DNA of 64,000 nucleotides, taken from NCBI RefSeq assembly GCF_021389935.1, contig NZ_CP089979.1, positions 3,887,001 to 3,951,000 of the forward strand, given 5' to 3'. The notes under the pieces are model-generated. The model worked only from the letters and a program-made list of their open reading frames with translations, did not search any database and was not told where the DNA came from. The translations under genes were made by a program, and so were the position numbers. Positions 1-64,000 of the stretch are shown piece after piece; position 1 is the first letter of the stretch, and the number at the start of each line of letters is the position of its first letter. The DNA comes from Fulvivirga ligni (GTDB taxonomy: Bacteria; Bacteroidota; Bacteroidia; Cytophagales; Cyclobacteriaceae).

Positions 1-2193
1 TTTCTGAGTGAGCACTTTACTTAGATCAATGGCACTTGCACCTAATACTTTTCTTATACTCAGCTCTTTCATTCTCAGGTTAGCATTATAATTGGCTAGC
101 CCCATCAGCCCCAGGCATGCCAGAAATATGGCTAACACTGAAAATCCCATTAAAGCCTGTAGCAGGCGATGATCTGCCTGAAACTGGTGCATCATATGAT
201 CATCTATGAAGAAGTATTCAAAAGGCTTATCTGGAAATAGCTTTTCCCACTCTGTTCTCGTAGCTTCAATGGCCTCCTTATAATTACCTTGTTGGAAAGC
301 TACCGACAAGAAGGACTTATGCCCATGAACGAGCGTGTACATGGTAGCTTCAATTTTACTTCTCGGGGAAACCATGTGAAAGTCTTCCAAAACTCCAATA
401 ATTGTGGTTTCTGAGCCAAACAAGCTTAGCTTCCTTCCAATAGCCTTTTCTGTGTCCTGATAGCCCATGTCAGATGCCATCTTCTTATTAATAACCAGTT
501 GATTTAAAGGATGTAATTCATCCTCAGCTTGGTAAAATCTACCTGCCAGAAGCTTTATGTCATACACTTTAGCAAAATTTTCATCAATCATGGTGCGGGC
601 GGCGCTTATTCTAGTGTCATTACCAAGGTCTATTTGTCCGACCCAGCTATAATCCTGGCCAGGAATATTGGAACTGATTGTGGCTGCTTCTATACTCGGA
701 TAATCAGATAGTTCTTTGCCCAATAGATGAAATTTATCGAGATAAGTAGTGTCCATGTTTTCCTGAACGGTTTCATAAGATTTGACCACCATAACATTTT
801 GGTTAAAATCTTTGCTGAGGTCCACTATGTAATTGATCTGTGAATACACCAAAAGAGCCATGGCACATAGCAGCATGGCTATACCAAACTGAAAAGTCAT
901 CAGTACAGAGCGGAAGGAATACTTTTTGGTTCTATTGCCTCCTTCTTTCAATAGTCTCGAGGGGGCAAATCGACTAAGAACTAAGGATGGATAAAATCCT
1001 GCTAAAAGGGTAATTACAATAGTGCTTAAGCTGAGGTACCCATAAAATCTGGCGTTCATCCACCAATCCGTTTTAATAGCACTTCCCATCCAGTGATTGA
1101 AGAGAGGCGTACTCAGCTGAATAGCAGTAACTGCTAAAATATGAGCCAACAACACCATACAGAATGATTCTAATAAAAACTGTAATCGGAGTTGAAACTG
1201 GCTGGAGCCAATAACTTTACGCACACCTACCTCTCGAGACCGCTCCAGAGAGCTGGAGGTTGAGAGGTTGATGTAATTAAATATGGCTATCATCAAAATA
1301 GCAATGGCTATGACTAGCAGAGCATTGACTACCTTTCCGTTACCATTGGCCTCCGTTTCTCCCCGAAGATTAGAATTGAGGTGAATATCTGTTAGCGGTT
1401 GTAAACTTATCTCTGAACTCAAGTTCTTGCCTTTGTTGTAGTCTTCCAGGTAGGCTTTAGAGAAGTTATTGACCTTAGCTTCCAACGCTTCAGGATCAAC
1501 GTTCCTATCAGTTAAAACATAAGTATAAAAGCCATCCCAGGATTTAAGGCTCCTGTCTCCATAAACTTTCGCCCAACTCATGAGCATATTAAAATGTAGG
1601 TGACTGTTAGCCGGAATATCTTTAAAAACTGCTGTTATTTCATAGTTAGGATTAAACATTCCTTGCCATTGTAACTGCTCGCCTACAACATCAGTTGTAT
1701 TGAAAACTTTCCGGGCCAGTGATTCTGATATAATCAGTTTGTTGGGCAGACTCAATGCTGAATGCAAATCTCCGGCTACAGCTTCCAGGTCAAAAATATC
1801 AATAAAAGAACTGTCTGTAAGAAAAATAGAGTTCTCCGAAAAACTATCCTCTCCATCATTATAAGTGAACACAGGCTCATATTCTGATGCAATATTGAAC
1901 AGTCTGCATGTATTCTCTATCTCTGGCAGAGCACGCTGAAGCTCCAAGCCTAATTCAGGAAAAACCGAAGCACGTTGATAAGATTCTTCACCGTTGACAG
2001 ATCTGGTATGAGTGAGCCTGTAAATCCTATCTGTCTTTGTGTTCCACTGATCAAAACTATGTTCATACCTCACATACATGAGTAGCAATAAAGTAGAAGC
2101 CAACCCAACCGTTAGCCCAATAATGTGAATCAGAGAAAATGCACGATTCTTTCTGATGTTTCTTAATGCTATCTTTATGAAGTTTTGGATCAT
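1..2193 (-). CDS. FtsX/MacB-type ABC transporter permease, C-terminus cut by window edge
   Basis: The reading frame opens with ATG at 2193 (MIQNFIKIALRNIRKNRAFS) and runs without a stop to base 1, giving 731 codons; by comparison with its neighbours about 50-70 residues are missing. Visible parts are an N-terminal membrane helix (about 20-40), a large extracytoplasmic MacB-PCD-like domain, a three-helix FtsX block with the signature SREVGVRKVIGSS near residues 320-335, a second extracytoplasmic domain, and the start of the last FtsX block (MKELSIRKVLGASA). Proteins of this family normally work with an ABC ATPase to move lipoproteins, peptides or drugs across the envelope, and no ATPase gene is in view. 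It is the fourth gene of a tandem set, 31 bases after the preceding permease, and is presumably co-transcribed with it. The substrate cannot be told from the sequence. Confidence 0.9.
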   Translation of the reverse strand, partial: MIQNFIKIALRNIRKNRAFSLIHIIGLTVGLASTLLLLMYVRYEHSFDQWNTKTDRIYRLTHTRSVNGEESYQRASVFPELGLELQRALPEIENTCRLFNIASEYEPVFTYNDGEDSFSENSIFLTDSSFIDIFDLEAVAGDLHSALSLPNKLIISESLARKVFNTTDVVGEQLQWQGMFNPNYEITAVFKDIPANSHLHFNMLMSWAKVYGDRSLKSWDGFYTYVLTDRNVDPEALEAKVNNFSKAYLEDYNKGKNLSSEISLQPLTDIHLNSNLRGETEANGNGKVVNALLVIAIAILMIAIFNYINLSTSSSLERSREVGVRKVIGSSQFQLRLQFLLESFCMVLLAHILAVTAIQLSTPLFNHWMGSAIKTDWWMNARFYGYLSLSTIVITLLAGFYPSLVLSRFAPSRLLKEGGNRTKKYSFRSVLMTFQFGIAMLLCAMALLVYSQINYIVDLSKDFNQNVMVVKSYETVQENMDTTYLDKFHLLGKELSDYPSIEAATISSNIPGQDYSWVGQIDLGNDTRISAARTMIDENFAKVYDIKLLAGRFYQAEDELHPLNQLVINKKMASDMGYQDTEKAIGRKLSLFGSETTIIGVLEDFHMVSPRSKIEATMYTLVHGHKSFLSVAFQQGNYKEAIEATRTEWEKLFPDKPFEYFFIDDHMMHQFQADHRLLQALMGFSVLAIFLACLGLMGLANYNANLRMKELSIRKVLGASAIDLSKVLTQK

Positions 2194-2224
2194 TATTCTT
2201 CTTTTAGGTTAGGCTCGAGATGAA

Positions 2225-4633
2225 CTATTCACTCTTCAAACTATCAACCGGATTTATTTTTATCACCTTGATCAATTCTATTGAAATGGTAGCCATAATG
2301 ATTATGAAAAAGGTGACCATGGCTAAACTGTACAGTAGATATGGCTGAGCAATCTTATAGGCAAAACCTTGCAGCCACTGATCCATGATCATATATGAAA
2401 CGATGACTCCTATGAAGGCGGCAATGCTGTAGACGCTCAGTAACTCTTTACCTAATAGCTTCCATATATTTAAAGCGCTGGCTCCCAGCACCTTTCTTAT
2501 GCCTATTTCTTTAATTCTATAGGTAAAGTTTTGCATAGTAACGCCAAATACCCCAACTAATACAATCAATATGGCAAAGATAGAAGCCGTTGTAAAGGCT
2601 TTCTTAAACTGCGTATCATCGGCATACAGCTCCACCAGTTTGTCTTCAAGGAAGAAGCTTTCAAAGGGCACCATAGGAAATACCTGTTTCCATTTTGCTT
2701 CTATGGCCGCTTTGGCTTCTTTTGGTTCCCCACTTATCCTAAAACTGAGGAAGCGAAATATCTCAGCAGAGTCCACAGGAGTAAAATACAGACCTCGCAT
2801 ATTTTCATGTAATGAGCTAAAGTGAAAGTCTTTTACCACTCCAATGATTTCTCTTTGTTTGTTTCCTCTTTCATCAATCATTTCTCCTACCGCTGTCCTG
2901 TCACCAAACAATGATCTGGCAGCGGTTTCATTGATCACCACATTATTCAAAGCCTTATCAGATTCGGTGAAAAATCTACCCTCAGCCATTTCAAGCTGAT
3001 AAATATCGTCGTATTCGGTATCGCAAATAATTTGACCGAAGATTTCATAACTGTCATCATCAGCTATAGAAGGTTTCACTGATTGTTCCATGCCGAATCG
3101 ACCATCAGGTATTTCGTAAGACAAGCTCACTTGTTGAACGCCAGATATTTGCTTAAACTCATTTTTCATGCTTAGTATTTTGGCTATGCCAGATGGGCCA
3201 TACCACCTAGGCACTGAAGAAACCACAAGGACATTACTATTGTCATACCCCAGATCCTTATTCAAGAGGAAGTCCATCTGAGAGCTTATTGTGAGCGTGG
3301 ACAGTATGAAAAATAGAGCCAGAGCAAACTGAGATACCAGCAATGCTTTTTTAATGTCGAATGAATGATGACGGATAATGACTTTTCCTTTTAAAGCTTT
3401 TACTACATGCAGCTTAGAGAGGATCAGAGCTGGGTAGAGCCCGGATAAAACACCAGTAATTATGGATATAGAACCCATTATCAAAGCAAGTGGCCAGAAA
3501 TTGACATTAGAAAAATCAGCTTTATGAAGAAGTTGAGCGTAATATGGAATAACGAGCTGAATTAAGCTCATCGCTAAGGCGAATGCTAGAATAGAAAGCA
3601 TAGTTGACTCTAGTAGAAATTGTAAGATCAACTCCTTTCTATTGCTTCCTATGGCTTTTCTCACCCCTATCTCTTTCATCCTGCGGTTAGCAATACCAAT
3701 AGATATATTTACGAAATTTATCATGGCCATTAGAAGGATGAACAAGGCAACTAATCCCAAAACCAATAAAACATGTTGCTTTGCGCCATTATTTTGAACC
3801 AGATTATAGGATTTCAAGGGAGTTAATTTAGCCGTAAGATCTTTGGCCAGGAAATCAGGAGCTTTGGCATGAATTAAATCACGAAGTGGTTTTTCTAAAT
3901 CTTCCGGGGTCACACCAGGTTGAAGCTCTAAACGGGTCTGTAGTATGTAATTACCCCAAGCTTCAAATATGTCAGCTCGAAAATAGATGGCATTGGCGCT
4001 ATTGATATAAATGTCAGTTCTATCTCCCAGATTGTCGGTTACGGAGTTTTCCGGTATATCATCCATCACCCCTGTAATCTTGAATTCTTTAAACCCTCTG
4101 GGATTATAATTTGCATTTTGTGTCTCCAAAGTCAGTGTTTCCCCAATTACGTCAGTAGAACCAAAAAACTTGAGAGCCACATCCTGTTGAAGTACTATAC
4201 CATCTGGTACATCCAAAGCCGTCTTTGGGTTTCCTGCTATTAATGGAATGCCGAACATGGTAAGCATATTGCCATCAGCAATCTGTAAGTTGAGTCTGAA
4301 GTTGTTTTCTCCACCATCAGACACATTACAACTTACTGCATCTATAGTGAAATAGTTAGCTACTAATTGAGGGTACTGCTCTGTCAATTCTTTTCCTAGT
4401 GGAGCTAGCGTAGTGAACTCTGGCCGGCTCACTCCCTTTGCCCAATCAGACTCCAGCATGTACTGATTTTCTGCGTGCTTTAACCAGTTATTGGCCTGCC
4501 ATTCATCTGCCATGAATAGTAATGTCAGGAAAGTTGCACTTAGTCCTGTCGCGAGTCCAAGAATATTGATGGCAGCAAACAATTTTTGCTTCTTAATATT
4601 CCTCCATGCCAGTAGTAAAAAGCTGAAAATCAT
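2225..4633 (-). CDS. FtsX/MacB-type ABC transporter permease
   Basis: This 802-residue inner-membrane protein has the same layout as its three neighbours: an N-terminal helix (about 20-42, ILGLATGLSATFLTLLF), a MacB-PCD-like periplasmic domain to about 270, three helices with the FtsX motif RRMKEIGVRKAIGSN near 315-330, a second periplasmic domain, and a C-terminal FtsX block (YRIKEIGIRKVLGASALNIW). It ends with NPVDSLKSE, the usual tail of this Bacteroidota family. Sequence divergence from the neighbouring copies is large, so these are old paralogues and not recent duplicates. It is separated from the upstream permease by 106 AT-rich bases in which I see no clear promoter, and is followed 31 bases later by another permease. 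A partner ATPase must be encoded elsewhere if the protein acts as a transporter. Confidence 0.93.
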   Translation of the reverse strand: MIFSFLLLAWRNIKKQKLFAAINILGLATGLSATFLTLLFMADEWQANNWLKHAENQYMLESDWAKGVSRPEFTTLAPLGKELTEQYPQLVANYFTIDAVSCNVSDGGENNFRLNLQIADGNMLTMFGIPLIAGNPKTALDVPDGIVLQQDVALKFFGSTDVIGETLTLETQNANYNPRGFKEFKITGVMDDIPENSVTDNLGDRTDIYINSANAIYFRADIFEAWGNYILQTRLELQPGVTPEDLEKPLRDLIHAKAPDFLAKDLTAKLTPLKSYNLVQNNGAKQHVLLVLGLVALFILLMAMINFVNISIGIANRRMKEIGVRKAIGSNRKELILQFLLESTMLSILAFALAMSLIQLVIPYYAQLLHKADFSNVNFWPLALIMGSISIITGVLSGLYPALILSKLHVVKALKGKVIIRHHSFDIKKALLVSQFALALFFILSTLTISSQMDFLLNKDLGYDNSNVLVVSSVPRWYGPSGIAKILSMKNEFKQISGVQQVSLSYEIPDGRFGMEQSVKPSIADDDSYEIFGQIICDTEYDDIYQLEMAEGRFFTESDKALNNVVINETAARSLFGDRTAVGEMIDERGNKQREIIGVVKDFHFSSLHENMRGLYFTPVDSAEIFRFLSFRISGEPKEAKAAIEAKWKQVFPMVPFESFFLEDKLVELYADDTQFKKAFTTASIFAILIVLVGVFGVTMQNFTYRIKEIGIRKVLGASALNIWKLLGKELLSVYSIAAFIGVIVSYMIMDQWLQGFAYKIAQPYLLYSLAMVTFFIIIMATISIELIKVIKINPVDSLKSE

Positions 4634-4739
4634 TAGATTTTAATTTAAATATTATATTTTAAAATACTGTAAATCAATTAATTAAATGAAAGTTAACTTG
4701 AGTTAAGTAATTTAGTGAACTTTCATTGGTCACGCGTCA

Positions 4740-7145
4740 TCATTCTTGTTTTAGAGAGTCTACAGGATTAGCAATGGCAGCTCTTATGGTGTTAAATCCA
4801 ACTGTGAACATAGCCAGTGCGACCACAAAAAACAGTGGAATAACGAAAAGCCACCATGATAGATTTATGTGAGTGACATAACCAGCCAGCCATTCGCTCA
4901 AAACCAGATAAGCTATTGGAATAGCCACCACGTCGGCCACTATTATCAGAATGATGATACCTTTTGATAATAAGGTAACGATCTGAGCCACCGAGGCACC
5001 CAACACCTTTCTAATGCCTACTTCTTTAGTGCGCTGAGTTATAGTGAATGATGAAAGACCGAATAACCCCAGGCAAGCTATAAAAATGGCCAGGCATGCA
5101 AACAGAGTCACTACAGCGCCAAACTGAGTATCTGCTTTATATTGTTGGTCATAGTTCTGATCCAAAAAGAAGTAGTCAAATACACTTTCTGGAAATAATG
5201 CGTTCCACGTATCTTCAATGGTGCTTAATGTTCCTCTAATATCATTGCCACTCACCTTTAATGTCATGAAACCTTCTACAGGCCGATAAGGGAATAGCAT
5301 GGGTAACATGCTTTCTTTTGGAGATCGTTGATGATAATTTTTGGTCACGCCTATGATGGTAGAAGGCTCATTATGCCAGTAGTAAGTAATTTTTTCTCCA
5401 ATGGCCGCCTCTGGCGATTCAAAACCTAAGATTTCAGCGGCCTTTTCATTAATTAATATTTGGCCGCCATATACTGTTGCTTTATCAAAGTTACGACCGC
5501 TCACCATTTCCATGCCCAGTGTTGGGATATAGTCTTCATTAGACCTTACGATGTAGTAATTAAATCCATTACCTTCTTTGGTTTTATTACCTACCCACTT
5601 TATACCAGTGGTAGTACTAAGCTCATGTAAACTAATACCTGGCACCGATTCTGAGAACGCGATACTCTGAATATTAGGATAATTCAAGAGTTGATCTCTG
5701 GCGTTTTGCAGCTTTACATTATACAAAGAGTCACTGATAAGTAATTCAGGTGTTCTAACAGTAAGTGTATGACTTAGATCCATACCCAGATCCTTGCTTC
5801 TCAGATGATTAATCTGCAAGTACACTACGCTGGTCCCTATTATCAGAAAAATGGTTGAGCCAAATTGAAATACTACCAAGGCTTTTCTCAGCCACTGCCC
5901 ATGACTCGAATTTCTCAAGGTTCCTTTTAACACTGAAACCGGACGAAAGCCTGATAGCACCATGGCCGGATATATTCCTGACAACAGGCTGCCGATAATG
6001 AACATGCCAAACAACATTAGCCAAAATTGATAATCAGATAATATATTTAGAGCGATAGGCTGTCCGGAAATATCTCTGAAGTAAGGAAGTGCTATTTGCA
6101 ACATGGTGAAAGCTATAATCACGGCAAATAGGTTCACCAGAACAGATTCGAAGAGAAATTGAAATACCAGCTGTGACTTGGCAGACCCTAAGACCTTCCT
6201 CACTCCTACTTCGCGTGCTCTGCTTATCGCCCTTGAGGTGGATAAGTTGATATAATTGACCCAGGCTATGGCGATGATGAAAAAGGCGATGATAAGCAAA
6301 AAGAATACTGTTTCTGCCCCACCGGTGGCTTCGGGCTCAAATGTTCTATGAGAGTATAAATGAATATCTTTAATAAGGCCTGCTGTGAATTTCTCATCTT
6401 CTACTTTTTCCAATTCATCCGCCACTTTCCCCAGTTTTTGATTAAAGGCCTCCAGGTCGGTGCCTGGCTGCATGAGTAGATAAGTGTATTCATTATTACC
6501 CTGCCACTGGAACTTCTCATACCAATCCCAAAGTTGGGGTAAAGTGCTGTGTGAAAGTAAGATATCGAATTTGAGATGGGTGTTAGGCGGAACATCGGCC
6601 ATGAGCCCGGAAACCCTATATTCCTGGCCATCAATGTTCATAGATTTGCCAAGAACATCATCAGTTCCAAAGTATTTTTGAGCTATAGAGCTGGTAATCA
6701 CCACTTGAAAAGGCTTATTCAAGGCTTCGTTTTTATTGCCTTTTAGCATCTCATACGAGAATATGTCAAACACTGAGGGATCGGTAAAATATACCCGACT
6801 TTCATAAAACTTATCCTGGCCTGATTTTACTTCTATGGCATCATAATAGAACATCCTCACATAATCCTGTACCTCTGGCCACTTGTCCTTTAATAATGGT
6901 CCTAATGGTCCGTATGTCTCACAGTCAGTAGTGACATATTCATCTCCATCATACAGATCTACAGTAACACGATAAATGTTATCAGCATTCACATGGAAAT
7001 TCTCATAGCTCTTTTCATACCTCACATACTGAATGATCAATAAGAAGGCAGCCATACCCACAGCCAACCCCAGAATATTGATGATGGAAAATGCCTTGCC
7101 TTTAAGCATATTCCTCAGTCCTATTTTTAAGTAGTTCTTTAGCAT
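4740..7145 (-). CDS. FtsX/MacB-type ABC transporter permease
   Basis: An 801-residue permease with an N-terminal membrane helix (IINILGLAVGMAAFLLIIQYV), a MacB-PCD-like domain, a central three-helix FtsX block with SRAREVGVRKVLGSAKSQLV, a second periplasmic domain and a C-terminal FtsX block (RTKEVGIRKVLGASVAQIV). The C-terminus NPVDSLKQE matches the family tail. It starts two bases after the stop of the upstream permease, so the two are almost certainly translated from one message. Family knowledge points to an ATP-driven envelope export or mechanotransmission complex; the particular substrate is unknown. Confidence 0.93.
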   Translation of the reverse strand: MLKNYLKIGLRNMLKGKAFSIINILGLAVGMAAFLLIIQYVRYEKSYENFHVNADNIYRVTVDLYDGDEYVTTDCETYGPLGPLLKDKWPEVQDYVRMFYYDAIEVKSGQDKFYESRVYFTDPSVFDIFSYEMLKGNKNEALNKPFQVVITSSIAQKYFGTDDVLGKSMNIDGQEYRVSGLMADVPPNTHLKFDILLSHSTLPQLWDWYEKFQWQGNNEYTYLLMQPGTDLEAFNQKLGKVADELEKVEDEKFTAGLIKDIHLYSHRTFEPEATGGAETVFFLLIIAFFIIAIAWVNYINLSTSRAISRAREVGVRKVLGSAKSQLVFQFLFESVLVNLFAVIIAFTMLQIALPYFRDISGQPIALNILSDYQFWLMLFGMFIIGSLLSGIYPAMVLSGFRPVSVLKGTLRNSSHGQWLRKALVVFQFGSTIFLIIGTSVVYLQINHLRSKDLGMDLSHTLTVRTPELLISDSLYNVKLQNARDQLLNYPNIQSIAFSESVPGISLHELSTTTGIKWVGNKTKEGNGFNYYIVRSNEDYIPTLGMEMVSGRNFDKATVYGGQILINEKAAEILGFESPEAAIGEKITYYWHNEPSTIIGVTKNYHQRSPKESMLPMLFPYRPVEGFMTLKVSGNDIRGTLSTIEDTWNALFPESVFDYFFLDQNYDQQYKADTQFGAVVTLFACLAIFIACLGLFGLSSFTITQRTKEVGIRKVLGASVAQIVTLLSKGIIILIIVADVVAIPIAYLVLSEWLAGYVTHINLSWWLFVIPLFFVVALAMFTVGFNTIRAAIANPVDSLKQE

Positions 7146-7147
7146 AA

Positions 7148-9508
7148 TTACTCCTGTCTAAGTGAATCAATTGGATTAGCTATGGCTGCTTTTATGGTAT
7201 TGTAACTCACGGTGAGTAGCGCTATGAGCATAGCACTGAGACCTGCTATGATAAAGGGAGTTGCACTTAACTCTATACGGTAGGCAAACTCCTCCAGCCA
7301 TCGTTGAATGAAGTAGTATGCCACTGGGATGGCTATAATAAAGGATATAATGACCAGCTTTAGGAAATCTGTGGAAAACATAGAAGTAAGACTCAATACC
7401 GAAGCTCCGAATACTTTTCTGATGCCTGTCTCTTTGGTACGCTGTTCCGTCATATATGCAGTGAGACCGAAAAGCCCCAAACATGAAATCAAAATTGCGG
7501 CTAAAGAAAATATGTTGGCCAGTTTTCCTGCGGTGGCTACTTCGTTATAATTTTTAGCCAACTCGTCATCTAAAAACGAATACGTAAAAGGATATGATTG
7601 GTCGTATTTTTCAAAAATGGTCTTAATGCTTTCTAAGGTGCCAGGTATATCCTCTCCGGTTAATCTTATGTAGCCTAAATAGGTGTAGTCTCTTTTTAAT
7701 CGTAGAATCACCGGTTCAATTTTGCTGAAAAGGCTTTGATGATGAAAGTCTTTTATGATGCCCACTATGGGTGCTTTATCGTCCCAAACGGTTATTTCCT
7801 GGCCTATGGGATCGGTTAGTCCCATTTCTCTTATGGCCGCCTCGTTTACGATATATTGAATGGTGCTGTCTTCAGGATTAGAGGTGAAGTTTTTACCTTC
7901 GATTAATTGTAAGTTAAAGGCTTCTATAAAGTTCTCATCAGTTTGCACCACATGAAACTGTGAATCTTTATCTGGTTTCCCTGGCCAACTTACACCCCAT
8001 GATGCACTGGTTATGTGTGTAGGGTTTTGATCTGTAGAGGTTGCGGCAGCCACACCTGCCAGCGACCTCACCTCATCCAAATAACTCTCTTTGTGAAAAG
8101 TGGCCTTGTACAGAGGTTGTTCGATTAAGTTATTGCTGGCTATGCCTAAATCTTTCTGCATCACATATTGTATCTGCTGGTAGATGATGATGGTGCTACT
8201 GATTAATATGATGGATAATGCAAACTGCAGCACCACCAACATACGTCTAATGCCACCAAAGGAACTAGACTTATGGTTTGCCCCTTTTAGAATAGTAATG
8301 GGTTGAAAGGCGGAGATGTAGAAAGCGGGATAACTGCCGGCAATGATACCTACAAAAAGGCTAAGCCCTACAACGCAGGATATAAATAGAGGATCGCTAT
8401 ACGGAATGGTTAATTGCTTGCTCACCAGCTGGTTAAAGAACGGTAACGATACATCTGCTAATGTTACTGCCAGAATAGTGCTGATAGTGGTAAGTAGAAC
8501 AGATTCGCTTATAAATTGAAATATCAGCATACTGCGTTTAGCACCAGAAGTTTTCCTAATCCCAACCTCTTTGGCTCTTAAACCAGATTTGGCAGTAGCA
8601 AGATTCATGAAGTTCATGATGGCAATGAGTATTATCACTAAAGCCACTATGGAGAACATTCTTACATATTCTATCCTTCCGGTGGCATTTTGCAAACCAT
8701 CACTGATTTCAGATCTTAAGTGAAGGTCAGCCAATGGGAAAAGATGCAGGCGACCGTATTCATCACCATATTCAAGCTGATAGTTTTTTAGAAATTCTCT
8801 GATTTCTTTATCCACTTTAGCTTGCTCGGCATCCTTCCTCAATAAGACTATTAAAGACTGATCATAGTTATACCAATCATTGTCAGCATACTCGTTGACA
8901 GGTTCAAAGGGAATAAGAAAGTCGAAGTCGAAAGAGCTTTGTTGAGGAATGGTTTCCAGTACACCTGTAACTTTGTATTGAATGGTGCTTTCACCCTCTG
9001 CCAGTTCTACCATTTTATTTATGGCGGATGCATCTCCAAAAAGCGCTTTAGCATATGATTTTGTTAAAACTACACTACGAGGCTCATCCAATGCCGTGTT
9101 TTTATCACCTTCTATAAGAGGGAAAGATAGAAGATCCAGAAAGGTTGAATCTACATAGATCCCTTTTGGCTTTATCTTTTTATCCTCATAGCTGAATAAC
9201 CGCGCTACGGCCGATGATTTACGGCAGGTCTGTTCTATGTCATTTATTTGCTCGGATAAGACCGGACCTAGGGCAAATGGCACTGCCTTCCAATAAGAGG
9301 TTTCATCCCCTATTTTAATTTCTGATACAGTTAAGAATAGCCTGTCCCCTTTCTCATGGAATTGATCATAGGCTAATTCATCTCTGACCCATAATGAGAT
9401 GAGAATGGCACAAGTAAGTCCAAATGCCAAACCAATAATATTGATTAAGGAAAATGTCTTCTGTTTAACTATACTTCTGAATGCTATTTTGATGTAGTTC
9501 TTTAACAT
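7148..9508 (-). CDS. FtsX/MacB-type ABC transporter permease, first gene of tandem operon
   Basis: A 786-residue permease with an N-terminal helix (LINIIGLAFGLTCAILISLWV), a MacB-PCD-like domain, a central FtsX block (LRAKEVGIRKTSGAKRSMLI), a second periplasmic domain and a final FtsX block (RTKETGIRKVFGASVLSLT), ending in NPIDSLRQE. It is the promoter-proximal gene of four tandem permeases. A sequence matching the sigma-54 -24/-12 consensus lies 27-42 bases before the start codon, and two palindromes lie further upstream next to the divergent sigma-54 activator gene. Control by that activator is therefore likely, although it is inferred from sequence only. Confidence 0.93.
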   Translation of the reverse strand: MLKNYIKIAFRSIVKQKTFSLINIIGLAFGLTCAILISLWVRDELAYDQFHEKGDRLFLTVSEIKIGDETSYWKAVPFALGPVLSEQINDIEQTCRKSSAVARLFSYEDKKIKPKGIYVDSTFLDLLSFPLIEGDKNTALDEPRSVVLTKSYAKALFGDASAINKMVELAEGESTIQYKVTGVLETIPQQSSFDFDFLIPFEPVNEYADNDWYNYDQSLIVLLRKDAEQAKVDKEIREFLKNYQLEYGDEYGRLHLFPLADLHLRSEISDGLQNATGRIEYVRMFSIVALVIILIAIMNFMNLATAKSGLRAKEVGIRKTSGAKRSMLIFQFISESVLLTTISTILAVTLADVSLPFFNQLVSKQLTIPYSDPLFISCVVGLSLFVGIIAGSYPAFYISAFQPITILKGANHKSSSFGGIRRMLVVLQFALSIILISSTIIIYQQIQYVMQKDLGIASNNLIEQPLYKATFHKESYLDEVRSLAGVAAATSTDQNPTHITSASWGVSWPGKPDKDSQFHVVQTDENFIEAFNLQLIEGKNFTSNPEDSTIQYIVNEAAIREMGLTDPIGQEITVWDDKAPIVGIIKDFHHQSLFSKIEPVILRLKRDYTYLGYIRLTGEDIPGTLESIKTIFEKYDQSYPFTYSFLDDELAKNYNEVATAGKLANIFSLAAILISCLGLFGLTAYMTEQRTKETGIRKVFGASVLSLTSMFSTDFLKLVIISFIIAIPVAYYFIQRWLEEFAYRIELSATPFIIAGLSAMLIALLTVSYNTIKAAIANPIDSLRQE

Positions 9509-9534
9509 AACTGTTCGACCTTTTCTTATTTATT

Positions 9535-9550
9535 AGCCACACATGTGCCA
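9535..9550 (-). promoter_or_regulatory. Sigma-54 type promoter (-24/-12) of the permease operon
   Basis: Read on the minus strand this is TGGCACATGTGTGGCT. It has the full -24 element TGGCAC, five spacer bases, then TGGCT with the GC of the -12 element in the correct register (consensus TGGCAC-N5-TTGCW, one mismatch). Transcription would start about 12 bases further on, near 9523, leaving a short leader before the ATG at 9508. The adjacent gene encodes a sigma-54 activator, which supports the assignment. Confidence 0.7.
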
Positions 9551-9613
9551 TGAATTTAACTTATTGATTTTCAGTTATTTAACTTGATTGCACTTCTAAT
9601 AATTTGATATATT

Positions 9614-9653
9614 GTATCAGAATGATACGGTTTGTTTGTGTCAACCTGATACA
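9614..9653. promoter_or_regulatory. Two tandem palindromes, candidate enhancer sites for the sigma-54 activator
   Basis: The first site is GTATCA-GAA-TGATAC (9614-9628), a perfect 6+3+6 inverted repeat. The second is TGTGTCA-ACC-TGATACA (9637-9653), with one mismatch. Their centres are 24 bases apart, and they lie about 65-100 bases upstream of the -24 element of the permease promoter, the usual range for enhancer binding sites of NtrC-family proteins. They also sit 38-77 bases before the regulator's own ATG at 9691, so autoregulation is possible. The binding protein is inferred, not shown. Confidence 0.6.
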
Positions 9654-9690
9654 GTTTTTAGATTTATGGCTCAATATTGAGGTTAAGGTA

Positions 9691-11058
9691 ATGAAAAATA
9701 AAGCCACGATTTTAATTATAGATGATGATGAGGATGTTTTAATAACGGCCCGAATGATTTTAAGGCCGTTTTATCAGAAAGTCATTACCGAAAGCAGTCC
9801 CAAAAATCTGGAGTCAGTACTCAGGAAAGAGCACATAGATATCATTATCCTGGATATGAATTATAAGGTGGGTGCAACTACTGGTAATGAAGGCTTGTAC
9901 TGGCTAAGACAAATTAAGTCTATAGACCCTGAGATAAAAGTAATCATGAATACGGCCTATGGTGATATTCAGCTGGCGGTAGAGTGTATGAAAGAAGGGG
10001 CTACTGATTTTTTGGTTAAGCCTTGGGAAAAGGAAAAATTGATAGCTACAGTGAATACTGTCTATCAACTGATGAACTCTGAGAAGAAGGTAGTGCGCCT
10101 GAAGGAATCTAACAAAATACTTCATTCTGATCTCACAAGTCATCTAGGGGAAATGATTGGTGAATCTGAGGCCATTAAAGAAGTTTTCGAAACCATCAGG
10201 AAAGTGGCGGCTACTGATGCCAATGTACTTATTCTTGGTGAAAATGGTACCGGTAAAGAATTGGTAGCCAGGGCGATTCATGATTTATCCAAAAGAAAAT
10301 CAGAAGAGTTCGTGAAAGTTGATTTAGGTTCTCTTACCGGCAGCTTGTTTGAATCTGAGTTGTTTGGGCATGTAAAAGGAGCCTTTACAGACGCAAAGAC
10401 AGATAAGTCAGGTAGATTCGAAATAGCCAGCGGAGGCTCTTTGTTTCTGGATGAGATTGGTAATATATCTTTAGCGCACCAGGCTAAGCTTTTGTCTGTA
10501 TTGCAAAACAGACAAGTACTGCGTGTAGGATCTTCAAAGCCTACTCCTATTGATATACGCCTCATATCGGCCACTAATAAAGATATCAGCGCGATGGTTA
10601 ATCAAGAATCCTTTAGGGAAGATCTTGTGTATCGTATTAATACCATTGAAATATCAGTGCCAGCCTTAAGGGAAAGAAAGGGAGATATAGGATTATTGGT
10701 AAAGCATTTTCTGGCGCTATATGGCAAAAAGTATGATAAAGGATCACTGACCATCAATGCTTCTCAGGTAAATAAATTAGAACAATATTCATGGCCGGGT
10801 AATGTGCGTGAACTACAGCACGCCACCGAAAGAGCTGTGATTATGTCATCAGGTACAGAGCTATCTGCAGATGATTTCATTACTAAGAAAAGTTTGGTAA
10901 ATGTTTCAAAACCTGAATCTCTTAATGTGGAAGATGTAGAGAGGCAGACAATTATTCAGGCGGTGGAAAAACACAAAGGCAATTTAACTAAAGCGGCCAA
11001 AACTTTAGGTTTTGGCCGTAGTACGTTATATCGTAAAATGCAAAAATACGGCTTATAA
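9691..11058 (+). CDS. Sigma-54-dependent response regulator (NtrC family)
   Basis: A 455-residue transcription activator. Residues 1-120 form a receiver domain with the acidic pocket at DDDED (11-15) and phospho-acceptor Asp55. The central AAA+ domain has Walker A GENGTGKE (about 183-190), the sigma-54 contact loop as GAFTDA (230-235; the classical form is GAFTGA) and Walker B SLFLDEIG. The C-terminus is a Fis-type helix-turn-helix (NLTKAAKTLGFGRSTLYRKM). I chose ATG 9691 because an in-frame upstream start at 9604 would put the two palindromic operators inside the gene and add residues with no domain match. It is divergent from the permease operon and most likely activates it. No kinase gene is adjacent; the NtrY-like kinase at 25569-26912 is a possible partner. 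Confidence 0.93.
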   Translation: MKNKATILIIDDDEDVLITARMILRPFYQKVITESSPKNLESVLRKEHIDIIILDMNYKVGATTGNEGLYWLRQIKSIDPEIKVIMNTAYGDIQLAVECMKEGATDFLVKPWEKEKLIATVNTVYQLMNSEKKVVRLKESNKILHSDLTSHLGEMIGESEAIKEVFETIRKVAATDANVLILGENGTGKELVARAIHDLSKRKSEEFVKVDLGSLTGSLFESELFGHVKGAFTDAKTDKSGRFEIASGGSLFLDEIGNISLAHQAKLLSVLQNRQVLRVGSSKPTPIDIRLISATNKDISAMVNQESFREDLVYRINTIEISVPALRERKGDIGLLVKHFLALYGKKYDKGSLTINASQVNKLEQYSWPGNVRELQHATERAVIMSSGTELSADDFITKKSLVNVSKPESLNVEDVERQTIIQAVEKHKGNLTKAAKTLGFGRSTLYRKMQKYGL

Positions 11059-11071
11059 CTGTATTTCTGTA

Positions 11072-11260
11072 TTACTTATTGATATACTCATAACTCATAG
11101 GGTTGTGCCCATAATCGTTATGAAGTACGTTTACTCCTGGGGTTCCTGAGAAACTAGTTGAGTTCTCTTCTGTTGGTCTTAATGATTTAACAAAGACTCT
11201 TTTCTTCACAAAATCACTTAGCTCTGTAGCTTGTTGTCTGTATATATCATTGATGTCCAT
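11072..11260 (-). CDS. Small protein of unknown function
   Basis: A 62-residue frame starting ATG at 11260. I do not recognise the family. It has no signal peptide or membrane helix; the N-terminal half is charged (IYRQQATELSDFVKKRVFVK) and the C-terminal half is rich in Asn, Gly and Tyr. Codon choice resembles the neighbouring genes, which argues for a real gene. It ends 13 bases from the convergent regulator gene. Upstream, 11261-11522 holds an inverted repeat TCAACA-AAC-TGTTGA (11361-11375) and the katG terminator, with no other gene visible. A chance open frame remains possible. Confidence 0.5.
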   Translation of the reverse strand: MDINDIYRQQATELSDFVKKRVFVKSLRPTEENSTSFSGTPGVNVLHNDYGHNPMSYEYINK

Positions 11261-11462
11261 GATCGTTAATTTTTTATTTCTAACATCTATTAATCAACAA
11301 CCAGGCCATATTAGTAACCCGACGTATAGCATATTTTTGAGAAAAATAAGTCTCAGATTTTCAACAAACTGTTGAGAATTGTTCAAAGAAGGCATCATCA
11401 ATCACTATATAAGAGGATTATTTTGAGATGATTTCACTGGTGATGGTTAAAGAGTGTGACAT

Positions 11463-11490
11463 AAAAAAAAGCATCCTGAATACAGGATGC
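11463..11490 (-). terminator. Intrinsic terminator of katG
   Basis: An 8-base-pair stem GCATCCTG/CAGGATGC (11471-11490) with a 4-base loop is followed on the minus strand by eight T residues (A-run 11463-11470 on the plus strand). It lies 33 bases past the katG stop codon. Confidence 0.85.
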
Positions 11491-11522
11491 CTTTCTACTA
11501 ATTAACCTGATTATAAAAGAAT

Positions 11523-13793
<2,271 letters not shown>

Positions 13794-13819
13794 TTAAGTT
13801 TGTATTTCAATATTATAAG

Positions 13820-13832
13820 TTCGATTGTCGAA
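13820..13832. promoter_or_regulatory. Inverted repeat upstream of katG, candidate operator
   Basis: TTCGA-TTG-TCGAA is a perfect 5+3+5 inverted repeat 45-57 bases before the katG ATG. The position would suit an oxidative-stress regulator, but the sequence is not a clear match to an OxyR or PerR box that I know. The rest of 13776-14002 is AT-rich and holds no gene. Confidence 0.35.
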
Positions 13833-14002
13833 TCATCTATCACCTTAAATTACTCAATTAATGACCTTGAGTCCAGTATTGTTAATTTAAAAAAACTATA
13901 GCCTAATAGAGAATAATTATATCTCGAAAACCTTTTCTGATATGAGGTTTATAAAAGTGACATGATTTTATTAAAATTGAGACTTCAGCTACCATAGTTA
14001 TA

Positions 14003-15163
14003 TTGAGTTTGAAGCACAACTATAAATCGATATTCGCCACCTTTGATCCTTACCCTTCTTATAAGGGCTCGGCCATACATATTGAAAAGGTCACAGAACA
14101 ACTAGCAGGCAAATTCCCGGACACATTACTGGTGAGTCTACAAAAGCATACCGATAAAAGGTTTCCCGAGCATCTTGATCATCTGGAATGCCCGATACAA
14201 GAGCCTAATTACTTAAAGCGTGCCCTGAAATATTCCGAGTGGCTGGATGGCGTTTTGGACAATCAGCTTAGTCTTCAGATAGGTCACTTTCGAGATGTTT
14301 GGAGTGGCAAGCCGATATTAGAACGAGCTCATATTACCAGCGTGTTTGAGGTGAACGGTTTGCCTTCTATTGAGCTGGTTAACCGATACCCATATATAGG
14401 AAATGATACTATTGAGAAAATTGTCAGACTAGAGGATGAATGTCTTCAAAAAAGTCAGCTGATAGTTTGTCCTTCACAAACCATAAAGCAGCACTTGCTT
14501 AAAAGGCATGTTTTGGAAGATAAGATTCATGTGCTGCCCAATGGCGCTGATCTTATACCTGCTTACAGTAGGCCAGATGATATGCCGGATCAGTACATTG
14601 TTTATTTTGGTGCGCTTCAGCCCTGGCAAGGTGTAGATGTGCTAGTGAAAGCCATGCAATATCTTCAAGATAAGCCAGAGATAAAACTGGTGATTTGTTC
14701 ATCGCATAAGCCTAAGTTCAGCCGTCCTTTTTACAAGTTGATAGGAAGGCTTGGGTTGGAAGATCAAATCATTTGGCGATATCAATTGCATAAGAATGAT
14801 TTGCATAGGATCATCCAGCACGCCATGTGTACAGTGGCTCCCCTTACCGAGTGTGAGCGTAATTTGGAGCAAGGTTGCTCGCCATTGAAGATCTTTGAAA
14901 GCATGGCCTGCAAAACCCCAATAATTGCTTCTGATCTGCCAGTGATACGAGAAATACTCACGCCAGATGAGGAGGTGAAATTATGCCGGCCTGGCAGACC
15001 AGCTGATGTAGCCAGATGTATAAGATTGCTTGCTGACTACCCTGATTTCAGAGAGAAATTAGCCCAGAATGCTTATGCTAAATTTATTAGTAATTATACT
15101 TGGGAAGATATAAGTAAAAGATTGTCAGTGATTTACGACAATATTTTTAAACTTACTTTTTAA
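14003..15163 (+). CDS. Glycosyltransferase family 4 protein
   Basis: A 386-residue GT-B fold glycosyltransferase. The N-terminal domain starts with FATFDPYPSYKGSAIHIEKV, the donor-side domain follows from about 200 (YIVYFGALQPWQGVDVLVKAM), and the EX7E-type motif is in EQGCSPLKIFESMACKTPII with the following ASDLPVIREIL. Such enzymes add a sugar from a nucleotide-sugar donor to a lipid or glycan acceptor at the cytoplasmic face. The only start in good position is TTG 14003; no ATG precedes the conserved N-terminus in frame. It leads a plus-strand cluster with two more glycosyltransferases, which suggests surface polysaccharide or glycolipid synthesis. The sugar and acceptor are unknown. Confidence 0.88.
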   Translation: MSLKHNYKSIFATFDPYPSYKGSAIHIEKVTEQLAGKFPDTLLVSLQKHTDKRFPEHLDHLECPIQEPNYLKRALKYSEWLDGVLDNQLSLQIGHFRDVWSGKPILERAHITSVFEVNGLPSIELVNRYPYIGNDTIEKIVRLEDECLQKSQLIVCPSQTIKQHLLKRHVLEDKIHVLPNGADLIPAYSRPDDMPDQYIVYFGALQPWQGVDVLVKAMQYLQDKPEIKLVICSSHKPKFSRPFYKLIGRLGLEDQIIWRYQLHKNDLHRIIQHAMCTVAPLTECERNLEQGCSPLKIFESMACKTPIIASDLPVIREILTPDEEVKLCRPGRPADVARCIRLLADYPDFREKLAQNAYAKFISNYTWEDISKRLSVIYDNIFKLTF

Positions 15164-15231
15164 TTTGAAATTCATCCAAGTTTGGTTTCAGATAATATTT
15201 TATATCTTGCTTTTCAAAATTAAATCAGCCC

Positions 15232-16272
15232 GTGACCGACAATAAATATTCAGAAAAATACAAGCATTTATCACCTGTTCAGCAGCAGTTTATAGATGAA
15301 AAAGTGGTGAGCACCACCATGAAAATTGATAAGTGGCTGGCGCTGCTTACCAAGGTATCTAAGTTTGATAAAAGAAATGATGATACTATAAGCTCCTTTC
15401 TGAAAGCTGCCATAGTGTGCTTCGTACTGACTTTCCTGTCTCTTTTTAGTTTACCTTTTCTGGAAGTGTATGCATTGATTCCAATTGGTATCTTTTTAGC
15501 ATCAGGCATTGTTCTATTGGTTTACCGGAAGCAGCTGAAGAAGCGTGATGTAAATAACTATCTGCGTCTATTCTTTATACCAGTGCTTAACATCCTAAGG
15601 GCGAAAGTAGGTGGTGAAGCCAAGTTATCGGCTAACCTTGATTTTAGAATACCCAGAACGGTGCTTACACCGGTAAAGTCAAACGTCCGAGGCAGAGATA
15701 TGAAATTATACTCACCCAAATACATAGTGGCCAGACTTACCATGGCGGATAATGCTGCGCTTGAGTTCGTGGTTGCCGACGATATCAAAGATTTTAGGTG
15801 GACTAAGAGATCTGCCAGTGGTAAAACCAAGATAAAGACCAAGACCAAGTTTGTACACTATTGCTTCGTGAAGCTGTCACTGCCCAAGTCTGAGTATCAA
15901 TTAAAGAAAGAGCCTGCAGGTGGTATTACCGTAATGGATCATAATGGCCATTACCTTGCTAAGGCCAAGGTGAAGATAAAAACAGTGGGTAAAGGAAATG
16001 TGCTTAAAGTGGCGGTGTTTCTGGATACCATGCAGAAAATATATAGTCTGTTCCAGCCGCTAAACCCAATCTACGACGAAGGAAAAACTACAAGGCTGGA
16101 AAGGTCTGAGCGAGATGATGTTGATGATGTGGAAGATGGTGCAATAATGATGGCTATGCCCTATTTGTGGTATGGTTCTGATTTTGACGATTATGATTAT
16201 GATGGCTTTGACTATACAGAAACCGGTGATTATGTGTTAGATGATGATTCTGTTACTGCCTTTGATAGCTAA
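15232..16272 (+). CDS. Unknown membrane protein with acidic Asp/Tyr-rich tail
   Basis: A 346-residue protein starting at GTG 15232; I recognise no family. Two adjacent membrane helices occupy roughly 56-78 and 80-98, separated by a very short turn, so both ends probably face the cytoplasm. A basic, beta-rich soluble region follows (KTKIKTKTKF, KAKVKIKTVGKGN). The tail from about 290 is strongly acidic and tyrosine-rich (DFDDYDYDGFDY). It lies 68 bases after one glycosyltransferase and 3 bases before the next, so a role in the same glycan pathway is likely but unproven. Confidence 0.75.
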   Translation: MTDNKYSEKYKHLSPVQQQFIDEKVVSTTMKIDKWLALLTKVSKFDKRNDDTISSFLKAAIVCFVLTFLSLFSLPFLEVYALIPIGIFLASGIVLLVYRKQLKKRDVNNYLRLFFIPVLNILRAKVGGEAKLSANLDFRIPRTVLTPVKSNVRGRDMKLYSPKYIVARLTMADNAALEFVVADDIKDFRWTKRSASGKTKIKTKTKFVHYCFVKLSLPKSEYQLKKEPAGGITVMDHNGHYLAKAKVKIKTVGKGNVLKVAVFLDTMQKIYSLFQPLNPIYDEGKTTRLERSERDDVDDVEDGAIMMAMPYLWYGSDFDDYDYDGFDYTETGDYVLDDDSVTAFDS

Positions 16273-16275
16273 TGT

Positions 16276-17376
16276 ATGTCTGTGATTTTATGGTTGACTG
16301 ACAACTATCCGCCCCAAAGAGGTGGAATGGCTCAGTCTTGTGATAGAATAGTTGATGGATTAAGAAGAGCTGGAGTGCAGATTGAGATCATCCATTTTGT
16401 GAATAAGGAGGTCAAGATAAGAAGGCAACAGCAGCAGAATGGTGGATATACTGCTATACCCTATGTTAATAACGAAGCTCATGTGCTGAACATCACCTGG
16501 AATCATATTAAAACTATTGGAGGAATAGACTCAATAGTCTGCTTTGGCGGCTATTTATCTATGATTGGGGCTCCCGTGTTTAGTCAATGGCTTGGTGTAA
16601 AGCTGATTACTCTAATTAGGGGAAATGATTTGGATGCCGGGATTTTCACACCAAGAAAAAGAGGGATTCTCCAGGATGTTTTGGAGGCTTCATCACAAAT
16701 ATGTGCAGTAAGCACTGACAAGGTGTTTAAGATTCAGAAGTGGCTAAAGGTTGATAACGTTCACTTTGTTCCTAACAGCATTAATATGGAGGAATGGCGG
16801 GCTACCGACAGCGAATTGAAGTTTGCTAATGATTGGAAGGCTTCAAACTCTAATGGAAAGACGGTGCTGGGATTGTTTGGTCAATTAAAAGCAAAAAAAG
16901 GGCTGGACTTCTTTCTTGAAGCATTGAGAAGAACCAGTTGGGTTGAAACCACACACTTGCTCTTGATAGGCGAAACCGAGGAGCATTTAACTGACTTGCT
17001 TGAGCAGGTAGGCTGCAGCTATACCATATTGCCATTCCATGATAGGTATGAGCTTATGAAATATTATTTGTGCTGCGATGCTATGGTAATTCCCTCCTAT
17101 TATGATGGAATGCCTAATGTATTACTTGAAGCAGGTGCATTAGGAGTGCCGGTAATAGCCTCTGATGTAGATGGGATGGCTGATGTAATTAGTGATGGCA
17201 CCGATGGTCTGTTATTCGAGGCTGGCAATGATGATGCATGTAAAAAAGCCCTGTATCAATTCTTCTCAATGAATAAGGGAGAAAGAACTGAAATGGGTGG
17301 AAAACTTAAAAATACAATTAACACCAAATATACTCTTGAAGATGAAATCAATGCTTATAAAAACCTTATGCTATAG
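16276..17376 (+). CDS. Glycosyltransferase family 4 protein
   Basis: A 366-residue GT-B glycosyltransferase. The N-terminus reads ILWLTDNYPPQRGGMAQSC, the typical GT4 opening with a glycine-rich loop. The C-terminal domain carries GLFGQLKAKKGLDFFLEAL and the nucleotide-sugar motif YYDGMPNVLLEAGALGVPVI followed by ASDVDGMADVI. The ATG lies three bases after the stop of the preceding gene, and the gene overlaps the next one (lipoprotein, ATG 17342) by 35 bases, so translation is probably coupled. Donor and acceptor cannot be deduced. Confidence 0.92.
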   Translation: MSVILWLTDNYPPQRGGMAQSCDRIVDGLRRAGVQIEIIHFVNKEVKIRRQQQQNGGYTAIPYVNNEAHVLNITWNHIKTIGGIDSIVCFGGYLSMIGAPVFSQWLGVKLITLIRGNDLDAGIFTPRKRGILQDVLEASSQICAVSTDKVFKIQKWLKVDNVHFVPNSINMEEWRATDSELKFANDWKASNSNGKTVLGLFGQLKAKKGLDFFLEALRRTSWVETTHLLLIGETEEHLTDLLEQVGCSYTILPFHDRYELMKYYLCCDAMVIPSYYDGMPNVLLEAGALGVPVIASDVDGMADVISDGTDGLLFEAGNDDACKKALYQFFSMNKGERTEMGGKLKNTINTKYTLEDEINAYKNLML

Positions 17377-17998
17377 TTTATTGAGTTCTAGCCTATTTAT
17401 GGCAGCCTGTTCTGGAGGCCATAATAGAGAGACTCAGGTAGATTACGTAGAGCCAATAGAATATCCTCAAGAGAAAGAGCCTCTGGATGCTGGTGACTAT
17501 TACTATATCAATAATCAGAAGAATATTTCACTGGCTGAGATCATTATCAACGGAAAAGACCTGGTACTACATGTAGGTGATGAAACGCTAGTGGGCGATC
17601 TTAAAAGAGATGACAAGAGGAAGTATTACGACAATAACGACAATTTCCGATATGCTGTGAAGTATAAGGATAGAGAAAGCTTTAAATTGAGAGATAGCAA
17701 TGAGGAGCTTTTGTGGAAAGTGAAGATAAAGGAAGATAAGATCAGTATTGCCAATAATGAAGAAATGAACAATGCCTTTGATATCAGAATCTATGATGGC
17801 AATAGAATAAAATTAAAGAAGAGTGATAGTGAGATCAACTCTATGCGCTTTGATCCCAATTCTGATTTTCTGGAGGTGGAGGATTACTCCCTTCGAGGTT
17901 TTAAGAATACCATGGCTCCCGCTGTTCTGATGATTCCTGATATGAAGCCTTTAGAAAAATACATTATTTGTACTGAGCTGGTGAATATTGGTAAATGA
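17342..17998 (+). CDS. Putative lipoprotein of unknown function
   Basis: A 218-residue protein with a lipoprotein signal: basic start, hydrophobic stretch, then the lipobox FMAAC with the lipidated Cys at about residue 23. I start it at ATG 17342, which gives a proper signal peptide and overlaps the upstream glycosyltransferase by 35 bases; ATG 17351 is an alternative, and the longer frame from 17297 would bury the signal. The mature part is charged and rich in short beta-like strands (LAEIIINGKDLVLHVGDETL). I do not recognise a family. Its stop overlaps the next start as ATGA, which ties it to the glycosyltransferase cluster. Confidence 0.8.
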   Translation: MKSMLIKTLCYSLLSSSLFMAACSGGHNRETQVDYVEPIEYPQEKEPLDAGDYYYINNQKNISLAEIIINGKDLVLHVGDETLVGDLKRDDKRKYYDNNDNFRYAVKYKDRESFKLRDSNEELLWKVKIKEDKISIANNEEMNNAFDIRIYDGNRIKLKKSDSEINSMRFDPNSDFLEVEDYSLRGFKNTMAPAVLMIPDMKPLEKYIICTELVNIGK

Positions 17999-18813
17999 TC
18001 GGCTTTTACGCTTTTAGTGGAGGTTTCGGTCACTTAACCCGAGTAAAGAAATTTAGCGAAAAGTGGCTTCCAGATGCATCTATTATCGTTTTTACCAATA
18101 ATAAAATTGCCTTTGATATGTTCGATAGAGAGCAGGTCATTTACTTCGATCCTGCTCTTCCTTTCACAAAGGCCATGCTCAAGCCATGGTTTCAGCTACA
18201 GCTAAAAGAGCACAAAATCACTGATTTTTATATTGATACTTTTCCTGCAGGAATGCTGGGTGAGCTAGATATGTCGCTAGTTGGACACTGTAATGTGTAT
18301 CTGCTATGCCGTAGATTAAAGTGGGAAGTCTATCAGCCCCTCATTAGTGCTCCTTTGCATTATAAAAGTAGCTATATATTTGAAGAGCTGGAGCCGGATC
18401 ATGATGTTTGGCTAAAGGAGTTTTCGTACGAGATGGAGGATGTTAAAACTATACTTGAGTTTAGCTTTCATAACTATTTATCTAGTAGTGAGTTATGTGA
18501 TTCAATTTGGGTGGTGTGCCATACGTCTTTACTGTCTGAAGTTGAGGTGTTGATAGATTATGCTCATGATCTGGCTTCGTTGGAAAAGAGTCATCCTAGA
18601 ATAGTGGTGCTCACAGACCAGCCGTTGCAAAGAGATGATGTGGAAGTGATTCAGCAAGCTGATCCAATAGAATGGTTTTCCAGAGCCGAACGGATTTTTA
18701 CAGCGGCAGGATTTAATACCTGGTATGAGCTGGCTCCCTGGAGAGACAAGCATACGGCTATCCCCTTTCCGCGTAAGTTCGATGATCAGTTTTGGCGGAG
18801 TAGATTAGATTAA
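17995..18813 (+). CDS. MurG-like (GT28-type) glycosyltransferase, short form
   Basis: A 272-residue protein. The start FYAFSGGFGHLTRVKKFSEKW holds the GGxGH-type loop of GT-B enzymes of the MurG/GT28 type, and the end has TAAGFNTWYELAPWRDKHTAIPFPRKFDDQ, matching the C-terminal donor-site region (AGxNT..E...P..). Both halves are much shorter than in MurG (about 350 residues), so it is a compact relative. The ATG overlaps the stop of the preceding lipoprotein gene. As the last gene of the cluster it probably acts on the same glycan as the two GT4 enzymes. The specific reaction is unknown. Confidence 0.7.
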   Translation: MIGFYAFSGGFGHLTRVKKFSEKWLPDASIIVFTNNKIAFDMFDREQVIYFDPALPFTKAMLKPWFQLQLKEHKITDFYIDTFPAGMLGELDMSLVGHCNVYLLCRRLKWEVYQPLISAPLHYKSSYIFEELEPDHDVWLKEFSYEMEDVKTILEFSFHNYLSSSELCDSIWVVCHTSLLSEVEVLIDYAHDLASLEKSHPRIVVLTDQPLQRDDVEVIQQADPIEWFSRAERIFTAAGFNTWYELAPWRDKHTAIPFPRKFDDQFWRSRLD

Positions 18814-18856
18814 TTTTCCTTGATTATGGCAGATATCTAATCAGAGCAAAACGTAA

Positions 18857-18919
18857 TAATCATATAATTTTGATATGATTAAAAATAATTCTACCTTGAT
18901 TAACTAATTAATTAGTTAA
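18857..18919 (+). promoter_or_regulatory. Promoter region with two perfect palindromes before the TlpA-like gene
   Basis: TAATCATAT-N7-ATATGATTA (18857-18881) is a perfect 9+7+9 inverted repeat that contains TAATTTTG (18865-18872), a match to the Bacteroidota -7 element TAnnTTTG; no good -33 element is visible. A second palindrome, TTAACTAATTAATTAGTTAA (18900-18919), is perfect over 20 bases and ends three bases before the ATG at 18923. It could be an operator or an RNA hairpin that hides the start codon. Confidence 0.4.
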
Positions 18920-18922
18920 TGT

Positions 18923-20344
18923 ATGAAAAGATCAACCTCCTACCTCTTTTTATTATTGGCAGCCAGTGTTTTTGCTGCCTGCCGGACTGAAAAAACAAAA
19001 CCTACAGTAGCTTACATTAGCGGTCAGTATGTTGGAGCTGAAGACTCTGTTCTGATTGATGTTCGTGATTATGGTAAAGAGTTAAGTTATAACACCCCCA
19101 TAAGCTTAGATACTGTCTTCTCTGATACGCTGGGTAATTTTGCTGTTACGATACCACTGTCTGAGGGAAAGGAAATTGTGCTTAACAGTGGTTTTGATTT
19201 TAATAAGATATTTGTGGAGCCTGGTGATAGCATTTATTTTGAAACCGACAATAAGCACGAAACACCTATCGAAGTAGTCTCAGGCAGAGGCAGCGATAAA
19301 TTTAAAGTGTTTTTAAAATTGCGAAGTCTAATTAATTATGGCGATTTTACAGATTTTGATAGTGCTCAGGTAGTCAGCGAGTATGATCGTAGGTTTGGTG
19401 AAAGCCAGGCGCTAATAGATAGCGTGAAGCCACATTTCTCGGAGGCATTTAATCGGTATCTGAAAGCTCAAATGATAAGGGAAAAGCACTATTTTGAAGC
19501 CAGTTTCTTTGGCTATTTAAAAAATTACAGAAATATAGATATACAGAGAGATTCAGCTGCGGCTGTGCAAATGGAGCTAGACGTATTTGATAATGCTTCC
19601 ATTGGTGATGGTAACAGTGATTATGCAATGGATTTGATGTATCTAGCAAGAAGCAAGGCCTGGAAGGCAGATACAGCTAATACTGTAAACAGAATTACTC
19701 ATTACAAACATGTGATAGACAGCTTGGATATATCCAAACGGTTTGCTCAGCAATTGCTAGCTCAAGGTTATTTGTCCTATTTAAATGAAGGCAACGTAGC
19801 TGAGCTAGAGCCTTTTCTCACTAACTACTATGAGAGATACCCTGATTCCGATTATAATGAAACGCTAAAAGATGAATATAGAGATTGGTATGCCATATCT
19901 AATGGCCAACCTGCCCCCGATGTGGAGGCAATGGATCCTGATGGAACGGTTTTCCATTTATCTGATTTAAAGGGAAAAGTGGTTTACATCGATATTTGGG
20001 CCACCTGGTGCGGTCCGTGTCTTGGCGAAATGCCTCATGCTAAGAAGATTAAGGACCACTATAAAGAAAATAATGACATTGTATTTCTATATATATCGGT
20101 GGATGAAAACAAGGAGAAATGGCTTAAATACCTGGAAGAGCATCCTGATTTTAAAGGTATGCAGGTGAACGATTCTGGTAACTTTAATTCAAATATAACC
20201 AAGGCATTCAAGGTGAGAGGAATTCCCCGTTATATTATAATTGATATAGAAGGAAAGATCTTCTCTACTGATGCCCAAAGGCCTAGTAGTGGAGAGAAAT
20301 TGATTTCGGAATTGGACAGGGCACTGGAAGGACCAGCAGCATAA
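18923..20344 (+). CDS. TlpA-like thiol-disulfide oxidoreductase, lipoprotein
   Basis: A 473-residue envelope protein. The N-terminus is a lipoprotein signal with lipobox VFAAC. Residues about 25-120 form a beta-rich domain like the N-terminal DUF4369-type domain of Bacteroidota TlpA proteins, a helical middle region follows, and the C-terminal thioredoxin fold from about 330 has WCGPC with Cys363 and Cys366 and the cis-Pro region VRGIPRYIIID. It should carry out thiol-disulfide exchange in the periplasm, for example in cytochrome maturation or redox repair. The gene stands alone, with palindromes at its start and a bidirectional terminator after it. Confidence 0.93.
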   Translation: MKRSTSYLFLLLAASVFAACRTEKTKPTVAYISGQYVGAEDSVLIDVRDYGKELSYNTPISLDTVFSDTLGNFAVTIPLSEGKEIVLNSGFDFNKIFVEPGDSIYFETDNKHETPIEVVSGRGSDKFKVFLKLRSLINYGDFTDFDSAQVVSEYDRRFGESQALIDSVKPHFSEAFNRYLKAQMIREKHYFEASFFGYLKNYRNIDIQRDSAAAVQMELDVFDNASIGDGNSDYAMDLMYLARSKAWKADTANTVNRITHYKHVIDSLDISKRFAQQLLAQGYLSYLNEGNVAELEPFLTNYYERYPDSDYNETLKDEYRDWYAISNGQPAPDVEAMDPDGTVFHLSDLKGKVVYIDIWATWCGPCLGEMPHAKKIKDHYKENNDIVFLYISVDENKEKWLKYLEEHPDFKGMQVNDSGNFNSNITKAFKVRGIPRYIIIDIEGKIFSTDAQRPSSGEKLISELDRALEGPAA

Positions 20345-20350
20345 AATTAA

Positions 20351-20383
20351 AACCCCAAGCTGATATTTATCCAGCTTGGGGTT
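20351..20383. terminator. Bidirectional intrinsic terminator
   Basis: A 12-base-pair perfect stem AACCCCAAGCTG/CAGCTTGGGGTT with a 9-base loop sits between convergent genes ending at 20344 and 20389. T-rich sequence follows on the plus strand and A-rich sequence precedes it, so it can serve both genes. Confidence 0.85.
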
Positions 20384-20388
20384 TTAAT

Positions 20389-21996
20389 TTATTTTATTTC
20401 CACTTTCAGAAGAACATCCTCCTTCTTCTTTTTATACACTTCTACAATGAATTCATTATCAGCAGTTTGAACTGCTCTTGTAGGGGTCAATTGGTAAGCT
20501 CTTAGGTTGTCTGCATTGTCAGTATGGAATAGGTTTAGGCGCTTCATCTCACCTGTAGTGTCATCTATTACATAATCTGTGAAAAGTCCTGTGCCCCCAT
20601 TACCGGAAACTGCAGGCACTTTATCATCAGTTAGATCCTTATTGGCGTCAGTGTCCAGGAATATAAAGTGGTGGTTGGTGCCTCCATGGAAATATGAATA
20701 TGACATGCTTCCTACCTGATTTGTGCCCGCTTGCCTTTTGGGTACTTTTTTAATCCAGCCGAGCTTTCCTTCCGGAGAAATCTTTACAACCATTATGTCT
20801 CCATAATTTAATACCGTTCTGGAGCTACTTCTACCATTTACATAGCTGGTGTAAGTCTTTATGTCAAACTGTTCCCCAACCAAAACAATGCTACCATCAG
20901 CCTGAGCATTTGCATAGTCGAAATATAAATTTGGTATTACAGCCGTTTCATCCTCTTTCTCTGTTTCCTTGATAGTGTTCTTCCTAACCGCTCGTTTGGA
21001 TGCATTCTGATTGATCAATTCTAATGGCACTTCAATAGTGCTCTTATCATAAACCTCTCCTGCTTTGTTGATTTTACAAGCGAAAATACCATCTGTATCT
21101 CGTACTCTTTTACCATCGTTGTAAAAACCTGCACAAATCATATAATCTGGAGAACTCTCAAAAAGTGAAAGTGAATTGATGAACTTGTCTTGTAGAGTAA
21201 CTGAGGTTGTTTTAATTTCTTTACTCTTTCCATTGGTGCTTAATAACTCCACATGATAGTTTGGTGAGCCCTCATTTGACCATTTGCTATCCGTGGTTTT
21301 ATCATTATAAACCATAGCCAGTACGTAAGCGTTACCATCTGTATCCACTGAGTAGTCCAAGTTGTTCATCATCTTCTCAGTATATGGCATTTCTACTTCT
21401 CTATTCCAAATGGGATCGAAATATCGACCAAAAACGTGCATTCCTATAATATCATGACTCTTTTTGTCACTTTTAAATTCAGGTACCTTTCTGTATTGTA
21501 TCAGCAATTTCGCCTGATCATGAGAATAAAGGAAGTCGAATTTATTTTGAACAATAAGCCTAAAACCATGTCCTACAGCTGTGCCGCTTATTTTTCCTTT
21601 TGCAGATAAAAGCTTTTTGGCTTCCTTATCCATGGTGCCATCAGAGAAATGTATTTCACGGTAATAAAGCTCTTCTTCCGCCCTACTCCTGTTCCATAGC
21701 GAATAAAAGAGGTAGTAGCTACCGTTGTGTTCGGCAATCCGTTCTATCGCTGCATTTTTTGGTAAATCCTTATATTCTCTTTGCGTCTTGAATTTCATGT
21801 TGGCATCAAAACGCTGAATGTAAATTAATCTATCAGCCACTTTTACGGTCATTACTTCACCTCTTTCATGGAAGTATAGTTTGTGTGAGGCGTCAATTAC
21901 TCTATATGGTGGGCCTGCCTTCACCTTTACTTCTTGTGCTTGCAGATGGCTTATACAAAAAGTGAAAAAAAATAAGATCAAATATCTATTCATCAT
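20389..21996 (-). CDS. Secreted protein of unknown function
   Basis: A 535-residue protein with a cleavable signal peptide (MNRYLILFFFTFCISHLQAQ, cleavage after QAQ or nearby). The mature part is made of repeated beta-strand segments resembling a propeller-type layout (for example NAYVLAMVYNDKTTDS, PDYMICAGFYNDGKRV), with conserved Asp/Gly-rich turns, but I cannot assign a family. It is common in this phylum to find such exported proteins annotated only as hypothetical. It is transcribed alone from the 394-base region shared with the deoxynucleoside kinase. Confidence 0.8.
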   Translation of the reverse strand: MMNRYLILFFFTFCISHLQAQEVKVKAGPPYRVIDASHKLYFHERGEVMTVKVADRLIYIQRFDANMKFKTQREYKDLPKNAAIERIAEHNGSYYLFYSLWNRSRAEEELYYREIHFSDGTMDKEAKKLLSAKGKISGTAVGHGFRLIVQNKFDFLYSHDQAKLLIQYRKVPEFKSDKKSHDIIGMHVFGRYFDPIWNREVEMPYTEKMMNNLDYSVDTDGNAYVLAMVYNDKTTDSKWSNEGSPNYHVELLSTNGKSKEIKTTSVTLQDKFINSLSLFESSPDYMICAGFYNDGKRVRDTDGIFACKINKAGEVYDKSTIEVPLELINQNASKRAVRKNTIKETEKEDETAVIPNLYFDYANAQADGSIVLVGEQFDIKTYTSYVNGRSSSRTVLNYGDIMVVKISPEGKLGWIKKVPKRQAGTNQVGSMSYSYFHGGTNHHFIFLDTDANKDLTDDKVPAVSGNGGTGLFTDYVIDDTTGEMKRLNLFHTDNADNLRAYQLTPTRAVQTADNEFIVEVYKKKKEDVLLKVEIK

Positions 21997-22238
21997 GATT
22001 TAAAAAATTAAAGCGCCCAATTTATAAAATAATAAGAAATAAGACTATTCATTTTTGTGTAACACGCACTTTGTATTAGTCATATGCTATTTCTACAGGT
22101 TCACCGATTTTAGCACGGGATAATTTATTTATTAACCTCTCATGATGAAACGATTGGAGATTATCTGATTATTAAGGTTTGAATACACATATAAAAAACA
22201 CTTAATCAGCGAATTCTGAATGCAAGATGGAAGCGCTT
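21997..22238. other. Intergenic region without a visible gene
   Basis: Together with 22239-22390 this is a 394-base gap between divergent genes. The left part is AT-rich and should hold the promoter of the secreted-protein gene on the minus strand; I find no convincing -33/-7 pair for it and no open frame longer than about 25 codons. The right part holds the candidate small RNA and the kinase promoter described separately. Confidence 0.5.
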
Positions 22239-22330
22239 TACATTTGTGCCATAGTAAAAAACTCTTCATATAGTAAAAGTTAATTAAGGTTATTCGAAGA
22301 GGTTGCCAGAGGTGGCAACCTCTTTTTTTT
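22239..22330 (+). ncRNA. Candidate small RNA with its own promoter and terminator
   Basis: TACATTTG (22239-22246) matches the Bacteroidota -7 element TAnnTTTG, with a weak -33-like TTCTG about 20 bases upstream. An RNA starting near 22253 would run about 78 nucleotides to a strong intrinsic terminator at 22298-22330. No plus-strand gene precedes this terminator for almost 2 kb, and the following kinase gene has a separate promoter after it, so the hairpin has no other obvious client. The transcript contains two copies of ATAGTAAAA (near 22251 and 22270). No known RNA family is recognised. Confidence 0.45.
22298..22330 (+). terminator. Strong intrinsic terminator
   Basis: A perfect 10-base-pair stem AGAGGTTGCC/GGCAACCTCT (22298-22307 and 22314-22323) with a 6-base loop runs straight into a T8 run (22323-22330). 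It points along the plus strand and lies 60 bases before the kinase start. Confidence 0.88.
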
Positions 22331-22337
22331 ATTTCAG

Positions 22338-22367
22338 TTTTAAGTTCGCAGAGGTTGTGTATTTTTG
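22338..22367 (+). promoter_or_regulatory. Bacteroidota-type promoter of the deoxynucleoside kinase gene
   Basis: TATTTTTG (22360-22367) is an exact TAnnTTTG -7 element, preceded by 19 bases and a T-rich -33 region (22338-22340). The start site would be near 22374, giving a leader of about 17 bases before ATG 22391. This fixes the start codon, since the frame-extended start at 22355 lies upstream of the -7 box. Confidence 0.7.
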
Positions 22368-22390
22368 CAGCTCAAAAAAGTAGAAGAATT

Positions 22391-23017
22391 ATGCACGTTG
22401 CTATTTGCGGAAATATTGGATGTGGAAAGACGACCTTAGCAAAGATGTTAGCCAAACATTATAAATGGCATGCTGAACTGGAATCAGTGGATGATAATCC
22501 TTATCTGCAGGATTTTTATGAGGATATGAAAAGATGGTCTTTTCATTTACAGATTTACTTTCTCAATAGCAGGTTTAACCAAATTAAGCGCATTCGTCAA
22601 AGTTCTACTACTACTATACAGGATAGAACCATCTATGAGGACGCCTACATTTTTGCGAATAACCTGTATAAATCAGAGTACCTTAATGACCGGGACTATA
22701 ACAGCTATTTAAACCTGTTTCATTCTATGCTGGAGCACGTGCAGGCTCCTGATCTAATGATATATCTGAAGGCTGACATTCCTAAGTTGGTAAGTCAGAT
22801 AGAAAAGCGTGGTCGTGACTATGAGAACGCTATCAGATTAGATTACTTAAAGAATCTCAATCAGCATTATACTGATTGGATTGGAAACTATAAAGAGGGT
22901 AAACTCTTAATAATAGATGTAAATAACCTCGATTATGTGGCTAACCCTGAAGATTTTTCAGGCATTGTAAACAAAATCGATGTAGAGCTACATGGTTTAT
23001 TCAGTAAAAGTAGTTAA
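22391..23017 (+). CDS. Deoxynucleoside kinase
   Basis: A 208-residue cytoplasmic kinase of the dCK/dGK family, which phosphorylates deoxynucleosides for salvage into dNTP pools. The P-loop is GNIGCGKTT (7-15) and the DRS-like motif is DRTIYED (78-84), with Arg79 and Glu83 expected at the active site. The lid region has EKRGRDYE. Length fits the bacterial family (about 200-220). ATG 22391 is chosen from the promoter position and because the P-loop then begins seven residues in, as is usual. Substrate preference (dA, dG or broader) cannot be read from the sequence. Confidence 0.93.
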   Translation: MHVAICGNIGCGKTTLAKMLAKHYKWHAELESVDDNPYLQDFYEDMKRWSFHLQIYFLNSRFNQIKRIRQSSTTTIQDRTIYEDAYIFANNLYKSEYLNDRDYNSYLNLFHSMLEHVQAPDLMIYLKADIPKLVSQIEKRGRDYENAIRLDYLKNLNQHYTDWIGNYKEGKLLIIDVNNLDYVANPEDFSGIVNKIDVELHGLFSKSS

Positions 23018-23035
23018 CCCACTGTGGGGTTAACT
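23012..23035. terminator. Hairpin terminator between convergent genes
   Basis: A 9-base-pair stem AGTTAACCC/GGGTTAACT with a 6-base loop overlaps the kinase stop codon and lies 11 bases from the end of the convergent peroxidase gene. The T-tract is weak on both strands. Confidence 0.5.
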
Positions 23036-23045
23036 TACTTTCCTA

Positions 23046-24569
23046 TTATGAGTTTACATAGCGAACTACATCCGCTAGAGTAAAAGTTGCTTCTTTGGCC
23101 TCTTCACTGGGGCTTTCACAATTATCCTTTATAGATTTTAAGCAGCAATCTACTTCCCAATCTTTAGCATGTAAAAAGCTGTTGCAGTGTAAGAGCATAG
23201 AGCCAAAAACTTCTAGTAATATGGCTGATCCTACCGGACCTAGCTTCTCTCCTTCCCCAACCTTTTCAGCCTCTCTCAGTATATAAAAGAACAGTGGCGT
23301 ATGCTTGGCTAAATTATTGGCCTCTTTCTTTTCAAAGCAATGCTCTTCGAATAATTCTTCTAATTTCAGCTTATTATTAAGATTTCCGGGCTTTATCATA
23401 GGATAATGATCGCTGAGCTCTTTTGCCACCTTCTGGCCGGAGGGCAAACGCATAACATATCCTCTTAAGAGGTTTCTAAAAGCCAATGATCTATTATTTT
23501 CAGGTGCAAATTTCCCTACGATAGGGTTAGGTAGCCTGATCAATTCATCTGTTAGTAACGGATCAAGGGCTTTGCAACGGGCATAATTTTGCTTTTTATC
23601 AACATCTAATAGGTACCTCCAGTCTACGGTTAATTCTGGCGGCACGTGGCTAAAGCCTGTGGTGCTAAATCTTTCATCAAAAAGCTCTATAGCAGGAAAA
23701 TCTTTATTGATAGGATATAGTGAACGAACCAAACTATGACCAAAGCGGTATGCTGCTACTGAAAATTCCACAGGCATGCATATTTTCCCGTGAGGATCAA
23801 TGATATTGAACTTAGGATATTGTTTATGCTGGATTTCGTCTAACACATAATCAAACACTTCATTGTCACAAATTCGCTTTAGAAAATCATGTAATACTAA
23901 ATATTGATAGTGATAAATGACATCTGTTTTTGCCTCTTCGAAGTCTCTTCCTATCAATCTTTTATTGTGGAATTTTATAAATAATAGCTGCAGCTGAGAT
24001 ACAAAAATATTCTCATCATTTCTGGGGTCTCCAATTAGAGCAGTACCTGCTGAAGTTCTGGCCAGGTCGTTCGGGTTAAACTCGTTACCGGTAAGTATTC
24101 TGCCATGTTGCGTATCATCATACAGATGAGGGCTGGCTTCTGGCCCAAAACCATAGATGCAATCCAGATCCAGTGAAGCTGATCTAAGGTTCGGTAAAGA
24201 ATCGTCATGATGTTTTACCGGGCAGCTTACCATTTCTAATTTGGATTTTGGTTGCTCTCCTCCGTGAAGTTGTGTGGTGGTATCCAGGGTAACATCATGG
24301 TCAATAAATTGAGCAAAGAAAGTATATGCGGCCGGCAGCGTACTATTTTTGGATGATAATTGTGAGTCATGCATCACGCCGTTCACGCCCCCCAAGAGCT
24401 CAGCAACATGTTCAGCCTCTTTTGGAGTTTTTATGTGGTAATCGTCAGCCCAGGTATCTAGGTCAGGAAAAAGTTTACAAAATGATCCTAACCGCAAGTG
24501 CGAACATCCCTTAGCCTTGGTCATTCCATGCACATGCTTTTCTGCTTTTGGTAGTTTAGTTTCTGGCAT
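23046..24569 (-). CDS. Animal-type heme peroxidase family protein
   Basis: A 507-residue protein of the peroxidase-cyclooxygenase superfamily. The distal motif is FFAQFIDHDVT with His91 and the calcium-ligand Asp92; the calcium loop and heme-linking region are in LDLDCIYGFGPEASPHLYDD; the catalytic arginine is in GDPRNDEN (Arg183, Glu186); and the proximal heme ligand His278 lies in AAYRFGHSLVRS. There is no signal peptide. Bacterial members (peroxicins) oxidise halides or organic substrates, and the substrate here is unknown. It shares the area with a LuxR-type gene 112 bases upstream on the same strand, and a perfect 21-base palindrome lies close to its start. Confidence 0.88.
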   Translation of the reverse strand: MPETKLPKAEKHVHGMTKAKGCSHLRLGSFCKLFPDLDTWADDYHIKTPKEAEHVAELLGGVNGVMHDSQLSSKNSTLPAAYTFFAQFIDHDVTLDTTTQLHGGEQPKSKLEMVSCPVKHHDDSLPNLRSASLDLDCIYGFGPEASPHLYDDTQHGRILTGNEFNPNDLARTSAGTALIGDPRNDENIFVSQLQLLFIKFHNKRLIGRDFEEAKTDVIYHYQYLVLHDFLKRICDNEVFDYVLDEIQHKQYPKFNIIDPHGKICMPVEFSVAAYRFGHSLVRSLYPINKDFPAIELFDERFSTTGFSHVPPELTVDWRYLLDVDKKQNYARCKALDPLLTDELIRLPNPIVGKFAPENNRSLAFRNLLRGYVMRLPSGQKVAKELSDHYPMIKPGNLNNKLKLEELFEEHCFEKKEANNLAKHTPLFFYILREAEKVGEGEKLGPVGSAILLEVFGSMLLHCNSFLHAKDWEVDCCLKSIKDNCESPSEEAKEATFTLADVVRYVNS

Positions 24570-24589
24570 TGTTGTGTGGGTTAGTTTTT

Positions 24590-24610
24590 GATTATCGAAA
24601 TTCGATAATC
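24590..24610. promoter_or_regulatory. Perfect palindrome upstream of heme peroxidase gene
   Basis: GATTATCGAA-A-TTCGATAATC is a perfect 10+1+10 inverted repeat, 21-41 bases before the peroxidase ATG. Its place suggests an operator overlapping the promoter. It shares the half-element TCGAA with the repeat before katG, but in the opposite arrangement, so a common regulator is not implied. Confidence 0.45.
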
Positions 24611-24644
24611 AATAGGCCACTTTCAATACCTAAGTTTGGGTATA

Positions 24645-24668
24645 ATGGAGGGGATTTTTCCCCTCCAT
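24645..24668 (-). terminator. Hairpin after the LuxR-type gene
   Basis: A 10-base-pair stem ATGGAGGGGA/TCCCCTCCAT with a 4-base loop lies 13 bases past the regulator stop codon. No T-run follows on the minus strand, so termination may be weak or factor-dependent. Confidence 0.5.
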
Positions 24669-24681
24669 AGTCCTTTTGCCA

Positions 24682-25398
24682 TTAAACCAAATCAAACGCT
24701 TGAGCATACTTTAAAAGCGATACAAACGAATTTATATTTAGCTTTTTATTGATGTTTTTGCGGTGTTGTTCTACAGTTTTTCTACTGATAAACAGATAGT
24801 CAGCCACTGATGGGTTGTTATGCCCCAAGGCCAATAAGCCCATAATTTCTTTCTCACGATCGGTGAGAGAGTTGAAGCAAGCGTATTTATCCTGAATGAA
24901 TCGTTCTTCCTCGATTATACGCTGTATTTTTCTAGGAGAATATTGAACCTGGTCTAAAGGCTGAGATATAATATACATGCCATCTTCATACCTGGCCCGC
25001 TTAGCCGAGATGATACTCAGCTTAAAGATTCGTTCTTTTGGGTACCAAAGTTTAATAATATTATGGTAGCTACGAATGAAATCTTTTCTATTATAAAAAC
25101 GATTCAATTCGTCCTTAAGGAACTGACTAGAGTTATGATAGAACTTGTCGAAAAAGCCATTACCAAGGTACCGAGCTTCATCCAACGTGAGCTCTAATTT
25201 GTCTCTAGCGAAATTATTCAAATAACGAATGGATAGATCAGCGTTATCCAAATGAAAGATGCACGGCATGATGTCACCCACCTCTTCCAGCGTAATTTTA
25301 CCATCACGAAGCCACTTATCAATCATCAACAGGTTAACACTGCTCATTTGCAGTTTGTCCTGAGTGAGATACATAGCACAATTAGTTAAAACCAACAA
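24682..25398 (-). CDS. LuxR-type transcription regulator with PAS-like sensor domain
   Basis: A 238-residue regulator. The C-terminal 65 residues form a LuxR/GerE helix-turn-helix (LTDREKEIMGLLALGHNNPSVA, then SRKTVEQHRKNINKKLNI). The N-terminal 150 residues look like a PAS-type fold (IFHLDNADLSIRYLNNFARDKL, then FKLSIISAKRARYEDGMYIISQ), an arrangement frequent in this phylum. No receiver domain is present, so it is not a classical response regulator. Several ATGs are possible; 25398 is the longest, and codons 9 and 18 are alternatives. Its target is unknown, and the adjacent heme peroxidase gene with its palindrome is a candidate. Confidence 0.85.
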   Translation of the reverse strand: MLVLTNCAMYLTQDKLQMSSVNLLMIDKWLRDGKITLEEVGDIMPCIFHLDNADLSIRYLNNFARDKLELTLDEARYLGNGFFDKFYHNSSQFLKDELNRFYNRKDFIRSYHNIIKLWYPKERIFKLSIISAKRARYEDGMYIISQPLDQVQYSPRKIQRIIEEERFIQDKYACFNSLTDREKEIMGLLALGHNNPSVADYLFISRKTVEQHRKNINKKLNINSFVSLLKYAQAFDLV

Positions 25399-25568
25399 AG
25401 TATTGGGCCTAAACTAGAGATATTATGTGGTTATTCAAATTAATTATTAGATTATAAGAATGAATTATACGAAAAAGAGAAATAATTATATTTGTATAGT
25501 TATATGTATCTCATCTCCCACTGCTTTGCCACTATTTTATAATTGTTTAGGTTAGCTTTACGTATCAG

Positions 25569-26912
25569 ATGAGATTATTTCAATCATACCGTAGTCAGAT
25601 AATAATTAGGTTAGTTGTACTTATTTTACTGGGTGCAAGTGGCCTTTACATATTGCTACAAACTTATTTCTGGCTGGTAAGTTTTTGGCTGTTTCTGTTT
25701 TTTATCATTTTGTTGGTTAATACTATCAAATACATGGAGCGTGTTAAAGCTGACCTCAGCAACTTCCTGGTGAGTATTAAGCAAAATGATTTTAGTACTA
25801 CCTACAGCAAGCACATTAAAGACAAATATGATCTGGAACTCTCTGACGCTTTTGCTGCCATAAGCACAGAATATAAAAAGCTGCGAACGGAAAAGGAATC
25901 CAATTTTCACTTTCTGAAAGCAATCGTAGAGCATTCTACCGTGCCCATGCTCAGCTATCGTGAAGACACGGATGAGATTACCCTACTTAATCAGGCTGGG
26001 AAAAAGATATTTGGTACGCCCTATTTGAAAAGTGTTCAGTCGCTAGCCAATATAGATCAAGCTCTTCTTCAGGTAGTTATGCGCTTGAACAGTGGAGAGA
26101 AAGAACTTTTGAAATTAGCCTTAGATACCCAGGTTTTAAGCCTTTCTATTTCGGCTAAGCAAATCAAGCTGGAAGGAGTACCTCACAAGTTGGTGTCATT
26201 CCAAAACATTAAGGCGGAACTAGATGAGCAAGAGGCTGATTCATGGCAAAAGCTGATTCGTGTACTCACACATGAAATCAAGAACAGTGCTATTCCTATT
26301 TCCACCCTCACCTCAGTGGTAACACAATTAATCACCGATGATAATGGAAATCTCAAGGACTTAAATGCTCTGGATGAAGAGGATTTGAATGATCTTAAAA
26401 TAGGTGTCAACACTATTGAAAAGCGAAGTAAAGGCTTAGTTAATTTCGTAAATGCATACAGTAAGCTGGCCAATATACCACCGCCACAATTATCTTCTGT
26501 AAACTCAAAGTCATTTATCGAGGGTATTCTTTTATTGTTAAAATCAGATTTAAGCCATATCCATGTTCAATCAAAAATTGATGATTTTAGCTTATATCTT
26601 GATTCCGAACTTATGGAGCAGGTATTAATCAATATCATTAAAAATGCAAAAGAGGCCCTGAGAGAAACTGAACAGCCGATGATTATTATTAGAGCCTTTC
26701 GGGATCAGGATACTGTTATCATCAAGATCACAGATAACGGACCGGGTATTTCAGCTGAAGATATGGAGAATATTTTCGTTCCGTTCTTCACCACCAAAAA
26801 GGAGGGCTCAGGGATTGGTCTGAGTTTGTCACGTCAGATTGTACGTGCTCATCGTGGTGATCTTACTGTAAAATCTACCGATGGAGAGACTTCATTTTAT
26901 ATAAAACTTTAA
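25569..26912 (+). CDS. NtrY-like sensor histidine kinase
   Basis: A 447-residue membrane kinase. Two helices span about 12-50, followed by a linker and a PAS-like domain (about 112-215). The HisKA site is [13 protein letters not shown] with His235. The ATPase domain has the N-box [10 protein letters not shown], the G1 motif DNGPGIS and [13 protein letters not shown]. The THEIxNS phospho-acceptor sequence is the type found in Bacteroidota kinases that pair with sigma-54 response regulators. No regulator gene is adjacent, and the orphan regulator at 9691-11058 is a plausible partner. A TATATTTG -7-like element lies at 25487-25494. Confidence 0.93.
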
Positions 26913-26976
26913 ATGTTTTAAAACCTTTTATTCATCTCTGTGTTTGATAACCACAAACAAAAACTAATTATCAAAA

Positions 26977-27216
26977 ATGAAGTATTTAAAGATTTTCACG
27001 TTGTCGTTAGGCCTTATGGCAGTTATGAGTTGTGGTAACAATACCACTAATGAAGCAGCTGATACCGAGACTAAAGAGGTGGAAGTGAAAGCTGATGCTA
27101 CAGCTGAAGAAGATGAGAAAGTAAAAGTTAAGCTTGATGCTGATAAACAAGAAATTGGAGTTGAAAGCAAAGATGTTGACATCGATCTTAAAGGAGACGA
27201 TGAAGATAATAACTAA
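26977..27216 (+). CDS. Small acidic lipoprotein
   Basis: A 79-residue protein with a lipoprotein signal (MKYLKIFTLSLGLMAVMSC, lipidated Cys19). The mature 60 residues are dominated by Glu, Asp, Lys and Val, with alternating VKVKLDADKQEIGVESKDV. No enzyme motif is present and I know no function. A terminator follows 15 bases after the stop, so it is a single-gene unit. Confidence 0.8.
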   Translation: MKYLKIFTLSLGLMAVMSCGNNTTNEAADTETKEVEVKADATAEEDEKVKVKLDADKQEIGVESKDVDIDLKGDDEDNN

Positions 27217-27231
27217 TAATATTTAATGAAG

Positions 27232-27280
27232 GAGCTGCCAGGTCATTTATCTTTAGTGGCTATTTTGGCAGCTCTTTTTT
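27232..27280 (+). terminator. Intrinsic terminator of the small lipoprotein gene
   Basis: A 9-base-pair stem GAGCTGCCA/TGGCAGCTC (27232-27240 and 27266-27274) with a 25-base loop is followed by a T6 run. The loop is longer than usual but the stem and T-tract are strong. Confidence 0.75.
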
Positions 27281-27298
27281 ATTGCCTACCTTGTCCTT

Positions 27299-27973
27299 AT
27301 GCAGCTTTTAAATACCACCATATTCATAAGTGAAGAAATTGGGTCCGTAAGTGCAGAATGGACACACGCTCAGTCACCTATTGCACAGATTATTCTTGGT
27401 CATGGTGCCGGAGCCGGAATGCACCATCCTTTTATGCAGGCTCTGGCGCAAGCGCTTAAAGACAATAATATCACATCTCTCAGATATCAGTTTCCTTACA
27501 TGGAAGCTGGTAAAAATATGCCTGATAGACCCAAAAAGGCTACTAAAACTATAATGGAAGTAGCCAATGCTGCTCATCAGGCTTTTCCATCATTGCCACT
27601 GTTTATGGCTGGCAAATCGTTTGGAGGCAGAATGAGCTCTTTGCTTGCTGCCGAATGGTCAGAAGATTTTATCAAAGGCCTTATCTTTTATGGTTTTCCA
27701 CTACACCCCCCAGGAAAGCCTTCTAAAGACAGGGCAGCCCATCTTTCTAATATTAAGGTGCCAATGTTATACTTACAGGGCACAAGGGATAAATTGGCCA
27801 CGCCTGAGTTACTGGATGAAGTAACTAAACCATTGAAACTTGCAGAGGTAAAATACTTTGAAGGTGCAGATCATTCTTTCACTTATTTGAAAAAATATGG
27901 GGTAAGTAAAGAAGCTTCTACTGATTTGCTGGCAGAGGCCTCTGCTCACTGGATAAAAAGTAGAATTGATTAA
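27299..27973 (+). CDS. Alpha/beta hydrolase (KANL3/Tex30 type)
   Basis: A 224-residue cytoplasmic alpha/beta hydrolase. The oxyanion region is LGHGAGAGMHHP (33-44), the nucleophile Ser107 lies in AGKSFGGRM, the acid is Asp164 in GTRDKLATP and the base is His192 in GADHSF. This order and the GHGAGAGM opening are typical of the KANL3/Tex30-like dienelactone-hydrolase relatives. The substrate is not predictable. The gene stands alone between two hairpins. Confidence 0.9.
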   Translation: MQLLNTTIFISEEIGSVSAEWTHAQSPIAQIILGHGAGAGMHHPFMQALAQALKDNNITSLRYQFPYMEAGKNMPDRPKKATKTIMEVANAAHQAFPSLPLFMAGKSFGGRMSSLLAAEWSEDFIKGLIFYGFPLHPPGKPSKDRAAHLSNIKVPMLYLQGTRDKLATPELLDEVTKPLKLAEVKYFEGADHSFTYLKKYGVSKEASTDLLAEASAHWIKSRID

Positions 27974-27980
27974 AAATAAA

Positions 27981-28020
27981 ATGTCTCAAAATATTCTAGA
28001 GCGTAGACATTTTGAGACAT
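27981..28020. terminator. Hairpin between convergent genes
   Basis: A perfect 12-base-pair stem ATGTCTCAAAAT/ATTTTGAGACAT with a 16-base loop lies between the ends of the hydrolase gene and the YtxH gene. A-rich sequence before it and T-rich after it allow use on both strands. Confidence 0.65.
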
Positions 28021-28048
28021 CATTTAATTAATGACTCGAACCAGATAA

Positions 28049-28264
28049 TTAGTGAGCTAATTCTTTGTCAACCTTCTCAATTTTCTTCTTACCCTTTTCT
28101 TTCAATTCTGAAGATTTATTGAAGAAGTCATCTAACTTTTTATCTATAGTATCTTCTATAAGTTGCAGGGTTTCAGACCCTTTTCTAGGCGCAAATAGTA
28201 CACCTGCCAGCACGCCAACGCCAGCTCCTAATAAGGCTCCTAATATGATTTTACCTTTTTCCAT
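28049..28264 (-). CDS. YtxH domain-containing protein
   Basis: A 71-residue protein of the YtxH family (stress-associated small membrane proteins). A glycine-rich membrane helix (LGALLGAGVGVLAGVLFAP, about 8-26) is followed by the family motif APRKGSETLQ and a charged helical tail. Its precise role is unknown in the family. It is divergent from a lipoprotein gene, and both genes have almost the same sigma-54-like promoter, which suggests joint control. Confidence 0.88.
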   Translation of the reverse strand: MEKGKIILGALLGAGVGVLAGVLFAPRKGSETLQLIEDTIDKKLDDFFNKSSELKEKGKKKIEKVDKELAH

Positions 28265-28294
28265 AATGATGTGTGTTTAGATAGTGATTCTGGT

Positions 28295-28310
28295 AGAAAA
28301 TTATGTGCCA
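28295..28310 (-). promoter_or_regulatory. Sigma-54-like promoter of the YtxH gene
   Basis: On the minus strand: TGGCACATAATTTTCT. The -24 element TGGCAC is complete; the -12 element reads TTTCT instead of TTGCT. The start site would be near 28285, about 20 bases before the ATG. The divergent gene carries a copy differing in a single base. Confidence 0.55.
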
Positions 28311-28326
28311 ACTGTTTAAATCAATT

Positions 28327-28459
28327 TACGGATTTCTACGATAATAGATGCACCAATATTCCACATAAAAGTGTGGAAGAAATGGATAGTGTGAACACCC
28401 AACGTGTAGTAAATACCACATAATAAATCCGTAAGAGCCCTTATTTCCGTAAATACGGA
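28327..28459. promoter_or_regulatory. TCCGTA sites between two divergent sigma-54-like promoters
   Basis: Three sites share one half-element: TACGGA at 28327-28332, TCCGTA at 28428-28433, and the full palindrome TCCGTA-AA-TACGGA at 28446-28459. All lie between the two facing-away promoters, where an enhancer-binding protein would be expected to sit. The factor is unknown. Confidence 0.45.
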
Positions 28460-28472
28460 TATCAATTAAATC

Positions 28473-28488
28473 TGGCACATAGTTTTCT
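28473..28488 (+). promoter_or_regulatory. Sigma-54-like promoter of the coiled-coil lipoprotein gene
   Basis: TGGCACATAGTTTTCT has the full -24 element TGGCAC and a -12 element TTTCT, in the same register as the copy before the YtxH gene. The start site would be near 28499, which argues that translation starts at 28519 or 28525 and not earlier. Confidence 0.55.
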
Positions 28489-28518
28489 TAATGTTTGGGT
28501 ATGAAACTAAAACCAAAC

Positions 28519-28974
28519 ATGAATATGAAATTATTGAAACTATTGAGCATGGGTGTAATTGTATCTTCAATACTATTTGCCTGTGAACCCGCACAGAAGT
28601 CTGAAGACCATGATGATGCAGATGATATTACCATGGCTGACTTTGAAAGAGAAAGAGATGAGTTGAAAGCTGAGATCAAAGCTGAAATTGATGAAGTGGA
28701 TGCTAAGATTGATAAGTTTCAAGAAAGAAGAAAATCTGATGCAGAGGAATTATCTGATGAAGCTGAAGATAGATACGAAGACCTAATCGATAACCTTAAA
28801 GATAAAAGAGAAGAGCTTAAAGAAGAGTTAAATGATGTAGAGAAATCTACTGAAAGTAACTGGGATAACACTAAAGCCGATATTAAGAAAGGATTTAATG
28901 AAGCTAAAAGTGCTGTAGGTAAAGCTGCTCAAGAAGTGGAAGACTTCTTCGAGGGTGATAATGATAATGTTTAA
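28519..28974 (+). CDS. Coiled-coil lipoprotein of unknown function
   Basis: A 151-residue protein with a lipoprotein signal and lipobox (ILFAC, Cys22). The mature part is almost all Glu, Lys, Asp and Ala in heptad-like order (ERERDELKAEIKAEIDEVDAKI, RYEDLIDNLKDKREELKEELND), so a long coiled coil, ending in an acidic tail. ATG 28519 or 28525 is preferred because the putative transcription start lies near 28499. The function is unknown; its pairing with YtxH suggests an envelope stress role. Confidence 0.8.
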   Translation: MNMKLLKLLSMGVIVSSILFACEPAQKSEDHDDADDITMADFERERDELKAEIKAEIDEVDAKIDKFQERRKSDAEELSDEAEDRYEDLIDNLKDKREELKEELNDVEKSTESNWDNTKADIKKGFNEAKSAVGKAAQEVEDFFEGDNDNV

Positions 28975-29008
28975 GAAATAGATTGAAAGGTAATTTAAAG
29001 AAAGATAT

Positions 29009-29170
29009 ATGTTAAAGTTATTTGTTCCACTACCGTTAATTCTGTCCTTATTATGGGGCATCTTGTATGTTGGCTGTGAAATGGGCAACTGGACATATAT
29101 CTTTCTGCTTGCCAGCTTAGGAATCTTGTTATATAGAATTCATAACTATAACAAAGATCTATATTACTAG
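29009..29170 (+). CDS. Small membrane protein, 53 residues
   Basis: An ATG at 29009 opens a 53-codon frame ending in TAG at 29168-29170. The product begins MLKLFVPLPLILSLLWGILY and has two membrane helices (about 3-22 and 28-43) separated by a short loop with Cys, Glu and Trp, then a basic, tyrosine-rich end (RIHNYNKDLYY). It follows the lipoprotein gene by 34 bases on the same strand and overlaps the end of convergent yaaA by 4 bases. The strongly hydrophobic pattern and position favour a real gene; no family is recognised. Confidence 0.6.
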   Translation: MLKLFVPLPLILSLLWGILYVGCEMGNWTYIFLLASLGILLYRIHNYNKDLYY

Positions 29171-29931
29171 TCTCGTTTAAAGGCTAGCAAAGAATCGGTA
29201 GATTCCTTCTCATCGTACCAATAACCTTCATAATCAAATCCCTTAAGGTCTTCAACCTTAGAAATTTGATTTTTTATTATATACCTGGCCATAAGACCTC
29301 TGGCCTTCTTCGCATAAAAAGATATAATCTTATATTGGCCAGATTTGAAATCTTTAAAATCTACATCAATAATCTTCCCTTTCAGCTGATCTTTATCTAC
29401 TGATTTGAAATACTCCACAGAGGCTAGATTCACTAATACTTTATCGCCCTGGTTTTTTAAGTCTTTATTAAGAGTCTTAGCAACCACATCTTTCCAAAAT
29501 TCATATAGGTTTTTATTCTCTCCTACCTTTAGATGTGTTCCCATTTCCAGTCTATAAGGCTGAATGAGATCTAATGGCCTTAGTATTCCATAAAGTCCTG
29601 AGAGTATTCTAAAATGATCTTGTGCAAAAGCCACTTCTTTATCACTGAAGGTGTCAGCTTCTAGTCCTTGATAAACATCTCCCTGAAACGCCAGCATGGC
29701 AGGCTTTGAATGTGCTGGATTCTTCTTTTTGGTGAAATTGTGATAGCGCTCCACATTTAACGTAGCTAATTTTTCACTGATGCTCATGAGAGATTCAATG
29801 TCTTTTTCACTTTTCTCTTTCAGTACAGCAATCAACTGAAGTGCTTCCTTTTGGAATCTTGGCAATGTGGGCTCTAATGTATATGGAGTTTCAAAATCCA
29901 GCGTTTTTGCCGGAGATACTATGGCAATCAT
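29167..29931 (-). CDS. yaaA: Peroxide stress protein YaaA
   Basis: A 254-residue cytoplasmic protein of the YaaA/DUF328 family. It opens with the family signature IAIVSPAKTLDFETP, and has FQGDVYQGLEADTFS, RILSGLYGILRPLDLIQPYRLEMGT and a C-terminal ARGLMARYII. YaaA binds DNA and lowers free iron damage during hydrogen peroxide stress in Escherichia coli. Length is normal for the family. It is a single gene, about 100 bases from the flavoprotein gene on the same strand. Confidence 0.95.
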   Translation of the reverse strand: MIAIVSPAKTLDFETPYTLEPTLPRFQKEALQLIAVLKEKSEKDIESLMSISEKLATLNVERYHNFTKKKNPAHSKPAMLAFQGDVYQGLEADTFSDKEVAFAQDHFRILSGLYGILRPLDLIQPYRLEMGTHLKVGENKNLYEFWKDVVAKTLNKDLKNQGDKVLVNLASVEYFKSVDKDQLKGKIIDVDFKDFKSGQYKIISFYAKKARGLMARYIIKNQISKVEDLKGFDYEGYWYDEKESTDSLLAFKRD

Positions 29932-30031
29932 TATCTATCTATTTTTTGTGTAAAACTAGGACAACCAGCAATGTTCTCCAATTAGAATGAATAGTTGTTA
30001 TCTATGGCATAACAGGTTCTGTCTATAGCAG

Positions 30032-31237
30032 TTATTCCAATAACTTACCTGCGATAAAACCTGTGGTCCAGGCGGCCTGAAAGTTAAAACCTCCTGTAAC
30101 CCCATCAATATCTAAAACCTCTCCGGCAAAGTACATCCCCGGCACCTTCTTACTCTGCATGCTGGCTGGGCTTATGTCTTGCAGGCTTATGCCGCCACAG
30201 GTAACAAACTCTTCTTTAAAGGTGGTTTTTCCATGAGTTTGGTAAGTATCATTAACGATGATATTAACCATTTTATTCATGCTCTTCCCTCCTAGTTCAC
30301 CCCACTGGATATCTTCTCTCAGTTCTATTTTATTCAGCAAAAATTCCCACAATCGAGCTGGTATGTCCACAGGATTTCCATTGATCACTTTCTTCTTATG
30401 GTGTTTTTCCTGATATGCTGAGAGCTGAGTCCTCAAATCATTTTCCGCAAGAGATGGCCAATTAATTTGAACATTAAACTTATAGCCCTTATCAGCTAGT
30501 TCACGAGCACCAAAAGCCGACAGCTTGAGCACCGCCGGGCCGCTCATACCCCAATGGGTTACCAGTGCCGGACCTTCAGCTTTTAGTTTTGAACCTTGAA
30601 CCTTTGCGGTGGCATGCGGTACGGCTAATCCCATAAGTTCCTTAATAGGCTCCCCCGGCATATTAAAAGTGAAGAGTGACGGTACCGGAGTTTCAATAGA
30701 ATGACCCAAATCTGCAAGCCATTGTAAGCCGCTTGCCTTCGGGCTGCCACCAGTGGTAACAATGACTTTACTTACATTATAGTCTTGATTATCAGTTTTT
30801 AATGCGAACCCGTTGTTGTCAATTTCTATCTCGCGAATATCAGTTTTAAGGCTTATTTTAATATCAAGCTTTCGCGTTTCTGCCAGTAGACAATCTATTA
30901 TGGTTTGAGAATCATTAGTTACCGGAAACATGCGGTTATCAGCTTCGGTCTTCAGTTCCACTCCACGTGCTTCGAACCAATTAATAGTATCTTGCACGGC
31001 AAACTGCCCAAAGGCCTTTTTTAATAGCTTCTCTCCTCTGGGGTAGAATTTTGAGAGCTGCACATTATTAAGGCAAGCATGCGTTACATTACACCTGCCA
31101 CCACCAGATACTTTTACCTTTGCTAATACTTTAGAGGTCTTTTCATAAATAGTTACTTCAGCTGACGGATGATGTTCTTTGGCTGAAATAGCAGCAAAAA
31201 ATCCGGCCGCTCCCCCTCCTATTATGGCAATCTTCAT
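30032..31237 (-). CDS. HI0933/YhiN family FAD-dependent oxidoreductase
   Basis: A 401-residue flavoprotein. The dinucleotide-binding motif is IGGGAAGFFAA (6-16) and the family motif KVKVSGGGRCNVTHA follows at about 41-55. The C-terminal FAD site reads FAGEVLDIDGVTGGFNFQAAWTTG, as in all YhiN-type proteins. The physiological reaction of this family is not established. Length fits the family. It has no obvious operon partner; the gap to the divergent GH3 gene (31238-31396) shows no strong promoter. Confidence 0.93.
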   Translation of the reverse strand: MKIAIIGGGAAGFFAAISAKEHHPSAEVTIYEKTSKVLAKVKVSGGGRCNVTHACLNNVQLSKFYPRGEKLLKKAFGQFAVQDTINWFEARGVELKTEADNRMFPVTNDSQTIIDCLLAETRKLDIKISLKTDIREIEIDNNGFALKTDNQDYNVSKVIVTTGGSPKASGLQWLADLGHSIETPVPSLFTFNMPGEPIKELMGLAVPHATAKVQGSKLKAEGPALVTHWGMSGPAVLKLSAFGARELADKGYKFNVQINWPSLAENDLRTQLSAYQEKHHKKKVINGNPVDIPARLWEFLLNKIELREDIQWGELGGKSMNKMVNIIVNDTYQTHGKTTFKEEFVTCGGISLQDISPASMQSKKVPGMYFAGEVLDIDGVTGGFNFQAAWTTGFIAGKLLE

Positions 31238-31396
31238 TTGACAGGTTTACATGTAAAAAGTTGCAAAATAACCACATTTTGGGAAAATAGTCTACGCTTC
31301 TTAGATCTGATTCATTTAGAATTATGCTTTAGATAAGTTTTCCCATCAGGCAAGGTTTTAGCACTATCCGCAGTAAAACAATACTTTATATTACAA

Positions 31397-32941
31397 ATGG
31401 CCGTACTAGGAACTCTAATCAAAACTGCGATTGACATCAAGGATAAGTTCACAGATGACTTACCAGATCATGACGCTCAAAAGCACACGCTTAAAAATTT
31501 ACTTGAAACCGCTAAGGATACCGAATTTGGGAAGCACTATGGCTTTGAGGAAATCTTAGCCAGTGATAACATGGAAAAGGCTTTTGCTGCTAAAATTCCA
31601 TTGCACAATTATGCCAAAATCCATGAAGACTGGTGGCATAAAATTCAGGATGGACACGAAGACGTTACCTGGCCGGGTAAGCCCGATTATTTGGCTCTAA
31701 GTTCAGGAACTACCGGTAGCCACAGCAAACGTATTCCTGTAACTGATGAGATGTTGGCCTCTATTCGTCAAGCCGCTATTCTTCAAATTACAAGCATGTC
31801 TCATTTTGATCTGCCTACTGAGTTTTTCGAAAAGGAGATCATGATGCTGGGTAGTAGTACTGACCTACATCAAAACGGTGAATTTGAGGAAGGTGAGATT
31901 AGCGGGATCAGTGCGAGTAACATACCATTTTGGTTTAAAGGATATTACAAGCCAGGAGATCAGATATCGAGTATAGAAGATTGGGATGAGCGCGTTCAGC
32001 AGATTGCTGAAAATGCACATAATTGGGATATTGGAGCTATATCAGGTATTCCATCTTGGATAGAATTAATGTTGAAAAAGGTTATAGAACATAATAATTT
32101 GAATAACATACATGAGATATGGCCTAATCTCACAGTTTATACTTCAGGTGGTGTAGCGTTTGAGCCTTATAGAAAAAACTTTGATAAGCTCATGGGCAAG
32201 CCTGTGATCTATATTGACACTTATCTTGCTTCAGAGGGGTTCATGGCCCTTCAAACCAGGCCTCAGGAAAATCAAATGGCCATGCAACTGGCCACAGGTA
32301 ACGGAATTTACTTCGAGTTTGTGCCATTCAAGCCCGAATACTTAGATGCAACTGGAGAAGTGAAATCAGACGCTCCAACCGTAACATTAGATGAAGTGGA
32401 AGAAGAGGTAGATTACGCATTAGTGATCTCTACAGTTTCAGGTGCCTGGAGATATCTAATTGGCGACACCATTAAGTTCACAGATAAGGAAAGGCAAGAA
32501 ATTGTTATTACCGGAAGAACTAAGCATTTTCTAAATGTGGTTGGATCTCAGCTATCTGTTGATAAGATGAATGCTGCTATTCAGCACGTGGAAGAAGAAT
32601 ATAATATGACCATTCAGGAGTTTACTGTGGCTGCAACCAGAGTAAATGGCGAATATATACATAAATGGTATCTCGGCTCAGATGATACTCAGGATAATAA
32701 GATTTTAGCGAAAGCTATCGATGAGCACTTAAAGAGTGCCAATAAAAACTACGGTGTTGCCAGAGGCAAGGCTTTGACCGGAGTGGAAGTAGAAGTGGTA
32801 AATCCAGAAGTGTTTTATGCCTGGAATGAGACCAAGAAGAAAAAAGGAGGTCAGGTAAAAACCCCAAGAGTGATGAAAGAAGACGAGTTTGCTGAATGGG
32901 AAGAATTTGCCAAGTCTAAAGCAAAGATGGTAGTGAGTTAA
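31397..32941 (+). CDS. GH3 (auxin-responsive) family acyl-adenylate-forming protein
   Basis: A 514-residue protein of the GH3 family, members of the firefly-luciferase superfamily. The ATP/AMP motif is LSSGTTGSHSKRIP (101-114), the middle motif YTSGGVAFEPYR precedes IDTYLASEGF (the xxYxASEG type), and YLIGDTIKFTD corresponds to the YRLGD signature. Plant GH3 enzymes join amino acids to acyl acids; the bacterial substrate is unknown. It ends with a 4-base overlap with the convergent histidine phosphatase gene, and lies head to tail against an operon with an ATP-grasp ligase and a racemase. Confidence 0.92.
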   Translation: MAVLGTLIKTAIDIKDKFTDDLPDHDAQKHTLKNLLETAKDTEFGKHYGFEEILASDNMEKAFAAKIPLHNYAKIHEDWWHKIQDGHEDVTWPGKPDYLALSSGTTGSHSKRIPVTDEMLASIRQAAILQITSMSHFDLPTEFFEKEIMMLGSSTDLHQNGEFEEGEISGISASNIPFWFKGYYKPGDQISSIEDWDERVQQIAENAHNWDIGAISGIPSWIELMLKKVIEHNNLNNIHEIWPNLTVYTSGGVAFEPYRKNFDKLMGKPVIYIDTYLASEGFMALQTRPQENQMAMQLATGNGIYFEFVPFKPEYLDATGEVKSDAPTVTLDEVEEEVDYALVISTVSGAWRYLIGDTIKFTDKERQEIVITGRTKHFLNVVGSQLSVDKMNAAIQHVEEEYNMTIQEFTVAATRVNGEYIHKWYLGSDDTQDNKILAKAIDEHLKSANKNYGVARGKALTGVEVEVVNPEVFYAWNETKKKKGGQVKTPRVMKEDEFAEWEEFAKSKAKMVVS

Positions 32942-33693
32942 TCCTCATCTACCTCTTCAATTTCCCTTGCCAGAATATTAACGGCGGTATAATGCTTACC
33001 GCCTTTTCTTACTTGCACCCAGCCCATTTTTCTAAGATATTTAGCTACGTATTTATTATGAAAACCATGGGCTACTAATATTACTAAGTGCTCTTTATCA
33101 GCCTTTTGTTCTAAATAGTGAGCGTTTTCCTTGGCTCTTTGTCGGGCTTCTTTAAAAGTTTCTATTCCTTTATCATTAAACCCCAGGATCCAGAGTATTC
33201 TAGAGTTGCCCAGCCACCATCCTAGTGGCATTTTAATGTTAAAAAAAGGCATTACTTTCCTTTCAAATTCACGAAAACGAGCGTCTTCAATCATATCATA
33301 TTTGTCTTCGAAGATTCGCTCAGCAGTGTTTCTTGCCCTTGGAATGTTACTGTAGTAAACACGGTCTGTTCTAAGATTATCAGGACAAAGAGGCATAGGT
33401 TTAAATGATAATACGCCAACACTGTCATACACTTCGGTGAAAATAACGGCCTCATCCCTATTTCTCCATCCACCTCTGGTTACATCTGGCTGGCCATGCC
33501 TGATAAGAATGATTTGGTCAACATTTTTTGTAGAGTCATAAAAAGGCACTATGCAAGAGTCTATGGACTGTTTTTGGTAGTAGTCCTTCACATATTTTAA
33601 GCTAACTTTTTTTTGAGCCATTGCTGATACAGAAATTACTACGCTAATGATGACTAAGACTACTGATTGGCACAATGCGCGAGGTGTTATCAC
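32938..33693 (-). CDS. Exported histidine phosphatase family protein
   Basis: A 251-residue protein with a signal peptide (hydrophobic 10-24, cleavage after AMA or nearby). The phosphatase signature is ILIRHGQPD with Arg65 and the phospho-acceptor His66; the second histidine is His209 in VAHGFHNKY. The insert between them is short, so it belongs to the small phosphoglycerate-mutase-like branch. It should remove phosphate from an unknown compound in the periplasm. It is the last gene of a six-gene minus-strand operon, 10 bases after the oxidoreductase. Confidence 0.88.
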   Translation of the reverse strand: MITPRALCQSVVLVIISVVISVSAMAQKKVSLKYVKDYYQKQSIDSCIVPFYDSTKNVDQIILIRHGQPDVTRGGWRNRDEAVIFTEVYDSVGVLSFKPMPLCPDNLRTDRVYYSNIPRARNTAERIFEDKYDMIEDARFREFERKVMPFFNIKMPLGWWLGNSRILWILGFNDKGIETFKEARQRAKENAHYLEQKADKEHLVILVAHGFHNKYVAKYLRKMGWVQVRKGGKHYTAVNILAREIEEVDED

Positions 33694-33703
33694 AATAAAA
33701 ACA

Positions 33704-34678
33704 TTAAACCGTTAGAATAATTTTACCAATATGCTGGCTGGATTCCATCATGCGATGGGCCTCAGCAGCTTCTTCCAGAGGAAACTCGTCATATACCACA
33801 GGTATGATTGTCTGATCTGCCAAAAGTGGCCAGATGTGCTTCTCCAGGTTGTTAGCAATGGCTTTTTTGAAATCACTATCTCTGGGTCGTAAGGTAGAAC
33901 CAGTCACCGTTAAGCGCTTACTCATTACTTTCAGTAAGTCTACTTGTCCCATTCTGCCTTGCATAGCATTAATCATAATCAGTTTTCCCTCTACTTGTAA
34001 AAGGTTGATATTCTTGGCTGTATAATCACCTCCAATCATATCAAGTATTATATTAACTCCCTTCTTATGAGTATGTTCTTTAATTTCTGACTCAAAGTCA
34101 TCCACTTTGTAGTTGATGGCCAACTCGGCGCCTAATTTGCTAACGAAGTCAGCCTTTTCGCTACTTCCCACTGTGGTAAACACTTTTCCTCCCATGGCAC
34201 TAACCATCTGTACAGCAGCTACTCCAATACCAGAAGTGCCGCCGTGTACCAGCACGCTGTTGCCAGATTGAAATTGCCCAATATCAAATATGTTAGTCCA
34301 CACGGTAAAGTAGGTTTCAGGCAAGGAAGCTGCCTCAATAAAGCTTAGTCCCTCAGGCACAGGAAGGCACTGATCACCAGACACTTTTACAAATTCCGAA
34401 TAGCCTCCACCTGATAGTAATGCACACACTTTGTCGCCCACCTTCCATCTGGGGTGATTACTTTCATCAATAACACCGGCCACTTCAAGCCCTGGGATAT
34501 CTGCTGGTACGCCATCAGGAGCTGGGTATTTACCTTCTCTCTGAATGATGTCCGGCCGATTGACCCCTGCGGCTTTTACGCTTATTAAAACTTCATTTTC
34601 TTTTATCTCCGGTATGTCTCTTTCCTGAAGGGCAAGTACCTCGGCAGCGCCTGGTTGTGTTATGCTTATTACTTTCAC
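33704..34678 (-). CDS. NAD(P)H:quinone oxidoreductase, PIG3-like (MDR superfamily)
   Basis: A 324-residue medium-chain dehydrogenase/reductase. The N-terminal catalytic domain has AGVNRPDIIQREGKYP and GYSEFVKV; the Rossmann domain motif is LVHGGTSGIGVAAVQ at about 141-155, and TVGSSEKADFVSKLGA follows. Zinc ligands of true alcohol dehydrogenases are absent, as expected for quinone oxidoreductases of the PIG3/TP53I3 type. It lies 7 bases after the metallopeptidase gene and 10 before the phosphatase gene, so it is in one operon with them. The substrate is inferred from the family only. Confidence 0.92.
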   Translation of the reverse strand: MKVISITQPGAAEVLALQERDIPEIKENEVLISVKAAGVNRPDIIQREGKYPAPDGVPADIPGLEVAGVIDESNHPRWKVGDKVCALLSGGGYSEFVKVSGDQCLPVPEGLSFIEAASLPETYFTVWTNIFDIGQFQSGNSVLVHGGTSGIGVAAVQMVSAMGGKVFTTVGSSEKADFVSKLGAELAINYKVDDFESEIKEHTHKKGVNIILDMIGGDYTAKNINLLQVEGKLIMINAMQGRMGQVDLLKVMSKRLTVTGSTLRPRDSDFKKAIANNLEKHIWPLLADQTIIPVVYDEFPLEEAAEAHRMMESSQHIGKIILTV

Positions 34679-34685
34679 AATTGTT

Positions 34686-35285
34686 TTAAGAAGTTTTGGC
34701 TTCTACCATCATCATGACCTCTTCAGGGGGCATGTATAGCCTCTTGATTTTGGCCTTGTACTTTTCTGGTAGATCAGAATGGTTGAGTATAAAGTTTTTA
34801 GTGGTAATAATCTTATCTGCCAAACCGTGCTGTATAGCATAAGTATCAGCTACACGCTCGGCTCCAATGATATAAGCCCTTGATATTAAGTATCCTATAC
34901 CGAATTTGATCATAGAAAAAAGTCCTCTGCCCATGTAGTCCATTACATGCCCCAACTCATGCCCAATCCAGCCAAGAATAACGTCAAATGGCAAGGCATG
35001 AATAAAGATTTTCTCATGACCGATTTTAAAGTATCTACTCATAAAGATCACATATTCTCTATTGGCTCTTCTTCCAAACATGCTTCCTATTACCGGCTGA
35101 GCCTGCATAAATGACCTCTTAATATTGTCTTTAAACACGAACCTTATCTTCACATCTACCAGCTCAGGATAATATGACAGTGCCGTCAAAATCTCTGTTC
35201 TTAGGGTATCTGGAATTATCTTATTGGCAGCAAATTGCTCTAACTCAAAGTTAGTGTATTGCGTGGTTTTATCTTCTAGGTTCAT
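34686..35285 (-). CDS. HExxH zinc metallopeptidase-like protein
   Basis: A 199-residue protein with HELGHVMDY at 109-117, the gluzincin zinc motif, and a downstream GAERVADTYAIQHG with Glu143 and Asp147 placed to supply the third zinc ligand. A hydrophobic stretch (about 120-140) may be a membrane anchor or core helix. No signal peptide is seen. It resembles small M48-like peptidases but is shorter than characterised ones. It sits between the racemase (28 bases upstream) and the oxidoreductase (7 bases downstream). A proteolytic role within the pathway of this operon is possible. Confidence 0.75.
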   Translation of the reverse strand: MNLEDKTTQYTNFELEQFAANKIIPDTLRTEILTALSYYPELVDVKIRFVFKDNIKRSFMQAQPVIGSMFGRRANREYVIFMSRYFKIGHEKIFIHALPFDVILGWIGHELGHVMDYMGRGLFSMIKFGIGYLISRAYIIGAERVADTYAIQHGLADKIITTKNFILNHSDLPEKYKAKIKRLYMPPEEVMMMVEAKTS

Positions 35286-35313
35286 AACACTTATTGATTC
35301 AATAAATATGCCA

Positions 35314-36471
35314 TTAATTAGCAGGTTCTCGCGGTATAGCTGCCGGTAAACGGCTCAGCATTTCATTATTTAACAATTGCGTGAAGTCTGTAAAGGAGCT
35401 GATATTGATCACATTATTGTTCTGGCGGCCAATAAGCACCACTTCATCGCCTACATTTACGTCAGGAATGTGTGATACGTCTACCATAAACAGGTTCATA
35501 TTGATCAATCCGACTATGGGTGCTTTTTTTCCTCCTATTAAAACGTGGCCTCTATTAGACAATGCTCTTGGGTATCCATTGGAATAACCTAGTGGCAAAA
35601 CCGCCACACGCATGTCTTGAGTAGCTTGAAAGGCCGTGCCATAACCGATGAACTCACCTGTTTTCACCGACCTTAAATCCATAATGTCGGTTTTCCAATT
35701 AAAAATACGCTTAAGGGCTGTTTCCTTTTGTTTATTGCTTTGTTGAAGGTGCATATAGTAAATGTCCGGGCTTGGCCAAAAACCATATTGAGCCACGCCT
35801 ATTCTAACCATATCGTACAAGGTGTCTTCATAAGCTAAGGCAGCGGCTGAGCAAGCGATATGTTTAAAGTTCGGCATTAGATCCTTTGACTTGCAGATTT
35901 TTAGAAAATCCTTGTATTTGGAGTGCTGAGAATCGATTTTAAATTGATTGGATAGGCTTTCTGCTCCGCCAAAATGGGTGCATAGTCCTTCGAAGATCAG
36001 ATGATCTTTGTTTTTCTTCAAGAAGGTTAGTGCTTTTCCAAATTCACTGGCCTGCATGCCCGTGCGATTAGCACCGGTCTCTACTTCTAAATGAATTTTA
36101 GCCGCTTTGCCAACATTTTTGGCAGCTTCCAGGGCCTTTTCGAGTTTATCATAATTGTATACGTAAAACTCAATATCATTTTCAACTGCCCATTTCATAT
36201 CTTCATTATATAAAATACCCATGATCATGATACTACTATCTTCATTGCGGCATTCCAGCACTTCTTCAGCTTCAAAAGCACTGGCCGTGGCAAAGTGATT
36301 TACACCACACTTTTCAGCCATGGGTACAAATGTTCCTATGCCATGTCCGTAGGCGTTGGCCTTTACCACGGATGAAATCCTTACGTTCTTGCCTACTTTC
36401 TTTCTTATAAAGTTAAAATTGCCCTTTAAGGCGGATTGATTTAAATATATTCGTGATGAATGTTTTACCAT
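35314..36471 (-). CDS. Alanine racemase family PLP enzyme, divergent
   Basis: A 385-residue fold-type III PLP enzyme. The PLP lysine is Lys37 in VVKANAYGHG, the second catalytic base is Tyr277 in FIGYGTAFQA, Arg136 lies in VETGANRTGM and Arg223 in MVRIGVAQYGFWP. The usual CMDQ segment reads NMNL (Met325, Asn326), and the D-T-G segment reads E-T-G, so the substrate pocket may differ. ATG 36471 overlaps the preceding stop as ATGGTAA, which indicates translational coupling; an upstream ATG at 36492 is an alternative. In many Bacteroidota the housekeeping racemase is fused to MurF, so this free-standing copy in an operon with an ATP-grasp ligase may supply a D-amino acid to a special product. Confidence 0.9.
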   Translation of the reverse strand: MVKHSSRIYLNQSALKGNFNFIRKKVGKNVRISSVVKANAYGHGIGTFVPMAEKCGVNHFATASAFEAEEVLECRNEDSSIMIMGILYNEDMKWAVENDIEFYVYNYDKLEKALEAAKNVGKAAKIHLEVETGANRTGMQASEFGKALTFLKKNKDHLIFEGLCTHFGGAESLSNQFKIDSQHSKYKDFLKICKSKDLMPNFKHIACSAAALAYEDTLYDMVRIGVAQYGFWPSPDIYYMHLQQSNKQKETALKRIFNWKTDIMDLRSVKTGEFIGYGTAFQATQDMRVAVLPLGYSNGYPRALSNRGHVLIGGKKAPIVGLINMNLFMVDVSHIPDVNVGDEVVLIGRQNNNVINISSFTDFTQLLNNEMLSRLPAAIPREPAN

Positions 36472-38465
36472 TTTTTTGAAGTTTCTATCCATTGATATGA
36501 TTCTCCCCAGCTATTTCTAGCCAATTTTTCTACTCTTTCTACCTCTGTGTCGGGCACATCGTGTATGCGGTTTTCAGCTTCTAAGGTATTATAATGAAAG
36601 GCATAAAGTCTGGCTGCAAACTGATGAATAGGGAGTGAAGATTCACCATGTTGTTCACCATTGCCATACACTGATGGTTTAATGCCTTGCCCCCAGTCTT
36701 GACGGCCTTCATTATTCGGATTAAGGAAATACACCCTCATTTCTCCTTTGGAATCTTTGTCTACTCTTAACAGCGATACGGCATGGAAACCAAGCATTTT
36801 TCCCGTAGAGGTAGTAACAAAAATACCCACCGGATTAGGATACATAATTTGATGGTTTCCATTAAAATCTGGGTGCGAAGTAGCGTAAAAGATCTTAACA
36901 AAACCTTTGAAATCCACTATAGCATTATATCTATTGTCATAAGCTGATGCAAAGCCTACTTGTATCCACTGTCCATAAAGTGCCGGGTTTACCCATTTAT
37001 GCGGGTCTTCCATTCTTCCTGAGGCACGTAGCATCATCTCATTGTAGATTTTGTCTAGCATACCTACAAGCACTACTGAAACAGAATCGAGATTATAATC
37101 CAGCTTCTGCACTAATCCTTTTCCCACAAGCGATGCCGTTATTTCCTGGCCTTCAAACCTGAATGTCAGGTCGTTATGGGTTGCTGCAGTCATTACCAGA
37201 TTAATTAACTTGGCCGGGGCATGCTGACTCCACATGCTTATACCTCTGGCCGACTGGCAGGTGGGATTGTTACCCTGCCCCACCCCTAACGGCTGACCTA
37301 GCACTCTTATCAGCGCGCCAACCAGGTATTGAAGGGCTGTAATCTTTTCGTCAGGATCTCTTTCTATGTTAGATTTAAGTATCCTGGCCTCTACTTTAGG
37401 ATGCAGCTTTATAGTCCTGATGTTAGAGAGGCCTGATCTTACAGCATCCCTGCCAATAGTTCCTTTCTCCATCATATTACTCAGTCCATAAATGCACTGG
37501 CAATTATATGGCCTTACTGTTTCTAAGATGAGCTCAGAAAGATAATCCTGATATTGGTACCATTTTGCCTCTCCCACTGCACTTACTCCTAAGCATACTG
37601 GCACCACCTTATGATATTCATTCTTCACCAAGTAAAGTAGCAGTAAACCATGAAAAGGACTCACTAAACCGAATCGCAGCATATAATTAGCTGCCTCACC
37701 GGCTTCTCGCAGAAGATCTTGTTCATCAATACTCTTCAGGTAATCCTTATATGCTTTTAAAGATCTATTTACAGTGCCAGCTGTTGGACAATAGATGCTG
37801 TTTTGAAAGTTCAATAGCTCAGCATCAAGTGGTTTGTCTTTGTCCAAATCCATTTTTTCATTGATGAGCGCTATGATCTTTCTCTGCTTCTCTGTAACAA
37901 CTGGCCTTTGTTCACAAATTAATGTTAGCTCTTCAACCAGTTTACTTTTGATTCCATCCAGATGAATTCTTTCAGAAAGGAAATTGAAAAGCGCATGCAC
38001 CTTTTTTAGTTCATGCTCACTCATCATTAATCTGGTTTCTTCAAGCGGTTCATTAAACACGAATTCCAGATTGGCAACTAACACTTCTTCCAGATAATTG
38101 GAGGCATCTCGGGTATTAAAAGCCTGGTCAGCCATTCGTCCTTCGCTTATGGCCAAGATTCTTAACTCACTCAGAAGCTCAATCGTAGAGCTGGGATGCC
38201 CACTTTTATAAGTGCCATTTACTAATGATGGCACTAGTTTATCAGTATTATTCCATGCTGTATCTTCGAAGATTCCTGCCTGAGTAATCTCCTCAATCTT
38301 ATTATAAACAAAGTCGATACCCTCATGAGTATCGACTATTAAATCTATTTGGCTCATAAACTTAGTGGCTTTGTCGCCTCTGGTAAGTTTAGTGGCCTCT
38401 TTGAGCTCATTTAAGACCTCTGCCAACCGATCATATGATTGTTGGATCATTCCATTTTCCACCAT
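36465..38465 (-). CDS. Large unknown protein with papain-like Gln-Cys-His-Asn signature
   Basis: A 666-residue soluble protein whose family I do not recognise. The N-terminal 390 residues are mostly helical. The C-terminal part has QGNNPTCQSARGISMW with Gln397 and Cys403 six residues apart, as for Gln19 and Cys25 of papain, then GFHAVSLLRVDKDS with His561, and VYFLNPNNEG with Asn582, 21 residues after the histidine. Order and spacing match the oxyanion Gln and the Cys-His-Asn triad of papain-fold hydrolases and transferases. There is no signal peptide. It lies 18 bases after the ATP-grasp gene and overlaps the racemase start, so it probably acts on the product of those enzymes. The function is inferred from motif pattern only. 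Confidence 0.75.
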   Translation of the reverse strand: MVENGMIQQSYDRLAEVLNELKEATKLTRGDKATKFMSQIDLIVDTHEGIDFVYNKIEEITQAGIFEDTAWNNTDKLVPSLVNGTYKSGHPSSTIELLSELRILAISEGRMADQAFNTRDASNYLEEVLVANLEFVFNEPLEETRLMMSEHELKKVHALFNFLSERIHLDGIKSKLVEELTLICEQRPVVTEKQRKIIALINEKMDLDKDKPLDAELLNFQNSIYCPTAGTVNRSLKAYKDYLKSIDEQDLLREAGEAANYMLRFGLVSPFHGLLLLYLVKNEYHKVVPVCLGVSAVGEAKWYQYQDYLSELILETVRPYNCQCIYGLSNMMEKGTIGRDAVRSGLSNIRTIKLHPKVEARILKSNIERDPDEKITALQYLVGALIRVLGQPLGVGQGNNPTCQSARGISMWSQHAPAKLINLVMTAATHNDLTFRFEGQEITASLVGKGLVQKLDYNLDSVSVVLVGMLDKIYNEMMLRASGRMEDPHKWVNPALYGQWIQVGFASAYDNRYNAIVDFKGFVKIFYATSHPDFNGNHQIMYPNPVGIFVTTSTGKMLGFHAVSLLRVDKDSKGEMRVYFLNPNNEGRQDWGQGIKPSVYGNGEQHGESSLPIHQFAARLYAFHYNTLEAENRIHDVPDTEVERVEKLARNSWGESYQWIETSKKW

Positions 38466-38483
38466 TAATTTTGTTTGCTTTTA

Positions 38484-39704
38484 TTATAAATAGAAGTCAA
38501 CATTCTCATAATGCAAGAGTAGTTCTCGCATTCTATCAGGATCTTCACCTTTAAAGTTTACGGTACCAAAGTGATTACCGAAACCAGATCTATCACTGAT
38601 TTTCTGTGTTGATAATGGTGGTACCAGGTTATGATCCAGGAAGTAAGATTCCTCTTTTAACTCTTCAGGTATCTCCAGTTTGGAAATAGAGTTTTTGTGA
38701 GGGTAAATCATTACGTTTCCGTAGAATGTTTTAGGTCTGGCATCCATAGGAGGCAATATTTCCTGAAGCTCCTCTTCAGTAAGATTCGGATCATGAATCT
38801 GAACGAAGGCTGCCAGAGCATCAAAATCATACGCTTTAGCTGCTAGTTCCAGAATATGACCACCAGGAATTCTACATGCAGTCTCTCCAAAGCTTATTTC
38901 ATTTTTATCGGTAAGGAACCACTCTGGGTGTACCATGCCGTATTCAATGCCAAATATGTCTACTAGTTTCTGTACTTCCTGTAGTATCTGATCTCTTTTG
39001 GTATGCAGATAGTTTCCTTCAGGAATGAAGTTAGAATAACCTAGCTTCACGTATTCTGTAATATTTAGAAATCTAACTTTACCTCCATGTACGAAGGCCT
39101 CGCATGAAAACTCCTGACCTGACAAGTGACTTTCTGCCAGACATGGAAAATCTTCGTCTAACACTTTATTGTCAATGTCCTCCATGGAGCGTAGCAAGCG
39201 GTGGCCTACCGTTCCTGCAGAAGCGAAAGGTTTTATATGCACCCAGCTATCTTCTTCACCGTCTACCTGAAGGTTGGCCTCATTAAGCCTTTTCATGAAA
39301 GCTTTAACACCCTCTTTATTGTACACTTCTTCAAATAGCCCTACTCTGAGTCCTCCTATTAAAGCCTTTCTTTTCATCATTGCTTTATTTCTAAATAGGA
39401 AGGCACGGTTTAAAACTCTTGGGTCACCTCTATACATTGAATTCAAAGCCCCTGCCCATTCTACAGTTTCTTCGAAAAGTGGAACAGCTACATCTACATT
39501 ATAAGGTTTAAGTTTTTCAAGAAGATCTAAACTGTTAGAACTATCACTCCATTCGTTAAGCTGGTAAGGCACGAAAGGGATGTTATTCTCTTCTGCGTAA
39601 TTAGCAAAGTCCGGAAATGATACTACTACAAATGGTTTGTTGAGTTTTTGCATGCTTTCTATTACAGGCAAACTCCAGCCCATAAGCGCAAAACACTTAG
39701 CCAT
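38484..39704 (-). CDS. ATP-grasp family carboxylate-amine ligase
   Basis: A 406-residue ATP-grasp enzyme, expected to join a carboxylate to an amine through an acyl phosphate. The N-terminal pre-ATP-grasp domain begins MAKCFALMGWSLPVIESMQK. The ATP-binding lysine and flexible loop are in HIKPFASAGTVG (Lys158), a second lysine region is SGQEFSCEAFV, and the magnesium site is HPEWFLTDKNEISFGETACRI (His259, Glu261, Glu274) followed by Arg278 and GGHI, as in amino-acid ligases of the BL00235 type. ATG 39704 is chosen because the longer frame would run into the cold-shock gene terminator. It is the first gene of a six-gene operon. Confidence 0.88.
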   Translation of the reverse strand: MAKCFALMGWSLPVIESMQKLNKPFVVVSFPDFANYAEENNIPFVPYQLNEWSDSSNSLDLLEKLKPYNVDVAVPLFEETVEWAGALNSMYRGDPRVLNRAFLFRNKAMMKRKALIGGLRVGLFEEVYNKEGVKAFMKRLNEANLQVDGEEDSWVHIKPFASAGTVGHRLLRSMEDIDNKVLDEDFPCLAESHLSGQEFSCEAFVHGGKVRFLNITEYVKLGYSNFIPEGNYLHTKRDQILQEVQKLVDIFGIEYGMVHPEWFLTDKNEISFGETACRIPGGHILELAAKAYDFDALAAFVQIHDPNLTEEELQEILPPMDARPKTFYGNVMIYPHKNSISKLEIPEELKEESYFLDHNLVPPLSTQKISDRSGFGNHFGTVNFKGEDPDRMRELLLHYENVDFYL

Positions 39705-39820
39705 GATTGTCTTATTTTTTGGTTCTAATAATCTATTTTCTACTATTACTAAGGGTTTAAAGGAGTGTAATGTTCCGAAAAATTTGGATTTTTCCGTTTT
39801 ATGGGTAAAAATTGGGCATA

Positions 39821-39846
39821 AAAAAAAGCCGACAGATACTGTCGGC
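39821..39846 (-). terminator. Intrinsic terminator of the cold-shock gene
   Basis: A perfect 8-base-pair stem GCCGACAG/CTGTCGGC with a 3-base loop (39828-39846) is followed on the minus strand by a T7 run. It separates the cold-shock gene from the ATP-grasp operon. Confidence 0.88.
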
Positions 39847-39882
39847 TTCCTCAAATGTTAATACTTTAATATATATTGATAA

Positions 39883-40074
39883 TTATACTAATCTAACATT
39901 AACTGCATTCAAACCTTTACGACCTTCTTGTAATTCAAATGTCACCTCGTCATTCTCACCAACTTCGTCTACTAATCCTGAGATGTGCACAAAATACTCT
40001 TGGTTGTCTTCGTTGTCCTTCACAAACCCATATCCTTTTGAGTCGTTGAAGAACTTAATTTTTCCTTCTTTCAT
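39883..40074 (-). CDS. Cold-shock domain protein
   Basis: A 63-residue OB-fold nucleic-acid-binding protein. It starts MKEGKIKFFNDSKGYGFV, with the RNP1 motif KGYGFV, and RNP2 as EYFVHIS. It binds single-stranded RNA and DNA and acts as an RNA chaperone. Length and sequence are those of a standard bacterial Csp. It has its own strong promoter and terminator, so it is a single-gene unit. Confidence 0.97.
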   Translation of the reverse strand: MKEGKIKFFNDSKGYGFVKDNEDNQEYFVHISGLVDEVGENDEVTFELQEGRKGLNAVNVRLV

Positions 40075-40096
40075 TATTAAATATTGTTATTGGACC

Positions 40097-40126
40097 CAAA
40101 GGTATGATAAAAATCAAGCTCTCAAA
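40097..40126 (-). promoter_or_regulatory. Canonical Bacteroidota promoter of the cold-shock gene
   Basis: On the minus strand the -33 element TTTG (40123-40126) is followed by 18 bases and the -7 element TACCTTTG (40097-40104), an exact TTTG-N18-TAnnTTTG. The start site would be near 40090, about 16 bases before the ATG. Confidence 0.85.
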
Positions 40127-40261
40127 GAGAATTAAGTATTTATATTTTAATTTATATTTTGACTTTTGTTTTTCACGTCATTAATTTTCTGAAAAACTGT
40201 ACCAAGAAGTTCTTTATTCTATTATATTAGGCATTTATATACATTACAAAACTATCAACTA

Positions 40262-41500
40262 ATGCCCAATGAATGTGCTCTGCACCTGACTGATGCAGTG
40301 CTGGAAAGTAAGCGAAGTCTTACGGATCCTATTGCTGATCAGGTTGTTGCTCAAATTATCGAATCAGGATATGAAGAGAAAATCAATGATATTTTTTATA
40401 CACTGGTAAGAACTAATGGCTTCGATGGTGAAGCTTTTTCCAGCTTGCCTGATCCCATCTCACAGCTGTTAGTTAATTATTTTGATGAAACTTCTCATCT
40501 GCCTTCATGGGCAGATCCTGTTTTAATAGCTCAAGGTGAAGCCGTGTTTAGCGAATACGGCCCTGAGATTTCAATGATACTAAATGTAAAGTCACTGCCA
40601 CTTTGCTATGCCTGTAGCAATGGAGCTGAAGTACTTTACATGACGGGCAGACTTACTGAGCGTAGCGGTTCTCTTAATCCTTTGGCGAGAAGGCTCATGG
40701 AAACATCTCAGATGATTATGAATGCCCTGGCTCCGGGAGGAATGTCTCCAACGGGAAATGGCATCATAACCATCCAAAAGGTAAGGTTGATACACGCTTC
40801 TATTCGCTATTTTATACAACATGAAAGATATAACCCAAAAGGCTGGAATGCTGATACTTTGGGTAAGCCTATTAATCAGGAGGATCTGGCTGGTACGCTG
40901 ATGTCCTTTGGGCCATTAGTGCTGAAAGGTCTTCAGCAAATGAACATTGAGCTTAGTGATGCCAAGATTAAAGGATATATGCACGCCTGGAAGGTAATTG
41001 GCTATCTGATGGGTGTAGAAGATTTGTTTTTAACTGATGATTATGCAGAAGGTTGGAATATAGGTGTGGCCATCATGAAACATCAGGCTAAGGCGTCGGA
41101 TCATGGCAAGGAGTTAACTAAGGCATGTATAGATTTTTTAAATAGCATCATACCTGGCAATTTGTTCGATGAGATGCCTGAGTATATGATCTGGTACTTT
41201 TCGCAAGATGTGTCTGAAGCTATCGGCTTAGATATAGCTGCCGCTCTGGGCGTGCGCGAAGGTGACCAACTTAGAGATAAGGTGATGCTGAAATTATGTG
41301 ATCTGTTTTTTAGAGATATGGGTAAAGTGGGTGATCACAGTAAAATCATTTTTGGAATTAGCTGCTACCTGAACAGAAAGGTGCTCCAGGGATTTTTACA
41401 CCATTTTAATGATAACAAAAATGTGAGATTTTCAATCCCTCCTTCTCTACAGGATGATTGGAAGCTTAACGAGGAAATAACTACTCCTTATACTTTTTAA
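40262..41500 (+). CDS. MpaB/Lcp-like oxygenase family protein (DUF2236)
   Basis: A 412-residue mostly helical protein. The motifs KVRLIHASIRYFI (173-185, with His178) and GKPINQEDLAGTLMSFGPLV (201 onward) are those of the DUF2236 family that includes fungal MpaB, which cleaves a prenyl side chain in mycophenolic acid synthesis, and latex-clearing protein Lcp, a heme oxygenase that cleaves polyisoprene. His178 may bind the metal or heme. No signal peptide is seen. It opens a plus-strand run with two membrane proteins and a large sensor kinase; a neighbour resembles membrane terpene cyclases, so an isoprenoid substrate is likely by inference. Confidence 0.82.
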   Translation: MPNECALHLTDAVLESKRSLTDPIADQVVAQIIESGYEEKINDIFYTLVRTNGFDGEAFSSLPDPISQLLVNYFDETSHLPSWADPVLIAQGEAVFSEYGPEISMILNVKSLPLCYACSNGAEVLYMTGRLTERSGSLNPLARRLMETSQMIMNALAPGGMSPTGNGIITIQKVRLIHASIRYFIQHERYNPKGWNADTLGKPINQEDLAGTLMSFGPLVLKGLQQMNIELSDAKIKGYMHAWKVIGYLMGVEDLFLTDDYAEGWNIGVAIMKHQAKASDHGKELTKACIDFLNSIIPGNLFDEMPEYMIWYFSQDVSEAIGLDIAAALGVREGDQLRDKVMLKLCDLFFRDMGKVGDHSKIIFGISCYLNRKVLQGFLHHFNDNKNVRFSIPPSLQDDWKLNEEITTPYTF

Positions 41501-41520
41501 ACTTTACTCAATTAACATTC

Positions 41521-42183
41521 ATGATCAACACACCTAATAAGCAAACAACCTATTTCATTGTTATAACACAGGCCATTATGGTTTTATGGTCTGTAGCTAG
41601 TTCTTTACTCCATGCCGGGCCGCTATATGCTTACATTATTACAGTGGGTTCATTTGTAGTGTATGCCATTTATGCGTTTCTGAAAAAGAACGATTTAATT
41701 AAGAAATTAATGATTTTTGGCTTTGTAGCCGGTGTTCTGGAGCTGTGGGCGGATCATTATAGTGTATCGGTGATAAAGACGCTGATATACCCAGCGCATG
41801 AAGGAATTATAGTTAACTCACCTTATTATATGCCTTTCTCCTGGGCCATTGCCTTGGCTCAATTGGGTTATTATGCGCTTTTGCTTACTGATAAGAAAGG
41901 CGTATGGGTAGCTGCAGCTGTCATCACCATTTCAGGTGGGTTTTACATTCCTCTTTATGAACACTTGGCTAAGGATGCCAACTGGTGGTACTATCAGGAT
42001 TGTAAAATGCTCTTTAATGCACCTTACTACATCATTTTATGTGAAGCGCTCCTATCAGCATCCTTGCCATTTTTAACCAAATGGATAGCAGGAAAGAATA
42101 TGGGATATTCATTGATAGCTGGAATCATTCAAGGTGTGTGGATTTACCTGAGTGCGGTGATTGCTTATAACATTGTAGCTTAA
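41521..42183 (+). CDS. Multi-pass membrane protein of unknown function
   Basis: A 220-residue protein with about six or seven membrane helices and little outside the membrane. Polar residues fall at helix ends or inside helices: VLELWADHYSV (about 72-82), YPAHEG and FYIPLYEHLAKDANWWYYQ. Such Glu/Asp/His sites inside a compact helical bundle recall small membrane enzymes of lipid or terpenoid metabolism, but I cannot name a family. It starts 20 bases after the oxygenase gene and ends 10 bases before the terpene cyclase-like gene. Confidence 0.75.
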   Translation: MINTPNKQTTYFIVITQAIMVLWSVASSLLHAGPLYAYIITVGSFVVYAIYAFLKKNDLIKKLMIFGFVAGVLELWADHYSVSVIKTLIYPAHEGIIVNSPYYMPFSWAIALAQLGYYALLLTDKKGVWVAAAVITISGGFYIPLYEHLAKDANWWYYQDCKMLFNAPYYIILCEALLSASLPFLTKWIAGKNMGYSLIAGIIQGVWIYLSAVIAYNIVA

Positions 42184-42193
42184 TTAAAGTATC

Positions 42194-42874
42194 ATGGAGA
42201 GCAACAATCTTTGTGCAGAATACCCTGAGTTTAGTAAGATTATCAATATCTGTGATTATAGTATTACAGAGCTTGCATTGGTATTTATAGGCACTATTTT
42301 CTGGGTGGTGGTATATGTGATCATCATCAGAAATAGCATTAAGAATAAATACGTGGAAATGCCAGTGCCTGCAGCCGCTTCCAATCTGGCGTGGGAGTTT
42401 GCCTGGGGCTTTTTGTTTACTACGGACATGGGCCTACTCTTTGTTTGGGGGCTTAGAATATGGTTTATATTAGACGTGTTTATCTTCTATAACGTACTGC
42501 GTTATGGCGATAAACAGATCAGTACACCACTGTTGAAAAAATATTTTAAACCCATAGAATTGGCCTCAGTCTTATTGTGGACATTTGGGTTTTATTTCTT
42601 TATTAAAGAAGGTTATGATACTAGCATGGGAGCCACATCGGCCTACATCATTACGATTATCATGGCTTCCTTGTATAGCATTTTCTTTTTGTCTAGCAAT
42701 TTTAAGCAAGGCTACTCTCTCACTAATGCCTGGTGTAAGATGTTAGGTAATGCTCTTATGAGCGTGTTTGTATTTATACATTATCCGGATATGCACTTTT
42801 TGCAGTTTACCACCATTGTGGTATTCATTCTGGATGTAGTTTATATACCATTGCTTAAGATGAAATCGCAATAA
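42194..42874 (+). CDS. Seven-helix protein resembling PaxB/Pyr4-type membrane terpene cyclases
   Basis: A 226-residue integral membrane protein with about seven helices. Near the second helix it has AASNLAWEFAWGF with Glu68, and in the last helix FILDVVYIPLL with Asp214. In the fungal membrane terpene cyclase Pyr4 an acidic pair at nearly the same places (Glu63 and Asp218) is needed for protonation-driven cyclisation, and the NxxWE context is shared by the PaxB family. Size and topology also agree. Assignment rests on motif and topology recognition; a structural match would be needed to exclude another small membrane family. It is 10 bases after one membrane protein gene and 43 before the sensor kinase. 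Confidence 0.6.
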   Translation: MESNNLCAEYPEFSKIINICDYSITELALVFIGTIFWVVVYVIIIRNSIKNKYVEMPVPAAASNLAWEFAWGFLFTTDMGLLFVWGLRIWFILDVFIFYNVLRYGDKQISTPLLKKYFKPIELASVLLWTFGFYFFIKEGYDTSMGATSAYIITIIMASLYSIFFLSSNFKQGYSLTNAWCKMLGNALMSVFVFIHYPDMHFLQFTTIVVFILDVVYIPLLKMKSQ

Positions 42875-42917
42875 GCGAGTATAGTTGTAAAAAATTATTG
42901 GTTGGTAGAAGTTGATA

Positions 42918-45900
42918 ATGGATAATATTCTTAAAAATTCGAAAAAAATAGCCGAAGGAGGCAATTCTCTTATTTATCTCAGTGAGTTAAATGACTATAA
43001 AAAAAGTGTAGTTATTAAAATTCCTAAGAAGAAGAGTTCTTTATTATCAGCTGAATATCAACTACATAACGAATATAACTACCTCAAATCATTAAACCTT
43101 CATGGTGTTCGTAAGCCTATTGAGAAGATCATAATAGATCACCACCCGGCTTTAGTGTTAGAGTATTTTGAGGCCGCCACGCTTAGAGAGTATATCAATA
43201 CTCGTCCTTTCAATTTGCTGGACTTTCTTAAAGTGTCCATTGAGATATGCAAGACCTTAAGTGATATTCACCATCATAACATTATTCATAAGGATATTAA
43301 CAGCCATAATATCCTGATCAATAAAACTGGTGAGTTAAGGATCATTGACTTCGGCATTGCCTGTAAATATAATCAGCACAGTGATCTTACTAATAGCCCG
43401 GAAATGCTAGAAGGTAATCTGGCCTATTTGTCTCCGGAACAAACCGGAAGGATGAATCGTGAGATCGATAAGAGATCAGACCTATATTCATTAGGTGTGG
43501 TTCTCTATGAATGGTGCGCGGGTAGTCTACCCTTCCCTACTAAAGATCCTATGAAATTGATTCATAGTCATTTGGCTGTGAATCCTGAACCAGTTAATCT
43601 GCTGAATACAGAGGTTCCGAATAACATATCAAAGATCATTTTAAAGCTTCTTTCAAAAGATAAAGATGATCGTTACCACTCTGCTGACGGGCTACGTTCA
43701 GACTTGGAATTAGCTTTGAAGCAATTTTCAGAACACGGTTATATCGAGGGGTTCCCTCTTGGTATGTCTGACTTTTCTGGTCAGCTATCAAGGCCTCAGA
43801 AGCTCTATGGCCGTGAGAAAGAGTTGCATACGCTGGTGCAGGCTTTCCATAAAGCCTATAATAAGGAAAAGCAGGTGGTCTTAATTTCCGGACCATCCGG
43901 CAGCGGTAAATCTGCACTTGCCATAGAGGTAAACTCACAGTTTTCTGACAAAAGTGGCCATTTTATTTATGGTAAGTTCGATGAACTCCATAGAGACAAG
44001 CCCTATTTAGCTATAAAAAATGCCTTCAGGAAGTTAGTCAATAACATTCTGGCAGAAGATAAAGAAGTAAGACAAGCCTGGAAGAAAAGCATTCTGGAGG
44101 AAGTAGGTAAAGAAGCTCAACTGCTCATTGAGGTTATTCCTGAATTAGTCAACATTTTAGGGCCACAGCCCGAAGTGCCGAAACTAGGATCTGAAGAGAC
44201 TAAGAACAGGTTTAGCTACATATTTAGACAATTTATTAAGGCTGTAGCTACTGCATCTCATCCATTGGTATTGTTTATAGATGATGTGCAATGGTCAGAT
44301 CCGGCATCGCTTACTTTGCTGAGTCAGATTACCAATGATGCGTCTATTCCATACCTTTTCATTATTCTTACCTTAAGAAGTGAATCGGATAGTGCTATTC
44401 ATTCCGGTAATTTCAAATTTACAGATCAGCTGGAGTTATCAGTGCTTAGCCCACAGCACGTGCAAAGTTTGCTGGTAGATAGTCTGTCAAAGAAATGCCC
44501 TGATGCTGAAAAGCTTGCACAGGTCATTTACATGAAAACAGGTGGTAATGCCTTCTTTGTCAACCAGTTCATTCAGAAGATATATCAGGAAGGCTTCCTG
44601 TTCTTCAATACAAAGAAGCAGCAATGGGACTGGAAGCTTAAGGAAATAGAGAGTTTGCAGGTCACAAAAAACGTGATCGATCTTTTACATACAGAGCTGA
44701 AGAAATTACCGGCAGAATGTCTTGATCTCTTGCAAACAGGGTCATGCCTAAATGAATACTTTAACCTAAAAATTATCTCATCTATTCACTCTGCCAGTGA
44801 AGAAGACATCAAGAGCTACTTGTGGGATGCTGTTGAAAAAGGCTTTATTAAGGTCAGTGTGAACCAAAAGGTGGTAAATAATACCGAAGACTACGGTCTG
44901 GGAATAGAATATTCATTTGCACATGATAAAATAAAGAAGAGTGCTTATGAGTCGTTATCATCATCCCAGACACTTGATCGCCATTGGAAGATTGGCAAAT
45001 ACCTGTATAACAACCAGGATAAGTATCATGTAAGTGTATTCGATATTGTTTTTCACTGGAATATAGGAATAGAGCACGCCTGGTCAGAGAAGCTAACCAA
45101 TGACTTGCTTAATCTCAATTTCCTGGCGGGAAATGAAGCAAGAAGTTCAGCGGCATACATGAATGCTCTGGAATATTACCGCCATGCTCTTAAGATATCA
45201 ACTGGCGATATTTGGACTGAGTTTTACGATTTAGCGCTGGCGGTTCACACGGGTGCTGCAGAAACGGCTTTCCTTACGGGTAAGATGTCTGTGATGCAAG
45301 AGCACATTATAGAAGTATTGGCCCATGCTAAGAATATACATGAGAAAATAAAAGTATACCAGATACAAATACAAGCATATATTGCTCAAGGTCAGTCAGT
45401 TAAGGCGGTTGATGCCGCGCTGGGTGTATTAGGTCAGTTAGATATTATTTTCCCGGCTAAACCTACCACAGTTCAGATTGGGAAGGAGCTTTTGAGAACC
45501 AGTATCAAGCTGAGCAGAAAGAATAAGAAGCAATTGCTTACGCTCCCTCCCATGACTGATCAAAAAGCGCTGGCCAGCATGCAAATTATGGCAAGCGTAG
45601 GTTCTGCTGTATCAAGAACTACACCTACCCTATTCCCGCTGATGGTGTTTAAGATGATACACTTATCGCTCAAATATGGTAATTCCATGGAGTCTATCCC
45701 CAACTATGGCGGATATGGCATTATTCAGGTGGGAGCGCTTAAAAACTTTAAGGCAGGGCTCAAATATGGTGAGCTCACAAGGGAATTGCTGGAGAGACAT
45801 AATCCTGATCCAATTAAAGCTAAAACGCTTATTGTATACTACAGCTTTGTTCACCCATGGAAATATGATCTTAAAGAATCATTAAAGCCACTGATGGATA

Positions 45901-48083
45901 CCTACCATATTGGTATGGAAACGGGTGATCATGAGTTCGCTGCTTCTGCCCTTATGGTAAATGGCTTTTATAGCTATTTCAGTGGAGAGGTGCTATCTAA
46001 GCTGGATGATAAAATGGCTGCACATGCTCAAAAGATACAGCAGCTTAATCAGGAGTTGCTATATACCCAGCATAGCATTTTCCATCAGGTCATTCAAAAC
46101 CTGCTTGGCAAAAATAACAAGCCTGAGGTGCTAGAGGGCAATCAATTTAGTGCTTCAGAAGTCATTACAGAGAAATTTAGAGCGAACAATTCCGCCGCAG
46201 CTTTCTATGCAGATTTTCATACTTTGGTTTTATCCATTTGGTTTAAAAAGTTTGAAAATGGCTACAAATCCATAGCACTGCTCGATAAAAATCTTAATGC
46301 TGTACTGGGCACTATCTTCGTTCCCCAATATCATTTTTATCGTGGAATATCATTGTGCTCCGGATTTCATACCTTATCTGAGAAAGAGAAGAAACAAGCA
46401 CGTAAAAAGATTACCGAGGGAGTTAAAGTACTAAAGACCTGGTCTGATAGCTGCCCTTATAACTATCTACACATGTATTATTTGCTTTCAGCAGAGTCTC
46501 TGAGAGTAAAAGGTAAAAACCCTAAGGCCAAGCTTTTCTATGATCTGGCTATTGTAAGTGCTAATAAGCACGGTTTCTTAAATGACGAAGCCTTATGTTA
46601 CGAGCTGGCGGGTGAATTTTGTAAAGCCAGCAAAGAACACTATCCATTTGAGATATACCTTAAGAAAGCCCATGATACCTACATGCATTGGGGTGCTGAA
46701 ATAAAGGCTAGAAACCTTTCAGACCAGTATCCTTTCATTAGCTTGAATTCTGTCGGTCACATTAATGTAGAGGAAAGTTTGAGTACTACCACCGGCAATT
46801 ATTCTAACCTTGAGCTATCGTCTATACTTAAAGCTTCCACTGCAATAGCCAGTAAAATACAGCTTGATAGACTTCTGGAAACACTCTTAAAAATTGTGTT
46901 GGAAAATGCAGGCGCTCAAAGCGGATATTTACTTAGCGTTAAAGATAACGATCTGATAATTAGGGCTAAAGGACACGCAAGTTCAGAAAAGGTAGAAGTG
47001 TTTGAGGACTTGAGATTAGCTACCTATGATCACCTGCCATCTTCTATTATCCAGTATGCGGGTAAAATTAGAGAAGAGATTATAATGGATGATGCTTCTT
47101 TGGAACACAGGTTCTCTAATGATCCTTATTTTCATGGCAATGATGTGAAGTCCATATTATGTAGCCCCATCATTAAGCAAAATGAATTAATAGGAATTAT
47201 TTATCTGGAAAATAACCTCATACCAGGTGCATTTACGCAAAAGCGGCTGGAGATGCTGCAGTTGCTTTCTGGGCAGATAGCGGTTTCATTAGATAATGCT
47301 TTGCTTTATGAGAATATGGAGCAAGCCGTGAAAGAGAGAACGCAAGAAATCAAGGCCCAGCAGGAAGTGCTGAAGGAATATAATAAAGATTTGTTGGCCC
47401 TTAATGATGAAAAAGATCACCTCATAAGTGTAGTTGCTCATGATTTAAGGAGTCCGCTGAATCAGATAAAAGGTATGGTTAACCTGATTAAACTTACCTC
47501 CCAGGATAAATCTAACGAGCAGCTGGAGTTCATAAACATAGTTCTGGACAGCACTGAGCGTTTAGGGAATATGATTAGCAGGATTCTGGATGTGAATGCC
47601 ATTGAAGCGAAGAAGATTGATCTGAAGTTTGAGATGGTGAACCTCTCTGATATGATGCAGAAGCTTCTAAATAACTTCAAGCTTACTGCTAATGAAAAGA
47701 AAATTAATTTAGAACTGGATATAGAAGGAAATTACCTGTCTAGCTTGGATAAAAACTACACCATTCAGGTGTTTGAAAATATCTTATCGAATGCCCTTAA
47801 ATTTTCACCATCGGGTAAATCTATCTTAGTGAATGTAAAAGGCCATAATCAGAATGTTCTGGTGAGCATTAGGGATCAAGGTCCTGGTATCAGTGAGGAA
47901 GATATGAAGAGACTGTTTATGCCTTATCAAAAGCTGTCAGCTCAGCCTACTGCTGGTGAGCAGTCTACAGGGCTCGGACTTTCCATTGTAAAGAAATACG
48001 TTGAAGCTATGGAGGGTAAAATCTGGTGTGAAAGCACTGAGGGTGAAGGTGCTACCTTCTTTGTGGAGTTCAAGAAGTTTTAG
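42918..48083 (+). CDS. Trifunctional Ser/Thr kinase, ATPase and sensor histidine kinase
   Basis: A 1721-residue signalling protein. Residues about 5-270 form a Hanks-type kinase (VVIKIPKKK; HKDINSHN with Asp126; IDFGIA; LSPEQTGRMN). An AAA-type ATPase follows (GREKELHTL; Walker A SGPSGSGKSA near 322-331; Walker B LVLFIDDVQWSD), then about 800 residues of helical repeats, a GAF domain at about 1290-1440 and a histidine kinase with His1508 in SVVAHDLRSPLNQ, N-box NILSNALKFS and G motifs DQGPGIS and GLGLSIVKK. There is no membrane helix. ATG 42918 is chosen over TTG 42912. Proteins of this layout are known from cyanobacteria and other bacteria, with mostly unknown inputs. It follows the terpenoid-type genes by 43 bases. 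Confidence 0.95.
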   Translation: MDNILKNSKKIAEGGNSLIYLSELNDYKKSVVIKIPKKKSSLLSAEYQLHNEYNYLKSLNLHGVRKPIEKIIIDHHPALVLEYFEAATLREYINTRPFNLLDFLKVSIEICKTLSDIHHHNIIHKDINSHNILINKTGELRIIDFGIACKYNQHSDLTNSPEMLEGNLAYLSPEQTGRMNREIDKRSDLYSLGVVLYEWCAGSLPFPTKDPMKLIHSHLAVNPEPVNLLNTEVPNNISKIILKLLSKDKDDRYHSADGLRSDLELALKQFSEHGYIEGFPLGMSDFSGQLSRPQKLYGREKELHTLVQAFHKAYNKEKQVVLISGPSGSGKSALAIEVNSQFSDKSGHFIYGKFDELHRDKPYLAIKNAFRKLVNNILAEDKEVRQAWKKSILEEVGKEAQLLIEVIPELVNILGPQPEVPKLGSEETKNRFSYIFRQFIKAVATASHPLVLFIDDVQWSDPASLTLLSQITNDASIPYLFIILTLRSESDSAIHSGNFKFTDQLELSVLSPQHVQSLLVDSLSKKCPDAEKLAQVIYMKTGGNAFFVNQFIQKIYQEGFLFFNTKKQQWDWKLKEIESLQVTKNVIDLLHTELKKLPAECLDLLQTGSCLNEYFNLKIISSIHSASEEDIKSYLWDAVEKGFIKVSVNQKVVNNTEDYGLGIEYSFAHDKIKKSAYESLSSSQTLDRHWKIGKYLYNNQDKYHVSVFDIVFHWNIGIEHAWSEKLTNDLLNLNFLAGNEARSSAAYMNALEYYRHALKISTGDIWTEFYDLALAVHTGAAETAFLTGKMSVMQEHIIEVLAHAKNIHEKIKVYQIQIQAYIAQGQSVKAVDAALGVLGQLDIIFPAKPTTVQIGKELLRTSIKLSRKNKKQLLTLPPMTDQKALASMQIMASVGSAVSRTTPTLFPLMVFKMIHLSLKYGNSMESIPNYGGYGIIQVGALKNFKAGLKYGELTRELLERHNPDPIKAKTLIVYYSFVHPWKYDLKESLKPLMDTYHIGMETGDHEFAASALMVNGFYSYFSGEVLSKLDDKMAAHAQKIQQLNQELLYTQHSIFHQVIQNLLGKNNKPEVLEGNQFSASEVITEKFRANNSAAAFYADFHTLVLSIWFKKFENGYKSIALLDKNLNAVLGTIFVPQYHFYRGISLCSGFHTLSEKEKKQARKKITEGVKVLKTWSDSCPYNYLHMYYLLSAESLRVKGKNPKAKLFYDLAIVSANKHGFLNDEALCYELAGEFCKASKEHYPFEIYLKKAHDTYMHWGAEIKARNLSDQYPFISLNSVGHINVEESLSTTTGNYSNLELSSILKASTAIASKIQLDRLLETLLKIVLENAGAQSGYLLSVKDNDLIIRAKGHASSEKVEVFEDLRLATYDHLPSSIIQYAGKIREEIIMDDASLEHRFSNDPYFHGNDVKSILCSPIIKQNELIGIIYLENNLIPGAFTQKRLEMLQLLSGQIAVSLDNALLYENMEQAVKERTQEIKAQQEVLKEYNKDLLALNDEKDHLISVVAHDLRSPLNQIKGMVNLIKLTSQDKSNEQLEFINIVLDSTERLGNMISRILDVNAIEAKKIDLKFEMVNLSDMMQKLLNNFKLTANEKKINLELDIEGNYLSSLDKNYTIQVFENILSNALKFSPSGKSILVNVKGHNQNVLVSIRDQGPGISEEDMKRLFMPYQKLSAQPTAGEQSTGLGLSIVKKYVEAMEGKIWCESTEGEGATFFVEFKKF

Positions 48084-48660
48084 AACCAGCTTTTAGTTGG
48101 TTGTAATCTGCTTCGGTGTCTACATCAAAGGTTTTATCATTGGCCTCTAATATTATAATATCCGGGGCATTTTGCTTGAGTATAGTTTTAGCTCCTTGAT
48201 CACCAGTAAGTTGCTGAAGGTCTTTGAAGTATGCTTTCGGGAAGAGTGCCGGTACTCCTGGCCGTCCGTCATATGACGTAGCTATGATTTTATCGTTGTT
48301 AGATCGGAACTCCCGAATCATATCATTTAAGTACTCGGTATCCACCAGAGGTTGATCTCCAAGTGTGATAAGCAAAGCATCCAGATGCTCGCAGTGTTCA
48401 ACCGCACAGGCTATCGAGGTTCCTAATCCGTGCTGCCAGCTATCGTTGATCAGTACCCGAACTGCACTGCTGTTAATTTCACTCTGGATTAAAGTGCTGT
48501 TGGCTCCCAAAACACAAATTACTTCTGCAGCATGGCTTTTAAGCGATTCTTGAACCACATGGCTTAGCATACTTCCCTTTCCGAGAGGAAGCAGTTGTTT
48601 GGGTTTCCCCATTCTGCTGGAGCTACCGGCGGCTAATATAATGATGCCGATCTTAGGCAT
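48070..48660 (-). CDS. MocA/MobA-like molybdenum cofactor nucleotidyltransferase
   Basis: A 196-residue nucleotidyltransferase of the MobA/MocA fold. The NTP-binding signature is ILAAGSSSRMGKPKQLLPL (8-26); GDQPLVD is the metal-binding motif and GRPGVPALFPK the family's substrate loop. MocA transfers CMP to molybdopterin for xanthine dehydrogenase-type enzymes. Its start overlaps the end of the XdhC-like gene by 8 bases, so the two are co-translated. It overlaps the convergent kinase gene by 14 bases. Confidence 0.9.
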   Translation of the reverse strand: MPKIGIIILAAGSSSRMGKPKQLLPLGKGSMLSHVVQESLKSHAAEVICVLGANSTLIQSEINSSAVRVLINDSWQHGLGTSIACAVEHCEHLDALLITLGDQPLVDTEYLNDMIREFRSNNDKIIATSYDGRPGVPALFPKAYFKDLQQLTGDQGAKTILKQNAPDIIILEANDKTFDVDTEADYNQLKAGSKTS

Positions 48661-49663
48661 GAATCCTTGATTTGTTTCTTAAGGAGAATGCTTCCCTATG
48701 ATTTTTAATGGCTAGAATCTCTGAGATGATGGCAATGGCAATTTCTTGTGGAGTAACCGAACCAATATCTATTCCTGCAGGCCCAAAGATGGCATTTAAG
48801 AAATCCGTATCTAATTCAGGATTAAGATCTATCAGTTCATTGAAAAGCTTTTCTCTTCTTCTCTTCGCTCCTAACAGACCTAGATAAAAGAATTGCTTCT
48901 CCTGTAAAGCCATAAGAAACTTTAAGTCCTGCGAATAGCTGTGTGTCATTAAAACTACTGCTGTTTCAGCGTCTATGGTTAGCTCTGAGGCATGTGTTGG
49001 GTCTAAATGAATGATTTCCTTGGCTCCTGGAAAATTGATTAGGCCTTTGGGGTCTTTAGGTGAATCAATGATGGTGACCTCCCAGCCTAACAATGAAGCT
49101 GCAGTACAGAGCTGTACGGCATCATGTTCTGCTCCAATAATTATCAACTGAAACAGCGGTGCCATTTCCTGGCTAAATGTGAGAGGAGATTCTTGATGGC
49201 TAAATTCCTGGCCGGATAAGGGAAATATTTGAGAATCGATATTTACATGTGAACCAATATTCTCATGGTAGCCTTCTTCCAGCAAGTATTCAGAATGAAT
49301 GATAAACGGCTTTCTTCTAGAGAATGCTGTTTGTAGTTCTTCCTTCAAGCTTGTAATGAAATCTAACTTTTCTAGTAAGATGTAAAGTATTCCTTCGCAG
49401 CCCAATCTATATCTACCATCATAAGTCATCATTTTAGGTGTGCCGCTTTCAAAAACTGATTGGGCCTGCCTTACAACCTCAGATTCCACACAGCCACCAC
49501 TTACTGCTCCTGTCATGTCACCATCTTCACTGATCAGCATTCTTACTCCAGGCTTTCTATAGGAAGATCCTTCCAAATGCACTACGGTAGCTAGAACGCA
49601 GGATTTTCCATTGGATTGATAACTTATAGCGGTGTTAAAGATGGTTTTAAACTCGTGGGTCAT
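48653..49663 (-). CDS. XdhC/CoxF family protein
   Basis: A 336-residue two-domain protein. The N-terminal XdhC domain has GSSYRKPGVRMLI and GAVSGGCVESEVV; the C-terminal Rossmann-like domain has LIIIGAEHDAVQLCTAASLLGWEVTIID and LGLLGAKRRREKL. XdhC binds molybdenum cofactor, helps its sulfuration and passes it to xanthine dehydrogenase-type enzymes. No molybdoenzyme subunit lies in this window, so the client enzyme is encoded elsewhere. Confidence 0.93.
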   Translation of the reverse strand: MTHEFKTIFNTAISYQSNGKSCVLATVVHLEGSSYRKPGVRMLISEDGDMTGAVSGGCVESEVVRQAQSVFESGTPKMMTYDGRYRLGCEGILYILLEKLDFITSLKEELQTAFSRRKPFIIHSEYLLEEGYHENIGSHVNIDSQIFPLSGQEFSHQESPLTFSQEMAPLFQLIIIGAEHDAVQLCTAASLLGWEVTIIDSPKDPKGLINFPGAKEIIHLDPTHASELTIDAETAVVLMTHSYSQDLKFLMALQEKQFFYLGLLGAKRRREKLFNELIDLNPELDTDFLNAIFGPAGIDIGSVTPQEIAIAIISEILAIKNHREAFSLRNKSRIHA

Positions 49664-49741
49664 TTATGACTTCTTAATGTTTGTGACTGTAAGTATATAC
49701 AGCAATTAAAATTAAATGTTTTGGAGCAGAAATCATTAAAT

Positions 49742-49769
49742 AAAAAAAGGCCACTGTTAAAGTGACCTT
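49742..49769 (-). terminator. Intrinsic terminator of the helicase gene
   Basis: An 8-base stem AAGGTCAC/GTGGCCTT with one mismatch and a 7-base loop is followed on the minus strand by a T7 run, 6 bases past the helicase stop. Confidence 0.8.
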
Positions 49770-49774
49770 CTATA

Positions 49775-51535
49775 TTATCTTCTTCTTCCGCCGCCGCTTC
49801 TGCGACCTTTTCCGCCGCCTCCTCCGCCGCCTCTGCCGGATGAACGTTTTCTATCATTTCTCTTGAACGATCTGCCGTCATTTCTATCGCTGCGTTTACC
49901 GCCGCCATTGCCACCACCGCCGCCACCGCGGTTCGCTGCGTTCACTCTGATCTCTCTGCCGTCTAGCATTAAGTCAGTAAAGGCACCATCCATTTGAGAT
50001 AAGTCCTCTTTCAATACTTCAAAATAAGATCTTCTCTCTTCTATAGTTATTTCACCGATAGACTTTTTCTTAATTTCAGAATATGTCATCACAAACTCAA
50101 TAAGATCAGACTTATTAAAGCCATCCATCTTACCAATGTTGATGAAGAATTTCTTATAAGGACTTTTCTCAGACTCACGGCTTGATCTGCTATCAAGGCT
50201 TACATTATCTAAGTCCGCTACATCAAAACCTTGATCTCTAATACCAAACTTATCCAGCTCTATAGTAAGGAGTTTATCTATAAGTTCTTCTTTAGAAAGT
50301 TCGTTAAAAAGCTCGTAAATATCTGACTGATGGTCTTTTATAGCTTGAACATCAGTTTTTACATCCATTACACGCTTAGCCCATGTAATCAATTTTTGAT
50401 TCTCAACAGCTACTGGGCTTGGTAATGTATATTCAGAGAACTTTAGGTTAAGCTTCTTTTGCATAAAGTTCAGCTTTCGCTGATCTGAGGAGCTTACCAA
50501 AGCCAATGAGATACCAGTTTTTCCAGCTCTACCTGTTCTACCACTACGGTGAGTGTAGTATTCAGTATCATCAGGCAGTGCATAGTGAATAACATGGGTA
50601 ATGTCATTTACATCAATACCTCTAGCGGCTACATCAGTACATAGAAGAAACTCCAGGGTGTGGTTTTTAAACCTTTTCATTACCTGATCTCTCTGGGCCT
50701 GAGATAAGTCACCATGAAGTGCATCTACAGGTAAACCTCTTTTTTGAAGTTGCTCTGTAAGACTTTGTGTATCTCTTTTGGTTCTGCAAAAGATGATACC
50801 TCTCATGTCAGGCTCAAGCTGAATGATGTATTGCAGTAAATTCGGTTTGTCTTTCGCTTTAACCGCAAAATACTGGTGATCAATATTTGTATTTACAACA
50901 TTGCCAGAATCAATCTTAACCTCATTAGGGTTATTCATGTATTTCTTTACAATGTTCTTAATTTCTTTAGCCATAGTAGCAGAGAATAACCAGGTGGCCT
51001 TCTCTCCTTCTGTATATGATAAGATGTGATCAAGGTCTTCTCTGAAACCCATGTTAAGCATTTCATCTGCCTCATCTAACACTACAAAACGAACACTCGC
51101 TAAGTCTACTGCCTTTCTGTTAAGTAGATCTAACAACCTACCAGGCGTGGCTATAACTATTTGAGGCTTCTTCTTTAAAGCCTTAATCTGAACCTGAATA
51201 GAGGCTCCACCGTAAACCGTTACGATGTTTACACCATCCATGTATTTAGAAAAAGATTCCAACTGCTGCCCTATTTGCTGACCAAGTTCTCTGGTTGGTG
51301 CAAGTACTACAGCTTGTGTTTCTTTACGCGCAGGATCTATTGATTCCAATAATGGAAGGCCAAAAGCAGCGGTTTTTCCTGTACCAGTTTGTGCTAAGCC
51401 TATAAAATCACTATCCCCCTCATTAATAAGTACCGGAATTGCTTGTTGCTGAATTTTGGTGGGTGATTCAAAATTCAGTTCATTAAGAACTTTCAGCAAA
51501 GGATCTGAAAGTCCGAGATTGGAAAAATTTGTCAA
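49775..51535 (-). CDS. DEAD-box RNA helicase with RGG-like tail
   Basis: A 586-residue ATP-dependent RNA helicase. It has the Q motif (FESPTKIQQQAIP), motif I QTGTGKTAAFG, Ia PTRELGQQIG, II DEAD, III SAT, and the C-terminal motifs IIFCRTKRDT, TDVAARGIDV and HRSGRTGRAG. A DbpA-like RNA-binding region (FFINIGKMDGFNKSDLIEFV) and a Gly/Arg/Lys-rich tail follow. TTG 51535 is preferred over GTG 51559, because the GTG overlaps a -7 promoter element and homologues begin just before FSNLGLSDPLL. Likely roles are cold-adapted RNA unwinding and ribosome assembly, as for CsdA/DeaD proteins. Confidence 0.95.
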   Translation of the reverse strand: MTNFSNLGLSDPLLKVLNELNFESPTKIQQQAIPVLINEGDSDFIGLAQTGTGKTAAFGLPLLESIDPARKETQAVVLAPTRELGQQIGQQLESFSKYMDGVNIVTVYGGASIQVQIKALKKKPQIVIATPGRLLDLLNRKAVDLASVRFVVLDEADEMLNMGFREDLDHILSYTEGEKATWLFSATMAKEIKNIVKKYMNNPNEVKIDSGNVVNTNIDHQYFAVKAKDKPNLLQYIIQLEPDMRGIIFCRTKRDTQSLTEQLQKRGLPVDALHGDLSQAQRDQVMKRFKNHTLEFLLCTDVAARGIDVNDITHVIHYALPDDTEYYTHRSGRTGRAGKTGISLALVSSSDQRKLNFMQKKLNLKFSEYTLPSPVAVENQKLITWAKRVMDVKTDVQAIKDHQSDIYELFNELSKEELIDKLLTIELDKFGIRDQGFDVADLDNVSLDSRSSRESEKSPYKKFFINIGKMDGFNKSDLIEFVMTYSEIKKKSIGEITIEERRSYFEVLKEDLSQMDGAFTDLMLDGREIRVNAANRGGGGGGNGGGKRSDRNDGRSFKRNDRKRSSGRGGGGGGGKGRRSGGGRRR

Positions 51536-51558
51536 TTGATATTTTTTTAAATAAAACA

Positions 51559-51566
51559 CAAAGCTA
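51559..51566 (-). promoter_or_regulatory. Promoter -7 element of the helicase gene
   Basis: Minus-strand TAGCTTTG matches TAnnTTTG exactly; no good -33 TTTG is seen. The start site would fall near 51552, downstream of the GTG at 51559, which supports translation from TTG 51535. Confidence 0.55.
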
Positions 51567-51682
51567 CTCTTATTTCACAGGGTATCCGTTTATAATGAAC
51601 AATATTTTTAATTTTCCGCAAAATCACATCGATTCCTGTTAAATTTATTATTAATTACTAATTATTTTAGTAATTTAGGATT

Positions 51683-52888
51683 ATGAAACGATCAGGAACG
51701 GCAGATTTGCCATTGCATGGAGGAAAAGTGCCCTACTGGCTTGCTAAGCGTATGTCAGACCTGGGAAAAGCTATTACAGAATCCATTGTATATGAATATG
51801 GTAAGTCTGAATTTCTATCAAGACTGAGCGATCCCTTATGGTTTCAATCCTTTGGCTGTGTGCTGGGTATGGACTGGCATTCTTCTGGAATTACCACCTC
51901 CGTAATGGGTGCACTTAAGAAGAGCTTAAACCCTGTAGCCCAAGATTTAGGAATCTACATTTGCGGTGGCAGAGGCAAGCATTCACGCCAAACACCGGAT
52001 GAATTAATACAACTCGCTGATAGAACAGGGATAGACGGCATGGCTATGGTGAATCATAGTAAGCTTAGTGCTAAAGTTGATAATACCGCCATTCAAGATG
52101 GTTTTCAGTTATACTTACATTCTTTTATAGTAACAGATGAGGGTGAATGGTCAGTAGTGCAGCAAGGTATGAATAATACCAGTGGTATGGCTCGCCGTTA
52201 CCATTGGCATTCTAAAAATGTGAAATCATTCGTGGAGTCTCCGCATACTGCTGTTTGCGGCGTGAATAAAGGTCTTATCCTCAACCTTACTGCCAATGAA
52301 GCGGCTGGTACCAAAGATGGCATTATGACATTGAGCAAGGAACGCTCCGATCTTACAATGAAAGAAGCCCGACGAATTTTAATGCCAAGAAGACACCACC
52401 TGGAAAGTGATGACGTCAACCTAAAACGACTAGGAGCTGTTTTGGCACTTGCTAATGAGCATGATGTGAAAAATTTTGAGGAGCTTCTTTTATTGAAAGG
52501 TCTTGGGCCCAGAACTTTGCAATCTCTCACATTAGTAAGTGAAGTTATACATGGTACGCCCTCCCGTTTTCAGGATCCGGCCCGGTTTTCTTTTGCGCAT
52601 GGAGGTAAAGACGGACATCCTTTTCCTGTGCCTACCAAAGTATATGACGAGACTATACAAACACTAAAAACATCAGTAGAAAAGGCTAAGATTGGTTATT
52701 CTGATAAGCAGAAAGCAATAAAAAGCCTCCATAGAATTAGTGTTGATATGGAAAAAGGATTTAACCCTGATCCTTCAAGGTTTAACCAGATCATTGAGAA
52801 GGAAAGAAGAGAAGCCTACAAGTACGGAGGAAGAACAGTTTTTGGTAAATCTAAGCCTCCGATGGGACAGTTAGATCTCTTCCAATGA
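51683..52888 (+). CDS. DUF763 domain-containing protein
   Basis: A 401-residue protein covering the whole DUF763 family, starting MKRSGTADLPLHGGKVPYWL, with FGCVLGMDWHSSGITTS, YICGGRGKHSRQTP and MVNHSKLSAKVDNTA as conserved blocks. Residues about 250-280 (NFEELLLLKGLGPRTLQSLTL) form a helix-hairpin-helix, a non-specific DNA-binding unit. The family is found in archaea and scattered bacteria and has no established function; the HhH and the conserved His/Asp/Lys residues suggest a role on DNA, which is inference. It is divergent from the helicase gene and stands alone. Confidence 0.9.
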   Translation: MKRSGTADLPLHGGKVPYWLAKRMSDLGKAITESIVYEYGKSEFLSRLSDPLWFQSFGCVLGMDWHSSGITTSVMGALKKSLNPVAQDLGIYICGGRGKHSRQTPDELIQLADRTGIDGMAMVNHSKLSAKVDNTAIQDGFQLYLHSFIVTDEGEWSVVQQGMNNTSGMARRYHWHSKNVKSFVESPHTAVCGVNKGLILNLTANEAAGTKDGIMTLSKERSDLTMKEARRILMPRRHHLESDDVNLKRLGAVLALANEHDVKNFEELLLLKGLGPRTLQSLTLVSEVIHGTPSRFQDPARFSFAHGGKDGHPFPVPTKVYDETIQTLKTSVEKAKIGYSDKQKAIKSLHRISVDMEKGFNPDPSRFNQIIEKERREAYKYGGRTVFGKSKPPMGQLDLFQ

Positions 52889-53014
52889 GCATTTCATGAT
52901 TATTTATACTTGATTGATTATAAATAAATTCATAACCATGCTAATCATAGCTTTTTCATATTGAGCATTAATTGATAATGTGTATATTGACGTGTGTCAT
53001 AACTTATTATCAAT

Positions 53015-54295
53015 ATGGTGGTCTATTTAGTTTCAGTTTTCATTTTCGGGTATTTACTCATCACCCTTGAAGAAGTAATTAAAATTAATAAAACCGCCGT
53101 GGCGTTGTACACCGGTGTAGTGCTGTGGGTGGTGTATGTAGTAAGTACTGATCATACTGAAGATATAAGTGAAGAACTCACCTTCCAACTAGGGAGTATA
53201 GCGGAGATACTTTTCTTCCTTATGGGAGCCATGACCATCATCGAGCTCATAGATATTCACCAGGGTTTTAATGTTATAACTAATAGGATAAAGACCTCCA
53301 ACAGAAAAACTCTGCTATGGATGGTCAGCGGCCTTGCCTTCTTTCTTTCTGCCTTACTAGATAACTTGACCTGCTCTATTGTAATGATATCATTGCTGCG
53401 TAAACTCATTGATGATGAGGAAGAAAGGATGATTTATGCCGGAGCCCTGATCATATCTGCCAATGCAGGTGGTGCCTGGTCACCCATTGGTGATATTACT
53501 ACCACCATGTTATGGATCGGTGGGCAAATCAGCTCTGGCGCGATTATGAAAACACTTTTTGTGCCTAGCCTTATTTGTACCATAGTGCCAACTTTTATGC
53601 TGAGCTTAAGCATGAAAGGTGACCTAAACAGAAGAAAGAAGAACGAAAAGAAAGCCATTAAGAATGAAAAAGTAAAAGGTAGTTGGCAGATGCTAATAGG
53701 TGGCCTCGGGGCTCTGGTATTTGTACCTGTGTTTAAGGGTATCACTCATTTACCGCCTTATATGGGAATGCTGCTAGGACTTTCGGTGGTGTGGATTATG
53801 AGTGAGGTAATACACTTCAAGAAAGGTGAAGAAGAGAAAAAACCTTATTCCGCTGTGTATGCCTTAAGTAAAATTGACGCTTCCAGTGTACTTTTCTTCC
53901 TGGGAATATTGATGGCTGTAGGGGTTTTGGAAGAGGCTCATGTGCTTAATGATCTTGCCGCCTGGATGAACGAAACGCTTGGGAATCTTGATTATATCGT
54001 ATTCTCTTTAGGAATGCTTTCGTCTATAGTAGATAACGTGCCTTTAGTGGCTGCCGCCATGGGCATGTACCCACTGTCTGAGTTTCCTATGGACAGTCGG
54101 CTGTGGGAGTTTACCGCTTACTGTGCAGGTACTGGTGGTAGTCTTCTAATTATTGGTTCTGCTGCAGGTGTGGCGGTAATGGGTATGGCCCACATCAAGT
54201 TCTTTTGGTATTTCAAAAAGATTACTTTTCCGGCTTTTCTAGGGTATTTAGCTGGTGCAGAGTATTATTTAATTGTTGCACACTTTTTCCATTAA
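53015..54295 (+). CDS. nhaD: NhaD-type sodium/proton antiporter
   Basis: A 426-residue membrane protein of the ion transporter superfamily with about 11-12 helices. The two-fold repeat is visible as LLDNLTCSIVMISLLRKL with ANAGGAWSPIGDITTTMLWIGG in the first half, and SSIVDNVPLVAAAMG with GTGGSLLIIGSAAGVAVMG in the second. These paired DN and SPIGD/GGS motifs are typical for NhaD. It should expel sodium in exchange for protons, which suits a marine or saline habitat. It ends with a 4-base overlap with the convergent DUF58 gene. Confidence 0.93.
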   Translation: MVVYLVSVFIFGYLLITLEEVIKINKTAVALYTGVVLWVVYVVSTDHTEDISEELTFQLGSIAEILFFLMGAMTIIELIDIHQGFNVITNRIKTSNRKTLLWMVSGLAFFLSALLDNLTCSIVMISLLRKLIDDEEERMIYAGALIISANAGGAWSPIGDITTTMLWIGGQISSGAIMKTLFVPSLICTIVPTFMLSLSMKGDLNRRKKNEKKAIKNEKVKGSWQMLIGGLGALVFVPVFKGITHLPPYMGMLLGLSVVWIMSEVIHFKKGEEEKKPYSAVYALSKIDASSVLFFLGILMAVGVLEEAHVLNDLAAWMNETLGNLDYIVFSLGMLSSIVDNVPLVAAAMGMYPLSEFPMDSRLWEFTAYCAGTGGSLLIIGSAAGVAVMGMAHIKFFWYFKKITFPAFLGYLAGAEYYLIVAHFFH

Positions 54296-55620
54296 ATCAT
54301 TCCTCTGCTTTTCAGCTCCAGATATTTATTGATAGCATTGATTGAAAGGTTTTCAGGTCGAGTGAAAATGTGTTGAATACCATAGTGTCTTAACTCATTG
54401 ATAATCATCTCTCTTTCGTTCGCTATTTTATGGGCTACTGTTTTATAGTATATGTCCTTAAGATGCTTTTTGTCATCATTGTAATAGTCTATCAATTCCC
54501 TGTTTTCAAATACCACCACTACCAAGAGGTGTGATTTATTGAGCTTTCTAAGTACAGGAAGCACGCGCTCTAATGAGTGTAGACTCTCAAAATTAGTGAA
54601 GAGAAAAACCAGGCTTCTGCCTCTTATAGTACGCTGTACAGAGGAATACATGTGCTCATAATTAGCGTCTAGCTTGCTTTCTTTTTCTCGATATAAGGTT
54701 TCTAGAATAAACTTCAGCTGGTTTCTCCCACGATCAGCTTTTACTATGCTCTCCACCCTATTGCTGAAGGTGATCAGACCTGCCTTGTCTTGTTTTTGCA
54801 ATGATGTATTAGCGATCACCAGACTCGAATTGATAGCGTAATCTAATAAGCTCAGGCCATTGAAAGGCATTTTCATGTAGCGGCTTTTGTCTATTAAACA
54901 ATAAACCTGTTGTGATTTCTCATCAGTATAGCTATTCACCATTAGCTTATTGCTTCTGGAGGTAGCTTTCCAGTTCATACTTTTGTAATCATCACCTCTG
55001 GTGTATTCTTTAATCTGCTCAAACTCATAGCTATGGCCTATTCTTCTGATCTTTTTTATACCAAAATTGATGGTAGTACTCATAGCTGATTTGAGCTCAT
55101 ACTTTTTCATATCCATCACTGAAGGATAAACAGCCACTTCCTCATTGATGTCAAAAGTTATCTTTCTTTGTACAAGACCAATTTTTGAACTTATATATAG
55201 GTGCACTGCTCCAAATTCATACTGCCCGCGCACCAATGGTCTTATGGTATAGTTTATTTTCTTTTTAGCATTAGGAAACATAGAAAATTCCTTACCAAAA
55301 TCTCTGATCTGTAGCTGAAATGGAAGTTCATCAATCAAATTCACCAGAAATGATCTTGGTGATTGATTAATAATGGTCAGATTCACCTCATTTTCATTAC
55401 CCAGAGACATCAATCTGGAAGTGGTACGTGACACCTTAAATTGAATACTCTTCTGAAAGGCCAGAATAATATCAGTAATCACGACCACTAAAAAAGCCAC
55501 TAGGGCTGTTTGAGCAATGGGGAAGAAAATGTAGAATGGGTAGCCTAATACAAATAGGAAAAAAATGGCACCCAGTCCGGCGAAAAACCTAAAAGGCAGA
55601 TATAAGTTCTTTATTCTCAA
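54292..55620 (-). CDS. DUF58 domain-containing protein
   Basis: A 442-residue protein with two N-terminal membrane helices (about 10-55) and the DUF58 motif near 205-225 (KEYTRGDDYKSMNWKATSRSNKL). The C-terminal half is a von Willebrand A-like fold (YCLIDKSRYMK, with a partly altered metal site DKSRYM in place of DxSxS). It is the last gene of the operon and its start overlaps the end of the MoxR gene by 4 bases. MoxR/DUF58 pairs are thought to act as chaperone systems on membrane or periplasmic partners. Confidence 0.93.
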   Translation of the reverse strand: MRIKNLYLPFRFFAGLGAIFFLFVLGYPFYIFFPIAQTALVAFLVVVITDIILAFQKSIQFKVSRTTSRLMSLGNENEVNLTIINQSPRSFLVNLIDELPFQLQIRDFGKEFSMFPNAKKKINYTIRPLVRGQYEFGAVHLYISSKIGLVQRKITFDINEEVAVYPSVMDMKKYELKSAMSTTINFGIKKIRRIGHSYEFEQIKEYTRGDDYKSMNWKATSRSNKLMVNSYTDEKSQQVYCLIDKSRYMKMPFNGLSLLDYAINSSLVIANTSLQKQDKAGLITFSNRVESIVKADRGRNQLKFILETLYREKESKLDANYEHMYSSVQRTIRGRSLVFLFTNFESLHSLERVLPVLRKLNKSHLLVVVVFENRELIDYYNDDKKHLKDIYYKTVAHKIANEREMIINELRHYGIQHIFTRPENLSINAINKYLELKSRGMI

Positions 55621-56606
55621 CGGGGTACTTCTGTTTTCTTAATGATCTCTTCAATTACATCCTCTGGCTCAATGCCTTCTAGTTCTCTATCCGGATTAAG
55701 GATAATTCTATGGTTCAATACCGGTTTGGCTACAAGCTTCACATCATCAGGAATTACATAATCTCTTCCATTCATTACTGCTACAGCTTTAGAAGCACGC
55801 ATAAGAGCCAAAGAAGCTCTTGGAGAGGCACCAAGGAACAGATCTCCGTTATTTCTGGTGTCATAAATAATATTAGCAATGTAATCCAGAATCTCATCTT
55901 TGATGTGCACCTTTTCTACATAGCTGGCCCCTTCTCTGATATCGCTTTCAGTAAGAACAGCGTTTACTGTTTTCATAAGCTCTTCAGAGAAATCAGATCT
56001 AAATCTTCTTAATATGATCTTCTCTTCTTCCAGTTTTGGGTAATCCAGTTTTATCTTAAATAAGAATCTATCTAGCTGAGCTTCAGGTAGTTTGTAGGTT
56101 CCCTCCTGCTCTATCGGGTTTTGCGTGGCAATGATCATAAAAGGATACTCCATCGGGTAGGTAGTGCCATCTACAGTCACCTGTCTTTCTTCCATCACCT
56201 CAAAAAGCGCCGCCTGTGTTTTAGCTGGAGCACGGTTGATCTCATCAATGAGAATGATATTTGAAAATACCGGACCAGAACTGAATTTAAACTCAGATTC
56301 TTTCATGTTGAATACCGATGTACCTACCACATCAGTTGGCATTAAGTCAGGAGTAAACTGTATTCTGCTATAGCCTACAGAGAGAGACTTGGCAAACAGC
56401 TTGGCCCCCATGGTTTTAGCAAGCCCAGGCACACCTTCGAGCAAAATGTGTCCCTGAGTAAACAGTGAAACCATCATGAGATCTACAAGCTGATCCTGAC
56501 CAATCAACAACTTCTTTATTTCCTGACGAACGGCTAATAAATTATTCTTAAACTTCAGCAGGTTTTCATCTTGCTGAGGTTCCTCTTGAAAAATGTTTTC
56601 TTCCAT
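55617..56606 (-). CDS. MoxR family AAA+ ATPase
   Basis: A 329-residue AAA+ ATPase. Walker A is GVPGLAKT (about 58-65), Walker B region IILIDEINRAPAKTQAAL with the following MEERQVTVDG, sensor 1 IATQNPIEQEGTYKLPEAQLDRF, and the C-terminal lid has GASPRASLALMRASKA. MoxR proteins act as chaperones that mature or remodel partners encoded in the same operon, here probably the DUF58, DUF4350, DUF4129 and SpoIIM-like proteins. The stop and start codons overlap with both neighbours. Confidence 0.97.
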   Translation of the reverse strand: MEENIFQEEPQQDENLLKFKNNLLAVRQEIKKLLIGQDQLVDLMMVSLFTQGHILLEGVPGLAKTMGAKLFAKSLSVGYSRIQFTPDLMPTDVVGTSVFNMKESEFKFSSGPVFSNIILIDEINRAPAKTQAALFEVMEERQVTVDGTTYPMEYPFMIIATQNPIEQEGTYKLPEAQLDRFLFKIKLDYPKLEEEKIILRRFRSDFSEELMKTVNAVLTESDIREGASYVEKVHIKDEILDYIANIIYDTRNNGDLFLGASPRASLALMRASKAVAVMNGRDYVIPDDVKLVAKPVLNHRIILNPDRELEGIEPEDVIEEIIKKTEVPR

Positions 56607-57805
56607 TACTTGCTCTTTTTATAAAATGACTCAATCTTATTGTGAAAAGACATTAGATCTTCAGATGAAATTTCCACCTTAAAATCTAGTCTTTCATATT
56701 CTTTTACAATGGCCTCTAGATCACTTTCAGCTACCTGAGACTTTAAACTTACTTTCTTAATGATTTCTGGCTCCATCTTCTGCGGATGGATATAATACCT
56801 ATGGCGAATATAAGATAAGAATAGACTCCAGATATGATCTGCAATCTTTTTATGATTCTGCTCTTCATAATATAGATACCCCATGGTTTCAGCAAACTCA
56901 ATGGAAGTATTTCTATTCTTCTCCAGCACAGGAATAATACGCTGTCTCCTCTTGGCATAGAATACGAAATAGATGATTACCGCAAATATGAGTAAATACC
57001 ACGCCCACCGTAAAGGAGGTTGAGAAAGTATGTACTTCATAGGATTGTTCTGACTCTTGTCCGGCGTGAATGATTTCTTACTATATTCATCCCAATACAG
57101 GTTCTCTCCATGTGTCACCTGCATCATCTCTTCAGTGTAGGCCAGTAACTCCTCCCGGGTAAGATAATAGTTGGTAAAGGTTAATGGCGTGGTATAAAAA
57201 TAAAGGTGGCCATCACCATACTCAATATCTACGAAATTAATCTTATTATTATCAATATAGCCTAATACGCTTAGGTTTTCAGCACATTCTAAACTATCCA
57301 GATACATCCAGCTATATTGGGTGGCTTCCTGATTGTATATGTGTTTGTATGAGAATTCGCTCTCATTTTCAATCAGTCTCATATCCGCCTTTTCGGAATT
57401 GATGAAATCAATGATGCCACATTCTTCATCGATCAATGAGTTAATCAGTCGATACGGGAAGTAATTAGTGGCTATAAAGGTTTCATTTCCACTGTAAGTA
57501 AACGCTAGCAGTGTATCCAGATCCTGATCAGTGTAATATGCGTTTTCTCCAATAAGCATATATACAGAGTTGCTGTATTCTGTGCTTAATAAATTTGCAA
57601 TAGGTGTATTGATCTGAGTGTAATTACCATCATAGCTTCTTTTCATTAGCTCATGCATAATGAAGGTACCATATGGCTGTTGGCTTTCTATATTATAGCT
57701 TTCATTCCAATTGAAGACTTTTGTCCTTTTGTTGGTAAGAAAGAAATATAAAAAAACACCAATTAATACCGCTGCGCCTGCTCCTATGAGTATGTTTTTA
57801 TTCAT
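56606..57805 (-). CDS. DUF4350 domain-containing membrane protein
   Basis: A 399-residue protein with an N-terminal helix (about 5-24), an extracytoplasmic Rossmann-like domain (about 30-250, with NSVYMLIGENAYYTDQDLDTLLAF typical for DUF4350), a second helix at about 270-290 (WAWYLLIFAVIIYFVFYAKRR) and a cytoplasmic C-terminal helical part. It overlaps the MoxR gene by one base and the DUF4129 gene by 8. Its role in the MoxR operon is unknown. Confidence 0.85.
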   Translation of the reverse strand: MNKNILIGAGAAVLIGVFLYFFLTNKRTKVFNWNESYNIESQQPYGTFIMHELMKRSYDGNYTQINTPIANLLSTEYSNSVYMLIGENAYYTDQDLDTLLAFTYSGNETFIATNYFPYRLINSLIDEECGIIDFINSEKADMRLIENESEFSYKHIYNQEATQYSWMYLDSLECAENLSVLGYIDNNKINFVDIEYGDGHLYFYTTPLTFTNYYLTREELLAYTEEMMQVTHGENLYWDEYSKKSFTPDKSQNNPMKYILSQPPLRWAWYLLIFAVIIYFVFYAKRRQRIIPVLEKNRNTSIEFAETMGYLYYEEQNHKKIADHIWSLFLSYIRHRYYIHPQKMEPEIIKKVSLKSQVAESDLEAIVKEYERLDFKVEISSEDLMSFHNKIESFYKKSK

Positions 57806-58526
57806 TGCCTTGAGCAGGGTTTATAGATTGAAAATAAGCTTTAAACTTATGGCTGGCATTAATGAGATAAGGATCTCCAACGTTTTTATCGCCGTACCAA
57901 ACTAAGTGATATATATTAGTGACCTCTTCGAACTGATTATAGCTTTCATGGTCTCTCATTTCCATCATGTACTCCAGGTTAGTCTTCTCCTTTTTCCAAT
58001 GAATGATGCCCTTTAGTGACAATTCCTTAATGATCATGAGATAGTAAATCCTTAAAGCTAGCTTGTAATTCTTGTCGGAAACAGCCTTTTTTAGCCAAAT
58101 TAATAGGTCAGATTCCATTAATTTTTCCTCAAGATCTTCAACGGAAATATTATCACTTAGCTTTTTATTCTTAGGATTGAAGCCACCATGGCTTCCAAGT
58201 ATTTTATATAACACAAATACCAGCACCGCTACTAGTACTAAAATCATGATGAACTGGAAGACCTGACCACCGAACGCAGGAATACTCCAGCTGGGGCCTG
58301 AAGAATCACTAGAGCTATACTCATCTCCATCTCCTCGCTCTACAGACTCATCATTGCTACCACGCTTATTTCTGGTGTTTTCATCTCTACCGTCTGAATA
58401 GTCTATTTCTTTGGTAATATCCTCCCATTCTTTCCTGTCAAAAGACTCGAATTTTTGGCCATACCCCAAAGTGGTAGTAATAATGAATAATAAAATAAAT
58501 AGGTTACTCCTTCTCAATATCATCAA
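57798..58526 (-). CDS. DUF4129 domain-containing membrane protein
   Basis: A 242-residue protein with a signal peptide (MILRRSNLFILLFIITTTLGYGQ), a low-complexity acidic/serine stretch (about 40-80), one membrane helix at about 90-112 (FQFIMILVLVAVLVFVLYKIL) and a C-terminal cytoplasmic DUF4129 domain with KLALRIYYLMIIKELSLKGIIHWKKEKTN. The order DUF4129-DUF4350-MoxR-DUF58 is typical of Bacteroidota. The biochemical function is not known. Confidence 0.88.
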   Translation of the reverse strand: MMILRRSNLFILLFIITTTLGYGQKFESFDRKEWEDITKEIDYSDGRDENTRNKRGSNDESVERGDGDEYSSSDSSGPSWSIPAFGGQVFQFIMILVLVAVLVFVLYKILGSHGGFNPKNKKLSDNISVEDLEEKLMESDLLIWLKKAVSDKNYKLALRIYYLMIIKELSLKGIIHWKKEKTNLEYMMEMRDHESYNQFEEVTNIYHLVWYGDKNVGDPYLINASHKFKAYFQSINPAQGNE

Positions 58527-59807
58527 CTATTTATTAAATGCATTAATCTTTTCAAGCAAGTACTTAGCAGTGGTAATTTCCGATAATGTTTGATACTGAA
58601 TGTAGCTACCAATAATAAACAATGGTAAAATAAAAGCGATACCTAGCGTGATTACCAGGCCATTAAATGCCAGGGCCAGATAATACATAATGGTGGCATC
58701 ATAAGCAAAGCTAGACTGTACAAAGTCCAGATAGAACGTCATGAAAGGTGAATCTATCAGAAACATGAATACGCTTAATATGAATATTAAGAGCGCATAT
58801 AGGCCAATCATTCTTCCACCACTTTGCCCTAAAAACTCTCTAAATCTACTAAAGGCACTACCAAAGGAGACGCCTTCGTGAAACATCACTGAGATAACAT
58901 ACAGGCCTAATGGAAAAATCAACAAAAAGAGAACAATAGCCAGTACATGATGCATAAAGAACAAGGCATTGAGAATCAAGCCTATCGTCAATGCTGCAGT
59001 GATAATTTTGGCCTTTGAAATCTTATTATTGAAGAACTTTAGTGTTTGATTATAGGCTAGATATATTAACCCTGCCAAGGCCAGTGCATTAATAAGAAAT
59101 AACAGTGGAGTTTCTGTGTGCTCCAAAAGTGAAAGCACCTTCATAAGTATAAAAGAATCTACTTGAATAAGGCCTCCCTCTATTAATCCCTTTAAGGCAA
59201 AAGCATAGCCTGTCACAGCCAGAGCACAAACACCTAATGCCGGAATGAAATACTTCTTGAAAATTTTGGTGTAAAGCACCACAGAGTCTCTGAATATTTC
59301 GTTCATAGACTGTACCTCTCCGTTATATGCTTCTATGTTATAGTCATCAGCTTTGGAGCTGCTATCTTTTATGGGTTGAATGGTGCCATTTCTATGCTTT
59401 TTATAAGGCAGCCATGCAAAATAGAATAAAATGAATACCAATGAGCAGATGATGAGAGCCAGTTTGATAACCGCAGGTGCGTCAGTATATCTGGTAAGAA
59501 ATGATTCTATAATAGCAGCAAATACCAGTATGGGGACTATGCCTATTAATAGTTTTATTCCTAATCGGGCCGATTGCTGGAAGGCTCGCAGTCTGGAATG
59601 AGTACCTGGAAAGACAAACCCTTTGCCTAAAACTATTCCTGCAGCACCAGCAATTATAATCGCGGATATCTCTAATGTGCCATGGAGCCAAATGGTGAGC
59701 ATCGATTCCATGACTAATCCTCTTTCTAGAAAGAAGTATTGAAAAGAGCCGAGCATGATGCCATTAAATATCATTACAATAATGGAGCCCAGCGAAAAAA
59801 AAGACAC
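58527..59807 (-). CDS. SpoIIM-family protein, C-terminal part with extra membrane domain (frameshifted gene)
   Basis: A 426-residue frame. Residues 5-150 (LGSIIVMIFNGIMLGSFQYFF, LTIWLHGTLEISAIIIAGAAGIVLGKGFVFPGT) are the C-terminal half of the stage II sporulation protein M family. A further 270 residues follow with about seven membrane helices, forming a second membrane domain. The apparent start is GTG 59807, in the middle of the family's domain, and the missing N-terminal half is in the -1/+1 neighbouring frame at 59764-60333. One T fewer in the T8 run at 59795-59802 would join them into one 601-residue protein. It is one base from the DUF4129 gene and belongs to the MoxR operon. Confidence 0.8.
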   Translation of the reverse strand: MSFFSLGSIIVMIFNGIMLGSFQYFFLERGLVMESMLTIWLHGTLEISAIIIAGAAGIVLGKGFVFPGTHSRLRAFQQSARLGIKLLIGIVPILVFAAIIESFLTRYTDAPAVIKLALIICSLVFILFYFAWLPYKKHRNGTIQPIKDSSSKADDYNIEAYNGEVQSMNEIFRDSVVLYTKIFKKYFIPALGVCALAVTGYAFALKGLIEGGLIQVDSFILMKVLSLLEHTETPLLFLINALALAGLIYLAYNQTLKFFNNKISKAKIITAALTIGLILNALFFMHHVLAIVLFLLIFPLGLYVISVMFHEGVSFGSAFSRFREFLGQSGGRMIGLYALLIFILSVFMFLIDSPFMTFYLDFVQSSFAYDATIMYYLALAFNGLVITLGIAFILPLFIIGSYIQYQTLSEITTAKYLLEKINAFNK

Positions 59808-60333
59808 CCATAATAAATGTCATAAATGCGACTCGAACATTATTTACAGATATATGCAGAAACATGTCTACTTCCCCCTGGCTTTTGTAGATAGCCATAG
59901 GATCTCCTTTTTCTATATTCTCAAGTGTCTGATTTACATATTCATCACCAAGGATGGTGTTTACAAACTGAGCATCATTGGCAGCCGACACTACCCCTAT
60001 GGCCACAGCCAGCAAAAATACTAGTAGAGCTAATAGAAGTTCTTTTCGGCAATGGAAGGATATGCTTGGTAGCTCATCTCTCCAAAATTTGATAATCTTA
60101 TTTCTGCCCTCCTTCTTGTTCTTGTAGATGTTATAAAAGAGTTGCTGAGCCAGATTATTTAGGTATATCTTAATAGAGCGATTAGGATAATTAGTCCTCG
60201 CATACGATAAATCATCAGTAATTTGAATGAACAAATCTCCTAACTGATCCGGGTCTCTTCTTTTCAGTCGAAGTAATTGTTCAAACTTCAACCATTTTTC
60301 CTTATTTTGCTCAATAAATTTTGTTTCCTTCAT
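59764..60333 (-). CDS. SpoIIM-family protein, N-terminal part (frameshifted gene)
   Basis: A 189-residue frame holding the N-terminal half of the SpoIIM family: DPDQLGDLFIQITDDLSYARTNYPNRSIKIYLN, a first membrane helix at about 100-117, IYKSQGEVDMFLHISVNNVRVAFMTFIMGVFF, and then 10 residues (FAGLHYCNDI) unlike the family, caused by the frame change in the T8 run. The ATG at 60333 is 36 bases from the divergent RDD gene. Whether the two parts are made separately, joined by ribosomal slippage, or are the result of a mutation or read error cannot be told from the sequence. Confidence 0.8.
   Translation of the reverse strand: MKETKFIEQNKEKWLKFEQLLRLKRRDPDQLGDLFIQITDDLSYARTNYPNRSIKIYLNNLAQQLFYNIYKNKKEGRNKIIKFWRDELPSISFHCRKELLLALLVFLLAVAIGVVSAANDAQFVNTILGDEYVNQTLENIEKGDPMAIYKSQGEVDMFLHISVNNVRVAFMTFIMGVFFFAGLHYCNDI
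59795..59802 (-). other. T8 homopolymer at the SpoIIM frameshift
   Basis: Eight A on the plus strand (T8 in the gene). With seven T the reading GVFFSLGSIIVMIFNGIML would be continuous and agree with the family. Possible causes are slippage mutation, transcriptional or ribosomal slippage, or a sequencing error. Confidence 0.8.
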
Positions 60334-60369
60334 TCAAAAAGGGATCAAATAATATTTTAGACTGGCAAT

Positions 60370-61098
60370 ATGCAAAAAATTGAAATTAACACCACACAAA
60401 ATGTGAGTATTGAGTTTGAAATAGCTCCATTAAGAGATCGGATTATTGGCTTTGTAATCGATTTTTTAATTCTGATGGGAAGCACATTCTTTCTTCTGAC
60501 GTTTGGTACTGTTTTTACCGGAGGCCTTGGAATGCAATATGTTTTGTATTTGGCGGTCATGCCGATTTTCTTTTTTTACTCAATACTGATGGAGGTGCTG
60601 AATAATGGCCAGACCCTTGGCAAAAAGGCTATGGACATTAAGGTAGTGAAATTAAACGGACTAAATCCCAGATCTAGCGATTACATTTTAAGATGGGCAT
60701 TTAGAATGATTGATATTTACTTTTCATTTGGAGCATTGGCCTCGATTTTCATCAGTAGTTCTAACAGAAGGCAAAGGCTGGGTGATATGGCAGCTGAAAC
60801 TACTGTAATAAAAATAAAGCCGAGTCAGAAGCTCAGATTCAGTGATATTATTAGAATCAATAATATTGATACTTACCAGCCTAAGTTCCCTGAGGTGCGT
60901 AAGTTGTCAGAAGATCATATGCTTTTAATCAAATCTGTGCTGGAGAGATATAGAAAGTTCCCTAATCCGGCTCATCGTCAGGCATTAAGAACTGCAGTAG
61001 CTAATGTTAGAGAGAAATTATCTATTGATGAAATACCTATGAGCGATGCGGACTTTCTTAAAACATTGATCAACGATTACGTTGTGCTAACCCGTTAA
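60370..61098 (+). CDS. RDD family membrane protein
   Basis: A 242-residue protein. The RDD domain has the Arg-Asp signature PLRDRIIGFVIDFLIL (about 18-33), a second helix after it, GQTLGKKAMDIKVVKLNG, and RRQRLGDMAAETTVIKI. About four membrane helices are followed by a charged cytoplasmic tail of about 90 residues. The gene is divergent from the SpoIIM/MoxR operon at 36 bases, an arrangement frequent in Bacteroidota, and may be functionally tied to it. Some RDD proteins act in ion transport; the role here is unknown. Confidence 0.9.
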   Translation: MQKIEINTTQNVSIEFEIAPLRDRIIGFVIDFLILMGSTFFLLTFGTVFTGGLGMQYVLYLAVMPIFFFYSILMEVLNNGQTLGKKAMDIKVVKLNGLNPRSSDYILRWAFRMIDIYFSFGALASIFISSSNRRQRLGDMAAETTVIKIKPSQKLRFSDIIRINNIDTYQPKFPEVRKLSEDHMLLIKSVLERYRKFPNPAHRQALRTAVANVREKLSIDEIPMSDADFLKTLINDYVVLTR

Positions 61099-61109
61099 AA
61101 TTGCATAGT

Positions 61110-61535
61110 ATGAGTATAAATAAAAAAGTTACTGGCATAGGAGGAATTTTCTTCAAAACGAAAGATCCTGTTAAGATGCGTGAATGGTATACTGAGCATT
61201 TAGGATTGGTAACAAACGAATATGGTTCTCTTTTTGAATTTAGAAACTCTGAAAACCCGGAGAAGAAGGAATACTTGCAATGGAGCACATTTTCCGAAGA
61301 CACCAAGTATTTTGAACCGAGTAAAAAGGAATTTATGATCAATTATAGGGTGGAGAATCTGGAGGCTTTGGTGGACGAGCTAAAGGCTAATGGGGTGAAG
61401 ATTCTCGATGAAATTGCCACTTATGATTATGGTAAATTCGTGCATATCCTTGATCCTGAAAACAACAGCATAGAACTCTGGGAGCCCATAGATCAGGTTT
61501 TTACTGATAATTACGAAGACGAAACTACAAAATAA
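61110..61535 (+). CDS. VOC (glyoxalase/bleomycin-resistance fold) family protein
   Basis: A 141-residue protein with one VOC fold: GIGGIFFKTKDPVKMREWYTEHLGLV at the start and FVHILDPENNSIELWEP at the end, the latter carrying the usual metal-ligand Glu. A His ligand in the first strand is replaced by Gly-Ile-Phe-Phe context, so metal binding is uncertain. I start at ATG 61110, which gives the usual short lead-in; TTG 61101 is an in-frame alternative. It follows the RDD gene by 11 bases and is followed by a strong terminator. Confidence 0.88.
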   Translation: MSINKKVTGIGGIFFKTKDPVKMREWYTEHLGLVTNEYGSLFEFRNSENPEKKEYLQWSTFSEDTKYFEPSKKEFMINYRVENLEALVDELKANGVKILDEIATYDYGKFVHILDPENNSIELWEPIDQVFTDNYEDETTK

Positions 61536-61577
61536 AAAAGAGAGCCCCGACCATTACTGATCGGGGCTCTCTTTTTT
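61534..61577. terminator. Bidirectional intrinsic terminator
   Basis: A perfect stem of at least 11 base pairs GAGAGCCCCGA/TCGGGGCTCTC with a 10-base loop is flanked by A6 and T6 runs, so it works for the VOC gene and for the convergent peptidase gene. Confidence 0.92.
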
Positions 61578-61591
61578 ATTGTTTATATCAA

Positions 61592-63838
61592 TTATTTCAT
61601 TGAATCTCCAACCTCATTACTGCTGAAATCACCTTTTAGGTGCTTATTCAGATAATCAACATATTGAGCATATAATAACACGTAGCTCGTGCCGTCATAC
61701 GCCACACCGTGAGCTCCAGGAGGATATATTCTCAAATCAGCGTCTTTACCATTGTCAATCAATGCTTTTACAAGCTGCATGGTATTCTGTACGTGAACAT
61801 TTTCATCCATCGTAGAATGAGCAATGAACATTTTCCCATCCAGACCTGCAGCAGCAGCGGATGAAGCGCTTGACTTATAGCCTTCTTCATTATCACCTAA
61901 TAAATCCATATACCTTTCAGTATAAATACTGTCATATAATCTCCAATCTGTAACAGGTGCACCAACTAATGAAACTTTAAATACACCTGGGTGATTTAGC
62001 ATAGTGTAGCTAGACATATAGCCACCATAGCTATGGCCTCTAATGGCCATTCTATCACCATCCACCCATGGGTTAGATGCTAAATGTTTTACAGTTTGCA
62101 CAAAGTCGTAGCTTTCTTTTTCTCCCAGGTTTCTGTAAACCACTTTTTCAAAAGCACTGCCGTAACCACCAGAACCTCTGTTGTTAACGCTTGCAATCAC
62201 ATAGCCATTCTGAGCTAAATATTGCTCCCACGTATCGCTACCAAATTCATTATAAACAGACTGTGCTCCTGGTCCACCATAGATATTTAGCACTAAAGGA
62301 TATTTATTGCTAGGGTCAAAATCTTTTGGTTTGATCATATACCCGTCAAGCTTCTGTCCATCTTCTGTAGTAAAGCTAAAAAGTTCTTTAGGAGCGTAAA
62401 AATGCTCTTCTGTGTATTTCTTTACAGCAACATTGTCCTCAAACTTTTTGATCATCTTTCCTTTTACAGACCATAACTCTACTTGGCGAGGTGTTGAAAC
62501 ATTGCTGTAATTATCAATGTAATACTGACCGTTAGGTGCTACGTTTAAGTGATGTCTGCCTTCATCACGAGTTAATTTCTTTTTTCCTTTTCCGCTGAAA
62601 TTAACTGCATACAGATGTCTCTCTACTGAAGATTCTTCAGTACTTGTGAAATAAATAGTGCTCTTCTTAGAGTCAACTGCCTCTACACGAACTACTTCCC
62701 AGTTTCCTTTAGTTACCTGGTTGAGTAATTTTCCAGTATAATCATATCTGTAGATATGGCTGAAACCGTCTCTATCTGAAATCCATAAGAATTCATTTTT
62801 GCCTTCTGGGAAGAAGAATAAATGATTGATACCAGCGAAAAAGTCAAAGACATCAATCCACTGCTCGGATTTCTCCTCCATGATTACTTTACCTTTGCCG
62901 GTAGTTACGTCACTGAAGTAAAGCTTTAGATGATTCTGTTTTCTATTCATATGAACTATCGCCAGCTTCCCTGACTCACTAGTCCAGTAGATTCTAGGGA
63001 TGTATCCGCCGTCAAGAGGTACATTCATCCATACATTCTTTGCCGCACTTACATCTAGCACTCCGATTTTTACCAGAGGATTAGGATCACCCACTTCAGG
63101 ATATGGAACATTTACATATTCGGCGTGCTGTCCCGCATAGTCAGTCATTTGAAAGATTGGAACCTCACGCTCATCAGACTGCCAGTAAGCAATGTACTTG
63201 CTATCTGGTGACCATGACCAAGCTTGAGCTAAACCAAATTCTTCTTCATAAACCCATCCATAACGACCATTATAGAAATACTCTTCAGCGTCAAAAGTAA
63301 GTTGTGTTTCTTTCTTTGAGGCAAAATCAAAAACGAATAGGTTGCCCCCTCTTTCAAAACCAACCTTTGTTCCATCAGGAGATATTTCAGCGGTTTGAGC
63401 GTCCTTAGCTACAAGCTTTAAAGACTTATCAGCTACAGAGTAAAAGTAGAAATCAGAGATTCCTGATCTTCTCCATACCGGTCTGAAGTTGGTTTGAAAT
63501 AATATGTATTTAGAGTCTTTAGACCATTGGAACGAGCCATAACTAAAGGCATCATCGCTACCTGGGAATGTTGTGCCTGCAGAACTAAAAATTAGCTCTT
63601 CTTTTCCCGTTTTCGGGTTAAAGGATTTAATTTCTGGTTGATTATTAGAACCTCGCTCAATAAATGAAAATCTCTCTCCATTATCAATCCAGTTCACACT
63701 TTGAGGTCCTGAACCACCTGAAAGTCTGCCTCTTGAGAATAAGGCGTCTTTAACATTGGCATACTCCTGGTTTTGAGCAGATGCTGCAAAGCTGCACCAC
63801 GTCAAGATCAGAAGTAGTATTAAGGATTTGTTCTTCAT
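61592..63838 (-). CDS. Dipeptidyl peptidase IV (S9B family)
   Basis: A 748-residue exported serine peptidase with a signal peptide (hydrophobic 5-19, cleavage after ASA). The N-terminal beta-propeller (about 40-480) contains the double-Glu motif GWVYEEEFG (Glu198-Glu200) that binds the substrate amino terminus in DPP-IV. The C-terminal hydrolase has Ser603 in GHSYGGYMSS, Asp678 in STMDENVH and His710 in GAHGVAYD. It should release X-Pro or X-Ala dipeptides from peptides in the periplasm. It is a single gene, with a terminator shared with the VOC gene. Confidence 0.96.
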   Translation of the reverse strand: MKNKSLILLLILTWCSFAASAQNQEYANVKDALFSRGRLSGGSGPQSVNWIDNGERFSFIERGSNNQPEIKSFNPKTGKEELIFSSAGTTFPGSDDAFSYGSFQWSKDSKYILFQTNFRPVWRRSGISDFYFYSVADKSLKLVAKDAQTAEISPDGTKVGFERGGNLFVFDFASKKETQLTFDAEEYFYNGRYGWVYEEEFGLAQAWSWSPDSKYIAYWQSDEREVPIFQMTDYAGQHAEYVNVPYPEVGDPNPLVKIGVLDVSAAKNVWMNVPLDGGYIPRIYWTSESGKLAIVHMNRKQNHLKLYFSDVTTGKGKVIMEEKSEQWIDVFDFFAGINHLFFFPEGKNEFLWISDRDGFSHIYRYDYTGKLLNQVTKGNWEVVRVEAVDSKKSTIYFTSTEESSVERHLYAVNFSGKGKKKLTRDEGRHHLNVAPNGQYYIDNYSNVSTPRQVELWSVKGKMIKKFEDNVAVKKYTEEHFYAPKELFSFTTEDGQKLDGYMIKPKDFDPSNKYPLVLNIYGGPGAQSVYNEFGSDTWEQYLAQNGYVIASVNNRGSGGYGSAFEKVVYRNLGEKESYDFVQTVKHLASNPWVDGDRMAIRGHSYGGYMSSYTMLNHPGVFKVSLVGAPVTDWRLYDSIYTERYMDLLGDNEEGYKSSASSAAAAGLDGKMFIAHSTMDENVHVQNTMQLVKALIDNGKDADLRIYPPGAHGVAYDGTSYVLLYAQYVDYLNKHLKGDFSSNEVGDSMK

Positions 63839-63883
63839 ACTATGTTTATCTGATTTATTTAATTATAAATTATAGATGGCAAT

Positions 63884-63946
63884 AAAAAAAAATTGCGTCA
63901 CCTTAACTACCTGCAATTATAAATGCACTTAGTTAAAGTGACGCAA
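63884..63946 (-). terminator. Intrinsic terminator for a gene entering from the right
   Basis: A 17-base-pair stem with one mismatch (63893-63909 with 63930-63946, TTGCGTCACCTTAACTA and its partner) and a 20-base loop is followed on the minus strand by a T9 run. It must serve a minus-strand gene located beyond 63946. Confidence 0.82.
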
Positions 63947-63972
63947 CCGATGATATAATTTTATGGAATTAC

Positions 63973-64000
63973 TTATCCAATATCAGAGATCATATCTGTA
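63973..64000 (-). CDS. Possible C-terminal end of a gene outside the window
   Basis: One minus-strand frame ends at TAA 63973-63975 after the residues TDMISDIG, 27 bases before the strong terminator. Only eight codons are visible, so this is a guess from position. Another frame stopping at 63983 cannot be excluded. Confidence 0.25.

Follow-up and report, generated by a model that had tools for sequence, protein, structure and literature searches.

A membrane terpene cyclase and its oxidoreductase partner are encoded beside exchangeable signalling proteins in Fulvivirga ligni and other bacteria

The window analysed here, a stretch of 64,000 nucleotides from the Fulvivirga ligni genome (contig NZ_CP089979.1, positions 3,887,001 to 3,951,000), carries a conserved gene unit in which an MpaB/Lcp-type oxygenase, a DUF6989 membrane protein and a Pyr4-like transmembrane terpene cyclase (TMTC) are followed by a giant kinase. 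In many bacteria, cyclases of this family are linked to an oxidoreductase partner and to signalling proteins whose class is swapped among relatives, and the enzymes retain both their family membership and their catalytic and haem residues. The finding is larger than that of an earlier note, which read the locus as a small terpenoid cluster: the enzyme pair is linked to exchangeable signalling outputs. The enzyme families named there stand, whereas the simple cluster does not, since a signalling protein forms part of the conserved unit and relatives carry other outputs in its place. With belief and doubt about evenly balanced, we infer a substrate, a product and a ligand-binding step, whereby the enzymes would modify an isoprenoid of the membrane to yield the ligand that the co-encoded transducer senses.

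Three open reading frames lie on the forward strand at 40262-41500, 41521-42183 and 42194-42874, separated by 20 and 10 bases, just as first described. All three proteins score above the curated Pfam cut-offs (MPAB_Lcp_cat, E 4.2e-14; DUF6989, 2.3e-42; Pyr4-TMTC, 1.3e-17), and none of them has an NCBIfam match. The end of the cluster had been set too early, at 42874: the conserved unit also takes in the kinase gene at 42912-48083, which begins 37 bases past the end of the cyclase gene. A scan of 12 genes of the window (34686-52888), two of which (36465-38465 and 34686-35285) are without a Pfam match, recognised no prenyltransferase or polyprenyl synthase. A separate minus-strand run at 35314-39854 encodes an alanine racemase, a 666-residue protein without a Pfam match and a sub-threshold ATP-grasp protein, and is possibly a small amino-acid ligase pathway.

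The arrangement is above chance: the cyclase occurs in four of the 15 Fulvivirga genomes (G000, G001, G008 and G014), and all four keep the order MpaB, DUF6989, cyclase, giant kinase. The window's genome has one copy each of the cyclase (the only PF25129-type match), the MpaB protein (the single PF09995 match) and the giant kinase at full length, and the three are neighbours. Three further genomes (G002, G004 and G011) carry MpaB-DUF6989 without a cyclase, followed by a membrane histidine kinase in G002 and G011 and by the contig end in G004, so that DUF6989 accompanies MpaB in seven of seven genus genomes, with the output exchanged.

The 226-residue protein at 42194..42874 (+) had been taken for a Pyr4-family cyclase, and the profile search against PF25129 (64.7 bits, cut-off 27), the family test proposed for it, bears this out; its predicted model (pLDDT 93.8) has seven helices of 17-28 residues. 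Seven residues that are important in DmtA1 are apparently present (W37, Y41, N64, W67, E68, D214 and Y217), as matched by spacing to the DmtA1 mutagenesis; E68, Y41 and N64 correspond to DmtA1 E60, Tyr33 and Asn56 at a constant offset of 8. The positions mutated in DmtA1 also include D94, E133 and C58. In DmtA1, the E60A and E60Q substitutions abolish complementation and D214N leaves partial activity. The proposed pair of Glu68, in its NLAWE context, and Asp214 is indeed there in the window, and it fares unequally beyond it. Glu68 (codon 42395..42397, +), taken as the equivalent of the catalytic E60, is Glu in 20 of the 24 rows of alignment A1, which were not chosen by motif and represent 24 of 30 cyclase ORFs, whereas Asp214 (codon 42833..42835, +) is Asn in all three Fulvivirga congeners. 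At positions outside the search motif of the named-genome scan described below, Y41 is kept in 68 of 68 rows, Y217 in 62 and D214 in 61, the other seven having Asn; Y41 is also present in 24 of 24 A1 rows, the two row sets having five genomes in common. N64, W67 and E68 are uncountable on the scan rows because the scan motif contains AWE. In four loci of family f36 (L046, L050, L054 and L056) Ala replaces the catalytic Glu, and these have no adjoining signalling gene. Catalytic residues were looked for in PMC11109268 as well, and none were found there.

The first gene (40262..41500, +) encodes a 412-residue protein that had been described as MpaB/Lcp-like, an assignment confirmed by its PF09995 match, by its similarity to rubber oxygenase 5o1m (phmmer E 2.3e-13; profile E 4.1e-21) and by its haem-site residues. 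The near-invariant haem residues given for LcpK30 in PMC6311187, R164, T168 and H198, correspond to R144, T148 and H178 of the window protein (codons 40691, 40703 and 40793, +). Among 43 MpaB-labelled proteins of cyclase loci, the window's included, the Arg and the His are present in all 43 and the Thr in 41; the position of the distal haem ligand of Lcp, K167, is E147 in the window protein and is Lys in none of the 43. In a separate case, L169:4087-9165 (G425), an MpaB domain lies within a 1692-residue protein that also has caspase (C14), GDSL lipase and DUF5995 domains; a 7TMR-DISM histidine kinase comes next.

The middle gene (41521..42183, +) encodes a 220-residue DUF6989 (PF22497) membrane protein, in which E74, D78, H79, E147, H148 and E175 are invariant (alignment A8, seven rows); the family scores above cut-off in two of 395 phylum genomes. 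A role as a second cyclase received no support from profile-profile comparison (probability 3.8). Against the PDB, the seven-row alignment gave no match and a four-row alignment only a chance-level one, and a structure model (pLDDT 43, from a three-sequence alignment) was set aside. A single distant match, on a Halorarius plasmid beside metal ATPases, is uninformative.

The giant kinase gene (42912..48083, +) encodes 1723 residues in which Pfam recognises a protein kinase domain (residues 9-259, 42936..43688, Pkinase E 1.7e-36), an AAA_16 (STAND) domain (297-485, 43800..44366, E 3.6e-35), a GAF domain (1318-1460, 46863..47291, E 1e-11) and HisKA plus HATPase_c (1501-1566 and 1618-1721, 47412..48074, E 1.6e-12 and 4.4e-25). 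The ORF starts with TTG at 42912, with an ATG at 42918, and hydropathy predicted no transmembrane helix. The GAF domain is a candidate ligand-binding site. Although 80 places in the genome match this protein, 79 do so only from residue 1376 on; the first 1300 residues match once, making it the only full-length copy. Giant kinases with a common front end close in a histidine kinase (window), a SpoIIE phosphatase (L052) or a Guanylate_cyc domain (L059). Elsewhere in the genus, L204:827-6052 (G003) encodes a giant kinase of full length that has 34% identity to that of the window; the 14 kb examined there contain no MpaB, DUF6989 or cyclase.

To place the cyclase in a wider context, two collections were used. 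Of 395 phylum genomes searched for the family, 24 contain the cyclase. Fourteen of these belong to family f36, in which 13 lack a signalling gene next to the cyclase; among the other ten loci, the cyclase has a signalling output as its neighbour in seven, and the remaining three comprise an MpaB-cyclase pair running into a contig end, a UbiA-cyclase-FAD cluster (L051) and a locus without clear context. A scan of named genomes, with a motif built from nine cyclases (seven of them beside MpaB), yielded 70 cyclase loci in ten phyla (NCBI); the window protein alone as query gave no match in named genomes. In the 66 loci with a called cyclase ORF (four had none), the preceding gene, irrespective of strand, is MpaB in 33 and AmOx in 16; the combination of MpaB and cyclase is thus no one-off. 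AmOx denotes an amine-oxidase/desaturase-like flavoenzyme; for the two tested, the nearest NCBIfam models are HpnE, zeta-carotene and phytoene desaturase, all far below cut-off. The next gene, again irrespective of strand, has an output domain in 31 of 64 cases versus 6 of 231 genes at least five places away (Fisher p 2e-18; the loci are not all independent). For a subset of 31 of the 70 loci, all with partner and output on the same strand, no more than 30 bases separate partner from cyclase in 25 and cyclase from output in 28, with gene starts called automatically.

The outputs beside the cyclase include HK, HisKA_2, SpoIIE, Guanylate_cyc, 7TMR-DISM and giant STAND forms, and Pfam recognises the HisKA_2 kinases and the 7TMR-DISM kinases or phosphatases among them. 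UbiA, P450, FAD and AmOx neighbours were all sought with small home-made models. Within four genes of a cyclase, UbiA was labelled at L051 alone, the locus on which its model was seeded; this Bacteroidota locus (L051:8239-11008, G164) consists of a UbiA prenyltransferase, a Pyr4-like cyclase and FAD_binding_3, and is apparently a true meroterpenoid cluster. Tandem cyclase-labelled genes occur at L076:1555-2933, where Pfam confirms both, and, by home-made model, at L103 (from 8974, with the next gene) and L098 (from 1908, with the next gene).

A first tree of 87 hand-labelled rows, from which L069, L070, L077, L085 and L115 had been dropped as copies of L008, L009, L052, L011 and L059, respectively, and L136 and L138 as too short, places the window on a signal side of 76 rows. 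Of these, 61 have an oxidoreductase partner (42 MpaB and 19 AmOx) and 63 a signalling gene nearby, which is a recognised HK, SpoIIE or nucleotide cyclase in 57 and is recognised only by a kinase, AAA or 7TMR part in six; the output lies on the opposite strand in 12 rows, and 13 rows have no signalling gene, one of them cut by a contig end. Partner and output occur together in 54 rows, nine of which come from genomes of the window's phylum or from the window itself. These paired rows span five phyla, namely Bacteroidota and Pseudomonadota and, with one locus each, Acidobacteriota, Gemmatimonadota and Thermodesulfobacteriota; only a partner or only an output is seen in Fibrobacterota, Spirochaetota, Myxococcota and Ignavibacteriota, and the Actinomycetota locus L123 has neither of the two.

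On this tree the output class (HK, SpoIIE or nucleotide cyclase) changes at least 12 times over 58 labelled rows and the partner at least three times over 61. A more careful tree of 77 rows, with ten long-branched or near-copy rows removed, gives at least nine changes of output (53 rows) and at least two of partner (57 rows). It separates the signal side from a biosynthetic-type UbiA/orphan side with 100/100 support and in 100% of 200 bootstrap trees, the two sides having been named after the first tree was seen; the orphan-side row L043 does carry a PAS kinase. Both trees contain several long branches that come together, which leaves single placements unsure. The order of the genes is variable as well (L078, L103, L129 and L136).

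The smaller outputs have a further feature in common, an N-terminal membrane domain of about 200 residues found with SpoIIE, HK, HisKA_2 and nucleotide-cyclase outputs. In hhalign comparisons of this domain the SpoIIE-HK pair reached 99.65, HisKA_2-SpoIIE 98.0, HisKA_2-HK 97.7, nucleotide cyclase-HK 95.4 and nucleotide cyclase-SpoIIE 91.0, and HisKA_2-nucleotide cyclase only 74.8; one such output (L126) has a Pfam MASE7 match. An HK-DISM value of 100% was rejected as the product of a common HisKA region in the cut rather than of the membrane domain. The MASE7-like domain is not a dedicated receptor, because it is also found in genomes without a cyclase (17 of the 22 that carry it, among 395).

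Taken as a pathway, these genes could work as follows. A soluble MpaB-type haem oxygenase, or elsewhere an HpnE/carotene-desaturase-like flavoenzyme, would oxidise an isoprenoid chain already in the membrane, and the seven-helix Pyr4-like cyclase would then protonate and cyclise the oxidised chain; in Fulvivirga the second membrane protein, DUF6989, may also participate. The lipophilic product would be sensed as a ligand by the transducer of the same gene unit, putatively the soluble Ser/Thr kinase-STAND-GAF-histidine kinase in the window and, elsewhere, a membrane histidine kinase, SpoIIE phosphatase or nucleotide cyclase, several of them with the MASE7-like domain. A more constant enzyme pair with exchanged outputs is what is expected if the pair makes an input that the outputs read. 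Both partner types, one from a family of prenyl-cleaving haem oxygenases and the other a flavoenzyme, point to isoprenoid chains. Since no prenyltransferase was recognised beside the pair (for UbiA, by one home-made model), the enzymes probably draw on a common membrane isoprenoid. Carotenoid or squalene supply offered no clue to the substrate, since PF00494, found in 29 of 30 cyclase genomes, has a phylum baseline of 194/198.

Several observations count against such a signalling module. Asp214 is Asn in all three cyclase-bearing congeners and in seven of 68 scan rows; G002 and G011 keep MpaB-DUF6989 and a histidine kinase without the cyclase, and the giant kinase of G003 stands alone. An adjacent signalling gene is absent from 13 of the 24 phylum-draw loci (f36) and from 13 of the 76 signal-side rows; the six rows with only part of an output recognised, the 12 with the output on the opposite strand and the variable gene order count on this side too. 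The giant kinase of the window lacks a membrane domain, and the MASE7-like domain is not confined to cyclase loci. An unlikely but appreciable alternative is that the seven-helix protein is a membrane receptor or adaptor, no longer (or no longer mainly) an enzyme, through which haem or flavin proteins that sense O2, NO, redox state or oxidised lipid would act on the output. The PQ-loop fold of the KDEL receptor, SWEET and cystinosin is among the closest known systems, yet a common fold says nothing on function, and a pure receptor would not need the DmtA1 residue set that is kept at Y41, Y217 and D214 across the scan rows. As judged from the sequences, conservation of the catalytic residues makes an enzyme more likely than a receptor without catalysis.

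If the protein is an enzyme, its product could still be something other than a signal. Slightly less probable than the receptor is an output that serves as the ordinary regulator of a small biosynthetic operon, the product being a membrane or secreted terpenoid such as a pigment, membrane stabiliser or antibiotic. Regulators are often encoded beside the genes under their control, and the 31 tabulated loci have enzymes and output a short distance apart on a single strand; against this, local regulators are not usually nucleotide cyclases, SpoIIE phosphatases or giant kinases, and one oxidoreductase plus one cyclase make a thin pathway. Among transcription factors at cyclase loci, the search covered response regulators. 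We consider improbable, and already disfavoured, the original reading of a minimal meroterpenoid cluster in Bacteroidota that a kinase adjoins by accident. The two enzyme families do work on isoprenoids, and L051 is a Bacteroidota example of a UbiA-TMTC-FAD cluster; however, the tree groups L051 with the opposite side (100/100), and the kinase neighbour is kept in four of four genomes, with other outputs taking its place elsewhere.

Pyr4-like cyclases are known as natural-product enzymes. By profile, the window cyclase belongs to the same family as DmtA1 (drimentine), XiaE/XiaH (xiamycin) and the zigralone cyclase, and it apparently has the DmtA1 residues; unlike at the window locus, those bacterial enzymes are encoded in natural-product clusters with prenyltransferases. 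MpaB acts in mycophenolic acid biosynthesis and Lcp is secreted; both have the PF09995 domain in common with the window oxygenase, whose haem residues correspond to those of LcpK30. The window protein differs in its Glu at the distal-ligand position of Lcp and in adjoining a cyclase and a kinase. The domain order of the giant kinase is, we presume, that of Hstk-type Ser/Thr-histidine kinases (Ser/Thr kinase-AAA-GAF-histidine kinase), from which it differs in its position behind a cyclase and in having relatives with a C-terminal SpoIIE or nucleotide-cyclase output. In the quorum-sensing pairs LuxM-LuxN and CqsA-CqsS, the synthase gene stands beside the sensor kinase gene, and the proposed cyclase module would follow an analogous logic. 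The putative synthase and the transducer are conserved together across cyclase loci, apart from exceptions such as the signal-side rows without an output; unlike those pairs, the module would employ isoprenoid chemistry, a putative signal and at least three unrelated classes of output enzyme.

A literature search that covered few subscription papers returned no paper linking the Pyr4-like cyclase family to signalling. The main text of one survey (PMC13307353), in which 1107 bacterial Pyr4-like homologues were narrowed to 264 near terpenoid genes, is without the terms Bacteroid-, MpaB or signal-, and its filter probably removed loci like the window's.

Genes apparently able to oxidise and cyclise an isoprenoid, placed beside interchangeable signalling proteins, suggest an undescribed use of terpenoids as an internal or cell-to-cell signal. 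The broadest form of this idea is more tentative than the ligand reading itself, though a serious possibility: a widespread new kind of bacterial signalling, in which a cyclised isoprenoid, formed in the membrane from a housekeeping polyprenyl lipid by the Pyr4-like cyclase with an oxygenase or flavoenzyme, would act as an autocrine or intercellular hormone, one input serving kinases, phosphatases and nucleotide cyclases. If true, this would constitute a new class of bacterial terpenoid signals with exchangeable outputs in five phyla, and would give a testable function to some share of the 843 bacterial homologues that the product-focused survey filtered out. Nucleotide cyclase or kinase activity would then provide a read-out for finding the molecule.
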